From positions 124,001-188,000 of the forward strand of contig KV918880.1 in the NCBI GenBank assembly GCA_002049455.2: a stretch of 64,000 bases of DNA, given 5' to 3'. The notes below the pieces were generated by a model that saw only the letters and a list, made by a program, of their open reading frames with translations, was not told the origin of the DNA and ran no database searches. Made by a program: the position numbers and the translations under genes. The stretch comes from Porphyra umbilicalis (taxonomy: Eukaryota > Rhodophyta > Bangiophyceae > Bangiales > Bangiaceae). This document shows, piece by piece, positions 1 through 64,000 of the stretch; position 1 is the first letter of the stretch; the number at the start of each line of letters is the position of its first letter.

Positions 1-1732
1 TATAGAACACTCACGCTATTGGACAAGCCTCTTTTGGCGTGACCGTTATGAGCAACGAATCATGAGACTGGAGCTTCTGCGCCGGCTTCCTCGGCGTACA
101 GTCATCGAGGGTCCATCGAAGATCCATCGAAAGCATGCCTCGATGGGGTTCTCAAGGCCCATCGAAGCCCCATCGAGAATCCTTCTCGATGGAGATTCCT
201 GCCCGGCCGACGATGGATGGGGGTGGATGGGGCAGTCGGCGGGCCACGACGATGGACTCTCTGCCACCGCCCCCGCCGCCGGGCGCCGCCCCCGCCGCCG
301 GGCGCCGCCCCCGCCACCGTCGTCGACCCCCGGCGCCGCGTGCCACGTCCGCCACCGTCCGCTAAGGCCGCCGTCTTCCGCCACCTCCACCGCTGGCTAC
401 CTCGCCCACGGCCGGCTGCCGCCCGCGCTGCACCACCCCCGAAGCCTGGCGCCACTTCCGCTGTCGTGCACCACCCCCTCTTCGGTGTGGTTCCCGCTGC
501 CGGGCGGCACCCCCTCCGCTGGCTGCCGCCTGCGCGGCCGGGCGCCACTCTTGCCGCCGTGCGCCACCCCCGCCGTCGTGAGCCACCCCCGCCGCCATGC
601 CCGACCCCTGCCGCCGTGCGCCACCTTTGCTGCTGATACCTAAGGCCGCCGCGGTCTACCACCGCCCCCGCTGGCTACCTCCCCCACGGCCGGCTTCCTC
701 CCGCGCTGTTTTTTGCCACCGCTTTTGTCTCCTGGCGCCACACCGGCTGTTTTGCACCACCCCTTAGTCGGTGACACCCCCGCCGCCGGGCGCTACCTCC
801 AATTCTGTGACACCCCTGCTGCCGGGCGCCACTCCCGCCGTTGGCTGCCGCCTTGGGCGTCGGGCGCTATCCCCGCCACTGGCCGTCGCCCTCGCCGCCG
901 GGCGCCGCTCCCGTCGTTGTGCGCCACCTACGCCGCCGTGCGCAGCCTCCACCGCCGCGCGGCAACTCCACCGGTGATGACACGTCTGCCAAAGCGGCAT
1001 ACGCCTACACCGCCGACGAAGCGGCAACGGCCGAGGTGTCCCGCCTGCGTGACGCTGTCCCTGCTGCCCTACGGTAAAAACCGGGCGGAAAATCGGCATC
1101 TCCTGTTGCTGATCCCCGAATTTTGTCCTGGGGGAGAGAGACAGAGACTGCTTGTGAATAATAGAACACTATTGGTCTAAAACGACAGTAAGAAGACATC
1201 GAAGCCAAAAGAAAGCCCGCATTCGGTGCCAGGACCTTGCATCCAGCAGAACTCACTGTTTGTTGCCGCTTGATCCGATTTTCTTGGCACGGAGCAAGCT
1301 GCACACGCGAGATCTTGAGATTCTCTACTGTCTCCTTGCCAGAAGTGCGGAAAAAAAGAGGAGCTGATGTCGATTTCCAGGCTGGATGGGCACATGTAAG
1401 CAATCAGGAGCACCAAGTCAGTCCCAGGGGCGCATCTGATTGGTGGAGAGAGTCGGTCCGCAAGTCAGTCTCTGTGCACCAGGACCAAATTCGGGCACTA
1501 TTCCGGTTTTGTGGCACCGTTGGGGATCGACTATCATGCTGGTAGTAATGTAGGAGTGGGGTGGGGGCGAGGAAGAAGAAAGCAGCATGGCAGGGAGGGG
1601 GGTGGGAGGGGTGCGTGAGCAATGGTGAGGGTGGGAGAAGAGGTTAAGGGTGGGGGGAGAGGTTGCCTGGTACAGTCAGTAAGAGCAGAGTACTCTACAA
1701 TCCTCGCCAGTGCGACTTACCTGCACTTCTGG
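1..1732. other. Unassigned GC-rich repeat DNA
   Basis: I see no gene here. Bases 100-215 carry several CCATCGA/TCGATGG motifs in both orientations, so this part can fold on itself. Bases 240-1050 are a degenerate GC-rich minisatellite built from CGCCGCCGGGCGCC-like units, which leaves many frames open on both strands. Bases 1107-1128 carry an end motif (TGCTGATCCCC) shared with the inverted repeat at 7465-7903 and with 54822-54839. Bases 1190-1730 have ordinary composition and show no coding signal that I trust. Confidence 0.5.
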
Positions 1733-1740
1733 ACTCGAAG

Positions 1741-1845
1741 CAGGGTTGTGCAACACGCCCGGGACGTGCTAAATTGCACGCCTGGGGCGTGCAATTTCAC
1801 GTGTTTTGGGCGTGTCACGCCCTGCCACGCCTAGTTTGTCGTGCT
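1741..1845. repeat. Left terminal and subterminal repeats of the RAG1-like transposon
   Basis: The first 20 bases are the terminal inverted repeat. The next 85 bases hold repeated CACGCC/GGCGTG cores, several paired as short palindromes (for example GCACGCC-TG-GGGCGTGC). Such clusters are typical transposase-binding subterminal repeats; binding here is inferred. Confidence 0.6.
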
Positions 1846-1927
1846 CTTCTGGGTCTGAGCTTTACACGAGACGTTCGAAAATAGTTCCTTCAACGTGCTA
1901 AAATCTCAGTGGTCGAGAGAGCGTGAT

Positions 1928-2001
1928 CCCTCTCACAGAGGCCGTAGGGGCAGAATTGGCGACGCGTCGCCAATTATGCCTCTACGGCCTCTGTGAGAGG
2001 G
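1928..2001. repeat. 74-bp near-perfect palindrome
   Basis: The arms CCCTCTCACAGAGGCCGTAG and its complement meet at the centre GACG/CGTC with only a few mismatches and no loop. It lies in the 5' non-coding part of the transposon, about 200 bp before the transposase start. It could form a cruciform or be a tiny foldback insertion. Confidence 0.75.
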
Positions 2002-2208
2002 GTCGCCGGAACAGGGGACGCGACCCGAACCGGGCTTTCCGGCCGATTTGAGAGGGGTCTGCAACAGAGGATGAGCCGGGGACGGCGTGTGACTTGATCG
2101 GCCGGATCAAGTCTTGCCCGCGCGCTGCTGCGCGTTGCGCCTGCAGGTGATTCAGAAGCCACTTAGTACTCCCTGTGCCGTTGCCGTCTTCCTGTGGTGG
2201 TTCCCAAA

Positions 2209-5187
2209 ATGGCGGACGACGATGAAGACCGGACGTAAGTTCTGTTGTTATGTAACGTTTGCTCGTGTTGACAGGACAAGCACACCAGCGGAGGGTCAAC
2301 GGGGCTGACGGGGTTCGATAAAGTCGTCCTGGGCTGGACGGGCGCAAGACGGACGCGTTGGGCACGCAAAAGGAACTTACGCTCACCTTTTCCTCCTGTC
2401 CACGGCTTCAATCTATTGCATGTCAGCGTGCCACCTGTCCTTTTCGCTGCATCTTGAAACTACACTGTGAACAGGGCAACCGCAGCAGACATTGGCGTTG
2501 CGTTCAAAGGCACAGTGTGGGCCTATCAATGCGTCGACTGCATGCGGCTCCTCCTCAAACCCACAGAAGGGATGCAAGCGTGGCGGGAGTGGGCTCAGTC
2601 TCACCCTCCTGGCTCACCTCATGCCGTCGTTGCCAGCCTTCCAGTCATATTGTGCAAACAAGGGGCCCAGGTGCTTGGCATGGACGCGTCTGGCACTCCC
2701 CGCGGCCGTTGCGGCAAGTGCTATGCCAGGCGCACACGAGCGGCACGTCGCGCGGCGCCCGCTACACCTGCTACTCCCACCCCCCACCCCCCCGCCTCTG
2801 CCGGCGTGCAGTCTCGCGTTTGGGGACCCTCTACGTGTCTGGCTTCGAGCACGATGGCTACGAGCGCGCCGGTGGTCAGCCTGATGCCTTCAGGGGGCTG
2901 CACAGATACTTCTGCATCCGTTGGGAACGCTCGGGTCACGGACGAGCCAGATGACGCGTGTCATCTACAGGCACGGCAAGAGCGAGGCCGTGCTGCGACG
3001 CCCATGCCTGGCGAGGCCGCAGACGCGCAGCTGTGTCCCCTGGCCGACCCCCACGAAGGTGCGCCAGCTGCGACGGGTGGCGCGGAGCCTTTACCCGCTC
3101 CGACGCAGGCGGCCGAGCCTGCGGCAATTCCAAGCTGCAAGGATTTCCTTGACTGTCTTGTGGATGGGAATTACGGCGGGGAGGAGGACAAGTCGGTGCT
3201 GGAGGCAATTGCCAATGCAATTTTGCTGCGTGGCAAGCGCCCCCAGATCCGGCTCAAGCACACGAATGGACGCGTGGTCGTGTACGCGCGGCAGATGTCG
3301 CCGCGGAAGGCTCTGGTCAAGAGCAGTCAAGCTAACAAGCGCCGCGCTGCCGCGCGTAAGCTGCAGGAAGACACGCGCGGTGGGATGGTGGGGACGAGGC
3401 GCGACAGCCCGCGACCCGCCCGTGAGCCCGTGCGGCTCACTGTGGCCGAGCAGGTGGGCCTGGCAGCGGCCCTGCGACTGAGTCATATCGGGTTCAACCG
3501 GTGGCGCTTGGCTCTGGGGGGGCGCCGCAGTGGCTTAGCCAGTTTGTCTGTGCTCCGGGCAGCGCGGCGGCAGCTCTCTGATTTACCGGGGAAGCAGGTC
3601 ATCGTCACGGGCTCGGGCGCCCATCTGGCATCCCTCACTGCGGCCATCCAGGAGAGGGTCTCGGCTCTGTGTGACGCGGACGCCTTCGTCGAGAGACCTC
3701 TGGCTGACACCCAACGGGAGCCCAGTGGCTCCGCCGGAGCCCCGGCGGTCGCGGTTCTTCCCGGGTCTCCCTCTCCGTCTGAACTCGACGTGCAGATCAC
3801 CCTCGGCCTCGACAAAGGAGGCGACCCGGGGACGGTGAAAGTTGTGGCAACAATTATTAACCAAGCCCACCCCAACAGTCCATCCAACACGATACTGGTG
3901 GCCGTTTGCCCCTGCCAGGACGACAAGTACGAGGAGCTTGCGGAAATGCTCGAGACGCACCTCCCGCAGGTCGACGCTCTGCTTCGGGATGGGGTGTTGG
4001 TGCGCGGTGTGCACCGCCCAGTGCGGCTGCTGCTCGGCAGCGACTACGCAGCGCAGTGCAACGTCCTGGGCCACAAGGGTGAGTCTGCGACGCAGCCCTG
4101 TCTCGGATGCAAGAGCACGCGGTTTCCGAGTGTCGCGCAGGCCGTACTCGACGATGCCTATGGCACCCTCCAAGACGTTGACACCCGCAGGCACCTGCGA
4201 GAGGCAACGCACTTTGCCGATCGGATGGTTGCTGAAGGCGCTGCGGCGGTGGTGGGCGAGCCCGGCACAGCCGAGCACCACTGCTCGGTGGAGCGAAGCC
4301 CCCTACTTGCCATCAACCCGCGGCAAATTGTACCAATTCCACTGCATTGCACGCTAGGAATTAACCATCGGTATTTGCGGCTTGCTGTTGAGATGGTGAT
4401 GGTCTTTCGGAGCTCAGCTTGCGGCGCTGCTGCTGGGCGACAGGCGGGCGCCAGCTTTGCCCTCGAGCTTGTTGGCCTGCTGCACGAGAAGGTGCGCGTG
4501 CGGCCTACGCCGTACCATGGCGGGCTCTTCGTTGGCCGCGACTGTCACACTATTGGGGACAGCAGTGCGCTCGTGTGTAACGCGCTCAAGGGAAAGGTCT
4601 CACAGAGCCACCTTGATGCCTACGAACAGGCGTGGTCGCTGTGGAATCGGGTGCGCAAAACCCTTAACCGTGCGTCGATCATCCCCCGCGCTGAGGCCGC
4701 GCTCTTTAGGGCGGACACCGCTGCAATGGTGCGCTTGCTGAAGGGAAGCTTTCCTTGGGTCTCCATCTCACCGAAGTTGCACATCCTGATGTGCCATGCT
4801 CCGGCTTTTCTGGAGTCCTTTGGCAGTATCGGGCTGTATGGGGAGCAGGGCTTAGAGGCGTGGCACGGCCGCTACGGCCAGAGTGCTGTCAAGTACCCCG
4901 GTGCCACGGAGCTGGAGCGTGCGGCGGCATGTATGAGGGCTATGGCACTCGCACGAGAGGCAGGGGCTGATGTGCTTGCGCGCTACGCGCCGCGACGAAA
5001 GCCTGCTGTACCGGGGGCCCGCATGGCACGTAAGGTCGGTGACAAGCGGCGGCGGGAGAACAAGCCGCAGCTCCCAATTTGTGGGGCAGAGAGCCGAAAA
5101 GCCGCGAAGAAGCGCAAGATGTGGGCGGCGGGGATTACCAAGGAGGCGGCTACAACAGTTGGCGCGCACATGCAGCGCGCCATCTGA
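2209..5187 (+). CDS. RAG1/Transib-CMC-type DDE transposase, two exons
   Basis: Exon 1 is 2209-2234 (MADDDEDRT, good start context, donor GTAAGT). The intron is 2235-2474 (acceptor ACAG) and exon 2 is 2475-5187. The join is in phase and gives 912 aa. The large frame has no ATG before 2542, so the micro-exon supplies the start. Residues seen: Cys28/31/69/88/91 (N-terminal zinc site); a GGRR-containing basic segment recalling the RAG1 GGRPR nonamer-binding motif; Asp455 (LDKGGD); Asp532 (LGSDY); Cys551/Cys554 (CLGC); LHCTLG; His778/His783 (HILMCH); Glu803 (GEQGLEAWH). Mouse RAG1 has D600, D708, C727/C730, H937/H942 and E962. The D-to-C (19), C-to-C (3), H-to-H (5) and H-to-E (20) intervals are identical. 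The C-terminus has basic, NLS-like clusters. It presumably cuts and joins the element's own ends in the nucleus. Confidence 0.8.
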
Positions 5188-5246
5188 CGGTTAGGGCAAG
5201 TAAAACACCACCGGTAGGCCACAAGTAGATTTGAATACGTCTGCTG
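5188..5246. other. Short 3' flank of transposase gene
   Basis: This stretch links the transposase stop codon to the tandem repeat and shows no distinct signal. Confidence 0.4.
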
Positions 5247-5931
5247 CTCTGAGAGTCGCTCACAAAGAGAAGTGGCAGTGACATGAAAACGACGGACTAT
5301 CTTTTTTCTGCGACATTTTCATGTTCATTTGTGCGCACGGCAGCGTTCCTCTCGCCGAGACCTATCGAATGAGCTATAAAACACCGCCATAGCATAAGCA
5401 CAGCCAGAGATAGTCGCATTTCCCACTCCGTGACCACTTGCACCCGGTTGCATTTTGAGTGTCGTGCGGCATGGGCCACGCGGGCCACAGTTGCAGAAGT
5501 TCCCCCTATATGTACATGGGTGCTGAGGGGACACTGAGTCATAATCTGCCGTCAGAAAGTGGTTTTGAGCACGTCCGCGGCTCTGAGAGTCGCTCACAAA
5601 GAGAAGTGGCAGTGACATGAAAACGACGAACTATCTTTTTTCTGCGACATTTTCATGTTCATTTGTGCGCACGGCAGCGTCCCTCTCGCCGAGACCTATC
5701 GAATGAGCTATAGAACACCGCCATAGGATAACCACAGCCAGAGATAGTCGCATTTCCCACTCCGTGACCACTTGCACCCGGTTGCATTTTGAGTGTCGTG
5801 CGGCATGGGCCACGCGGGCCACAGTTGCAGAAGTTCCCCCTATATGTACATGGGTGCTGAGGGGACACTGAGTCATAATCTGCCGTCAGAAAGTGGTTTT
5901 GAGCACGTCCGCGGCTCTGAGAGTCGCTCAC
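5247..5931. repeat. Tandem duplication of a 334-bp unit
   Basis: Unit 1 is 5247-5580 and unit 2 is 5581-5914; a third start (CTCTGAGAGTCGCTCACA) runs to about 5931. The two units differ at only a few positions, so the duplication is recent. Each unit contains short open frames that look like by-products of the repetition. It lies 3' of the transposase inside the element. Confidence 0.85.
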
Positions 5932-7059
5932 ACCGGACAGTGGCGATGGTATTGGTACTGTCGTACGATCCGTTGCGCAGTGTTGCGGGACGTCCGGAAG
6001 AGGCTCGGCTTCGCTTCCTTTTCGTCGGATCAACTCGAAACAATCGTTGCCCGACTGGTCCCAATGCGTCAGTGAGAGCGGGTGGGCTTGGCCACGTTGT
6101 ATTCCGCCATGGAAATCTGGCGCCTGATTCGAAGGACGCCCGATCAGCTGACAAAATGTCAGGTGACCAATGAGCTATCGTATTTGGGACGAGGAGCCAA
6201 CCAGGCGCATCAGTGCCCTTGAAAACCCAGAAGAGCACGAGCACCCAGTGCTAACTAGGCGTGCTGCACGCCCAGAATTTTAGGGGCGTGATTGGGGCGT
6301 GCTTGGCAAACAAGTACATCATTTCAAATGCGCTCTTGGGCGCCAGTCCACCAAATATATTTCGGTGCAGTTCCGTGCCACCTTCGTTACTTTTTCAGGG
6401 CGCGGTGTCTTACTGCTCCGTCGAGCGTCCACAAACAAGGTGCATGACGCTGTGAGGCGTCGGGACCATTTTTCCGTCGTGTGCCCACAAACAAGGTGCT
6501 TGACGCCATGATGCGCGGGCGCCATCTGTGCGGGATGGGCACAGCAACGGCCACCTGCTGTCATCAGCCTGGGAGGACGCAGAGGGGCTCCTCGACACGG
6601 GCGCCAATGAGGACGATGAATGCGACGCATCGCGCGCCGGCAACGACCAGGCTGACGGCAGTGATGGAGGGGGCGCCGGCGGCGAGCTACGCGCCTCCTG
6701 AACGAGAAGGTCGCCCGATGCGCCACGGCTGGCGCCGGCGTCCCTGGACAGGACGTTGGTCGTCCCGGCGACGAGGACACCCCCGCGTCCATGACCGAGA
6801 ATGATTTGATGACCATCTGCTCTGGCTTTGTGCGCGGTGAGATGGGTGGGACTGCGGGTGGTGGGGCGGCCGGTGGAGGCCAGGCAAGCCGACGTCCCGT
6901 GATGCTGCAAAGAATCTTTGACGCAGAGTGGCACAGGCCAAGAGCGTGTATCGCATGCAGCTGTTTCCTCCATGTTTTCTGGCAATTTTGTGGTCCTTTG
7001 AACCATCTAAACTGCAAGAGTATTGGGTACTTTGAATCGCCTATCAAGTAAATGTCACA
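5932..7059. other. Non-coding right half of the RAG1-like transposon
   Basis: No protein is recognised in this stretch. I looked for a second gene such as a Kelch (RAG2-like) protein and found none. Bases 6255-6310 hold a further GGCGTG/CACGCC cluster like those at the ends, possibly marking an older internal end. Confidence 0.5.
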
Positions 7060-7180
7060 ACATGGGGGCTACATTAGGGGCGTGAGAGGGGCGTGCCAAT
7101 GTTGGGGGCGTGCAGAAGGGTGAGATTAGGCGTGCATCGCCCGCCCCGCCACCCAAAAAGGGGCGTGATGCACAACCCTA
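7060..7180. repeat. Right subterminal and terminal repeats of the RAG1-like transposon
   Basis: At least five GGGGCGTG-type motifs precede the terminal repeat at 7161-7180. They mirror the cluster at the left end. Bases 7181-7188 are the right copy of the target duplication. Confidence 0.6.
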
Positions 7181-7188
7181 ACTCTAAG

Positions 7189-9289
7189 TGCTCAAATAAT
7201 CCTGAAGAGGCGACTTAATCGGAGTTATGTAGCGTAAATGCAAGAGAACTCTTTATGTCACTGTAAGTACTGTAATCTGGCGCGGCGCTCCGCGCCGCTT
7301 CCATACAGTCATTCCCCATTCCTGTGACATCCTTTCTTGGGCACCGGTGCCTAGTATTGCTAACCTCAAAATAAAGGCGGTTGCAGAGAGGAAGGAGGCA
7401 GAGCCGACGACACAGCATGGAAATGAAATCGGATTGGCTGTTCAACAAGCCATGATCAAACTTTTGCTGATCCCCCAATTCTGTCCTCATCGCCCCGGAA
7501 CGGTAGTGGAACGGCAACGATTGGAGATCTCTCATTGGTCGAGCAGTCCGACAGCAGTGCATGTCCGGCCCTATCTTTACAGAATGTGCCCGTACGGCCC
7601 CCAATCGCACAATCGACGCCTTCGTTCTTCTGCCCTTTTCTGCGTATCTTCCCGAAAATCTTGGTATCCCAACGATTGCGGGCCGGTTGCTCCCTTGACA
7701 CGGAAGGGATCGGAAGAAAATCTCAAGAAAAAGAAGGATCTCGGCTCTGCACGGAAGTGGCGGAGGGAGAGCCAATAGGACGCCTCAGATTCGTGCTGAG
7801 CAGCTGTTTACGTCTGCGTTTAACCAATAGATGGCCAGTTCCACAAGAACCGTACCGCCAGGAACCGTTCCTGGTCGACGAGGACAGAATTGGGGGATCA
7901 GCAATATTGGCTGGGAGATACCGCCAGTCATCTTGCAAGCTAATCAACGTGTCTTGCAGGAGTCACGCAGAGCCAATGCAACCCACAATAAGAATTCCTG
8001 AGATTTTTGGGCCTCTTGCTTGAGCCTAGAGAGGGCATGGAGAGGGTTCTGGGCCAGTCCTGTGATTTCTCATGAGATCAACAAGTTTCTTCAGATTTCT
8101 TGAGATCCTGATGTGCGTCCTCAGTGCGCAGAGCTACATGCGGAGACTGTGTAAGGAAGTCACATGATTCCTAGACTTTCCATTGGTCCACGTACGCTGT
8201 TGAAGGCTTGCAACCACTCTGCAACCGCCATTTTTTGGAGGTCAGCAAAAACGAACGTAGGTCGACCGGGCTCTACGGTGCGATCAAGGCCGATCTTGAG
8301 CAGCGGTCGTCTTCTTCGACACGAAAAACCGGGGCCACTTGCACTCAGTTGTGGATTGAGTGGCTGCCACAAAGGGTGCCTTCGAATGGAGAAAGACTGT
8401 AACCCACCAACCAGCCACCGCTCACCGCCGCTCACCGACGACTGCTGCTTTCCACCTCCCATCTCATTGGAAAAGGAGAGGGGTTCAACAAGGGCCGCCA
8501 AGAGGGGGTGCCTCCAAGCACACGAACCGAGGCCAGCACTTGCGATGTTCGCTCAGCCTTTACTTGAGAGCGATGACGCCCCACAAGAACACTCCGTCCG
8601 TCCATCACGAACCCCCCACAACCATCCCCCCCCTCCTGAGCTCGTTCGTCCTTCGCTCGCCTCCCCACTGCTGACACGCTGTTGGTCGACTGATGCGGCC
8701 ACTTGCCCCATGCCTACTCGGGGACTCCCGCACCGGTCCCGCCGCTCAAGCACGGCGGCAGCGGCAGAGCCCGCGCGTGCTCGCGGCCAAGCACGCGCGC
8801 GGCGCACAGCGCGAACGGCGCGGGACGGCACGGCGGCCGGACGGGCGTGGCGGCGCGGACGTCGGGCGACGGAAGGTCCGCGTATAAACCCTATTGCTCA
8901 TGCTAAAGGTAAACGTTTCATTGTTGGGCGTATTTGAGGAGTGATCAAATGGAATATTCACGGATCGGTACAATTTGAGATCCTGCCCAGGGCCGTGCAC
9001 CAGCCTGTGGTTTGGATGCAACGACGCTCTCCACCCCTATTGGTCGATGATGACATGAATGGATGAGCGTGACAGAGCTCTGCCGCAGTCCTTGGTTTTT
9101 GCGGTCCTCGTGAGCCCAGGTATGCCGGCTTTTTGCTGTGAGGAGGTCTGAGACACTGGTCATCGTCTCACTGATGCTGTTTTTTTCCGGAATACATGGG
9201 TCCCTTGAAGGGCCCTGTGGTGCGTCCCAAAATTGAGGAAACCGGCAAAGTTCTCGATAGGAGTCTGCCGGTTGTTGACTCTGGCTTTT
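7189..9289. other. Unassigned intergenic DNA
   Basis: No gene is supported. The candidate foldback element at 7465-7903 lies inside. Bases 8164-8937 are open on the plus strand, but composition is mixed and the predicted peptide (short basic and Pro-rich stretches) matches nothing I know. Bases 8700-8880 are a short GC-rich stretch. Confidence 0.4.
7465..7903. mobile_element. Candidate foldback/MITE with 24-bp exact inverted ends
   Basis: TGCTGATCCCCCAATTCTGT and four more bases at 7465-7488 recur as an exact reverse complement at 7880-7903. The same end motif appears alone at 1107-1128 and, inverted, at 54822-54839, which suggests a repeated family. I could not identify a target duplication, so the boundaries are provisional. 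Confidence 0.45.
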
Positions 9290-10085
9290 TCTGTAGGCCT
9301 GCGGCGGCAGCGTCGGCCGAAGCGGCGGCGCAAGAGACGGCCGCGTCGGCGGAGGCGGCGGCGGGGGAGCGCCACTGGACCAACCACCTGGCGGCAATCA
9401 CGGCTACATGTGCCGACGCGACGGCGGCACATAAGTGCGCGCGGGACCGAGAGGCGGCCACGGATGACGCGCTTGCGGCGGCGCGTACGGCAGAGGAGCG
9501 GAAGGCCGCGGAAGTGGCCGCGCCATAGGCAATGGTGCGAGTGGCGGCGGCGGCCGAGGCCGCGCGCTCTCACAACGCCAAGGCCGTGACCGTCACCGCT
9601 GCTGCGGCGACGGGCGCCGAGAGCATCGCGCCGGCCAACGCGCCGGCATCTCAGGCGGACGCGGCAAATGCGTGGGCGGCGGCGGCAGAAGTGGCCGCTG
9701 CGCAGTCGGCGGCGGCCGCCGCCGCTGCGGCTGCCACCGCCGACATGCGGGCGGCGCAAGCGCACGCCGCCGCCGCCGACCATAAAACCGCGTCGGCCGC
9801 CGACGCCGCCGCCGACGCCGCCGGCGCCGCCTGCGCGGCCGTGGCGGCGACGCGCACCGCCGCCGAAGCGGTGGTCGCCAATTTCCGCGTCGCCAACGTG
9901 GAGCTCGTGCTCCGCGCCGAGGTGGCGCGGGACCATTTCTGGTGGAAAGGAACGAAATGGTCGAGAAGCTCATGTAGACCAAAACGGCGCTGGGGGACGC
10001 GGTGGATGTGGCAAGGAAGCTCAAACTGTCGCTGTACACGCGACGGGGCTGCCGAGCAGGGGGGGGACGACGTGTCGACGACGTG
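9290..10085 (+). pseudogene. Ala-rich coiled-coil protein gene, decayed
   Basis: One frame, entered after a pyrimidine-rich CTGTAG acceptor-like site, encodes Ala-rich heptad-like sequence (AEAAAQETAASAEAAAGE, later AADHKTASAADAAADAAGAA) to about 9950. It contains an in-frame TAG at 9526-9528. The coiled-coil character then continues in another frame (MVEKLM, stop, TKTALGDAVDVARKLKLS). I therefore read it as a broken gene with about two stops and one frame change. The function is unknown. Alternatives are a spliced gene with short introns over the stops, or low-complexity sequence that is open by chance. Confidence 0.4.
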
Positions 10086-10766
10086 AACGGGTGCGGGGCG
10101 AGGGGGGGGGAGGGGAGAGAGGTTCGCTCGTGACGACGGGTGTTTCTTGGAGCCAGGTTGTGTGGCGGCGACGTCGTAAGTGGCGGCAGTGGGCACTGCT
10201 GTTTGTCCACGGCCTTCGGCGATCGACCCACCGCCAAGGCCAGCGACTGAAAATTGACAACTGTAGCTGGCACCGTCGGACGCGTGGCTGCTTGCGCCCT
10301 GCGAGCAAAGGCAGCCGGAAAGAGGCAGTATTGTCCCTGACGCGTGTTTGGATAACTTTTCACGCTATGGAGCAAAGCGTCGTGGGATGTTGTCAGAAGA
10401 GAGATCTGAAGGCCGATCTGAAAAGGCCGTGAGGAGAGCGTTCTTTTTTTCCACGGCATGTGCTGTCTTTTTCTTCGTTCTTCTTGCCCTTTCTGTAGGC
10501 CGAAGTTGTGTTTCATTGCCGTCTTTTTGTGACTCCAGCGACGCGAAGATGGATCACTCAAAATTGGATTGATTACACTGGCTATTTGATAACTGATGGC
10601 GATCATGATTCTGAGCAGTCCGGTCGAGTCCTCTGCATCGATGGTCGACCACGCGGACGTCTGCTGTTCCACGCCAAGCGCCATCGCCCGCCCACCCCCT
10701 CCCCGTCCTTCCGTCCCTTCCTCCCGCGCGGCTCCACTCCTCCTTCTTCCCCCCCGCCCCCCCCTA
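10086..10766. other. Unassigned intergenic DNA
   Basis: Mixed composition with no coding frame or RNA gene that I can support. Bases 10680-10765 are C-rich. Confidence 0.4.
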
Positions 10767-11055
10767 GTGTCTATTCTACTGCTCCCGAGGCTCTTATGAG
10801 GCTCAGATGAGGCTCAAATGAGGCTTTCTCTCATATGGCCTGGAAACGCGTCCTTTTTAGGGTGTCTGGGGCACCCCCTCCGAGTTTTCATGGTACAGAG
10901 CCACCGAGTTGGCCGAGAGGTGAGTGGACTGCCCCGAGTCCAGATCTATTCTCAGAAACAGCAGCCGAGGCCGGGAACATGGTCACATAGAGGCATCAAA
11001 AACAGCCTCAAATGAGGGGAATCGCCTCAAATGAGGCGGCCAGTAGAATAGACAC
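10767..11055. mobile_element. 289-bp MITE with TA duplications
   Basis: The ends GTGTCTATTCTACTG and its complement lie between TA dinucleotides (10765-10766 and 11056-11057). Both subterminal regions carry repeated GAGGC/CTCAAATGAGG motifs. TA duplications and short terminal repeats suggest a Tc1/mariner-type non-autonomous element. No coding capacity. Confidence 0.7.
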
Positions 11056-11057
11056 TA

Positions 11058-13617
11058 AGCGTCCTTCCTACCTTAACAGCGGCCGCCGGTGGGGAGCAGC
11101 TACCGGCAGCTTGATCGCAGAAAGCTACGCAGTGGCCGTCGCCGGCGGTCGGCGACGGCAGGGCGAGGCGGCGGCGACGGCCGGCGAGGAGGCAGCAACG
11201 GGGGGGCGAGGCGGCAGCGACGGCGGGGCGATGCGGAGGCGACGGCGGGGCGAGGCGGAGGCGACGGCGGGGCGAGGCGGAGGCGACGGCGGGCAAGGCG
11301 GCGGCGACTGGAGCGAAACGAGGCTTGGACGGGCGGGCGAGGCGGCGGCGACGGGGAGCAAGGGGTAGTGGACGCCATGGCGCCCGCCAGTCTTAGCGGA
11401 GCGTATGGGACAGGTGGACAGGCAGGAAAGGTAGGCGGGGGGCACGTCGCTTTTTGGGGTGGGATCGCTGGTCGGAGGGGGAGGGCAGGTAGTGAAGTGA
11501 TGGGAGGGTTGTGGTGGGCGGTGGGTGGCGCTGTGTTGCCGCCTGCAAGCAACAGACGCACCAATCAAGTTGAGCGAGGTGGCCGACTCGGTCGGAAAGC
11601 GCGGCTGGGTGGGCTCTCGTGTGCCACGAGGCGTCTGTCACAGGTAGTGCTGGGGGGGGAAGGGCTAGCGCAATGCCTGCGGGGGCATCGGGCGGCCTTT
11701 GGAGTGCAGGCCTGGGCTAAAATGCGCGCACGCTCGCAGACTACCGTCACCTGCGAGAAAGAGCGACCGGAAACGAAAGTGCAAGCTTGATCCGGATCGA
11801 TCGACCTGATCCGTAATGTTTCGGTCACTTCGACGCTGAGAAGCGCTTTGTGCGCTCAACCCATCGATCGCTGCCCATTCTTTTCGAGCCTATGAGCGCA
11901 ACTGGGACCGAGAGTTGCGTTCTTCCTGGAGCGTCCTGAAGTTACGTTTATTCCCTGTTCCGCATGATATCGAGGCAACGGCGTCCGTGGGGAGAAATTG
12001 CTCCGGGCAAACGAGCTGGAATCGACGAATCTGGTGATCCACTTTGGGCGTCATTGATCCAGAATCGCGTCAGGGACAATATCCATAATCGGCAGATAAC
12101 CTCGCGGGCTAGGAGTGGTATACCGAAGGGGTATATGGCTCCAAGGAAGTAAGGAACACATAGACTGAGTAAGTATCGCTGTTTTCACGTATTACTCACT
12201 GCCGGACACTTTTACAGCCTTACTTCCATCGAACCCATGGATGTACCATCCACCTCAAGGTGGGTCAGATTGGCCGGTGCAAAAAGCGCGCACTTTTCAA
12301 CCCCTCCAAACAGCTCTGTTTTGCCACACATGAAAAAGTGTGCGCTTTTCGTCCACCACCGCCACCATCGTCCCGCCCCCTGCCCAACAATCGTGACCAC
12401 CACCACCCCACCACGGACCGTCCTCGCCTCTCCTTCCTCCCCATCATCATATCCGCCTCCCCCCCGTTTCCACTGTCGCCACTATCCCTCCCCCCCCCCA
12501 CTGTCGTCACCTCTCTTGCCCCCCCCACTGTCGTCTCCACCCCCCCCTCAATTCTCGTCACCACTTGCCCCCCCCCTGCTGTCGTCACCATCACTCCCCC
12601 CCCCCCCGCTGTCGTCACCACCCCTCGCCTCCCACTGTCGTCACCACTTCCCCCTTTCTACCATCGTAACTACCACCCCCTTTCTTCGCACCATCGTATG
12701 CGCCCTTGTATCCCTCCCTGTCGACTTTGCTAGCCTGTCCCACCGCTACACTGTTACCCCCCTCCTACCTTCCACAGCACCCCCCTGCCGCATCCTCGTC
12801 GCTGACTGTCCGGCCCAATCGTTAACGCTGCCCTCCACCACCATAATTTCCATCGCCGCCGTCTCAGCGCAGGTATGCTGCATGTGTGACTCCTGATCAC
12901 TAACTTGCTGTTGCTGCTCGATCTCATCGTGGCTCCCTACACCTGTCTCGCTGTATCTACTCTCTTGCCACTGCCTCTTCCCGTTCCTCACCCCTCCGCG
13001 CGCGCTTACACCACAGGTTTTCGCGTCATGAACGGCATTGCCGCCGCCGGGGGGTGTGTCCAGGCGGGGCTGGGCGGCCGCGCGACTGAGGTTGTTGGCG
13101 ACCTCGCCGCCCCCTTTGTTGTCGCCGCCACTATGCTCAACGCCGCCACCACCACCCCTCCCTCAGAGCGGCGGCGTCGGCGGCGGCGGCTCGTCGCGGC
13201 TCTCCCCGCGCGCTTTATTCGGCCTCGGCGATCAAGACAAGATGTGTGCCTGGAACGAGCAGGACAGCATGAATAAACATACATTGCTATTGACGTTTCT
13301 TGGCCTAGGCTGTCCACCCCCCTTCAGAGCTGTCGTCCTCAATATCACTGCCGCCGTCGTCTTCCGAGCCGGTGGGCATGTGCGTCTCCTCAAGGCTTCG
13401 CTGCACCATGTGTTCCTAAGAAGTCGACCAGAGGTGCGAAAGTAAAGTGCGCCTCACAGAGTTCCACCTTAATTGCTTCTGAGGACCAGGTAATGAATTT
13501 CGTTTGGCAGCGAGTATTACGGCTCCGTTACTCACAAAAATGTTCCATACTTACTCACTATACCTGTTTCTTACTTTTTTTGGAGCGGTGACCCCGTCGT
13601 CGGCATTTGATCGGCCG
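11058..13617. other. Unassigned DNA with minisatellites and a hairpin
   Basis: Bases 11160-11350 are a GGCGAGGCGGCGGCGACGGC-like minisatellite. Bases 12281-12349 hold an inverted repeat around AAGCGCGCACTTTT. Bases 12480-12660 are a C-run array with repeated CTGTCGTCACC. Around 13020-13215 a plus-strand frame (GGCVQAGLGGRATEVVGDLA) has a coding look and follows a CCACAG acceptor-like site, but I cannot place it in a gene. No other gene is supported. Confidence 0.4.
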
Positions 13618-15905
13618 CTCGGGCAACCTTGGTCCGGCCGTTCTCATTCAGATGGACCGGTAAGGTGGGGAGCCGACAGAGCCCGCAGGTGCTGTAATCC
13701 AGCGCTTCCCCGCCTACAGACGCTGCTACTGCCCCTGGCCGCCGCCCCCGCCCCTGGCCGCCGCCCCCGCCGCTGGCCGCCACCCACCGTACTGCCGCCG
13801 CCCCCGCCGCTGGCGCTGCCCCCGCCCCTGGCCCTCGCCACCGCAGCTGGCCGCTACGCACCCTGCTGTCGGCGCCTTCGCCGTCGGCGCTGCCTCCGTC
13901 CATGACCGCGAGTTCCGTCGCTGGCGCTGATCCCACGCCCGGTTGCCTCCCTTGCGGCATGCCGCGGCCCCCGCCGCTGGTGCCCGATACCCGGCCGCCG
14001 CATCCACCTCTGGCGGCCTCCTTTGCGGCTTGCCGCCGCTCCCGCCGCTGGCGCCGCCCCCATCACTGTCCGCCGCCCCCGACGGCTGTCGGTGGCCGCG
14101 ACCTCGACGCGTGCGCGGTTGGCCAGTGCTCAGGCGGACGGTGGCGGGCGGCGGTTGGTGCGCGTTGGGCTTGAGGGTCCGTGGTCTTCGAGTGTATGTG
14201 GGGCGGCTGATTGTCGTGGCTGGTGGTGGGAGCAGCCGGCGGAGTGGAGGTGAAAGAGGAAGCATCGGTACAGGGGGGCAGCGATGGGGAACGGGGGAAG
14301 TGGGGAGATGAACATTTGTGACAGCGTGTCGGTCACAGTGTTATCGACAGAAAGGCTGTGATGACTGCAGTCGTAGCCGTCTTTTAACTAGCTGTGGGGG
14401 GCACGGAGGCAGAGGAGACTGAAGACAGCTGCTCCAAGCAGTGGGAATGGACGTCCTCTAACAGTGTTTAAGATCCAGTGTACTCAGCAGATCGAGACCG
14501 ACACTGTTCAATTCGGTGGATCATGAGTTTTCTCTGACACTGTTCAATCCAGTGGGTTCCGACCCAGCGCTTCTCTTGCTGCCTATATCAGTTTTGCCTC
14601 TTCTCTCGCCAGAAAACACAACATCAAATACCTTCTAAAGCACCCTTTGCCCATTTTGTTCAACGTTTGTGGGAGACGGCATGATCTTGTCACCTCTGCG
14701 TTACCCGTTTCCATGCGGTCTAAGAAGAAGGAGCGTATGGCACGTCGGCCGAAAACTCGACCAAAACATCACTTTTTCAGAGAGAATTGTTTCTGGTTCT
14801 TTGAAGGTTCCTGGGAACGGAAACATAGGTCGCAAAGTGTATAAACGCCTCCTTCCCACATTTTTGCCCCTCCAACTTCACAGCGGCCGGAAGTGCCGCT
14901 ACCTCCCCATGACGCCCTGTCTGCCTGCTGGCCAACTCTCTGTGCGTGTTGTCTGTTATACATCCCATGAACGCAAAAGAGGCTCAAAAGCCAGACCAGC
15001 ACGGTACATAGCATACCCACGGCGCGAAATGTCCTTTCAGCCAACCCAGCCCCCCCAATAGCTTGCGAATGAGTCGCCAGTGGAAGCTGCCTACAGCCAA
15101 AAGACTTAAGGCCTTCCCTGATAGTCTTTTTGTATCCCTGTGCACACGAATCTGTGCCCCACGACGCGATATGCGGGGGTCCTTCACCGACATAGCTCAT
15201 CTACGCCGGCCTCTTCCGCCGCCGGCTGCTTCCACCAGTAGCCACCACAATCAGCCGCCCCTCGCTCGTCCGAAGGCCATGAACCTCCCAGCCCAGCACC
15301 CGCCACCTGCCGCCCATCACTGTCAGCCTGCGCTCCTGTCGCTCGCTCACGTGTAGGGGTCGCCGCCACAGACCGCCGGCGGGGGCGGCAGCTGGCGGTG
15401 GGCGCGGCACCAGCGGCGGGAGCCGCAGCAAGCCGCGAGAGAGGCAGTCAGGGGCGAGGGCGGCGGCAATAGCAAAAGCCTCGACCAGGGGCGGGGGCGG
15501 TGCCAGCGTCGTGGGCATCGCCAGTGGCGGGAGCGGCGACCGCAGGGTAGGTTGCGACCAGCGACGGTGGCGGCGGCCACGGGCGCGGGCGGCGGCAAGC
15601 GGCAAAGGAGCCAGCCAGCGGCGGGGGCTACGCCAGCGGCAGAAACCACGGCCAGGGGCGGGGGCGTTGCCAGCGGCGAGGGCGGGGGCGGCGGCCAGGG
15701 GCGGGGGCGGCGGCCAGAGGCGGAAGCGGCGGCAGCAGGGTGGGTGGCGGCCAGCGGCGGGGGCGGCGGCCAGGGGCGGGGCGGCGGCCAAGGGCGGGGC
15801 GGCGGCCGGAGGCGGGAAGGCGCTGGATCACAGCGCTTGCAGGCTCTGTCAGCTCTCACGTCACCTGTCCATTTGAATAAGAACGGCCGGGCCCATGGCC
15901 TGTAC
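13618..15905. repeat. Large inverted repeat with GC-rich arms
   Basis: The left arm (about 13618-14245) matches the reverse complement of 15215-15905. Both arms start with the same flank (CCGGCCGTTCTCATTCAGATG versus a two-base variant), pass through a CCCCCGCCGCTGGCCGCCGC minisatellite and end at GGGGCGGCTGATTGTSGTGG. The arms are perhaps 75-80% alike by eye. The spacer of about 970 bp (14246-15214) has lower GC and no recognised gene. This may be an old non-autonomous transposon with long inverted ends, or an inverted duplication. No target duplication was found. Confidence 0.6.
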
Positions 15906-17795
15906 AAATTTGAATCCATTGAAATCAGAAAGCGCGTACGCGAAGACACCGTGGCCTGGAGTTGTGCAATGATCGAAGACCATCTCTTTGTGTAAGGTCC
16001 GACGCATCATTTAGACTTAAAACATTCTGCGTCGCGCTGCTCTCGGCCCGTGGCCATATGTTTCATGTACTGCATTGAGTTTTATGTTCATGTCCCTGCG
16101 GCGTCCACGGGGGGGCGCGCGCGCCCGAGCCGTCCGCCCCGGAGCGCCCCAGCCCCCACCCAGGCGACGCCGTGCTTGCGACAGTCACAAGTCACGCACG
16201 GCTCGCCGACAGCCTCACCCTCCCCGGCCCTCAGACTTCACACCTACGCCCACTTTCGCCGCCGCTACTGCGTAGCTCACCCACCCCCGGGGCAAGCGCC
16301 ACGCAAATATCTCCCCCTCGTCCATGGTGGCTAAGTGTCTTGCCAGAATCAAGCCTATCGCAGCAGGGGGCGCGGGCGCAGGGGCCGCCTTCTCCGCCGC
16401 AGGGGCTGCCACAGGCAAGCCAGCAACGTCTTCACCCCTCCCCCCCTGCAGCCCCACGGCCCCTCAACCCCTCCACAACCCCCCGAACGTATCCCCCTGT
16501 CCGGTCTCCTCCCCAAATGGTCATGACGTACACGTCATATGACGCACCGTGCGGTCAGCTGCGCGATATTCCGCACGGCCAGCTTCGCCACCACGCCACC
16601 ACCAACCTCTAGCACGGGCCGCACGCACGGCGCCTCCCTCTCCTCGTCACAGGCCCGCATTCAGAACCACGCGGGCAGCTGTGTCACGCCACCCACGACT
16701 GCCCGCTTCTGTCACTGCGCGCCACGGTCACACCAAATTCAAAGCGTCTCCACTGTCCCCGATCTTGGCCCTCCTGCGCGTCCAAATTTTGAAAGGACGA
16801 AAATACCGTCTGGAGCATCTCTGGGGCAGGTTCCAGCAATTACGCCCTCAACTCCTCACCCGACTTGGTCGTATGCAGCATGCATCCTCGTTTCCAGCTC
16901 GTATGAATCACAGACCCCCGTTTCAAGCCATATGAACCAGCAAAAAGACCCTTCCTTCACATGGTTGAACCTCACAAACGCCCAATGTACGGCCATGCTG
17001 CCACAACACATGCAGAGATACGTTGAAGAGTTACGCTTCTAACCATGTCGAACTCACCGTACGGCGATGTCCGCCCGATCCGTACGAGGTCTCTCCGCGG
17101 CCACCCCGCTTTTTCACAAGTTTTCGCGCAACGTGAACTAGCTCGAGAAAAAAGTATAATGGGGGCCCCCATGCGCATGTTGGATGGTACCCTTTCCTAA
17201 AGGCCGGGGGATTCATGACGCGTGGCATGTGTTGGACAGTGCCAGGTTCGATCATTCGGGCCCAACTCGGGGCCCGTTTCCGGGCGTGTGAAGCATTGTA
17301 AACGACCCTGTCACGCCCCTCAGTTTACTGTTCCTAGCCCGCGACGTTATCTCAGTATTACTACATGGCCGACAGCGGCGGTCAGTTGATGACATTTTAC
17401 GACTTGCCCTTGCCGTGGCCGCGTCCAGACACAGACCCGAAGGGGACGTTGCGCGTCGTGTTGGCACGTAGCTGCTACGGTGCTGGGGGCGACTGAAGCG
17501 GGCAGCTCGGTCGGCCGTGGGCAAATCCTAATTCCCTGGACGTTGGTCTAGGGTGCTTTTCCACACCCACACGTCGCAAAAAAGTCCTTTTTTCTAATGC
17601 ACGTTGCGGGAGGAATTACCGAAATGCTTGTGGCGGTCTGTTTAGCTCTCTACGCCGGTGGAGGACGTCTTCCGGCGCTTTATTGAATGTGGAAACATGC
17701 GCCGGGGCTGACAGCCTCTTTCTGTCAAGTTGCTAGAGGTGGTGACGTCTTCATCGCCCGTCTGGTCCGCGAACGGAGAATCGTGCTTAAAAAGG
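15906..17795. other. Unassigned DNA left of the copia element
   Basis: Frames are open here and there (for example 16324-16542 and 16539-17042, plus), but none resembles a known protein and both strands are open, as expected from the composition. No RNA gene or repeat boundary is seen. Confidence 0.4.
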
Positions 17796-18167
17796 TGTGA
17801 AGTCGGTGTGGTCAAGTGGGTGCGTTGTTTTACTATGGCAGAGGTCCTGGGCCGTGTCCAGCCACCTAATGTACCCCAGGCGGCCCCAGGACAGGTCGTC
17901 GGGCAGCCCGCTCTCGGAGCACACCCACGTGCCTCAGTTCTCAGTGCGCGCGGGCCGCGGCGCACCTCCCAGAACGGGGCATGCACCTCCCCACACAAGT
18001 CCCCCCCCCGAGCTCACCCCAGCAGAGAGTGCCCACTACGAGACCAACAAATCAAGTACACACAAGTACAAAACATACAACAAGTGCATAGGTAAATACC
18101 CAAAACTGAGTCCCAATGCTCAACCGGGTAAGTACAGACAAATGGAATTGCTGAGCCATGCTCAACA
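17796..18167 (-). repeat. copia 3' LTR
   Basis: A 372-bp direct repeat of 23393-23765 with about seven differences, mostly in a C-run. Confidence 0.93.
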
Positions 18168-19051
18168 CTCCCCCCAATTACATTGTGACGGTTCCGGAGT
18201 TCGGATGCAAGGTAGCCCGGCTTCCGGCTTCCAGCTTGATTTGGCTTCCCGATCGCCGCTGCTCAAGCCCGGGCTGTAGCAGTACAGCCCTCCTCGGGAA
18301 GCCATATCAGTTTTGGGCTGTACTGATACAGAACCCCCCCTCCCCGACTTGGCCGCAAAACGCGATGTGGGCCAAAAAACCGCTCACCGCCAAGTCGACA
18401 ACCGCCGACTCGGACAGCATCAGAGCACCCGCCAGCCGACCGCCAGGCCGCCGCAAGCCGCCCAACCGCCGCAAAGTCGACGAAAACCGCCGACTTGGTA
18501 GAGACGCATGAAGCTGGGCTGCATCAGTACAGCCCTCCCCCCGCCATTTAAAAAAAAAAAAAAAAAAAAACGATGTCCGCCAAGTCCGCCTCGGTCGACG
18601 CGGACAGCAGCGGAGAAGCCCTTAGCCGACCGCCCGACCGCGGCAGGCCACCCAGTCGGCGTGAAGGCGACGCAAGCCGCTGCCTTCGTAGCGATGCAAG
18701 GGCCTGGACCTGTATCAGTACAGCCGTAACGGCTACCGCCCAGCCGAAAATCGAATTGACGCGGTCGTCCAATGTTGATCGGATCGTCCGACGAAACGTT
18801 CGGTAGACATCGATTCGACCGGCCGCCCCCGACTCGATCGGCGAAACGTCGACTTGATCGACGAATTTCGGCACGAATCCGACTCGGGCTGTATCAGTAC
18901 AGCCCGCCGACAATCGGATCCCGATTCCGAGGAGGGCTGTACTGATACAGCCCAGCCCCCGACTTCGCCGTAAACCGCCCAATCGACCCGAAGCCGTTCC
19001 GGGCCGCCGACACCGCCACTCCGCCGCCAACCGCCGCCCCCCCGAAGGGGT
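18168..19051 (-). other. copia region between pol and 3' LTR, with repeated palindromes
   Basis: This non-coding stretch of about 880 bp contains six copies of a palindromic motif close to GGGCTGTATCAGTACAGCCC, at 18271-18290, 18315-18331, 18516-18535, about 18708-18725, 18886-18905 and 18934-18953. It also contains an uninterrupted run of 21 A at 18550-18570. Copia elements usually have a short 3' non-coding part, so both the length and the repeats are unusual. Role unknown. Confidence 0.75.
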
Positions 19052-21778
19052 TCAGCACTGCGGCGCAGGACGTAGGGCCCGCGTGCCGCTACTCCCCGAA
19101 GTGCCCAGATCCGAGCCAACGCCGATGACGCCCCGGAATGTGGTGAACGCCGGGGCCGGCAGTGGCTTCGTCATGCCATCTGCGGGCATGTCGGCGCTGG
19201 GAAGAAAGTAGAAGGCAACCTCCCCACGCGCGACGTAGTCGCGCACCATGTGGTACGCAACGTCTACGTGCTTGGTACGCCCGGTGGCTTCGGGATTGTT
19301 GACCAAAGCGAGGCACGCCTGGTTGTCCTCCCCCATGGGCACGGCGTCCCCGTCGACGCCCAGCTCCGACAGAAGTTTGCGCAGCCACAGCGCCTCCTTG
19401 GTCGCCATAGCGGCGGCGACGTACTCGGCCTCGGCCGTTGACGTCGCCACGGTCGACTGGCGCTTGCTCGTCCACGATATCGGCCCGCCATTGAGGGTGA
19501 AGACAAAGCCCGTCGTCGACCGACGAGCGTCAATATCGCCTGCCCAGTCTGCGTCAACGTATCCTTGGAGAGGCTTGTCGTCGCCGTACACGACCCCTAG
19601 TCGCGTAGCCCCGCGAAGATATCGGAGCACCCCCTTGGCCGCGCGCATGTGGTCCTCCTCGGGGCATGACATGTAGCGGGAGAGCACGCCCACGGCAAAG
19701 GCAATGTCCGGCCTCGTCGTCGTGGAGAGGTACAGCAACGAGCCAACAAGCTCGGCGTACCGGTTGCCCTCGGGCAGTAGATTCTCCCCCGTCTTGCAAA
19801 GCTTGGCACCTGACACCATGGGCGTCTTGTTAGGCGCAGACTTGTCCATCTGGAAAGCCTCAAGCAGGGAACTGACATGCCCCGGATTGCTCAGGGTGAG
19901 CACCTTGGCAGCCCGATCTCGCATGACCTTCATGCCAATGAAGTCCTTGACCTCACCCATGTCGCGCACGTCGAAAGACGCCGACACCGAGGCCTTGACC
20001 ATCTGGACCCCTTCGAGGCTTTTTCCAGCAACAATGAGATCGTCCACGTAGACGAGGATGTAGACAAGCCCGTGCACAGGGTGGCTCCACGTGTAGAGGC
20101 ACGGGTCCACCTTGGACCGGACCGCTCCGATGGCATTGAGCTCTTTGTTAAGCTTGATGCCCCACAATCGTCCCGCCTGTTTGGTCCCATAGAGAGCCAG
20201 GTTCAGACGGCGGACATCACCTTCCTCCCCCGGCTCGGCTCCGACCGGAAGCTTGATGTACATCTCCTTGTCCATCTTTGCGTTGAGGAAGGCCGTCTTC
20301 ACATCCACGTGGTGAACTTCCCAGTCCTTGGCCGCCGCCACCGCGAAGAGCGCGCGTGTCGTGGCCGAGCTCGGCACTGGTGCCCATGTCTCATCAAAGT
20401 CGCGCCCCGGCACTTGGTTGAAGCCCTGCGCCACCAGTCGCGCCTTGTACCGAGTCATGTTGCCCTCAGCATCGTGCTTGATGTCATACACGTACCGCGT
20501 TTTGACAGCCTTACGCTTGTTGCTGCTCCTGGTATTGGACCAGGTACGAAGCTTCTTGTGTGCGAGGTACTCTTCTTTCTCAGCCGCCTTCCAACGCGGC
20601 CAGTCCGATCGCGCACGCGCCTCCTTCGCATTGGCTGGCGCCTTGGTCAGGTCCCATCCCGACGGATCTCCGCCCTTGGGTCCTTCTGCAGCGTATGCCT
20701 TTGGGTTACGCTCCCACCAGGTAACCTTGGGTGCCGGCTTGCGCTTCGACCGCCGGAGTGCTTGCACCCCGTCGTCACCACTCTCTGTGGTGGATCCAGA
20801 CAGCACGTCGTGTCCATCATGATCCGCCGCGTCCTCGCCGGCGTCATTGTCATCTCCGTCTTCTGCGTCGAGTCCGGAAGCCTCGTCCGGCTCAACGTCG
20901 CTCTCTGACGATTGCTGCGAGGCATACTCGTCCCCGCTTGTGGCTTCCGCTTCCAGCATGTCCATGGCGCCGTCCTCCTTGTCACCATCCGTCTGACTGG
21001 TCAGGAAAGGGGTGGAAGCAGGGCCAGGGACAGAGGTCATCTTGATGGCCTTGCTTGAGGTCTCCTCCATGAGCACATCTCGGCGCTCAAAGACCTTGTT
21101 TGAGCCATCCTCTAGGATGCGGTAGGCCTTGCCACCAACAGTGTAGCCGAAAAAACGGCCGACGTCGGTCCTGGGTTCCAGCTTTCGCTGCTGCTGCTTG
21201 GGCTTCAGAGCCCATGCCCGGCTCCCCCAGACCCGAAATCCCTTCACGTCGGGGCGTCTCCCCGTGAGGGCTTCCAGCGGGGTCACATCTTGACCCGCCT
21301 TGGGGGATCGGTTGAGCACGTGGATGACGGATGACAAAGCCTCCGCCCACAGCTCCTCTTCCGCTCCGGCGTCCAGAAGAGCCGCACGGACGCGCTCCAT
21401 GATGTACCGGTTGGCGCGCTCTGCCTTCCCGTTCTGCTGCGAAGAGTACGGCGCCGTCTTCTCATACGTAATGCCTTTGTCTTCATACCAGGCTTGGAGG
21501 TCGCGGCTCACGTACTCCTTGGCGCCATCGTGACGAACCCGCTTCACCTTAAGCCCAGTTAGGGTCTCTAGCTGCTTGATGCGGGCCTTGAGGACATCCG
21601 GAACCATGCCCTTGGACTTGATGGGCGTCGCCGTGATGAACCCAGTGGAGTCTTCCATCAGAGTCACGAAGTAGACAGAGCCGCCCAGCGACGCCGTCAA
21701 CGGCCCATCAACGTCCGTGTGAACCAACTCGCACTTGGTGGTGGTCGTTGTCGAGCGATGATGCGGAGAACGCGCCAT
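19052..21778 (-). CDS. copia pol part: integrase, reverse transcriptase, RNase H
   Basis: About 908 codons open on the minus strand. Seen in order: integrase core (ELVHTDVDGPL, then KIR-type YSSQQNGKAERANR), an acidic linker, reverse transcriptase (YKARLVAQGFNQ, YVDDLIVAG) and RNase H (ADWAGDIDARRSTTGF and STAEAEYVAA). The domain order and motifs are diagnostic for Ty1/copia. It is a fossil or recent copy of a selfish element, not a host gene. Confidence 0.9.
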   Translation of the reverse strand: MARSPHHRSTTTTTKCELVHTDVDGPLTASLGGSVYFVTLMEDSTGFITATPIKSKGMVPDVLKARIKQLETLTGLKVKRVRHDGAKEYVSRDLQAWYEDKGITYEKTAPYSSQQNGKAERANRYIMERVRAALLDAGAEEELWAEALSSVIHVLNRSPKAGQDVTPLEALTGRRPDVKGFRVWGSRAWALKPKQQQRKLEPRTDVGRFFGYTVGGKAYRILEDGSNKVFERRDVLMEETSSKAIKMTSVPGPASTPFLTSQTDGDKEDGAMDMLEAEATSGDEYASQQSSESDVEPDEASGLDAEDGDDNDAGEDAADHDGHDVLSGSTTESGDDGVQALRRSKRKPAPKVTWWERNPKAYAAEGPKGGDPSGWDLTKAPANAKEARARSDWPRWKAAEKEEYLAHKKLRTWSNTRSSNKRKAVKTRYVYDIKHDAEGNMTRYKARLVAQGFNQVPGRDFDETWAPVPSSATTRALFAVAAAKDWEVHHVDVKTAFLNAKMDKEMYIKLPVGAEPGEEGDVRRLNLALYGTKQAGRLWGIKLNKELNAIGAVRSKVDPCLYTWSHPVHGLVYILVYVDDLIVAGKSLEGVQMVKASVSASFDVRDMGEVKDFIGMKVMRDRAAKVLTLSNPGHVSSLLEAFQMDKSAPNKTPMVSGAKLCKTGENLLPEGNRYAELVGSLLYLSTTTRPDIAFAVGVLSRYMSCPEEDHMRAAKGVLRYLRGATRLGVVYGDDKPLQGYVDADWAGDIDARRSTTGFVFTLNGGPISWTSKRQSTVATSTAEAEYVAAAMATKEALWLRKLLSELGVDGDAVPMGEDNQACLALVNNPEATGRTKHVDVAYHMVRDYVARGEVAFYFLPSADMPADGMTKPLPAPAFTTFRGVIGVGSDLGTSGSSGTRALRPAPQC

Positions 21779-21781
21779 CTT

Positions 21782-23392
21782 TCAGTCGACACAAGGCACG
21801 CATACCGTACCAGGAACGCGCTTGGCGTCGGCTACCGTCGATGGAATCCCATCGACCATCCCAACCACACGCTTGAGGTTCTCGAAACCCAAGTGGTTGA
21901 ACCGGCGGTGCCACAGCTCTGCCTCGCCGTCCATGTGCGTGGAGGCGGCTCTGGCCGACGCCGTGACCGGAGTCACCTTGATCACGTAGTTCTCCGACTC
22001 GTTGACCGAGCCGACGACTGACGCGTTGCTCAAAACTCCGCTCGCGAGCACCGCTTCCCCATTACTGAGGATATAGCAGGCGTCGCCAACGAACACCACG
22101 GAACCGCCACAGCGGTCGACCACTCGGACCGACAGAAGGTTGTCTGTCAGATCCGGCACAAGCATGGCCTCATCGAGGACCATGCGAGCCGTGGTGATTC
22201 CCTTCCCCACGTCCATGGACGCGTATCCGTGCCCCTTGATGGGCACCTTGTGGCCGTCAGCTAGAGTGACCTTGGCCCCGCTCCCCGTCGTCTTGACGGT
22301 GAAACCCGCGTCCTGGGCGGCCATATGGTTGGTCGCACCCGAGTCCAACACCCAGGTCGAGGACCCGCTGGTGCTCCCGGAAGCGTTGAGCTTCCCTGCC
22401 TGGCCTGCCGACGCAGCGTAGGCCAATGCGGCGCGGGGAGGTGCACCACCTCCACCGCCACCCTCGCGACGCCCGCCATTTGGCTTCTTGTTGCCCTTGG
22501 CGTCGTCGGCCTTCTTCTTGAGACAGTCGCGCTTCATGTGCCCCTTCTTGTCGCAGTCGTAGCACACGACCGCGCGCTTGTCCCACGGCTTCTTAGAAGC
22601 CGTTGCCGCAAACGCTTGCGACTTGACGCCGGTCGCCGAGGACGACCGCCCATGGCTCCCCCGCTGCTCCACAGTGAGCAGCTTGGCGCTCACGTCAGCG
22701 AGGTTGCGCTTCCCGTCCATGTTCTCCAGAACGGTCTTGATCATGTCATACTCGACCGGAAGGCCCGACAGGATCTGCAGGACAAGCGTGTTCTCGTCCA
22801 CCTGATTTCCCAGCATGGAGAGCTCTTGACGGATGCTCTTGGCGCGCGACGTGTACTTGATGATGTTCTCGTCGCTGCCCTTCTTGAGGTTGCTCAGCTC
22901 ATGCATGAGCTGCAGCAGGCGTGCGTTGTCCCGCGCCTCAAAGATGTCCTTGAGCGCATCCCACGCCTCCTTGGCCGTACTGACCGCCGTCACCGAATAA
23001 AGATGAACCGGCTTGACCGACATCTGGATAGTCGCCAGGGCCGACTCGTTCATGAGGTCCCACGCCTCAGCTGCAACGTCGCTCTTGGCACCGCTCCCAG
23101 ACGCGGGACGGTCCGTCACAACCGCAGCCCAAACCTTCTCCTTGATCATCTGTGCACGGCAGTACACAGCCCAGACCTTGTAGTCGTCGTCCAGCTGCGC
23201 GAAGCGAGGGCCAGCGTAGCGGCCGTACTCCGACACGACGATGACAACCACGCCAGCAGGCGCGGCACTGACGACGTGGGGGGCTATACCCACCTGCCCG
23301 ACGCCAGAACACACGGCAACCCAACCAAGGTCGTCCCGCCAACAACGGCACGTAAGACGACGACGACCACCAGCGACACTGCGCCCATAACC
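21782..23392 (-). CDS. copia gag-protease part
   Basis: Minus-strand open region. It includes a UBN2-type gag core (ARLLQLMHELSNLKKGSDEN), a CCHC zinc knuckle (CYDCDKKGHMKRDC), the aspartic protease signature WVLDSGATNH and a GAG-pre-integrase segment (LWHRRFNHLGFENLKR). It belongs to the same element as the pol part. Initiation is expected between the 5' LTR and about 23.3 kb. Confidence 0.88.
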   Translation of the reverse strand, partial: GYGRSVAGGRRRLTCRCWRDDLGWVAVCSGVGQVGIAPHVVSAAPAGVVVIVVSEYGRYAGPRFAQLDDDYKVWAVYCRAQMIKEKVWAAVVTDRPASGSGAKSDVAAEAWDLMNESALATIQMSVKPVHLYSVTAVSTAKEAWDALKDIFEARDNARLLQLMHELSNLKKGSDENIIKYTSRAKSIRQELSMLGNQVDENTLVLQILSGLPVEYDMIKTVLENMDGKRNLADVSAKLLTVEQRGSHGRSSSATGVKSQAFAATASKKPWDKRAVVCYDCDKKGHMKRDCLKKKADDAKGNKKPNGGRREGGGGGGAPPRAALAYAASAGQAGKLNASGSTSGSSTWVLDSGATNHMAAQDAGFTVKTTGSGAKVTLADGHKVPIKGHGYASMDVGKGITTARMVLDEAMLVPDLTDNLLSVRVVDRCGGSVVFVGDACYILSNGEAVLASGVLSNASVVGSVNESENYVIKVTPVTASARAASTHMDGEAELWHRRFNHLGFENLKRVVGMVDGIPSTVADAKRVPGTVCVPCVD

Positions 23393-23765
23393 TGTGAAGT
23401 CGGTGCGGTCAAGTGGGTGCGTTGTTTTACTATGGCAGAGGTCCTGGGCCGTGTCCAGCCACCTAATGTACCCCAGGCGGCCCCAGGACAGGTCGTCGGG
23501 CAGCCCGCTCTCGGAGCACACCCACGTGCCTCAGTTCTCAGTGCGTGCGGGCCGCGGCGCACCTCCCAGAACGGGGCATGCACCTCCCCACACAAGTCCC
23601 CCCTTCCGAGCTCACCCCAGCAGAGAGTGCCCACTACGAGACCAACAAATCAAGTACACACAAGTACAAAACATACAACAAGTGCATAGGTAAATACCCA
23701 AAACTGTGTCCCAATGCTCAACCGGGTAAGTACAGACAAATGGAATTGCTGAGCAATGCTCAACA
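23393..23765 (-). repeat. copia 5' LTR
   Basis: A 373-bp LTR matching 17796-18167. On the coding strand it ends TTCACA, followed by GGTTATGGGC, the expected primer-binding position. I do not recognise the matching tRNA. Confidence 0.9.
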
Positions 23766-24099
23766 AAGGGCATCCGATGGGGAGCCGGGTGGTGCCCACG
23801 AAGGAGACCCCGGACCCTTGATGATTTAATATAAACGAGGGCACTGGTCGATCGACCGTCAGATCACAAGCGATTGTGATGAGTGCCGGCAGACAGATAA
23901 GACAGGCAAGCAAACAAACAATAAAAAATGAACAATGCGGAAGTATCCCCCCGAAGGGCGTGCCACAGGCCAATTCCCACAGTACATGGGCTTTGGCCCG
24001 TCAAGGGGGCTACGTGTGGCCAATTGCCAATTGGGAGCAGAGATATGCTACATACCTCCATCGCGAGATTCGAACCGTCCCGGTGAGATCCAAGGATAA

Positions 24100-25329
24100 T
24101 GAAACCCGATTGAGCGATCGCGGCCTCTTACGGGCCCACGCGGGCGTAACCGCCCAGCCGGCAGGAGTCGTGCGGAGGCGCCGCACAGTCCTGATCGTGG
24201 GGAGGTGGCTGTTTGGCGTCGCCGGTCGCTACCGTCCGGTTACGCACGCGCGTGCCTGTGTGACGAACAGCTTGCGCTGCTGGTCAGATCGACGCTTACG
24301 CGTACGCGCGCCCGCTCAGGCGGGTCGGCGTCGGCGTGGGGGCCAGGCGGCCGGTTGCCGGGTGACGAGCGTCGGGGTTAATACCCGTCGGTGAGCGGGT
24401 GCGTTGTGCAGCACGTGCTGGGTGGACGGTCGTCGGTGCCGAGTGGCGCCTTCTTCATCGGGGTTTGAATACCCTTGCGACTAGGCGACAGCCAGGACGC
24501 GGGTCCGTGTTGCCGAGGATGGGGGGGGGGTACGTACTCTGAGACCGGTCACCACCGTGTCGTGTGTGGGTATGCGCTGTGCAGCAGTTGCTGGGTGACC
24601 GTCGTCGGTGCCGGGTGGCGCCGACCTCGTCGGGGTGTGACTTCCCCGGCGACGAGGCGAAAGCCGGGACACGGGTCCATGTTTGTCGGCACGGGGCCAT
24701 CCCGTGTCATCGTGCTCGTGCACAGGTTGAGGCCCAACGGCATTGCTTGATTGGAAGAGCTCTACCGCGAGGTGGCAAACCGCAAGGATACGGACCCGGT
24801 GAGTGTGGGTTTGCGTTGGGGGGGGGGGGGGGGGGCGGCGCGCCCGGCGGCGGGGCTCGAGGGCAGCGAATCGGAAAGGGCGGCAAGGACGGTGGCGGAG
24901 CGAAAGAGCGGCAAGTCGGCGAGAGCGGCAAGCCTGGTGGCGGCGCGCAAGGGCGGAAGTCGGCAAGGCCGGCGGCGAGAGCGACAAGCCTGTTGGCGCC
25001 GGTGGCCAGCCCGGCGGCTGAGCGCGGCGTCGGCAAGGGCGGCAAGGCCGGCGAGCCAGGCGGCGGGCGCGACGACGCCCAGGAATGTACGACCCGCGAC
25101 GCGGTTAGTTTGCCTTGCGGCGCTTGCGGGTTGCCGGGCGGCGCGTCGGTAACTGCCGGCGGCGCAAGCGATTTGGCTTGCGCCGCGGCGACGACGGGTT
25201 GAGGTTCGGGCGAGTTGCCTTGCGGCGAGTGTGGGTTGACGGGCAGGGCGGCGGCAACGGCCAGCGGCGAGAGCGATTTACCTTGCAGCTACGTACGGGG
25301 GAGGGAAGTGTTCGCACCCAAGTACCAGG
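24100..25329. other. Inner left arm of the palindrome, Gly-rich
   Basis: It contains two diverged copies of a segment of about 200 bp (around GGTGGACGGTCGTCGGTGCC and GTGACCGTCGTCGGTGCCGG) and a run of 18 G near 24819-24836. It ends in a GGCGGCAAGGCCGGCGAG-type minisatellite that reads as GGKPGD-like repeats in one frame. No known protein. The mirror copy is at 31905-32490. Confidence 0.5.
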
Positions 25330-26031
25330 ATGGCAGACCAGGCCGCGATGGCGGTTCACGGCGGCAACGCCAACGGCGGGGCGCCCGTGGCTCACGCCGT
25401 GGAGGGTGACGTACCCGATGTTGAACGGTCCACCGACCAGGCGATGCTTCGTCAGTTTAGGCCTAGCGGCATGTTATATGCCCATGTTGGCCCGACCGAG
25501 GTGATTGAAGGGGTCCCGGTCATTGCTGACAAAGATCTGTGTGACATTTGCATTCGCAAGCGCGCTCGCGCGCACACTCGGCGTCTTCACGCGCGGTACG
25601 AGGCCCTTCCGGGCTTCGTCTACGTGTTGGTCGAACACGGCTCGCCCAGCCATGCTGGTGACCACGTGGCGGAGGTCCACGGGGACCCGTTCTTTTGGAA
25701 CCAGGGGCCACAGCGCCGTATATACGAGGTCATGTCGTTTTGCAACGAATTTATCCGGAACCAAGTGCCCTTGCACCCCTTCCACCGTTTGGTGTACACG
25801 AGCGCCTTGTTGTTTTCCTTTAGGGGGACCGAGAACTTACAGGCGGCAGCCAACTCGTGTTGCCGCCTGTTGCGGAACTGGCCGAAGGCCGTCTTCCTCG
25901 GGCGCTCGGTGGCCACGGACCTTGCTGTCCCGATCTGCCGCGAGGCCGGTTTGGCGGAATACCTGGATCAGCTTTCGCTGGTGGCGGCGGAGGAGAATGA
26001 CGGGTCGATGAGGATTGCAGCCCTCGCATGA
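25330..26031 (+). CDS. Unknown 233-aa protein in the palindrome centre
   Basis: An ATG-started frame spanning the spacer of the palindrome and part of the left arm. The protein has mixed, globular composition (unlike the Ala/Pro/Arg shadows nearby), a DLCDICIRKRAR segment with a CxxC pair, and an aromatic-rich middle (FHRLVYTSALLFSF). The first 65 codons are repeated in inverted form at 26132-26332 (MADQGAMAVDGG against MADQAAMAVHGG), with mostly conservative differences. That suggests past selection for coding. I do not recognise the family. It may be a protein of the repeat itself or an exon of a larger gene. Confidence 0.55.
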   Translation: MADQAAMAVHGGNANGGAPVAHAVEGDVPDVERSTDQAMLRQFRPSGMLYAHVGPTEVIEGVPVIADKDLCDICIRKRARAHTRRLHARYEALPGFVYVLVEHGSPSHAGDHVAEVHGDPFFWNQGPQRRIYEVMSFCNEFIRNQVPLHPFHRLVYTSALLFSFRGTENLQAAANSCCRLLRNWPKAVFLGRSVATDLAVPICREAGLAEYLDQLSLVAAEENDGSMRIAALA

Positions 26032-26622
26032 GCGAGCTACCGAACCCCTTTCGGGTGCCGACGTTCGAAACCGATCACCGCCGCGCGGCGGACACACGGT
26101 TCTTCCGCGGTCGTTGGCTTGGAGACCATGGTCAGTGATGACCGGGACCCCGTCCACAAACCTCGGTTGGGCTCACGTGGGCATAGAACATGCCGCTAGG
26201 CCTGAACTGCCGAAGCACCTCCGGGTCGGTGGACCGTTCCACATTGGGTTCGTCACCCCCCGCGACGTGGGGCACGGGTGCCTCGCCATTGGCATGGCCG
26301 CCGTCAACGGCCATCGCGCCCTGATCGGCCATCCTGGTACTTGGGTGCTAACCTTTCCTCCTCCCTTACGTCGCCGCGAGGCAAATCGCCCGCGCCGCCG
26401 GCAGTGACCGCCGCGCCGCCAAGCAACCCGCCCGCGCCGTAAGAGCATTCCCACCAATGTCGGGCCAACGCCATATTGGGCACACGTTGCAGAAACGTGT
26501 CTCAAATTCGCCGTTGGCCAGTTCTCGGGGCGGGTAACAATGTCGAACGTGCACGCGGCGTTGCCAACGGAGGTCAAGCGAGTTAAAACGCGAATGTACT
26601 TGCGTCCGATTCGGGGTCGGAG

Positions 26623-26693
26623 CCGTTGGCCCCGGGGCCAACGAGTTGCCAACGGAGCCTCCGTTGGCAACTCGTTGGCCCTGGGGCCAACGG
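26623..26693. repeat. Nested GTTGGC/GCCAAC palindrome in Harbinger-like element 1
   Basis: A palindrome of about 70 bp made of four smaller ones (CGTTGGCCCCGGGGCCAACG, GTTGCCAACGG and their mirrors). GTTGGC clusters recur near the right end (31794-31825). An almost identical structure is at 36115-36185. Confidence 0.8.
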
Positions 26694-27199
26694 GTTCTGT
26701 GCTCTGATTGGTCCATCGCGGTTTCACGGGGTTAAATGAGTGACATGTGGCAGTTCATATTGTCCTCAGATTGCGCAATTTATCATATTTTTGTTTCGGC
26801 AGCCACCCACGGATGGAATATGGTATCTCTCGGAACTGGATAGCCGCGTGCCATCTCGGCCCCAGAGCCCGGATCGTTGAAGTGTGTCACGTATCTCTCG
26901 TGCGGTGGCGTGTGGCTGAACGCGCTTGCGGGCCTGTCCGACACGCGGCGCGATCACACCGACACTGGTAAAACAACTAGATCGGAGCGCTCGTGCGGGC
27001 ACACGAGGCGGGGCCGGGCCATGGTCCCGCGCCCGGTTGCCAAATGGCCGCACCTGCGGCCACGTAGTGAACTGAGCAGGACCCTCCACCCTTGACAGCA
27101 CCCCAGGGCGCCCCTGACAACCGCCACACCCCCACAGCCACCCACAGCCCACACAACATAGACGCCTGGGCGGCCACAAATCGCGCCCTCTCTACCACC

Positions 27200-28600
27200 C
27201 ACCGCCGCGTCCCGCGCGCGCGCTTACTGCCCCCCCCCCACGCCACCCGCGCACACCGGCACCCCCGCCGCCGACTCACGTCGCCGCAGCCCCCGCCGAC
27301 CGTTGCCGCCACCCCCGCCCCCGCCACCGACCGCCGCCACCACCCACGCTACCGTCCCCGTCGTGGCCGTCGGGCCCCCCCGCCCCCGCCGATGGCCGCC
27401 GCCCCCCGCGCCGGCCGCTTTCGCCCCCGCCCCCGCCGACCGTTGCCACCACCCGCGCCAACGCCACCGACCGCCGCCACCACCCGCGCCCCCGTCCCCG
27501 TCGTCGCCGTCCGCCCCCCCCGCCCCCGCCGATCGCCGCCGCCACCTGCACTGGCCGCATATGCCGCCGCCCCCGACGACCGTCGCCACCACCCGCGCCC
27601 CCGTCCCCGTCGTCGCCGTGCGCCTCCCCGCCGCCACCGACCGCCACCGCCGCCAGCGCCCGCCGAAACCACCGACCCGCCGCCGACGGCGGCCCTCGCC
27701 GCCCGCCGTCACCCCACCGACCCCCGTCTTCGCCATTACCGTGCGGCCCACACGCCGTCGCCGGCGCCGCCGTTGCCTGCCCCGCCGCCGCCCGCGCCGA
27801 CCTGCAACCCCGTCTACCGCCGGCCACGCCGTCGTTGCCCCCGCTTCCGCCCCAGCCCAACACAACGAGCGCAGCGATCCCCGCCCCCGCCCGGGCCGAC
27901 CACCGCCAACGACGTCGGTCGCCACCGCCAACCGCTTTCCGCGGCCGCCACAGACCCCCTCCGCCGACTATGGCATCCGCCGTCGCCGCCGCCGCCGCCG
28001 CCGCCGCCATACCCCCCAGCCGCCGCCTCCGACCAACTCCGCCACTGTCGCCGCCCCCGCCGCTGTCGCCGCCGCCGCCTCCCCCCTGCGCCTCATCCGC
28101 CGACCTCCCACGCCGCCGACGGCGACCCCGTTGCCGTCGCTCCTCCCCCGCACCGCCGGCACCGTTAACGGCCGCCACCATCGCCGCCGCCGTCGCCGCC
28201 GCCGACCGCGTCGCCGCCGCCCGCCACCCCCATCACCCCCGCCAACCGCCAACCGCGTCCCAGCCGCCCCGCACCCCCACGACATCCGCCGAGCACCGCT
28301 GCCGCCGCCGCGCCCCCCGACCCCACCTCTGTCGCCGCCAGCGTCTGCGCTGCCGCCCCCCCCCCGCCGCCACCACCGCCGACCGGCGATTCCGCCGGCG
28401 CTGCCGCCGCACCCTTCCACCCCCGCCTCCTCCGCTGACCTCTGGCGCTGCCGTCGCCGCCGCTGGCGCCGCCGTCGCCAACCGCTGCCACCCAGCCGCG
28501 CCACCGCCGTCGATCGGCACTGCCGCCGGCGCGGCTGCCGCGCCCCCCCCCTCCGCCTCCGATGCCGCCGGCCTTCGCTGCCGTCGCCGACCGCGTGGCG
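27200..28600. repeat. GC-rich minisatellite inside Harbinger-like element 1
   Basis: A degenerate array of CCGCCGCCCCCGCCGACCG and CCACCCGCGCCCCCGTCCCC-type units. It keeps almost every frame open. The long plus-strand frame of more than 1,000 codons (27303-30383) is a by-product of this, not a gene. Confidence 0.75.
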
Positions 28601-29962
28601 GCGGCGGTGGCCATGTCCAGCGCGTCCCCGCCTTCGACGCCTGCGTCTGCGGCGGCATAGCGCGCCGACTTGTCGTCCCCGGCATCGGTGGCGGCAGCGG
28701 GCGCGGCCACGGCACGGGCGCCGACGGGGCGGCCGTCGCAACAAGGGCGGCGAGCGCGGCGCCGCACGTCCACCAGTCGACGGCGACGAGGCCGTCGAAG
28801 AGGAGGTCCCGCGGCGGCACGCCCCCCGTGTGCGGGACGAGGCCGATGAGGTCCTCCGCGGTGGCGGCCGGCAGTTCGCGCGCGGCGGCAAGGACGACCG
28901 CCATGGCCGTGACGCGCGTGCGGGGGGCGGGGAGGGCAGCGGCGGCGGCAAGCAGCCGCCGCGCTGTCGACGCTGCCGTGGCCGCCCCGTGCCGCGTGGC
29001 GGTGGCGAGGTAGGGCGGCTGCGCGGCGGCAGTGAGGCGCACCGCTGCCGCCGCCGCGTCGGCGGCGGCGGCGCCGCCCCCACCTCCGCCGCCGCCACCG
29101 CCGGGCGGCGGCGGGGGGAAAATCAACGGACCAACACGTCGGCCGTCGTCGCGAACGCGTCGACTCCGACCGGCGCCGTGGGGCCGTCGCTGCGGCTGGC
29201 GGTGGCCGCCGCGGCGGGGGGCACGGCAGCCTCATTGGCGGCGGCCGCGGCGGCCGCGTCGCCACCGTCCCCCGGTCGGGCGGCCACCTCCCACGCGTAC
29301 GGGGCGGCCCGCCCCCCCACCACGGCGAGGCGGGCGGTGCCAAAGGGCAGCACGCGGGCGCCCCCCACCCGCCACCCCCCCGCCCCCCCCCGGAGCTGCG
29401 CGCGCCACACCACGCCGGGGAGGTCCGCCGCCGCCCGCCCGCCACGGCCGAGGCCGACGGCGCCCGCATGGCGCAGCGCCGCCGCCATAATGGCGGCGCC
29501 GCCGCCCAGAGCGCCGAAGCCGCGAACCGCCACACAGACGCCTGGGGGAGCTAAGGCGCCCATGACGCCGCGGTCGGCGGCGGCGACCAGGGCGGCGGTC
29601 AGCGGCGCCACCCAGTCCCCCCCGTCTCCGCCGTCGCCGCCGACGCCGCCGCCGCCACGACCGCCTCCGCCGTCGGCCTCGCCGTCGCCGCCATTGGCAC
29701 CACCACCACCGGCCACCGCGCCCGCCACCGCCGCGTCCGCGTCGAGCAGCGCGGCGATGAGGGCGGCGGTCAGCCGCCCCGTCGCCGCCACCGACGCGTC
29801 GTCGGCGCCCGAGCCCGCCGCCGCCAGCGTGCGGCGCACGACCAGTCGCCGCACCCTCGCCGCCGTCGATGGAAACAGTGGCGCGCCGGGGCGCCCCACC
29901 GCCGCCAGCACCGCCTCGGCGGCGACCAGCCGCGCGTGGCCGTCGGGGAGGGGGAGGTCCAC
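28600..29962 (-). pseudogene. Gene-like stretch, perhaps captured by the transposon
   Basis: The minus strand has two frames with protein-like composition. One is 29123-29962 (helix-rich, with LVVRRTLAAAGSG, TAALIAALLDADAAVA and GRAAPYAWEVAARP). The other, about 28.6-29.1 kb, contains LTAAAQPPYLATATRHGAAT and PPRDLLFDGLVAVDWWTCGA. Neither has an ATG at its start. They are absent from the related element at 35935-40990. I read them as exons or fragments of a host gene carried by the element. The protein looks like an alpha-helical repeat protein, but the family is not identified. Chance openness at this GC content is the alternative. Confidence 0.35.
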
Positions 29963-31901
29963 CGCCGTGCGTGGGGGGGAAGGGGGGGGGGAAGGGCCGC
30001 CGCCGACACCGCCGTGTCCGCCCCACTGGCGGCGGTGGCGGAAGCGGCGAGAGCGCCGCCACCGCCCTTATCATCGTCTGTTGCCCGCCGCCCCACAGCT
30101 CCCGCCGCCGTCCTCCGCAGGCCAATCACCCCCGCCGCCGTCTTTCGTAACCCCGTTCTCCGCAAAGGGCGCCCATGCTGCGTCCACCGCTGCCGTTGCC
30201 CGCCGCACCCATTATCCCCACCGACCTGTCCCACCAAACCCGCCGCCAGCGCCGCCGTCCGCGGCCGCCCCCGCCCTCCCCACGGCTGCCCCATCCAGTC
30301 TCCGACTCTGTGAAGTGGCTGCCGCTGTAGCTTCTTTGGATTCAATGTACCGTGGCAGCCACAAGGCACTTATGATATTTTGAAAATCCCATCACACAGC
30401 TCGAGCTTGTGCGGCGGAGTTGCCCGCTTTAGAACAATTTCTAAAATAAACAATAATAATTGCGCCAGAACAGCTGTCTTGGCCAATGATATGACCGGAA
30501 ACCGGCAGAGGACCACTCAAACAATGTTCTGCTCTGGGCGTTTTGCTATCAAGGTCTGCAAATTTTCATGCAACAGCAATACCCGACACAGCAAGTGCGC
30601 TACAGAGGGAGTTGTAGCACAAAGGAGACAAGGCCGGCGGCGACCGAGGCGGGGCGTGCTGGTGGCCGCCGTGAGCTGAAGTGGTATTGCCGCCAAGAGT
30701 AACCACGCGAGCGTGCCTCTGTGGTCGCGCCCGCTAGAGATTGACACCGCCCGGTGCTGTCCACCGTGCGCAGGGGTCCGCCGCCCCCTGTCTGGAGCTC
30801 TGGGCGGTGCCCCGGCCTCCGGGTCGTTTCTGCGTTGCTTCTGAGAGGGTGAGAAACCTGAGGGCAGGGTCGCGCAAACCCGGTCGGCGGGCGGCGCAGG
30901 CAGGCTAGGGGGGAGGGTGCGCGCATCGCTGGCTGGCGAGCGCGCGTTGCTGCTGCAGCTTGTTGGGGGTGCTCGGGTGGACGTGGGGGCAGGGTTAAAA
31001 GGGTTCGAAGTGAGTCGGGGTTGGGGGGCTGGGTGTGCGGTAGTGGCGTCCTTGAAAGTGCGGCCGAGGTTGGGCTGGAGGTGGGACTGTGAAAGCCTGC
31101 TTCAACGATCATGCCTTGGGGAGCCAGTGCACGGTTCTGCCGTCAGCCTGCCTTCTGAGATTTCAACGTTTCCACGCTCACAACTGCTTGCAGTGCTCTC
31201 AGTGGCACGGGCCTGCTCCTCAAGTGTACAAACACGCACTCAGAAGTGCGTAGATGCCGGTCACTGCCCTCTATTGACCCGTTCTGGCACAGCCTCGGCC
31301 TTTTTGGGACAGCACGGCCCTGAGACTGGGCGTGCCAGCTCCTTTGAAGCCGCCTTAGTCAGCGTAAGGTGTGATGCATACAGTAGAGAGGGACGTGTAA
31401 ATAGCTCTTGGGCCACTCGTTTGCACAAACGGCAGCCCGCGATGGCTGCACGTGACCGTTCGACCGGCATGACTCAGCCTCGAAGTCCTTGCACAACCTG
31501 AGGGGGTGAGACCGCAACACACGTCACGCACTCGTGCGGATTCGATCCATATTGGTACCGAAAGGCCTACACGTGTCTCGCTAGATTGCCTTGATTTGGG
31601 CGGTTCGAGCTCCATTCACACGCTTTCCGTGACATGTTCGGCACGTATTCGACGGACGCCTCTTCATTTCGATACTTGCGACGACGCTGATACGTGTCCT
31701 TCGATGGCAACCACCGACTGCGGCCAACAACGTCAAGGCCAACGGCGCTCAGATCTTCGAAAGGTAGCCCACTCTGTTTCACCCATTACATTGCCCGTTG
31801 GCAACGCGTTGGCCCGTTGGCAACTGACCACTCGCAGGGCCACACGTAGCGGTTTCATTTCACCGTTTCCGACCGTTGGCCCGACATTGGTGGGAATGCT
31901 C
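29963..31901. other. Right part of Harbinger-like element 1
   Basis: From about 30305 to the end the sequence aligns with 39340-40990 of the second copy, including CACACAGCTCGAGCTTG and the tail CGACATTGGTGGGAATGCTC. No gene is seen. Confidence 0.6.
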
Positions 31902-31904
31902 TAA

Positions 31905-33090
31905 GGCCAATCGACCGCGTCGCCGGGCTTGCCGCCCCTGCCGCTGTCACCGGGCTCGCCGCCCTTGCCGCCGTCGCCGGGCTTGCCGCCCTTTCCGCCG
32001 TCGCCGGGCTTGCCGCCCTTGCAGCCGTGCGCGCCGCCCCGCCCACTCAGCGCAAACCCACACTCACCGGGTCCGCAACCTCGCAGTTTGCCACCTAGCG
32101 ATCGTGCACCCCCACTCAAGCTTTTCCGTTAGGCCTCGACCTGTGCGTGAGCAGGAAGACAAGGGATGGCCCCGTGCCGACAAACACGGACCCGCGTCCC
32201 GTCTTTCGCCTCGTCGCCGGGGAAGTCACACCCCGACGAGGTCGACGCCACCCAGCAACGACGACGATCACCCAGCACGCGTTGCACCACGCACACGACC
32301 CGGTGATAACCGGTCTCGGGGTACGTACCCCACCCCCCACCCTCGGCGACACGGACCCGCGTCCCGGCTTTCGCCGTGTCGTCGGGGTATTCAACCCCCG
32401 ACGAAGTAGGCGCCACTCGACGCCGACGATGGTCACCCCAGCACGTGCTGCACGACGCACCCGCACACCAACGGGACTTAACCCCGACGCTCGTCACCCG
32501 GCAACCGGCCGCCTGGCCCCCACGCCGACGCCGACCCGCCTGCGCGGGCACGCGTACGCGAAAGCACCGATCGGACCCGCAGCGCAAGCTGCTCACCACA
32601 CATGCCCACGCGTGCGTGGCCGCACGGTCGCGACCGACGACGGCGAACCGCCACCTCCCCCCAATCGGGACTGGGCGGCGCGCCCCCCACGGCTGCCGCC
32701 GCCTGGGCGGTTACGCCCGCGTGGGCCCGTAAGAGGCCGCGATCGCCCAATCGGGCTTCACTATCCTCGAATCTCACCGGGACGGTTCGAATCTCGCATT
32801 GGAGGTATGTAGCATATCTCTGCTCCCAATTGGCAATTGGCCACACGTAGCCCCCTTGACGGGCCAAAGCCCATGTACTGTGGGAATTGGCCTGTGGCAC
32901 GCCCTTCGGGGGGATACTTCCGCATTGTTCATTTTTTATTGTTTGTTTGCTTGCCTGTCTGATCTGTCTGCCGGCACTCATCACAATCGCTTGTGATCTG
33001 ACGGTCGATCGACCAGTGCCCTCGTTTATATTAAATCATCATGGGTCCGGGGTCTCCTTCGTGGGCACCACCCGGCTCCCCATCGGATGC
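31905..33090. repeat. Right arm of the palindrome (outer part)
   Basis: Reverse complement of about 23766-25100. It begins, next to the TAA duplication of the Harbinger-like element, with the GCCGGGCTTGCCGCCCTTGC minisatellite (GGKPGD repeats on the minus strand). It ends at CCCCATCGGATGC. Confidence 0.7.
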
Positions 33091-33140
33091 ACTTGAACAA
33101 AAGGACTTTCTTCCTCGCCGCGGCGGCGATAGAACTCGCT

Positions 33141-34765
33141 TTATTGCTTGGCTACGGTCGCTCTCAGTACCCTGGTAATTGCACCAACGTTATCAATACC
33201 ACAAATGTCACATGTGGCCATGATCCATCCCTCCTGGTGTCCGATGACACGTACCTGTTTACAGGCTCTCAATTTCGCGGGTTTGTCTTGCCAAGGGCGC
33301 TCCCAGGCACTGTCATTAAGACAAGCCAAGATTGGCGTTGGCCGAGGCAGTTCCTCCGTGCAGCGCGCGTGTTCCTGCCAGACGATCTTCCGCAAACGCG
33401 GCAAGATCGCCTCGATGTTTTGTTCAATGAACTCCGTGCCAAGAATGCACGGGACTGACAAGTTGTCGGAAACGAGGAATCGGTCAAATAGACGTACACC
33501 TCCGGTGTCTACATACAGATGTATGGCATACTTCGTCACGAGATGGTTGTTGTTTTCATTTCGGATGCGCGGAAGCGTGGTCAACTTCTCGGCGTAAGCC
33601 ATCCAATTTGCAGTGAGAACACTAATTCGCACTATGTTGACCCGGCGCCCGTGTCCAGTACAAGGCGGCAGCTCCGCATCACACGCATGCATGGGCCAAG
33701 CGTGGCGGAGATCTCGTAGTGCCGTAAGGCACGGCGCAACAATCTTGTCACCGTACGCTTTCGCGTTCCGCCGGGCAACCCCAAGTCGGGCACGCGGCCT
33801 AGGCGTTTTTCGAGTCCTTGACGGCGTCGGCCGGATGCTCGATCTCATCTTCCTCGGCGTCACCGTCTGCAATGGCATGAACGCCAATAGTCGGTTGGCG
33901 ACGTTCGCGAGGGCGATACGGCTCGGCACACTGTGCGGCGAAGTGCTCCTGCATGTTACAGTTGTAACAGATGTCAGCCCGATTGGCTTGAGGGACTGCG
34001 GCCCGCGGGGGCGGCGGGGTGCGGACCGGTGTGAACGGTCGCTCCGTCGTCGTCCGTTGGTCCTGTGTCGCGTAAGCGACTTCGATCGTCGTTGGGCGGG
34101 TCACCTTGAGCTGCAAGCGCAGCTTGTTGGTGCCTTCCCAGTACATCTGGGCGGTAGCAACAGTCTCGGATAGAGTCCGATCCGGGAATTGGTCATTCAA
34201 GACCCGAACGTGCGCTTGCAAAAGGTCCGAAGGACCCGTTATGAAGACGTCCTTAACGTCTTGGATGTTGAACAAACCGTTCAGAAGATCGCGGCGACCA
34301 AATGCCGTGGGCGCCTCGTTGTCTTGTTGCTTCATCGTAATGATGTCTTGGAAGGCTTTAGCCATAGTTGCGTGTGTCGCATACTCCGAAAGAAGCCAGT
34401 TGACGGCATCTCCGTATGTACGGATGGCATAACGCTTACGTCCGAGAGTGCTGTTTTGCGCGCCGGAGAAGGCCATCTTGGCAATGCCGGCGAGTCGGAA
34501 GACCGTGAGCGGAAGGGCTTGACCGTGCGTCAGCCCAGCCGCGTCGCACGCGCGGCGGAAGGTCGTCAAGAACGTGAAGATGCCCAAGGGCAGGGCTCCC
34601 GTGAATGGTTTTTGCCAATGAAACGCTCCGTCTGAAAGTTTGTTGAGACGATGAGACCGTTGTGCCTCCTTGGGCGTATACGTCAGTTGACGGTGGATCA
34701 GGAAGTACGTGCTGTAGTCCAGGAGTGTCATGAAGTGGCTTTTAGCCGGGCGGATCACCTTGATT
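33141..34765 (-). pseudogene. G1 gag (capsid, zinc knuckle) and protease remnants
   Basis: Minus strand. A helical capsid-like part (AFHWQKPFTGALPLGIFTFL, NDQFPDRTLSETVATAQMYW) is followed by a CCHC knuckle (CYNCNMQEHFAAQC). Next come retropepsin features: a DTGAGS active-site signature and a flap/C-terminal part with CILGTEFIEQNIEAILP. This order is standard for gag-protease of LTR elements. It is a broken fossil. Confidence 0.75.
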
Positions 34766-34770
34766 CTATC

Positions 34771-35428
34771 TGTGACGGTCCGTCACGTGGTCCCCACACT
34801 CGGGGAACCAGATTCCCCGGAAATTTGCCCCACTACCATATATTTCAAATTGTTTCGTTGGCGACCCACTTGTGATCACCTCGTGGCTTACCAACCACAA
34901 CCGCAATCCCAATACTTCCCTGGGATTCGTAACCCCCCCGAGCGGGCCCCTACTTAAGGGCCTAATTTTGTGTAAACCCGACTTGGATTATCGACTTATG
35001 TTACTCCGCGCCCCTGACCCCGGGGCGCCGCGTGGGTGTCACGTTGCACCCTTCCCCCGCCTCTACTCAAGGCGGTATTCGAAGCTTCGGCCGTCCTCCG
35101 GGTTATGGGCCCCGTGGACCCTGTGGGGAGGGTTTTCCGAGGGTCCTTTGAGGGTGTCTGAGGAGGGTTTTCCGAGGGTCCGAGGGGAACGGACGAGATA
35201 AGAGGGCGAGGCCCGAGTGTCGCCTCGAGGCCTTCGACGCGGGCAAGTAAACTTCCGGTCACACAACTCGTGTTTGTCGCTCGGGGCGCCTTCCACCGGT
35301 CGACGCCGTGCGTGTGTGCTCTTTGGGGTTTTCTTCCGGGGCGGGTATTCCCCGACAGGAGTACCCGGCGACACAGTTTGGCTCGCCCTCCCCCCAACTG
35401 GGTGGGGTGGGCTGAGCGTGTTGTCGCA
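34771..35428 (+). repeat. G2 5' LTR
   Basis: 658 bp. It starts with a 15-bp palindrome (GTGACGGTCCGTCAC) and has a CTACTTAAGG box near 34951. A 36-bp unit (GGGTTTTCCGAGGGTCCTTT and 16 more bases) is present once plus a partial copy. Confidence 0.9.
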
Positions 35429-35430
35429 TT

Positions 35431-35448
35431 TGGTGGAGCAGCAGGGGA
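35431..35448 (+). other. G2 primer-binding-type site
   Basis: TGGTGGAGCAGCAGGGGA starts two bases after the LTR end. The identical 18-mer lies at the same position in G1 (53527-53544, minus), so both families probably use the same primer tRNA. Confidence 0.7.
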
Positions 35449-35590
35449 CGAAGGCAACTCAACCTTCCTCGGGGTGGTGGCGGTGCGCCATTCCGCCTCG
35501 GGGGGAACTTAGTTGGTCCTCCTCCCCTTGGTGCCCAGCGCTGCGGGCGGCGCCCCGCAACGCCAGGTTTGGCGGAGTCCGTCCGGGTCG

Positions 35591-35936
35591 ATGGCCGATG
35601 GAGTGGGGAATGGAGACCCCTCTGGTGTCGAGGTGCCTGGTGCCGGGGCGGATGAGACTTCCCCCCCCGAAGGCGGATCGTCGGTTGACGATCGGCACAC
35701 CAGTACAGGCACCACGGATGCGGGTGCCCGTGAGGCGCGGACTTTGTTCCAGTTCTTGCCCCGGGGCCTCGATCAGACTGGGACTCGCCCCCCGGCAGGC
35801 GCCCCCTCGGGTAGTACTCACCCCGAGGCGGTCCTGTCAGGTGCTGGCACTCATTTCGGCGTAGGACAGCTGCCCGACGTTACCACGTGGGGCGGTGGGT
35901 CTGTGCCACCACCGGCACGGAAGCCTGCGGGTTAGA
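35591..35936 (+). CDS. Short G2 reading frame, unknown
   Basis: An ATG-started frame of about 114 codons after the leader, rich in Gly, Ser, Thr and Pro (GVEVPGAGADETSPPEGGSS, FQFLPRGLDQTGTRPP). Its position is that of gag, but no gag motif is seen. Its 3' end lies at the junction with the Harbinger-like insertion. Confidence 0.4.
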
Positions 35937-36114
35937 GCATTCCCACCAATGTCGGGCCAACGCCATATTGGGCACACGTTGCAGAAACGTGTCTCAAGTT
36001 CGCCGTTGGCCAGTTCTCGGGGCGGGTATCAATGTCGAACGTGCACGCGGCGTTGCCAACCGACGTCAACCGAGTTAAAACGCGAATGTACTTGCGTCCG
36101 ATTCGGGGTCCGAG

Positions 36115-36185
36115 CCGTTGGCCCCGGGGCCAACGAGTTGCCAACGGAGCCTCCGTTGGCAACTCGTTGGCCCTGGGGCCAACGG
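36115..36185. repeat. Nested GTTGGC/GCCAAC palindrome in Harbinger-like element 2
   Basis: Almost identical to 26623-26693. GTTGGC clusters recur near the right end (about 40885-40915). Conservation of this structure in both copies suggests a functional site for transposition or replication. Confidence 0.8.
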
Positions 36186-36599
36186 GTCCTGTGCTCTGAT
36201 TGGTCCATCGCGGTTTCACGGGGTTAAATGAGTGACATGTGGCACTTCATATTGGCCTCAGATTGTCAGATTTATCATACTTTTGTTTCGACGGCTACCC
36301 ACGGATGGAATATGATACCTCTCGGAACTGGGCGGCCCCGTGTCAGCTCGGCCCCAGGGTCGCGATTGTTGATGCTTGTCACGTACCCATCGTGTGGTGG
36401 CGCCTCACCGAACGCTCTTTGGGGCAGGCCCGATTCCACTGACAGTGGTAAAATAGGAGGATCTGAGCGACTAAGGGGGCACACGCGGCGGGGCCGGGCA
36501 AGCCGGGCCGCGTCAGACACTCTTCAGGCCTCGAGGCGGCCGCTCCGGGCGCCACGCGAGCACGCGTCGCCAGCGCGGGTGCGCTCCCCACCCCCCCCC

Positions 36600-38750
36600 C
36601 CCTAGAACCGCGGTGGCGGTGCCCGCCGATGGTCCTGTGACGGTGGCGGCGGCCGACGACGGTCCCATCGGCCACCCGCCCCGCCGCAACCACCGCCCCA
36701 GCAACCCCCTGCGCCGTCGGCCGCCGCCCCCGCCCCGCTCATCGCCGCCCCCGCCGCCCCCGCCGCCCCTACCGACGTCGGCAGCGGCCCCCTCGGCCCC
36801 CGCCGCCAGCACGTCCGTCGGCCGCCGCCGCCCCCTGTGCCGCCGCCGCCGCCGCCCCTCCCGCCGCCCCCGCTCCCGACAACGTCGTGAGCCGCCCTCC
36901 CCGCCCCCGAAAACGTCGTGCGCCGCCCTCCCCGCCGCCTCCACCCCCGCCGCCGTCGGCCGCCGCCGCCGCCCCCGCCGTCGCCGTCATCGGCAGCCGC
37001 CGCCCGCCCCGCCCCCGCCACCATATGCCGCCCGCGCCCCTGCCCCCCGCCCGCCGCCCCGCCGCCGGTGCCCCCGCTTCCGTCGCAGTCAGCCGCCGTC
37101 CACCCCGACGCTCCCGCCGCCGTCCGTCGCCACTTCTCCAGCCGCCGCCGCGGCCGTCCCGCCGTGATTGGTCGCCCCCACCGCTCCAGCACTCGACGCC
37201 GTCGGCCACCGCCGCCCCCGCCGACGGCCCCCCTGCCCCCGCCGCCGTCTGCCGCCCCCGCCTCCGCCACCGGCGCCCCGGCCCCCGCCCCCGCCGTCCG
37301 CCGCAACCCTCCCCGCCACTCCGCCGCCGCCCCCGCCCCGACCGCTGTCAGCCGCCGCCGCCACCCCCGTCGCCGGTGTCGTCTGCCGCTGCCGCCCCCG
37401 CTCCTGCCGTCGACCGCGCCACCGGCGCCCCCGCCCCAGCCGCCATCGGCCGCGACACCGCCAGCTGCCCCCGCCCCCCTCCCCGCCGCCCCAGCCGCCG
37501 TCCGCCACCAGCCCCCCCGCCGCTGCGACCCCCGCAGCCGCCGACGCCGTCGGCCGCCGTCCCCCGCGCCCCTGCCGCCGTCTGCCGCCCCCCCGCCCGC
37601 CGCCGCCGCCACCGCCCCCGCTGCCGACGCCCGCCGCCGTACCTGCCGCCCCGGCCGCCGCAGGCCGCCGCCTCGCCCGCGTCTTCTGCCCTTGTCCTCT
37701 CAGCACCCGCACGGGCCCCCGCGCGCTGACATGTGCCGCTGCCCCAGCCGCGGCCGCCGCCGCCCCCCCGCCGTCTGCTGCCGCCGCCGCCCCTCCCGCC
37801 GCCGCCGCCCCCGTTGCCGTCGGCTTCCGTCGCCCTCGCCGTCCCCGCCAACGCTCCAGCCCCTGCCGCCCACCCCGCCGCCTCCCCCCCCGCCGCCGTC
37901 AGCTGCCGCCTCCCTAGCCGCCCCCGCTGCCGCCCCCACCGCCCCCGCCGCCGCCCTCCCCGCCCCCGCCGCGCTCGACGCGGTCGCCTGCGTCTCGCAC
38001 ATTCCTCGCCGCCGTCGGCGCCGCCCGCCGACCTCGTCGCTGTCAACCGCCGCCTCGGCCGTCGTCGCCCCTCACGCAGGCGCCCACGGGCGTCGTCGCT
38101 CCCGCGGACCGCCGGCATCTCCCCCGCCGACAGTCGCCCAGTCCCACCGCCGCCCCCGCCTCTGCCCGCACCTCGGCAGTCGGCGCCCGCCAGCCCCTCA
38201 ATCGCCACCCCCGCCACCGCCCCAACCGACTGTCGCCCCGCTTGGCGCCGTCTCCGCCGCCTCGACGCCTGTCGCCGCCGCCGCAGCCGCCCCCCTGACC
38301 GCCACCGCCGACCGCCGCCCCCGAAGTCGCCGCCGCCGCTGAAGCAAACCGCCGACCACGGCCACCGCGTTCGCCCCCTCCGTTGCCCCCGTCGTCGCGA
38401 CCCTCCGCGCCGCTGAAGACGGCCGCTTAAGCCGCCGCCGACCGTCGGCCCCCGCGCCGCCCATGCCCCTCTTGGCATCGACATCGCTGGCCGCCCCTGC
38501 TTTCGCCCCCCCCGCCGCTGCCGCCGGCAAACTCCCCAGCCGCCGCCGCAGCCCGCTGCCGCCCCCTGCCTTGTCGTCGCCGTCCGCCGTCCCCGCCGCC
38601 GCCTCCCCAGCAGTCGCCGCCCCCGCCGACCGCCGACCCCGCTCCCGGTCTCGCTCCCGCCGTCGCCGCCGCCGCCGCCACCGCCGCTGACCGCCGCCTC
38701 CGCCGTGGCCGCCCCCGCAGCCGCCCGCACCGAGCGCCACCCCCTCTCCT
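36600..38750. repeat. GC-rich minisatellite inside Harbinger-like element 2
   Basis: A degenerate (CCGCCGCCCCCGCC)-type array of about 2.1 kb. Long open frames on both strands here are composition artefacts. Confidence 0.75.
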
Positions 38751-41014
38751 GCCCTCCACGGGCAGCCAGCGACTGCCGCCGCTGACACAGCAGCCACCGA
38801 CCGCGGGCTACCGCCGCGCTCCCGCCGCCTCATCTTTCACCGCCTTTGTCCCCACCGCCCTGCCGCCGTCCACCGGAACCACACCCATCCCCAGCCCCTC
38901 TCCTCCCTCGCTTCTGCCGCGCAGCAACACTGGCGACTGTCCCCAGACGGCGGCACCAGCTAGCCCCGCCGCTGCTGTCCCCCCTCCCGCGCTCGGCGGA
39001 TGTGCCAGCGTCATGAGCATCGCCGTGCGCGCGGTGGCCGCTGAGCCTTGTACCTGCGAGCTTTGTTCTTGGACTTCGTCCTATTTTTGTCTCCCCCAGA
39101 AGCTCGTCGCGTCGCTCTAACCTACGGCCTCTCAGCCATCTGGCCGAAACTATGGGGTTTCAATCGGGTGTGCCGCCTCCCCTTCTGCGACGCGGGGGTA
39201 CTCTCCCAGCGCGTCTGGGGCGGCGCCGTCGAGACCGGCGGTGCACAAGCGCAATGCAGCCGCGTATGCCAGCAGCGCCGCGGTGCGTGGGGGGGGAGGG
39301 GGGGGCGGCGAGCGTGCACCACCGGCCGGCCGTCCTCAACTCCGTGCTGTGGCTGCCGACGTAGCGGCGGCCGCATCGACCAGCAGCGGCGCCCCCCACG
39401 CCACACTTGTACTTTGAAAAACCCCACCGCACAGCTCGAGCTTGCGCCATAGAATTACTCTTTTTACAATTTTCGTCGATGTGAGCACGAATATCTGCGC
39501 CAGAAGCATCGGTCTTGGCCAATGACTGGGCCAGAAACCAGCAGAGCACCAATCAAATCATTTTCTGCAGCAAGTGCGCAACAGGGCAAGTTGTGGAGAA
39601 GAGGTTAAGACCGGCAGCCACCGTGGGGAGAAGGCCGGCGGCTGCTGTGGGGAGAAGTGGGTGTGTAACAAAGCCGAACAGGTGGTTGCGCCCACCGTGG
39701 GCGGCCGCAGACCCCTGCGCCCGGCGCTCTGCGCTGGGCGGTGGCCGCCTGTAGTGACTGCACTGACTGCAGGCGGCAACCGCACGGCGCGGAGCGCGGA
39801 GCGTAGGGGTCTGCGGCAGCCTGGCGGTGGCTACGGGGTGGACCCCGGCCTCCGAGACGTTTCGATGCAGTTGCGGAGAATAGGTGAGGGACATGGGGCG
39901 ACGGACGCGTGGGGCGGGTCGGGGGACGGTACAGGCAGACTAGGGCGGAGGATGCGCTCATCGTCTCCAGGAAAGCCCTTTTTTCTGCAGACAACTGTCA
40001 GCGGCGCTCAGGCGGAGGTGGGGCAGTGGGGTACTGTTCGAGGTGGGACAGGTGTGGGGGGTTGGTCTTGCGGCAGTGGCGTCGCGGGGGATGCGGTCGG
40101 GGTGGGGCTTGAGGTGGGGCTGGGTTGACGATCTTCTCCGAGCGTGTAGTCAGCAATAATACTCGACAGGACAGCACGCAAAAGCCATCGTCAACGTTGA
40201 TGCACGGGTATTGCAGTGCACGGGTTGACAGTGAGCATGCTGCCTGAGATGTCAATGTGTCATGTTCCGCAGCTGTCGGCCGCGCCCACCACAGCAGGGG
40301 GCAACAACACTGGGGCACAAGCACGCACTCAGAAGTGCCTATATCGCTGTCGCTGCCCTGTATTGACCCTTTCTGGACAAGCCTTGGCCCTTTTGGGACG
40401 TCACAGCCCGAAGACCGAGCTTGCCAGCGCCTTCGAAACCGCCTTAGTCAGCCGAATGTGGAGCGCGCACGGTAGGAGCGACACGCAGCTGGCTCTTGGG
40501 CCACTCGTTTACCCAAATCGGCAGGCCACTGTGGCCGCAGGTGACCATTCGACCGACATGACTCAGCCTCTAAGGCCTTGCACGACGTGAGGGGGTGCGA
40601 CCGCAACACACGTCACGCACTCGAGCGGATTCGATCCAGATTGGTACCGAAAGGCCTCCACGTGTCTGGCTAGACTGCCTTGATTTGGGCGCTTTGGGCT
40701 CCGTTCACACGCTTTCCGTGACATGTTCGGCACGAATTCGACGGACTCCTCTTCATTTCGATACTTGCGACGACGCTGATACGTGTCTTTCGTTGGCAAC
40801 CACCGACTGCGGCCAACAACGCCGAGGCCAACGGCGCTCAGATCTTCGAAAGGTAGCCCACTCTATTTCACCCATTACATTGCCCGTTGGCAACGCGTTG
40901 GCCCGTTGGCAACTGACCACTCGCAGGGCCACACGTAGCGGTTTCATTTCACCGTTTCAGACGGTTGGCCCGACATTGGTGGGAATGCTCTTAGTACGGG
41001 CAGAGGCATACCAC

Positions 41015-41863
41015 CAGGGATTGATGGAATCTGAGATTTTGTAAGTACTCCGATACAATCTATCGAAATACATAATGATTGCATACCGGGCTCATGCCAA
41101 TAGCGAAAACTCATTTACGGAATAGATAAGAATTTGTGGAGGAGATCACGAGTCATATCGGATTGAGCATTTGCAACGATCTAGGATAAAATCCGATCGT
41201 GACATTCGATAAGATCGCAACTCTCCAGGCATCGCGAGCGGGACGGAGAACAAAGAAAGATCGGCCGGAGAGGCGACTGCTCTGGTTCTGTCGCCATCTG
41301 GTGCCGTCGACAGGACTGTCAGAAACGCGTGTGCTGGAGGCTCGAACCAGTTCTCGCTGGTTCCATTTCAGAGCGTCGCATCAGCAGTCGAGATACGTAT
41401 TGCAGTCTTATCAATTCTGGAGCATGGGAGCAAGTGCAACCTGCAGTCCGCACAACTGCTGATTTACCGAGAGCTCGTATCCAGCCCAATGCCTGACGGC
41501 CGTGCATCTGTTCAGCACAGTTCTTCTCGTCGGGATCGGCTACAGTTCAGGAGACTGCACTAAGTGTGCTTACAAGAATGGGACAGGTGGCTTGTTTGAC
41601 GATTCGATTGCACACCTGTAGATGAATCTCTAGGCGCCACAGCCGCTATCGTGTTCACCGATATTCTTACCGGATAAAGCGAAGTGTCCCAAGTCCGATC
41701 TGAGTACTGTCTATTCTGGCACGAGGGCTCCGATAAGGACGGCTCTACTCTTCTTCTTCCGAGTTGAGTAGATTACGAGCTTCCAGCCTCAGCCCATATC
41801 CAGGATGGATACGAGTATCTTGTGCGGATATATCCTCCAAGGATTTATCCTCACCAACCCCTG
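41015..41863. mobile_element. 849-bp non-autonomous hAT element
   Basis: The left end is CAGGGATTGATGGAATCT and the right end is GATTTATCCTCACCAACCCCTG. The perfect 8-bp duplication is CATACCAC (41007-41014 and 41864-41871). The first 460 and last 300 bp resemble the ends of the large hAT at 44061-52290 at about 80% identity, so it is a deletion derivative of a related subfamily. It lies inside G2. No coding. Confidence 0.9.
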
Positions 41864-41871
41864 CATACCAC

Positions 41872-43113
41872 ACCCCCACCACCTCCAGCACCCACTGGGT
41901 AGCGAGGATGGCCGCCGCCGGGGTAGACTCCAGTGCCAAAGTAGGCCACTATGCGCGGCATCCGGGCCGGGAACCCGAAGGGCACCTCCATGGCCGACCA
42001 CCAGGACGGCGTCGGGACGTAGTATACCCGCCGCGCCGAGGTGTGGACCTGGGTGCTCTCTACTTGAGAGGCCCGCACCAGGATGCCCGACGCCTCCCGC
42101 ACCCGGCGCTCGGTGCGGGCGTCCTGGTGGTGAAAGTGAGGATCCCCCTCCCCCAAGTACGGGGGGGAGGGGCCCGCCCACTCCCACGCCACGACGGGCG
42201 GCACGTCGTCGGCAGTGGCCCCGTCCATGACGTTGGACAGGCGCACGGCCACGCGCTCCACCCACGGCGCGTCCCCCGCCTCTTGTAGGGCGGGGAGGTC
42301 GGTCGCCACCCCGGCAGGCAGTTCGTACTGCACGGGGTGGCGCGCCAGCCAGCGCTGCCAAGCCGGGCCCTGCTTCGACAGCGGGATCTCGGAGTAAAGC
42401 GTCCGCAAGCGGCACACCCCCATCTGACTGGGGGCTGCCGGGGGCGTCCACTGGACCAACGCCCCCGGCCCCGCAAGCCCCGCCTCCTCCACTGCCGGGA
42501 GGCGCCCCTGGCGCGGCACCGGCGGGGGGGACTCCTGCTCCATGGGGTCATCCCCCGCCTCGCCCGGCGCCGCCTCAGCCGCCGGGGGAGTGCCCGGCCG
42601 GCTGGGCGGCTGCGGCACGCGCGCCGCCGCCGTGCGGCGCCCGGCCGCGTCCTCGCCAGCAGACCGCGTCGCCGCACTCGACGCGCGGGAGGCCGACGCC
42701 GACCCCGCCGTCGACTTGGACCGGCGGGGGGGCGGCGGCGGTTGAGGCGCTTGACTCCCCGCCGCCTAGGACTCCCGGCTCGGGGGCGCGCCGTTGGCCT
42801 GGCGCGACCGGTGGGCTGCCTTGCCCCTGGACGCCGCCACGGCCGCGCCACTTGACTTGATGGCGCCTGCCGGCGTCACAGGTGCAGACGCCGCCGCCGC
42901 GCAAGCCCGCGGGGTGGCCGCCGTCGAGCCCTTGGCCCTGGGGGCGCCCGTACTGCCCGACGCCCCGCCCACCCGCGGGGACCCCGCCGCAGGGCTTCCC
43001 GACTTGGCCGTAGCCGACGCCGGCGTCCCACTCGGCGCCGGCGTGGCGCGCCCCGCACTTGGGGAAGCCATCTCCTCGGTCGGCGCCACTGCCGTCGACC
43101 ACGAGGAAGCCAT
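41872..43113 (-). pseudogene. Reverse-strand open region inside LTR element G2
   Basis: The minus strand is open with protein-like sequence. The N-terminal part (MASSWSTAVAPTEEMASPSA) is Ala/Ser/Pro-rich and low complexity. The C-terminal part is globular (WQRWLARHPVQYELPAGVAT, VPPVVAWEWAGPSPPYLGEG, RRVYYVPTPSWWSAMEVPFG). It runs opposite to the element, between its interior and the purine tract. Antisense reading frames at this position are known in some LTR families; a captured host fragment is the alternative. Family unknown. Broken about once. Confidence 0.45.
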
Positions 43114-43721
43114 AGCCGCCGCGCCCGGGTAGGGGGGACGGCGAGGGGGATGGAAATGGGGAGGGGGGCGCCCTGCGCTCAGAGGGACGAGGGGGGGCTC
43201 TAAACTCGAGTAGCGGTGGGGGGGAACGGTGACGGTCGGTAGTGGACGGCCTCCCCGTCTGTACCCCGCCTACCCTCTTTTTGAGAGCCCCTGCGTGCGG
43301 ACAGGGGCCCGTACCCCGGGCCCCCTCAGCCCCCGCCTCGCGGGCCACCCCCCCTGGATGACTCTTCACAGGGGGGGGGCCCGCAAGACAGCCCCCCAGG
43401 TGGGAGGGCGGGGGAAGGTGCCATACTGGGCACCCCCCTGTTGGCCCACCGGGCACGGTTATCGGGCCCGCCCCGGACACGCGGCCGCACCCCTAGCCCC
43501 CGCGGCCGTGTTCACCGTACGGCAACGGCGCGTACCCCCTTGCCCCGGCGGGGGCGCCTTCACGATCCGGGGCGGCCCCCGCTGGCGAGGACCGGGGCAG
43601 CACCCGGGCCCCACACTGGGGAGCCCGGCGGCTACCCGTCCTGGCCCGCCCGCCACACTCGTGCGGGCCCGCCCCCCTGGCTATGGGCCGCGGGGACAGC
43701 GACCCCTGTAGAAGGGGGAAA
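43114..43721. other. G2 pre-LTR non-coding stretch and purine tract
   Basis: GC-rich with G and C runs. It ends in GAAGGGGGAAA (43711-43721), the polypurine tract directly before the 3' LTR at 43722. No gene. Confidence 0.6.
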
Positions 43722-44060
43722 TGTGACGGTCCGTCACATGGCCCCCACACTCGGGGAACCAGATTCCCCGGAAATATGCCCCACTGCCACATATTTCAAA
43801 TTGTTCCGTTGGCGACCCACTTGTGATCACCTCGTGGCTCACCAACCACAACCGCAATCCCAATACTTCCCTGGGATTCGTAACCCCCCCGAGCGGGCCC
43901 CTACTTAAGGACCTAATTTTGTGTAAACCCGACTTGGATTATCGACTTATGTTACTCCGCGCCCCTGACCCCGGGGCGCCGCGAGGGTGTCACGTTGCAC
44001 CCTTCCCCCGCCTCTACTCAAGGCGGTATTCGAAGCTTCGGCCGTCCTCCGGGTTATGAG
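43722..44060 (+). repeat. G2 3' LTR, first part
   Basis: Matches 34771-35110 of the 5' LTR. It is interrupted at GTTATGAG by the hAT insertion. Confidence 0.9.
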
Positions 44061-44519
44061 CAGGGATTGGTGGAATCCGGAATTTCTTCGGTACTCCGAT
44101 ACAATCCGTGTCAAAGAACGTGGATTGCATACAGGGCTCATGTCAACAGCGAGAACTCAAATACGGATTAGGTGAGAATTTCTTGAGGAGATCACTAGTC
44201 ATATCGGATTCGGCACATGCAATGATCTGCGATCAAATCCGATTGCGATATTCGATAAGATCGCAAAATTTCTTTGCATCGCGCATGGGACATGGAACCG
44301 AATAAGAACGGCCCGAGAGGCGATTGCCCTGGTGCTCTCACCAGCTGGTGCACGCGGCGGGACTGTCACAGAAATGTGTGCTGATGGCCGACACCAGACC
44401 TCGCTGGCCCCATTTTGGAGCGGCTCACCAGCGGTCGAGATACGTAACTGGCTCAGCACACGATCTGGGCCAGGTCGTCCAGTGGCACTTCGCGACCGTG
44501 CCCGCATGGTGGTTTAACC

Positions 44520-45830
44520 TGCGCCACAGGGCGCGAAACACACGCGCGCGCCTCGCAACGCGCCGCGCACCCCACGGCTCCTCGCACCGCCCACTGAGTT
44601 GAGCCCCGCGCCACAGTGCTTCTCGCCACGCGCGCAGTTGCGCCGCGCGCCACACACCCAGTGGTGCGTCACGCCACGCGCCCTGCGATGCACGAAGAGC
44701 CCACCGGACTGGGAACGCGTCCTCCCATTGGTTGTGTCAATGTTGACTGACTGTAAACTCGATAAAACTGGCGCCCAACCGAACGGATGGGAATTTCTGG
44801 AAACGACGTGCCGGCCGATGCCAGCGGCTGCGACAGTCCAGGTGGGTCTACGTGCCCACCGGTCGTCGTCCCCGCCGGTCTCCGTCCCCGCCGGCGCCCC
44901 ACGGCGCCCATGCTGGCTCCCGCCGGTGTTCCTTCCCCCCGGTGCTGCTTCCGGCTGGCGCCGTTTCACGCTCTCGCCCCTTCTTTTTCCGCCTCTCCGT
45001 CGCCTGTCGCCCCTCTCAGCCGCCACTCCTCCCTTCCCACACCCTCCGTGCTGGCGTTCCTCCGTGCAAACACCCTCCCCGCTGGCACCCTTTCCCGCTG
45101 GCACCCACCCGTGTTTGTGCCCTGCCCCGCTGGTGCCGTTCCCTGTTGGCGCCTCGCGCTGGCAGTGCCCCTCCCTTCTGGCGCCTCTCGCTGGTGGTGC
45201 GCCTCTCTGGTGTTGCCCTTCCCTGGGTGTGCCCCTCCCTTGTGGCGCCCCTCCCCGGTGGTCCGCATCGGCGCCCTTCGTCGGTGGCGCCCCCTCCTGC
45301 TGGCATCCCTCGCCGGTGGCGCCTCTCACTGGTGGTGCCCCTCCCTTGTGCTGCTGATCCGTTGTGGCGCCCCTCTTTGGTGGCGCCCTTCCCCGGTGGT
45401 CCCCATTGGCGTCCGTCACCGCTTGCGCCCCCCCTTCTGGCATCCCTGCACACTGGCGTCTTTTGCTGTTGTGCCCCTCCCTCGTGTTGCCGTTCCATGG
45501 ATGTGCCCCTCCCTGGTGGCGCCCCTCCCTGCTGGAGCCCCTCCCGGCTGGCGCCCCTCCCCGATGGATCCTCTCCCTGCTTTTGCGCATTCCGGCTGGC
45601 GTACATCCAAGCTGTCGCTCTAGCGCAGGCTCGCACCCATTTGGCAGCCGGCGTTGGGAGCACAGCTGCGTTAGTGGAAATTTTTGTCTGCACAATATGC
45701 AAAAAAAGATGCCCTTCCTTGTTTTGTCGTCCGGTTTCGTCGTGTGGCATCGTAGCATCAAAAATGCCACCAATATGGTCGTGTATTCTTCTTCGAAGAC
45801 AGACACAAGCGGATTTATTTCTCTCTCTCT
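44520..45830. repeat. hAT cargo: CTGGCGCCCCTCCC-type minisatellite
   Basis: Degenerate repeats of 15-30 bp dominate 44830-45650 and read as GGAPPARGATREG-like peptides on the minus strand. A (CT)n microsatellite lies near 45820-45836. I do not accept any gene here. Confidence 0.6.
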
Positions 45831-45989
45831 CTCTCAGTGGTCCAATCAGATAAAAGCATTCGATGACCCAGGCTGACACTGTCCATTTTGATTAAGAGCG
45901 CCCTGATAAACGGGCCCCAAACCGCTCACAACAGGCGCACCCAGTGCACGTCGCTCCGCCCCGCTGGTGCGCACGTTCCCGCCGCACAG

Positions 45990-48700
45990 CCGCAACCGTC
46001 GTCCAGCGCGGCCAGTAGGCGACCACGCTCGGGCTGGGCGAGTGTGCTGGGGGGCACGGCAGGACTGATGGCGTTGTGCTTGAGCAGGTCGGTGGCGTTG
46101 GTGGCCTCGCTGGGGATGCGCCGCGGGCTCGGCGGGGGTGTCGGCGTTGGCCGAGGGCGGTTCGCCGGCGCTGGTCATCGGTGCGGACGGGTGCCCGGGG
46201 GACTCGGGTAAGGTCTTGGCGGTCGGAAAGAGCAAGACGGCAGCGTTGGAGGGCGGGCTGGGCGGGTGCGCGGGGTCTCGGCGGGGAGGTCGGCGTTTGC
46301 CAAAGGCGGCTTTGCCGCGTTCGTGCTCGGTGTGGGCGGGCGTGCGTGAGGCCGGGTGGGGGTGTCGGCGTTGGGCACGGTCGGGTCGTAGGTGCTGGGG
46401 GCCGCGCTTGGGCGGTGCGCGGGGGTCTCTGCGGTTGCGTCAGTGCTTGTAAACCGTGGGTCGGTGGTGGTACTGGTTGGTGTGGGTGGGTGCGCGGGGG
46501 GCTAGGTGGGGATGCTGGCGGTTGGAAAGGGCGGCTCGGCGGCGTTGGTGGTCTGTGTGGGCGGGCGCGCGAGGGGCTCGGCGAAGGCGTCGGCGTTGGG
46601 AAACGGCACGTCGGCGGCGCTGGCGGCCGGGCTGGGCGGGTGCGCGGGGGCGCGGCGGGGTTTTCGCGTTGGTTAACGGCCAGGCGGCGGCGTTGGCAGT
46701 CGGGCTGGGCAGGTGCGCGGGGTCTTGGCGTGCGTGACGGCGTCTTGGAATGGTGGCTTTGCGGTATTGGTGGTCGATGTCGGCGGGTGCGCGCGGTCTT
46801 CACGGGGCTTTCGGCGCTTGCCAAGGTCGACTTCGCGGCGTTGGTGGTCGCTGTTCTATGGTGCGCGTGGGGCAGCGGGGCGGTACCGCCGATTGGCACG
46901 GGCGGGTTTGAGGCGTTGGTGGGCGGGGTGACAGGGTGCACGGGGGGCTGGGCGGGGGTGTCGGCGTTGGGCACGGCCTGGTCGTCGGTGCTGGGGGCCG
47001 TGCTTGGTCGGTGGTCGGGGGACTGACTCTGTGGCGGTCTCGGTATTTGTGGCATGTGGGTCGGCGGGGGTTCGGGTCGTTGTGGGTGGGTGCGTGGCGG
47101 GCTAGGTGAAGCGGTCGGCGGTTGGCAAGGGCGGCTCGTCGGCGTTGGTGGACTGTGTGGGCGGGTGCGCGGGGGGCTCAGTGGAGGCGTCGGCTTTGGG
47201 CAACGGCACATCTGCGGTGTTGGCGGTGGGGCTATCCAGGTGCAAGGGCTCTCGGTGGGGGTGTCGGCGTCTGCCGAGGCCGTCGTTATGGCATTGGTGG
47301 TCGGTGTGGGCGGGTGCGCGGGGCCTCAGAGGAGATGTCGTCGTCTGCGAAGGGCGGACTTGCGGCTTTAGTGGTCGGTGTGACCGCGTGCGCGGGGGGC
47401 TCGGTGGGGGTGTCGGCGTTGGGCACGGTCTCGTTGTAGGAGCTGTGGGGCGCGCTTGGTCGGAGCGCTGGGGACTCTGTGGTTGTGTCAGTGTTTGTAA
47501 ACTGCGGGTCTGTTGTTGTATTGGTAGGTGTGGGCGGGTGCTCGTGGGGCTAGGTGGGGACGTCGGACGCTGGCAAGGGCGGCTCGGCGGCGTTGGTCGT
47601 CGGTGCGGGCGGGTGTGCTGGGGGCTCGGCGGAGATGTCCGCGTTGTCCAACGGCAAGTTGTCCGCGCTGGCGGTCGGGCTGGGCGGGTGTGCCGGGTCT
47701 CGGCGGGGGTTTCGGCGTTCCCTGACGGTGGCTTTGCGGCGTCGGTTGCCGCAGTGGGCGGATGTGCGGTGGGCTGTGTGGGGCTAGTGCCACTTGGGAA
47801 GGGCGGCCCAGTGACGTTTGCTGCTGGTGCGGGCGGAGGCGCGGGGAGATTGGCTGAGGTGTCGGCGTTAGACAACGGCAAGTCGGCGGGGGTGGCGGTC
47901 GGGCTGGGCAGCTGTGCGGTGTCTGGGCGGGGGTGTTGGCGCTTGCCGAGGAGGACTTTGCGGCGTTGGCCGTCAGTGTGGGAGCGTGTGCGGGGGGCTA
48001 GGTGAGGGTGCCGCCGCTTGGCAAGGGCGGCTTTGCAGCGTTGATAAGCGATGTGACCGGGTGCGCGGGGTGCTGGGCGGGAGTGTCAGCGTTGGGCACG
48101 GTCATATTTTCTGTGCTGGGGGCGGTTCTTGGCCGGTGCGCGAGGGACTCTGCGGTTCTCTCATTGCCTCTGAAATGTCGGGCGGTGTTGATATTGGTCG
48201 GTGTGGGCGGAAGCGCGAGCGGCGAGGTGGGAGTCTCGTCGTCAAGCAAGGGCAACTCAGAGGCGTTGGTGGTCGGTGCGTGCAGGTCCGCGGGGTGCTC
48301 GGAGGAGGTGTGCAGCTATGGCAATGGCGGCTCGGCGGCCTTGTCTGTCGGGGTGGGCGGGTACGCTTGGTGCTCGGCGGAGGTGTGGGGCTTTGGCAAG
48401 AACGGTTCGGCGCTAGTGGCCTGTGTGTGGAGGTGCGCGGGGTACTCGGAGGGTGTGTCGGCGTTCGGCAATGGCAAGCCGGAAGCGTTTGCGGTTGGTC
48501 GCGGCAAATGCGCGGGAGGCTCTCAGAGCGTGCCGGCGTATGGCAGCGGTGGCTCGGCGGCGTCGGCGGTCGGTCTGGGTTGGTGCCAGAGGGACTGGGT
48601 GGGGGTGTCGCCGTTGGGCAACGGCCGCTTGGCGGCAATGGTACTCGGCGTCGGGGAAAGGGCGAGAGGCTGGGCGAGTGTGTCGGAGCTTGAAAAGGGC
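45990..48700. repeat. hAT cargo: array of diverged GTCGGCGTTGGGCACGG-type units
   Basis: About 2.7 kb of degenerate tandem units near 90-100 bp, each with GGGCGGGTGCGCGGGG and TCGGCGTTGG. The reverse strand reads as Pro/Thr/Arg-rich frames up to 439 codons and the plus strand as Gly/Arg/Trp-rich frames. Both are explained by the repetition. Confidence 0.65.
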
Positions 48701-49212
48701 TTCGTGGCTTTTAGGATGGTTGTGTACTGCATCTGTGATGCTTTCACATGGTTTATGTTCTTTCTAGGTGGCCTGCCGCTGCCAGGGGGAGTCAGTTTGC
48801 TCCATCGTTGTGCATCCACTGCAGTGATGGTTTTTCAAGCTGCCAGGCGGGTAGGCCAGCTGGCCCGCAGGGGCTGTGAAACCGCTGCGTTTTTAATCGT
48901 GGTCAAGAACTTGGGACTACGCTTACGTCACAGCGGGGGGCAGGTTGCGCAGCACAGTGTAGGTTTTCTCGTGTGAGGCTGCCTGGCCAAGACGCAGGCA
49001 GTGAGGCCGGAACTATGCGCGCTGTCGATTGCAGGCTGCTGTCCATCAGGACGCAGCACGCGCCTGCTTCCGCGCTCGTGATGGTGGACAGGTGACAGCT
49101 GCCTGCTCAACACGTCGCCTTCTGATTCCTATCCACGGGCAAAGAGCCTCGCCACCGCACACACGGGAAAAAAATGCAAAAAAAAGAAGACGAAAGGACC
49201 GACCCGAAACTC
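48701..49212. other. hAT interior 3' of the transposase
   Basis: Non-repetitive spacer of about 500 bp with no gene recognised. It precedes the transposase stop at 49213 and may hold its 3' UTR. Confidence 0.4.
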
Positions 49213-51819
49213 TCACCACAACCCTTCCTCGTCGGTGAGCCCTGAAAACGTATCGCTGTCGCTTGCAGTCGAATTGCCCGACGCCTCGCCGCCGACCGCC
49301 GTGTCAACCAAGATTCGGCTCATGCCAGCACGAGCGCGCGACCTTTCCGCCTCAGACAGGACAGGAACCGTCGACGGGTCGGCAGGAAGAAGGTGGGCGT
49401 TGAAGCGCAGAAGGCAGTGCATCTCCACGTGCTCAGGCAGCATCCTGGAGCGGTCTTTGCGGAGCACCATGCCTGCGACGGAGAAGTCTCGTTCAGATGC
49501 CGCCGACGAGCCAGATGCACCGAGCAGAGCACATGCGACCAAGTGGAGGAGGGGAAAGTCGGCTTCGTGCGAGCGCCAAAACCCAAGCGCGTCGTCGCTG
49601 GCGGTGTGTGTCGTGAGAAAGGTGTCCAGCTCGCGAGTGACGGTGTCCAGCGGCGTGTCAGAGTCGGCAACGTCGCTCTCGTCCGAGTCCCAGCCAACAA
49701 GGGTGGTACGACACATTTGGTGCTCCTCATGCAGCAGACCTTCGCGAGAAGGCGCGCTAGGATTGACTTGCTCGACATGGGCTGCGGTCGCCAACACCGC
49801 ACCACGAGCACGCTCGATCGGGTTCTCCTGCCCAACACGGGCAGCGGCCTTGCGGAGCATCGCAGCTCCCCCTGGAGTGACGAGGGTGGCAGCCAGCACG
49901 GCGTCATTCGCTAGCCAGTTCTTGATGTCGCTCTCCGCGCTGAAGAAGCGCGCGTCGATCTCGTCGTGCAGGATCTTGACGATTGTCGCGGCCTCGTCGC
50001 GCAAACCGTCAGCGTCGCGCGTGGCCTCCAAGGGCACAATCTCGTGCTCGTACATGCGGTTGTCCAGCTCCATGACGTTTGTCCTCTTCTTGTCGAGCCC
50101 GAGGAATAGAAGGATTGCCTCGAGGCCGACGGCTAGCGGCTTCTCGTACGGCTTGGGGCATGGGAAGACACCGAGTCGCATGGTCCGACGCAGCCGGCAG
50201 ACGAGTCCAAGGGCGTCAGCAACCGTCAAACTGGTACTCTGCATCGCCACACACGCCTCGAACGCGGGCTGCAGCACTCCAATCAGGTGGCGGATGGCCT
50301 CCCAATCGGACCTCCATAACCGACGCTCCCGCTGCGCCGCCGTTAGGTCATCCAGCTTCCAAAACTCAACCAGCCTTGGCATGAGGGTGAAAAGTCGAAC
50401 AAGAGCAAGATATGTGGATCCCCACCGAGTTGGAGACTCGGTCAGCAACTTGCGTGGCGCATTGTCCCCATTGAAAGGTACAGAGTTCAGCTTCTCGACG
50501 CTTGCCGTTGACTTGTGGAAGAGGTTTCCAATCTTGCGAGCACGGCTGAGCAAGTCAGCAGCGCCCGGATTTGCTCCACCCGTCCTTGACGTCGACGAAG
50601 AGGATGCCGCGCCCGCCCGTGCCGCTCTTGCCGCCGCCGTCTTGCCCGTTCCGCCAAGGGCAACCTTGACAGCTAAGTGTAAGGTGTGGGCAGCGCATGG
50701 CACCCAGCGTGGCCACAGCTGTGTCAACGCCTTCTTGACGTTTGATCCAGAGTCGGAGGTCGACGAGCTCACATCCTCGTTGCGCACACCATATCGGCGA
50801 AGGAGGCGCTCCGTCCATGACCTGATGTTGTCATGGTCGTGCCGCCCAATGAAGGCAGCCACACCAAGGTGGAGCTCCACAATGGAGAAGGTGCCAGGAT
50901 CGACGCAGCGCAACACGAGGGAGCCGTAAGAGCCGGAGCCGTGCCTCTCCGTCCACAGGTCCGTCACCAAGTGGAAGAATGGCACATCACGGTACAGCCC
51001 TTGTAAGCGCCGCACTTGAGCTCGGAGTTGATCCGTCACAAAGGAGAAGAGATCAAGAAGGATGTTGCGAACGCCGGCTGGTGCTGGGGGATCGTACGAG
51101 ACGCCCAGGCCCCGCACAAATTCAAGCAAGTACTTGTTCTCCGTCAAAGCAAGCGGTGACAAAGTCATCACCAGCATCAGGACGACGCGGACGTGGTGGG
51201 GTCGCGCCTGGGCAGGCGTCATTACTCGGGTCCTTGACGCCGTGAGGTAGCCGTCCAGTGGCCCGCCATGTACGCTACCACCACCGTCCGCTGTCCCCGA
51301 CTTCCTTGTGCGCCATGCGAGCACAGCGGCGTGTCGGCGACGCTGCACGTCATCAACCACGCTTGAAGCGACGATGTTGCCGTAGTGGCGCCAAGCGTTG
51401 CTCGACTTCCCGTGCTTGAGGTAGTAGGTGGCGGTGACCCCGACGAGAGCGCAAACGCGACAACGAACCACAAAGTGACCCCTCTGGCCATCTTCGGCCC
51501 CCGTGAACGTATCCCACAAATCGTTGGCGTGCGGTCGCGTTGTCCAGCACTTCTCCCCGCTCTTGTGGGGGTACCACGTTGCACCCGCATGGAAGATGCT
51601 TGTTGGGCACTGCGAAAAGGATGAAGCCGTGTACGGCCCGATGATAGTAGCCAAATAGTCTTGGCCGCCCGCCGCGGAGGCCGGCGCATTCGCGTTCTCA
51701 TCTGGGCGGCCCTGGGGCGAGAACGGCGTCTGCACCAACGCCACACCTCGACGGGCAGGTGCCACCTCGTCCTCGAGTCCGTCGCTACCGCTGTTGGAGC
51801 CTCCACCGATGGATGCCAT
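49213..51819 (-). CDS. hAT-family transposase
   Basis: I start at the ATG at 51819 (MASIGGGSNSGSDG), giving 868 aa; the frame is open further upstream to 51963. Seen in order: a BED-type zinc finger (WDTFTGAEDGQRGHFVVRC, then CALVG and H-x4-H-like spacing); the first catalytic-Asp region (HLVTDLWTERHGSGSYG); SDSGSNVKKAL with PCAAHTLHLAVKVAL, typical of hAT; SPTRWGSTYLALVRLF (hAT TRWNST-like); a C-terminal hATC dimerisation domain (SAASERDFSVAGMVLRKDRS). No internal stop or frame change. It should bind the element ends and perform cut-and-paste with 8-bp duplications, matching those found. Confidence 0.93.
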   Translation of the reverse strand: MASIGGGSNSGSDGLEDEVAPARRGVALVQTPFSPQGRPDENANAPASAAGGQDYLATIIGPYTASSFSQCPTSIFHAGATWYPHKSGEKCWTTRPHANDLWDTFTGAEDGQRGHFVVRCRVCALVGVTATYYLKHGKSSNAWRHYGNIVASSVVDDVQRRRHAAVLAWRTRKSGTADGGGSVHGGPLDGYLTASRTRVMTPAQARPHHVRVVLMLVMTLSPLALTENKYLLEFVRGLGVSYDPPAPAGVRNILLDLFSFVTDQLRAQVRRLQGLYRDVPFFHLVTDLWTERHGSGSYGSLVLRCVDPGTFSIVELHLGVAAFIGRHDHDNIRSWTERLLRRYGVRNEDVSSSTSDSGSNVKKALTQLWPRWVPCAAHTLHLAVKVALGGTGKTAAARAARAGAASSSSTSRTGGANPGAADLLSRARKIGNLFHKSTASVEKLNSVPFNGDNAPRKLLTESPTRWGSTYLALVRLFTLMPRLVEFWKLDDLTAAQRERRLWRSDWEAIRHLIGVLQPAFEACVAMQSTSLTVADALGLVCRLRRTMRLGVFPCPKPYEKPLAVGLEAILLFLGLDKKRTNVMELDNRMYEHEIVPLEATRDADGLRDEAATIVKILHDEIDARFFSAESDIKNWLANDAVLAATLVTPGGAAMLRKAAARVGQENPIERARGAVLATAAHVEQVNPSAPSREGLLHEEHQMCRTTLVGWDSDESDVADSDTPLDTVTRELDTFLTTHTASDDALGFWRSHEADFPLLHLVACALLGASGSSAASERDFSVAGMVLRKDRSRMLPEHVEMHCLLRFNAHLLPADPSTVPVLSEAERSRARAGMSRILVDTAVGGEASGNSTASDSDTFSGLTDEEGLW

Positions 51820-52290
51820 GGTGCAGATGGCGTAATGAGTTCTCGACAGGGGATGTGGGGGGGTGTCGGCCAGAGACACGCGCTTCCCACCCCTTCGTGG
51901 CTTGACGCGTCGAGGGAACGTCACATTGGCGGCTGGCGCCAGCAACAGCCTGTCTTCCTTCACTCGCTGATCTCAATTCGCCGTTAGGGGCTCACTTCGC
52001 TCGGATGAGAAAGGTGCCTTATTGGACGGTTCGATTACATCCCTGCATGTGGAGTCCCAGGCACGACCGCCGCCGTCCTCTTGACCATTCGTCTTACCGG
52101 ATAAAGCGGAGTGTCTTAAGTCCGATCTGAGTACAGTCTATTCCGGGACCAGAGCTCCGATAAGGACTGCTCTACTCTTCTCCCTGGAACCTGAGTACAT
52201 TAAGAGCTTCCCGCCTCACCCGATATCCCGGACGGATACGATTACCTGGCGCGGATACATCCTTCAAGGATTTATTCCCACCAACCCCTG

Positions 52291-52652
52291 GTTATGAGCC
52301 CCGTGGGCCCTGAGGGGAGGGTTTTCCGAGGGTCCTTTGAGGGTGTCTGAGGAGGGTTTTCCGAGGGTCCTTTGAGGGTGTCTGAGGAGGGTTTTCCGAG
52401 GGTCCGAGGGGAACGGACGGGATAAGAGGGCGAAACGTGAGTGTCGCCTCGAGGCCTTCGACGCGGGCAAGTAAACTTCCGGTCACACAACTCGTGTTTG
52501 TCGCTCGGGGCGCCTTCCCCCGGTCGACGCCGTGCGTGTGTGCTCTTCGGGGTTTTCTTCCGGGGCGGGTATTCCCCGACAGGACTACCCGGCGACACGG
52601 TTTGGCTCGCCCTCCCCCCAAATGGGTGGGGTGGGCTGAGCGTGCTGTCACA
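52291..52652 (+). repeat. G2 3' LTR, second part
   Basis: Continues the LTR after the hAT. It has one more 36-bp GGGTTTTCCGAGGGTCC unit than the 5' LTR. It ends GTCACA, followed by CTATC, the right copy of the G2 target duplication. Confidence 0.88.
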
Positions 52653-53546
52653 CTATCTGCTTTCTCAAGTCGCTCCTTCCGTTTGGTGGGGGTCGCGGAG
52701 CGCTTGCGCGCTGTTGCGTCCGACTCGCTCGAGCCGTCGCTCGGCGAGGACCCACGTGAGGGCGACGGCGGGCCTGGCGTCCCGTGGCCATCGTCCGAAG
52801 AGGACGTGTCCGTCGCGCTGGAGTTGTCGTCGTCCGACGACGTCGGGTTTGACCCAGAGGCAGAGTCATCGGAAGATGAGGAAGGCACGGCGTTAGCCGG
52901 ATCGTCCTTGCGGACGGACTTGCCTTTAGTCACCTTGCTTGTCTTCTTGACGTTCTTGGTCTTGTCACCCGACTGACGGCGAGACTTAGCCACACGGCAT
53001 TCCTCTCCTTGGGAGTCGACCTTGCGCAGGGCCTCGACGTCGTCGACCAACTTGTCATTAGCTTGCGCCAGAGACTCGTTAGTCTGTTCTTGGGCCGTTA
53101 GGCGTCGTTGAAGTGCTTCAACAGCCGCCCTCAGGCTCTCCACCACCTGCATCTGCCCGGAGGCTGCTTGATCCCCAGGGATGGGAGGAGTAGGAGCACC
53201 GTCCGTTGGGGTGTCGGAGGCGGCAGGAGTGCCTTGTCCCCCGCCCGGCGGCCGGTAGCCAGCTGGCAGATTGCCGTCTCTGGCTCGCCGAGTGCCGCCG
53301 ATACCACCAGTAGACCCACTGGACCTGAACAAAGTGTTCCGACTTGGCTAACGCCCTGCGCGCCAACGTGGAAGATCTCAACCGTGATGCCCCCGGCACC
53401 ACGCCCACAAGTCGATGGCTAACGCCCCGCGCGCCAAGCGATCGTATCGACCACGTCACAATGCCACAAGGCAGCGAGGAATTTCTCGGGAACACCGTGC
53501 CGCGAGGCACGATGAAGGCGAGGGTATCCCCTGCTGCTCCACCAGA
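52653..53546 (-). pseudogene. G1 gag N-terminal part and leader
   Basis: Minus strand. A coiled-coil segment (ESLRAAVEALQRRLTAQEQT) is followed by a Lys-rich then Ser/Asp-rich tail (SSSSDDSASGSNPTSSDDDN), interrupted by the G2 insertion. Upstream lies a leader of about 200 bp and the primer-binding-type site TGGTGGAGCAGCAGGGGA at 53527-53544. It belongs to the fossil described as G1. Confidence 0.65.
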
Positions 53547-53942
53547 TGTCGTATTAATAACGTTGGTTCAATTACCTGTGTATTGAGACCGACCGTAGCC
53601 AAGCAATAAAGCGAGTTCTATCGCCGTCGCGGCGAGGAAGAAAGACCTTTTTGTTGAACGGCATCCGATGGGGAGCCGGGTGGTGCCCACGACGGCGATG
53701 CCGGACCCACGGTGATTCAATATAAACGAGGGCACCGGTCGATCGACCGTCAGATCACAAGCGATTGTAATGAATGCCGGCAGACAGATAAGACAGGCAA
53801 GCGAACAAACAATAAAAAAAATGAACAGTGCGGAAGTAACCCCCCAAAGCGCGTGCCACAGGCCAATTCCCACAGTACATGGGCTTTGGCCAGTCAAGGG
53901 GGCTACTTGTGGCAATTTGCCAATTGCGAGCAGAGTTATGCG
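53547..53942. repeat. G1 LTR-like repeat, third copy of the palindrome tip
   Basis: TGTCGTATTAATAACG through to GAGCAGAG. It is roughly 93% identical to the reverse complement of 32800-33204, and its inner part matches 23767-24046 directly. It stops abruptly at a GC-rich array at 53943. Confidence 0.75.
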
Positions 53943-55895
53943 TCAGCGGCGGCCGCGCCCGGCGGCGGCGGCCGCGCCCGGCGGCGGCGGCGGCGCCCGG
54001 CGGCAAAGGCGGCAGCCAGCGGCGAAGGCGGTGGCAGAGGGTCCATCTGTGGGGCGCGAGAATCCCTGGTTTTCACCAAAGGCAGCCGTGGCGGTGGCAG
54101 CGGCAGCGGCGTCAGGGGCGGCGGCGGCGGCCACCAACGCCGCAGCGCCCGTGGTGCATCCTGTGGCGGCACCGCCGGAAGACCACGGCCAAGCGCGCTC
54201 GCCGACTTGACTGTTGCCAAACCGTGTCTGGTCTATCATTGCGATGACAAGTGACGAGGCGAACCCCAGTCTGATGTTGTCAGCTGTCCCGAGAAGGCCA
54301 CATTACAGTCATTATTCGCTTATGTGCCATTCACTTGGAGAGCATGCTCTACAAGTGAATGGCCCCTAGAGCCTCAGGACCGCGATCTCTCGCAATCTCG
54401 GTCTGCAAGAGGGTGCTACTTTTGTGGCGCACCCCTGCCATGAAAACGCATATCGACTGTACATGAGTGGACCGCTGCAGAAAGACGACGGGCCGAGAAA
54501 AAAAAAATGTTTTAGGATGTCTCATTTTTGGGACACGCACCATATGCATAGGTTTGCTCTAATCGCAAGCCAAGGTCAAGTCGTGAAATAGATGTTGTCC
54601 AGACCGACTGAAAACCATCGATTTTGCAATGTGGATGCGATTGATTGGATGTGCAAGGACTGACCATCAAACCGACCAAGGCCATCCATTCTATACAACG
54701 TGGCTGCCTCAGCGTTGAGAACGCGATTGGATCCCCACTCTATTTAGACGCTTCGTTAACAACACTGGCGTTTGCGAACGATTGCGTTGCAAAATCCGAA
54801 CTGCTGGGCTAGAGCTCTAACAAATTTGGGGGATCAGCAGTACTTGGTACAGTACCATCGCGCAACCGTGGAAGTCACCACAGATCACATCGACTGACCC
54901 GCCACGGCCCCGCGTGGCACCACGACCGCGGGCGGGCGCGTAGCCAGGCGGCCGCGACAGCGGGTGACGCATGTGGGAAGCCACGCCCCCCCCCCCGCCC
55001 AAAAAAAAGTGCACCCGCGCAAACGCGTATCCGGCATACGACCGCGTCGCCACCTGCCCGCCGCAGGTGGGCGCGTGCCCGCCCGCCAACCCGGTGCGCC
55101 ACACCCCACCGAGACTCAGTGCGCGCGGCTGCGGCCGCGTGGCGGCCCGCCGACGTGGCGGGGTCGTGCCGGGGGGCGGACCCACCGTCGCCGCCGCCGC
55201 GGCGGGCCGTTCAACTTTGCATCGACGGCGAGCAAGGGAGGGCCCTGCATCCCCCGTTGCGTCACGAGCGGGACCGTCAAGGGACCCACAACGCGGGCGC
55301 GCGGCGGGTCGGCTGCAGGGTGGCGCCCCGGCCGCCGCCGTGGGACCCCCCCGCGCCCTCCCCCGCTGGCCACACGCGCGCGCGCGGCCCGGCTTGAGGG
55401 AGCCGCCCCTGTGGTCGCACGGGCAGGGGGGATAGAGAGGCGCCGGAGTGGACGTGAGATTTTTTTGCAGGGAAGCCCCGTGTGAGTGGCCATATGGATG
55501 CAAGGCGACTCCAATCCCCGCTCAACTCCCGCCCCGTGCTGCCGCCACCGTAGCGGTATGGGCGCACGCGTCGCCTGCGCGACGCCTCGCGGCAGGGTGC
55601 GGCGGTTGGAACTTGCGGGGGGCCGTACTATGCAGTCGCCGCGCGGCGCGCCGAGGCGAGCGGACGCGTTTAAGGCGGCGCGTCGGGCCGCGGCGGCGCA
55701 CACGAGCCGGCTCTACAGACCGCCCCGCAACGCGCTCGCCATCTCCGCCCTCCGCGCCGCTGTGTCCCCACTCAACCGACGACGTTGGCTCTCTTGACGA
55801 CTCTGCTGCTTGGTCACCGCCCCGCTCCTCCCTCCACACCGCCCTGCCCTCACGCGCCACCGCTCCACACCGACCACCGACCACCACCAACGATC
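53943..55895. other. Unassigned DNA between the transposon block and the host genes
   Basis: Bases 53943-54200 are a GCGGCGGCCGCGCCCGGC-type array. Bases 54326-54363 form a hairpin (GCCATTCACTTG and complement). Bases 54822-54839 carry the TGCTGATCCCCC end motif, inverted. Bases 54900-55440 are GC-rich with frames open on both strands and no recognised protein. Bases 55500-55895 should contain the promoter and 5' UTR of the Hint gene; I see no TATA box. Confidence 0.4.
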
Positions 55896-56966
55896 ATGGC
55901 GCCGATGGCCAAGAAGGCGGCGGCGACGGCCGCCATGGCGGGCATTGTCGCCCTCTCCGTCACGCCCTCCATCTCGGGCGCGCCGACGGCGGGCGCGCCC
56001 GCTGGGGGCGCGCCCGCCACCTACCCCCGCCTGACGGCGGCGGCGCTCGCTGAGCTCGACGCGTCCCACCAGGTGGTTGTCAATAACCCCGACGATGCCT
56101 CGTCGGCCCGCTCCGACGCCGAGTCGGCCCGGTCGGAAGCCGAGTCGGAAGCCGCCTCTGACGCTGAGTCGGCGGCCTCGGAAGCGGCGTCGGACGCCGA
56201 GTCGGACGCCGAGTCGGCCGCCTCGGACGCCGAGTCGGCCGCCTCGGACGGCGTGGTCGGCGACTCCCCGATTGTCGAGGAGGAGCCCGACTGCTTCCCC
56301 GCCGCCGCCACCGCCGAGTTGGCCGACGGGCGGGTGGTGGCCATGGCCGACCTGGCCGTTGGCGACAAGGTGCGTGTCGCGGCGGGCGACGGGCCCGCCG
56401 CCTTTTCGGCCGTCTTTCTCTTTACCCACAAGCTGCCGACACCGCCGCGGTCGTACGTGCGGCTGACCACGTCGGAGGGCGGGGCGGCGCTTACCGCCTC
56501 GGCGGGGCACTATGTGTATGCGGGCGGGCGGCTGGTGGCGGCTGCCGCCGTGGCCGTGGGGGACACGCTGCAGGTGGTGGCGCCGGGGGGCGGGTGGGCC
56601 ACCGCCACGGTGACGGGCGTGCGCCGCGTCGACGCGGCGGGGCTGTACAACCCCCAGACGCTCCACGGGGATATTGTGGTGGATGGCGTGCGCGCGTCGA
56701 CTTTCACGACGGCGGTCGAGCCGGCGGTGGCGTCGGCGCTGCTTGCGCCCCTGCGCGCCGTGTACCGGTCGACGGGGCGGTCGGTGGGGCTCCTCGAGGG
56801 GGGGGTGGGGTGTTTACGGCGCTCGTGCCGCGTGGCAAGGCCGTGTGTTAGGGGCGTGATGTGGGGCGGGTTTGAGGGGGGGGGGGGGGTCGGGGACGCT
56901 GCCGTGGAAGCAAACGATGGGACAGAACCAAGAGGTGGGAGAGGGGTACCACGGACGGTGGGATGA
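55896..56966 (+). CDS. Secreted Hint (hedgehog/intein-type) domain protein
   Basis: Single exon, 356 aa from the first ATG. Residues 1-28 look like a signal peptide (KK, then AAATAAMAGIVALSV). Residues 69-118 are an Ser/Ala/Asp/Glu repeat (SDAESA units). A Hint domain runs from about 133 to 272: Cys133 in CFPAAATAELADGR, VGDKVRVA, SEGGAALTASAGHYVY with Ser202-x-x-His205 in place of the usual Thr-x-x-His, AVAVGDTLQVV, and a hedgehog-like end block GLYNPQTLHGDIVVDGVRAS. Family knowledge: Hint domains cleave the chain before the Cys through a thioester. Here the residues before it are acidic (EEEPD), not Gly. After a G-run near 56794 the frame becomes unconvincing; one base shift would give GVFTALVPRGKAVC and a stop at about 56851. 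The autoprocessing role is inferred. Confidence 0.85.
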   Translation: MAPMAKKAAATAAMAGIVALSVTPSISGAPTAGAPAGGAPATYPRLTAAALAELDASHQVVVNNPDDASSARSDAESARSEAESEAASDAESAASEAASDAESDAESAASDAESAASDGVVGDSPIVEEEPDCFPAAATAELADGRVVAMADLAVGDKVRVAAGDGPAAFSAVFLFTHKLPTPPRSYVRLTTSEGGAALTASAGHYVYAGGRLVAAAAVAVGDTLQVVAPGGGWATATVTGVRRVDAAGLYNPQTLHGDIVVDGVRASTFTTAVEPAVASALLAPLRAVYRSTGRSVGLLEGGVGCLRRSCRVARPCVRGVMWGGFEGGGGVGDAAVEANDGTEPRGGRGVPRTVG

Positions 56967-57096
56967 CCCACAGAGGGTGTTGCTTTGGTGTGCCCCTACA
57001 AGATGAACAGAAACAGGCGCGAGACTGCAAAGCTCCTACACTCGAGCACTCGGCTCCCTCAACGGATCTTCCCGGCCCACCCCTCCACCCCCCTAG

Positions 57097-58120
57097 CTAG
57101 TAGACTTCGTTCATCTCCTCAAACCCCCCCGCCGTCTTGCCCCCATACCGTTCCATCTGCACGAGCACCACGCGCCCGACAATCGGCGCGTCGCCGCGCG
57201 TCTCGGCGCTACCGACCTCCAACCCCCCGCCCGGCGCCGCCCACACAAAAAAACCGCCCTTGACCCACCGGGTCCCACTCCGGTCCACGGCCACGAGGCA
57301 GTCGTGGTCGCGCCCGTCCTCAAACCCGACGCCGAGGCCGCTGCCCGGCGCCCACAAGCCGACCAAATCGGGGGCGTCCCCCACGGCGTCCGTCTCCCCG
57401 CCGCCGACGGCAGCGACGGCGCCCGCCCACCCGCCGCCCGCGCCGACCGCAAACGCCCCCCGCCCGGTCGCGGCGGTGAGGCAGGGGGCGGCCGCAAAGG
57501 CCGCCGCCGACACCTCCCCGAGGCGCCCGGCAATGGCGACCACCCGGGGGGACGCGTCGGCCCGCTCCGTGGCGGCCAAGGGGAGGAACCGCGAGCGGCT
57601 GCCGTGCACGCCGAGGCCGAGGGTGGGGGCGTAGGCCGAGGGGGGGCGGGAGACGTCAGCGTGCGGGGGGGGGGGGGGGAGGGGGGGAGGTGACGGCCGT
57701 GGCCAGCGATGCCGCCGCCACCGCCGCGATGGGGGGGGGGGGGGGGGGGGGACCCCCGCGGGCCGTGGCGGCAACGCCACGGGCGACGGCGGCGGCGGCG
57801 CACCCGCCGCGGGTGCCACCGGCGGCGGCACCGCAGCTGCGGGGGCGGGAGCGGGGGCGGGGGTAGGGGCAGCGGCGCCCCCCCCCGCCCCCCCCCCCCG
57901 CGCGACGCCGCCGCCTTGGCCGCCTTGAGCGCCGCCAGCTGCGCCATGACGCGCGCGATTTCCGCCTGCCGGTCGAGGGCGGCCACAACGACCGCCGGGC
58001 GGCGGCGCGCCCGCGGCTGCGTGGCGCGGTGGGGGGGGGGGTGGGCGGGCGCCGCGCACGCCCGACCGCCGGCGGGCGGCCGACGGCGGGGGTGACGGGG
58101 AGGGGCGTGGCAAAGGCCAT
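57097..58120 (-). CDS. Unknown Pro/Ala-rich protein, convergent with the Hint gene
   Basis: The C-terminal 190 codons (57097 to about 57665) are clearly protein-like (FLPLAATERADASPRVVAIA, PDLVGLWAPGSGLGVGFEDG, RDHDCLVAVDRSGTRWVKGG) and end at 57097. Upstream, a coiled segment DRQAEIARVMAQLAALKAAK lies in another frame (about 57.9-58.0 kb). A plausible start, MAFATPLPVTPAVGRPPAVG, transit-peptide-like, lies in a third frame at 58120. The frames change at long G/C runs (57662-57680, 57728-57752, 58030-58041), so base-count errors or introns are likely and the exact structure is unresolved. Its stop lies about 130 bp from the annotated Hint stop. Function not recognised. Confidence 0.5.
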
Positions 58121-58990
58121 GGCGGGGGTGGGGGGGGGGGGGGGGTGGGCAGCCGGAAGAGGCGAGCAAGCAGAGGGAGGGCGGTTGGGTGGAACAGACC
58201 CGGTGGCGGGCGCGGCGGGGACGGGCGGCAGCGGTGGCGGGGGGGGGGGGGGCGGCGCGACGGGCAGAGGGGGGGGGGGGGACGGCGGCGGCGCGACGGG
58301 GAGGTCGGCGGGCCGGGCGGCGTCGGCGTCAAGAGCCACCATCCGAGATCGGCTCCCCGTCGGCGCGGGACGAGTATTTCAAAGCGTCGGCCGCGTTGGA
58401 GTACCGCACTTGTACCGCACTTCTCTAAACGGGTTTGGCCACGAGTTGCGGAGGGTTCGCGTTGTTGAACAAACTGTGTTTGTGCCCCGTCCTGTACACA
58501 CACCGACGGTTCAGGGATTTTATGCAATCAAGAAAATGAGACATCCCTTTGCTGACCCCTTCGTGCGCTTTTGACACGGTGCAAGCCGGTGGTGGCCACT
58601 GACGGCGGCGGTGACGGCGGCGGTGACGGCGGCGGCCGCGCGGTGACGTTGCTGGCGGATGCCCAGACGGTCGAACTGACGTCGCAATGGACCCCAAATG
58701 CAGGGCAGCGGGAGGCCTGCACCACCGCCCGTGGCCCCGGCAGCAGTGAGGGTGAGCGACAACCTCTGTCTGGCAGAGTCCGACGACGGGGGTGGCGGTG
58801 GGGCAACCCAGGCTGCCATTTTTTTTTGCAAACAATTCAAAAGAACCCAGTCACCGTACGGGCAACGGCAGCGAAGCAAAAAGCACGATGAAACCGACAC
58901 GTTCCAACACACGACGCGCACGACACCCACCGTGCAACAAGCAGGCCTCTCTGCCCATCCCCCCTCATGACCACCACACCTCGCCACCGC
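58121..58990. other. Spacer between the unknown gene and the gamma-lyase
   Basis: Bases 58230-58290 are G-runs. Bases 58600-58640 hold a short GGCGGCGGTGAC tandem repeat. The rest should hold the 5' region of the minus-strand unknown gene and the 3' UTR of the lyase gene. No other gene is supported. Confidence 0.4.
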
Positions 58991-61112
58991 TCACTCATGT
59001 GGCCGCTTGACACCCGTCACTTTGGGTGGAGCGGCAGCCGCCCCAACCGCCCCGGTAGCGGGTGCCGCGGTCGCCGGCGCCCCACCGTCAATCACCGCCT
59101 TGGCCGCGTCGAGCGCCTGGGTGATGTCCGCGACCACGTCCGCCGCGTCCTCAATCCCCACCGACAGCCGCACCATGCCATCGTCAATCCCGAGCTCCGC
59201 CCGCACCTCGGGCGGGAGCGACGCGTGCGTCATCAGCGCCGGGTGCTCGACGAGGGACTCAACGCCGCCGAGGCTCACCGCCAGCGTCACCACGGATAGG
59301 GCGCCGAGGAAGGCGCGGGCGGCGGGGAGCCCCCCGCGCAGCCAAAACGTCATCATGCCCCCGCCGCCCCGCATCTGCATGGTCGCCACCGCGTGCGACG
59401 GGTGGCTGGCCAGCCCCGGGTAGAGCACCTTCCGCACGGCAGGGTGGGCTTCTACGGCGGCCGCTACGGCCGCCCCGTTGGTGCTGTGGGCGACCATGCG
59501 GAGGGCAAGCGTCTTGAGGCCGCGACTCGCGAGGAAGCAGTCAAAGGGGGACGGCGTGGCGCCCATGTTGATTTGCAAGTGCCGCAGGCGAACCGCCAGG
59601 GCGGCGTCCGACGTGACGAGGGCACCCATGACCAGGTCCGAGTGGCCTCCAATGTACTTGGAGACAGAGTGGAAGACGACGTCCGCGCCAAGCGCCAGGG
59701 GGGACTGTAGGTAGGGCGATGCAAAAGTGTTGTCGACAACCAGCAAAGCGCCGACGGCGTGGGCGGCAGCCGCCACCGCCTCGATGGACGTAATTTTCAT
59801 GGTCGGGTTGGTTGGCGTCTCGAGCCAAACCAGGCGGGTGGTCGGAAGGATGGCCGCCTCCAACGCGCCGGGGGCGGCCATGTCACAAAAGGTGAAGTTG
59901 AGGCCCATTGGGGTCGCGATACGACTGTACGTTGACGACAACAACAAAACAAGAAGAGCGGACAACAACCAGGGGGCGTACGACAGAAGAGAACTCGGTA
60001 GATATGAACGTCGCCCAGCAGTACAGCAGTCAGAACTCGGTCTCCCGTTGGGCCACCGCTAGGGTCCCCAGCAGCACGCGTGGGAGTGGGAAACAAGAGC
60101 AGCGCGACTAGGAACTAGACACGGCCAAACGCACGTAAAATATTGTTGCGTGCCCGCATAGACATCATCGATAGAGACGACATGGTCCCCGGCCTTGAGC
60201 GTATGCATCATTGTCACGGTGGCGGCTTGACCGCTGGCAAAAGCAAACCCGTCTGCAATTGGCACCACAGTGCATCCAGGAACACCCCATCAACCCGACA
60301 GGGCTCACAACAAGCATCCACCGGCGTTGACAATAAGGAGAGCATTAACATAACGTCCCGCACTACCCAGAAGAGCTTCTTGGGAAACAAGCACACGCAC
60401 TCGCGCGCACACGCACAAGTGCATCAGGGAGTCCTCTCTACACACGCATGCAGCCGAACACGAATGCCAACACCCAAAGCACCGCGACACAGTCAACGTA
60501 CGCTTCCCACCCTCCAGCGACGCGAGGCAGGCCTCGAAACCATCACGGTTGGGGTTGCTCAGGCGACTGTACATGTGGTCCTTCTTGACCAGGCCGGGCA
60601 TGGCAAAAGCTACGCGAACATGGCGAGGTGTCAAACGCAACCAGGGCAGAACAGCAAGCAGCGACCGAGAAGCACAAGGAACGTTCCCAAACATCGTCAG
60701 CTTCGTTCCTGGGAGCGCGTTCACCAAGTAGCTGCTTACGCCGAGTGAACAGCCCCAAGCCCTCCCATATCCACCTCACCACAGGATGCCCGGCAACTGC
60801 AAAGTCCGCCCTACCTCAACGAACGCATGCTTCACTCACCCCCACAGCTCTCTCAGCAGCCATCTTCGTGTGTTGCTTCCAGGCAGCCCCAACAGCGTAC
60901 ACCAACATACTCGAGCTGACTGAAATGGGCGGCACGACCGCCCCACTACCAGGGTCGGGTGGGCAGCCGACGTGAATGGCACGCGTCGCGAAGCCCAGTG
61001 TCGGCACCGCGGGGCCGACATTGGCCGCGCCGCCGGCGACCGACGCGGCGGCGGGTGCCGCAGCGAGCGTCGCCGCGGGACCACCATTGGCCGCGTCCCC
61101 ATTCATCATCAT
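58991..61112 (-). CDS. CTH: Cystathionine gamma-lyase, four exons
   Basis: Exons on the minus strand are 61112-60911, 60609-60502, 60252-60135 and 59924-58991. Introns are 301, 249 and 210 bp with GTATGT, GTACGT and GTGCGT donors and AG acceptors. The joins are in phase and give 453 aa. Joined motifs fit the Cys/Met-metabolism PLP family: ATRAIHVG, PPISVSSTF, YSRLSNPNRD, LEGGKHGFAFASGQAA, DDVYAGTQQYF, ETPTNPT, VVDNTFASP (Asp207) and SVSKYIGGHSD (PLP Lys232). Asp207 and Lys232 are 25 apart, as in human CTH (187/212). ESLVEHPALMTHAS near the C-terminus favours gamma-lyase over gamma-synthase, though the two are close. There is an Ala/Gly-rich N-terminal extension of about 40 aa and an Ala/Pro tail of about 28 aa. 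Cytosolic role: cystathionine to cysteine (transsulfuration, H2S production). Confidence 0.93.
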
Positions 61113-62660
61113 GCGTCTCGAAGAAAAGAGAGAGGCGTAGCGGCCGTGGGTGAAGAGAGCGAGCGAGGCAAGTAGGTACAAGACCGGTAGTGAAGAGGGC
61201 GCGAGCAGGGTGGTGTGCACTCAGCAAACCACTCACCCTCATCCCCAAAGCCGTCAGCCGCGCTTCTTCATCCCCCGACCCACAGGTTCCACAGCGCTGG
61301 GAGGCGGCGCGGCTGTGCTCGCCAAGGGCGCTGCGACAGCAAAAACGCGATCGCTCCGCATACCGTAGGCTTCCACTCGCTCGTGCCTGCACGCCTCGGG
61401 GGCGCAACCGACCGGTTGCGAGCATTGCCAGTGTTGGCAATTGTTGGCGACCGCTGACAAAGGTGTAAGGCATTCTGACTTGAGCGAGGGATCAATCGGC
61501 TCTGGTCAGATGTGTTGCCCAATTGGAGCTGTCTGAACGCTCATTACGTGGAGACCCGTTTCGAATCGTCCGTCCACCAGGCTTTGCAATGCCACGTGTA
61601 GGCGTAAAATGAACATACTTCCTGCTCATTGTGCTCTTTCTGCTCCGTACAGCCGTTCTCCTAAGAATCCCGCACTTGAACTGTTGCAAAATAGTTCCCA
61701 ATCGGCCTCTGCGGGGTCGTAGAGGCCGATTTGGAACTCTGTTGCAACTGTTGGAGTGCGGGATTTTTTTGGAGAACGGCTGTACGAGCTCAGTGCGACG
61801 CCGATGGCAAAGGCGACTCATGGACACAAGGACGCTCCTTTGCCATATGCTCAGCAGACAGGACTGCCTTGCATGCTCAGCTCTTGTGCCGAATGAGAAT
61901 CAGATGCTGCTAGCTCGTCTGTTTCTGTTACAGCCGGAGAGGCCACCAGACTGCAGTCTTGTCACAGCTGTGGACTGGTCAGAGAGGAAGTCACAACGTG
62001 ATCTTGACACCTCGAACCAAGTAGTCTGGCCCGGCGAGTGCATGAACACAACGTCATGCTTTGTACCGTTCTGTGCGCACCGATCTGTTGGCGGATGATT
62101 CGTCAAGTGGTCAGACGCATCATTTTTCTCTCCAACAAAATGAACCACCGCACTCGCCGTAGAAGCGGCGCACATGTTGGTACTGTACCGGCGCCGACGA
62201 AGTTGAAGCATGAAGAGATTAATCATTCAAATTTTCAAACACAGACCAGCCCTGGTTCAGTGAGTTCTGTAGTGTTTCTTAGTTAGGCTTGTCTCGTGAG
62301 GGGAAGTAAAGTCCACGTGGCGCGTGTTCATGTGGGCGTGACTGCTGACAGACCGGTCGCGTGGCCTCGTCTGCGGCCACCCTGCAATGCCTGCACGATT
62401 GGCGTCAGGACCTGGCCTGCGACCGCCTGGCGCTCATCCTGCCCAAACAATTTCCACCAGGCGAGGAGAGGCGGTGCTGTTCGCCCTCCCTTGCTTTAAA
62501 CGCTCCTTGCTCGCCACTTGCAGTGCGGGCGGGCTTCACGTCTGGTTCCCTTCAAGCGCTCCAGGTATCTTCACCTGTTGCCGTCTTCTCCCCTCGCTCG
62601 CCCACCCGCCTCTTCCCCCACTTCATCTCCACTTGGCTGTCCTTCTCCCCCCTCGCCACG
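61113..62660. other. Divergent promoter region between CTH and Costars genes
   Basis: About 1.5 kb separates the two start codons. It holds the MITE at 61651-61782. No further gene or RNA is seen. The last 150 bp before 62661 are pyrimidine-rich (CCTTCTCCCCCCTCGCCACG), which could be the Costars 5' UTR. Confidence 0.45.
61651..61782. mobile_element. 132-bp foldback MITE with TA duplication
   Basis: CAGCCGTTCTCC at the left and GGAGAACGGCTG at the right lie between TA dinucleotides (61649-61650 and 61783-61784). Nearly the whole element pairs with itself (AATCCCGCAC/GTGCGGGATT, GTTGCAA/TTGCAAC, ATCGGCCTCT/AGAGGCCGAT). TA target and short ends point to the Tc1/mariner group. Confidence 0.85.
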
Positions 62661-63356
62661 ATGGACGTGGACCATGAGGTCAACCTGCTGAAGGAAGAGA
62701 TCGTTCGCCTTGGATCCAAGAATGATAAGGGTGTGACCAGGTATGTTTGTTTCGAGGGGGAGTGGACAAGTGAAGGTCGTTGACGGGCGCGGAGTTGCCA
62801 GCAGTGTACATTTCAGCTGGGCCACCGGTGTGGTTGGCGCCAATGGTGTGTGCGCGAGATGTTTCTGGCGCCCGTCGGCAGGAGCATGACGCGATGTGTT
62901 GAGCGGGGAGGAGGATTGCCTGAGGGGCGACGGAAGAGTGGAGTTTGGTGTGACGACGATGGCGCTGAGAGGAAGGTGCACTATCGGACTGTCGAGGCGG
63001 CCACTTGGCTCGCGACTGGCCTGCCGGTGTTTGTTGATGTGGACGCTGACCCTTGCCCTGTGTTATGCCTGCCTGCCGCTCTCTGTTTCGACGCGGTGTC
63101 ACTCTGTCTTGCTGAGTTGTGGACTGTGTCTACAATTGCCTGTTCTCGTGCTCGTTCGTTGGCTTGCTACTTGGGGTTGTCTCCATCCCATAGCGTGCCC
63201 TTTGGGGTGCTCTTCCGCGACGAAAAGTGCGCCAATCTATTTGAGGCCCTGATGGGCACCCTCCGTGCCGCCAAGCGCCGCAAGGTCATCGACTTTGAGG
63301 GCGAGATGCTCTTCCAGGGCGTGCACGATGACGTGCCAGTGTCGCTCGTTGGTTGA
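62661..63356 (+). CDS. ABRACL: Costars family protein, two exons
   Basis: Exon 1 is 62661-62740 and exon 2 is 63194-63356, separated by a 452-bp GT-AG intron (GTATGT donor, CATAG acceptor). The join gives 80 aa, the usual Costars size. Seen: MDVDHEVNLLKEEIVRLGSK, then after the splice VPFGVLFRDEKCANLFEALM, GTLRAAKRRKVIDFEGEMLF and QGVHDDVPVSL. This matches the conserved Costars/ABRACL sequence along its whole length. Family knowledge: small cytosolic proteins related to the C-terminal actin-binding part of STARS, linked to actin dynamics and cell motility. The start context (CCACGATGG) is good. Confidence 0.95.
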
Positions 63357-64000
63357 GGCGGCCGCCCGTCGCCGCGTCGCGAGGCCGCCTAGCTGATGGC
63401 AATGGGAGCGCGGCTGCCTGCGTGGCAGCTTTGCTCTCTTTTTTTTGTGACCCTTCCTTCTTTTTTGCGGTGTACCAGCGAAAAAGCTGCTGCGCTTAGA
63501 CGAGCACGCGACTATGTTGATGGGGTGTGTATGGACTGAGCAATGTCCGTACAGAGACGAAGGTGGCATGGTACGGATAGCTTGCAGGAACTCGTCACTG
63601 AAAGGTCAAGAGCTACCTCCTACGTGAGCTCAGTGTCAGTGCCAGTCGTGTCCCCCGAGCGCTTGACTCCTGCTTCTGTTCCGTCTGTTCCTTGACCCAT
63701 TCTCCGCGCGAGAAACAGTTTGCTGTCCATTGTGTGCGGCTCCTATCAGAGCAAGTGCGATTGTCATGAAAGTCAGTTGCTGCTCCCCCGAGAAACCCAC
63801 AATACTCTCATGCTTTGCGGGGAGCCGCGATATAGGTCTCGACGTCCCACGCTGTGACCTCGGTGGTGTAAGGTTCAATCTAGTTTAACCAGTGTCAGCA
63901 TCAATCGACTTGTCAGCGAGAATCTGTCGTGACGAGGAGTCGAACCGGGCGAGCGTTGCCGTTCTTCGCGCCGCGCCGACGTCGTCCCATGTCCGACTTG
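63357..64000. other. 3' flank of Costars gene and unassigned DNA
   Basis: T-rich tracts at 63429-63465 may belong to the 3' UTR. No gene, tRNA or repeat boundary is supported to the end of the window. Confidence 0.4.

Follow-up and report, generated by a model that had tools for sequence, protein, structure and literature searches.

Most of what is known about the clade of transposases behind antibody-gene recombination comes from RAG1, from Transib and from the relatives described for them. The DUF1280 family corresponds to the Chapaev transposases, has hosts that are given as animals, and forms one clade with RAG1 (excerpt of PMC3985635); the Chapaev and Transib clades also share one superfamily tree with RAG1 (excerpt of PMC4411706). 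The wider CMC/Transib/RAG1 (CMCT) clade has as its hallmark a C(2)C and an H(3-4)H motif between the second catalytic Asp and the catalytic Glu, and its members typically end in CA..TG and duplicate 2-5 bp of the target (excerpt of PMC12730594). The rule for Chapaev is CAC..GTG ends with a 3-4-bp duplication (excerpt of PMC4079192), and duplications of 8 bp are listed for hAT, Zisupton and a Dileera family (excerpt of PMC12730594). The original prediction for the locus studied here was of RAG1-like residue spacing outside animals. RAG1-like transposons are on record from non-animal hosts: Tao et al. 2022 (PMC9435367) describe a complete RAG-like transposon with a 5-bp duplication and a CAC start from the alga Aureococcus, as well as Transib-like proteins of bacterial, fungal and plant origin.

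We analysed a 64,000-nucleotide stretch of Porphyra umbilicalis DNA (hereafter the window). Judging from its sequence, it likely holds an intact-looking DNA transposon of the cut-and-paste type, probably autonomous and about 5.4 kb long (1741-7180), with a one-intron gene for a CMCT-type DDE transposase on the Chapaev (DUF1280) side. Directly supporting this reading are the open frame, the catalytic and zinc residues that are collinear with RAG1 except for the first Asp, and the inverted ends and motif clusters that flank the gene. What appears to be new is the probable 5,440-bp element itself, with 20-bp CAGGG/TAGGG inverted ends, GGCGTG clusters and an imperfect 8-bp duplication, which follows neither the Chapaev nor the Transib end rule. 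Among the literature matches listed, seen as titles and abstract openings and mostly from outside subscription journals, none dealt with a RAG1/CMC-type protein combined with CAGGG/TAGGG ends and an 8-bp duplication. A member of the clade with a core in RAG1 register, other ends and a wider cut would help to tell features ancestral to the clade from those of RAG1/Transib only; candidates for the latter are the N-K motif, the 5-bp stagger and the CAC end.

The transposase gene and its likeness to the RAG1 core

The gene lies in an uninterrupted reading frame at 2467-5187. From the splice sites, which are the sole basis of the two-exon reading, we infer a short first exon and a long second one (Table 1); joined, they encode exactly 912 aa. 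The GC content of exon 2 at codon positions 1/2/3 is 0.69/0.54/0.70, a coding-like pattern.

Table 1. Coordinates, in the window, of the features of the probable element and of its predicted transposase
Feature	Position	Strand	Remarks
Left target-site duplication copy, probable, 8 bp	1733..1740		ACTCGAAG; 7/8 identical to 7181-7188
Left terminal inverted repeat, 20 bp	1741..1760	+	CAGGGTTGTGCAACACGCCC; 18/20 identical to right end
Left subterminal region	1741..1854	+	6 GGCGTG/CACGCC motifs; inverted-repeated on the right as two pieces
Near-perfect palindrome, 80 bp	1925..2004		2 x 40 nt, 93%, no spacer; just upstream of gene
Transposase exon 1, putative	2209..2234	+	starts ATG; splice sites by inspection
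Intron, putative, 240 bp	2235..2474	+	GT..AG (GT at 2235, AG at 2473-2474)
Transposase exon 2, including stop	2475..5187	+	open frame; coding-like GC
Pfam DUF1280 match, aa 447-511	3787..3981	+	E 2.9e-6, 27.5 bits; D455 inside, in LGLDKGGD
D455, candidate first catalytic Asp	3811..3813	+	equivalence to RAG1 D600 without alignment support
D532, candidate second catalytic Asp	4042..4044	+	aligned to RAG1 D708
C551-x2-C554	4099..4110	+	aligned to RAG1 zinc ligands C727/C730
H778-x4-H783	4780..4797	+	aligned to RAG1 H937/H942
E803, candidate catalytic Glu	4855..4857	+	aligned to RAG1 E962
Tandem duplication of a 334-bp unit, plus 42 bp	5223..5932		97% identity; downstream of gene, inside element
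Inner piece of right terminal region	6225..6277	-	inverted match to 1804-1854; 16 exact bases at 6225-6240
Motifs by inner right piece	6258-6301		4 GGCGTG/CACGCC
Motifs by outer right piece	7079-7167		5 GGCGTG/CACGCC
Outer piece of right terminal region	7128..7179	-	inverted match to 1742-1783
Right terminal inverted repeat	7161..7180	-	TAGGGTTGTGCATCACGCCC on reverse strand; pairs with 1741-1760
Right target-site duplication copy, probable, 8 bp	7181..7188		ACTCTAAG; one mismatch to left copy

All seven residues on which the original prediction was built (D455, D532, C551, C554, H778, H783 and E803) are found at the named positions of the spliced protein, and the four intervals said to be identical to those of RAG1 indeed are: 19 residues for D532-C551, 3 for C551-C554, 5 for H778-H783 and 20 for H783-E803. 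The other two differ, with 77 residues for D455-D532 (108 in RAG1) and 224 for C554-H778 (207 in RAG1). None of 5000 shuffles of aa 321-912 produced the pattern D-x18-CxxC, 100-300 residues, Hx4H-x19-E.

For the alignments, we used pieces of the RAG1 core that had been verified against PDB chains. Local alignment of aa 311-870 with the RAG1 core (BLOSUM45) gives a score of 120. The background scores are far lower, both for 500 shuffles (mean 52.7, sd 7.2, maximum 85) and for 381 decoys, six-frame ORFs with a length of 350-900 aa taken from 82 viral loci (maximum 78). The unforced alignment pairs D532, C551, C554, H778, H783 and E803 with RAG1 D708, C727, C730, H937, H942 and E962, which is six of the seven equivalences originally proposed. 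The blocks common to the two proteins are LHC-x2-G, P-x5-G-x-F and H-x4-H-x-P-x3-E-x2-GSIG-x5-G-x-E. With a shorter RAG1 piece, none of 1000 shuffles equals the real score under BLOSUM45 or PAM250; under BLOSUM62 the last block alone aligns (32 residues), and one shuffle in 1000 does equally well. BLASTP against RAG1 recovers this same H..H-E block at E 6e-4, the remaining matches being at 2.3 or worse. Across four global alignment settings the Cys, His and Glu residues stay in RAG1 register every time, and D532 shifts to RAG1 706 in one. The similarity of the 912-aa protein to RAG1 is real.

For the first Asp, alignment does not show this likeness. D455 is paired with RAG1 D600 in none of the four global settings and lands on RAG1 627. 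The surroundings of LGLDKGGD had been put forward as a local resemblance together with LHC-x2-G; the latter is shared. Taken alone, the block that holds D455 (aa 447-511) aligns with RAG1 at chance level (219 of 1000 shuffles equally good). We therefore rejected D455 = D600 as an established equivalence. Two comparisons involving the N-terminal half were also abandoned. The GGRR at aa 357, likened earlier to the RAG1 nonamer-binding region, lies 98 residues N-terminal of D455, whereas we take the GGRPR of RAG1 to lie about 210 residues before D600, so that its position relative to the first Asp does not fit. The Cys pairs C28/C31 and C88/C91, thought to recall the RAG1 zinc region, lack profile support, as a Pfam scan of the stretch that holds them (aa 10-314) matched no family. 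A further mark of Chapaev is an N-terminal zinc domain called Chapa, and the two Cys pairs are all that this stretch offers for comparison with it. A single-sequence AlphaFold model of aa 432-845 had a pLDDT of 34.3 and a pTM of 0.21, too low for a fold search.

Placement within the CMC/Transib/RAG1 clade

DUF1280 (PF06918) is the only Pfam family above cut-off for the protein. The match lies around the first candidate Asp, exceeds the curated cut-off of 25 bits (28.3 bits in a second scan) and spans just model positions 156-217 of 220. Between D532 and E803, for which we propose catalytic roles, stand C551-x2-C554 and H778-x4-H783, i.e., the C(2)C and H(3-4)H arrangement of the CMCT clade; a DDE triad with C2C and H4H is likewise a point of likeness to Chapaev. 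The Pfam RAG1 model does not match the protein. Searched against the PDB with phmmer, the protein retrieves no RAG1 or Transib chains and has a single match, ORF57 (E 2.1), taken as unrelated; a Transib-like probe retrieves 20 sequences, namely Transib, RAG1L, RAG1 and 3 helical-repeat design constructs (E 0.26-0.84). In all three alignments shown (6pqn, 6b40 and 4wwx; Transib, RAG1L and RAG1 chains), the catalytic Glu is followed by E-x2-N-K. This motif is missing after E803, where the protein reads E-A-W-H-G-R-Y; the protein thus shares the clade but not the mark of RAG1/Transib.

These features suggest a transposase of the CMCT clade that stands outside RAG1/Transib proper, which, jointly with the 5.4-kb element and the Chapaev side, we regard as likely. 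The single match to a profile, a partial one to DUF1280, would put it on the Chapaev side. The originally predicted membership of the RAG1/Transib/CMC group is thus upheld, and a separate branch fits the evidence; a special tie to RAG1 itself finds no support, given that the best profile is DUF1280, that E-x2-N-K is absent and that GGRR is misplaced. As its ends look different from those of the group's known families, the element could represent a side branch and not a genuine relative of RAG1.

No Pfam hAT family (Dimer_Tnp_hAT and others) matches the protein in a scan that detected the neighbouring hAT transposase at 49213-51963 at 2e-10 as a control. KDZ, for which we assume that Pfam has a model, is absent among the matches at E up to 10 in a scan run without a KDZ positive control. 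We rejected a hAT or KDZ transposase identity for lack of any profile match. At the protein level, the clearly better match to KDZ or hAT that would have spoken against the RAG1-like reading was not found, despite an 8-bp duplication and CAGGG ends of the hAT/KDZ kind.

The searches for relatives covered viral, prokaryote, phage and plasmid collections, and say nothing about eukaryotes. In viral contigs, 3 and 109 candidate stretches yielded no confirmed relative, and neither did 7, 75, 40 and 8 stretches selected by DNA patterns. Prokaryote genomes gave 32 candidate stretches, none confirmed, and 116 further stretches by pattern, with no relative among them. The best tblastn matches in phages and plasmids had E-values of 0.4 and 0.7 and were taken as unrelated. 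On the candidate loci, tblastn of the 912-aa protein gave four matches at E 1.5-2.4 (82 loci) and none at E <=1 (198 and 246 loci). With phmmer, the core matched two ORFs of the loci, the better one at E 0.071 in a pattern-selected stretch (L073), taken as chance, and RAG1 matched one ORF of the same loci at E 0.75. DUF1280 and RAG1 had no match in one virus record and 14 control genomes, which is no proof of absence.

Element boundaries and termini

We place the ends of the probable transposon that encloses the gene at 1741 and 7180, on the evidence of paired termini reading CAGGG on the left and TAGGG on the right. Inverted repeat and duplication together make 28 letters with 3 mismatches, and dinucleotide-shuffled flanks reach <=3 mismatches in 0 of 300 trials (minimum 6). 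Applied to random block pairs of the window, this 20+8 end test is equalled by 6 of 300: three pairs have a dinucleotide entropy of 1.9-2.6 (two are the same site) and three are other inverted repeats, the value for the element ends being 3.37. In a shorter 11+8-bp test, 61 of 233 random block pairs did as well, the window being rich in repeats; we dropped this test as proof and preferred the 20+8 version together with the clusters of motifs. GGCGTG/CACGCC occurs 74 times in the 64 kb, with 6, 4 and 5 occurrences (15 in total) at 1741-1860, 6225-6310 and 7061-7180, which are the three densest clusters of the window. We also scanned for inverted partners of the left 120 bp (120-bp windows, steps of 60, the left end's own neighbourhood excluded). 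The best are 6181-6300 (score 43) and 7081-7200 (score 34), and the next elsewhere scores 26 at 60061. Since the two inverted pieces, inner and outer, match the left region in collinear order, the gene would be enclosed by one long end pair, the right member of which is split by about 850 bp.

Other boundaries were considered. Setting the left end at 1737 gives an exact 4-bp ACTC duplication, but the inverted repeats are then unpaired. Between 1855-2208 and 5188-6224 there are no inner end pairs that start with CA and carry a 2-5-bp duplication; the only two pairs found there, 1969/5549 and 1969/5883 (CGTC), are weak, with 3 of 14 positions mismatched and a start other than CA. The 16-bp inner inverted repeat (1839-1854/6225-6240) was rejected as the ends of a separate element, having just a 2-bp CG duplication at 1842/6237. 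The element is known from one copy, with no second copy or empty site in the sequences searched (non-eukaryote collections).

The ends of this single copy depart from those of each described group. In place of the CAC..GTG ends and 3-4-bp duplication of Chapaev, we find CAGGG/TAGGG and a probable 8-bp duplication. The CMCT members mostly have CA..TG and 2-5 bp, whereas here the left end starts with CA and the right one with TA, and the paired ends lack a 2-5-bp duplication, having 8 bp with one mismatch. Neither the 5-bp duplication nor the CAC-type end of RAG1, RAG-like and Transib elements is present. The hAT superfamily has ends that read YARNG. Termini of the CAGGG/TAGGG type with an 8-bp duplication (probable here, 7/8 identical) are of the hAT/KDZ kind and resemble those of hAT or Zisupton/Dileera, but the protein has no hAT domain and its catalytic pattern is that of RAG1/CMC.

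The N-terminal and basic parts of the protein may attach to the GGCGTG repeats close to the two ends and so bring the ends together. D455, D532 and E803 would coordinate two metal ions within an RNase H fold, and C551/C554/H778/H783 would bind a zinc that, as in RAG1, links the insertion domain with the catalytic core. The enzyme would nick at the CAGGG/TAGGG ends, the element would be released by double-strand breaks (via hairpins, if the enzyme acts like RAG1), and the 3' ends would be joined to target DNA, probably 8 bp apart.

Alternative readings and neighbouring features

Several of these observations could be read differently. The identical spacings, the collinear alignment and the GSIG and LHC-xx-G blocks in common with RAG1 would also suit a transposon that truly belongs to the RAG1/Transib lineage and lives outside animals, and such elements do occur in an alga (PMC9435367). 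The protein lacks the E-x2-N-K of 6pqn, 6b40 and 4wwx and matches neither the RAG1 model of Pfam nor, by phmmer, RAG1/Transib chains of the PDB; together with termini that show no 5-bp duplication and no CAC end, this makes such a descent highly improbable. It is unlikely that the locus is an ordinary Chapaev-type (CMC) element with its true ends elsewhere, the CAGGG/TAGGG ends belonging to a surrounding hAT-like non-autonomous element. This arrangement would account for the DUF1280 match and for a duplication and YARNG-type ends of the hAT kind, and the window does hold a hAT transposase. Yet no inner CA-starting end pair with a 2-5-bp duplication was found, only the two weak non-CA pairs, the inverted pieces on the right correspond to collinear parts of one left region, and tblastn with the window's own hAT detects no hAT protein inside the element.

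Novosib elements occur in green algae and make 8-bp duplications. We give little credence to membership of such a named superfamily, e.g., Novosib, which is listed in Repbase (excerpt of PMC4455052), or KDZ/Zisupton, even if Zisupton and a Dileera family have duplications of this length (excerpt of PMC12730594): the scan that detects the neighbouring hAT finds no KDZ or hAT match in the protein, whose similarities are to DUF1280 and RAG1. Domestication of such a transposase into an immobile host gene could explain an open frame next to a split right end and an imperfect duplication; as the inverted ends can still be recognised and carry clusters of motifs, we consider this very improbable. Alongside the preferred reading, a CMCT-type transposon with its own CAGGG/TAGGG ends, stands a more tentative proposal, which we find possible if rather doubtful: an undescribed superfamily, outside RAG1/Transib proper, that combines a RAG1/CMC-type DDE-C2H2 transposase with CAGGG/TAGGG ends and 8-bp duplications and bridges CMCT and hAT-like target cutting. 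One copy cannot decide whether this is a new combination, the ends of something else or a named family such as Novosib.

The places examined for a RAG2-like gene were three ORFs at 5876-7047, and Pfam matched none of them. Just beyond the element, 7464-7504 and 7864-7904 form a 41-bp inverted repeat (93%) with its arms 359 bp apart, perhaps a small separate element; its arm is seen again, 89% identical, at 1103-1129. Scanning the window for Rfam families and tRNAs gave no match. The hAT transposase at 49213-51963 (reverse strand) is an open 916-aa frame with Dimer_Tnp_hAT at E 2e-10, around which no convincing pair of 8-bp-flanked ends was found in 47300-49200 and 51960-54500 (best 4 mismatches in 19). 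A Copia-type retrotransposon in two frames lies at 19052-23521 (reverse strand), with reverse transcriptase and gag domains and an integrase core below cut-off. The window also encodes a protein with a Hint (hedgehog/intein) module (55785-56966, forward strand, E 4e-25) and a Cys/Met metabolism PLP enzyme (58991-59968, reverse strand, E 2.6e-103), the only clear metabolic gene among the scanned ORFs.
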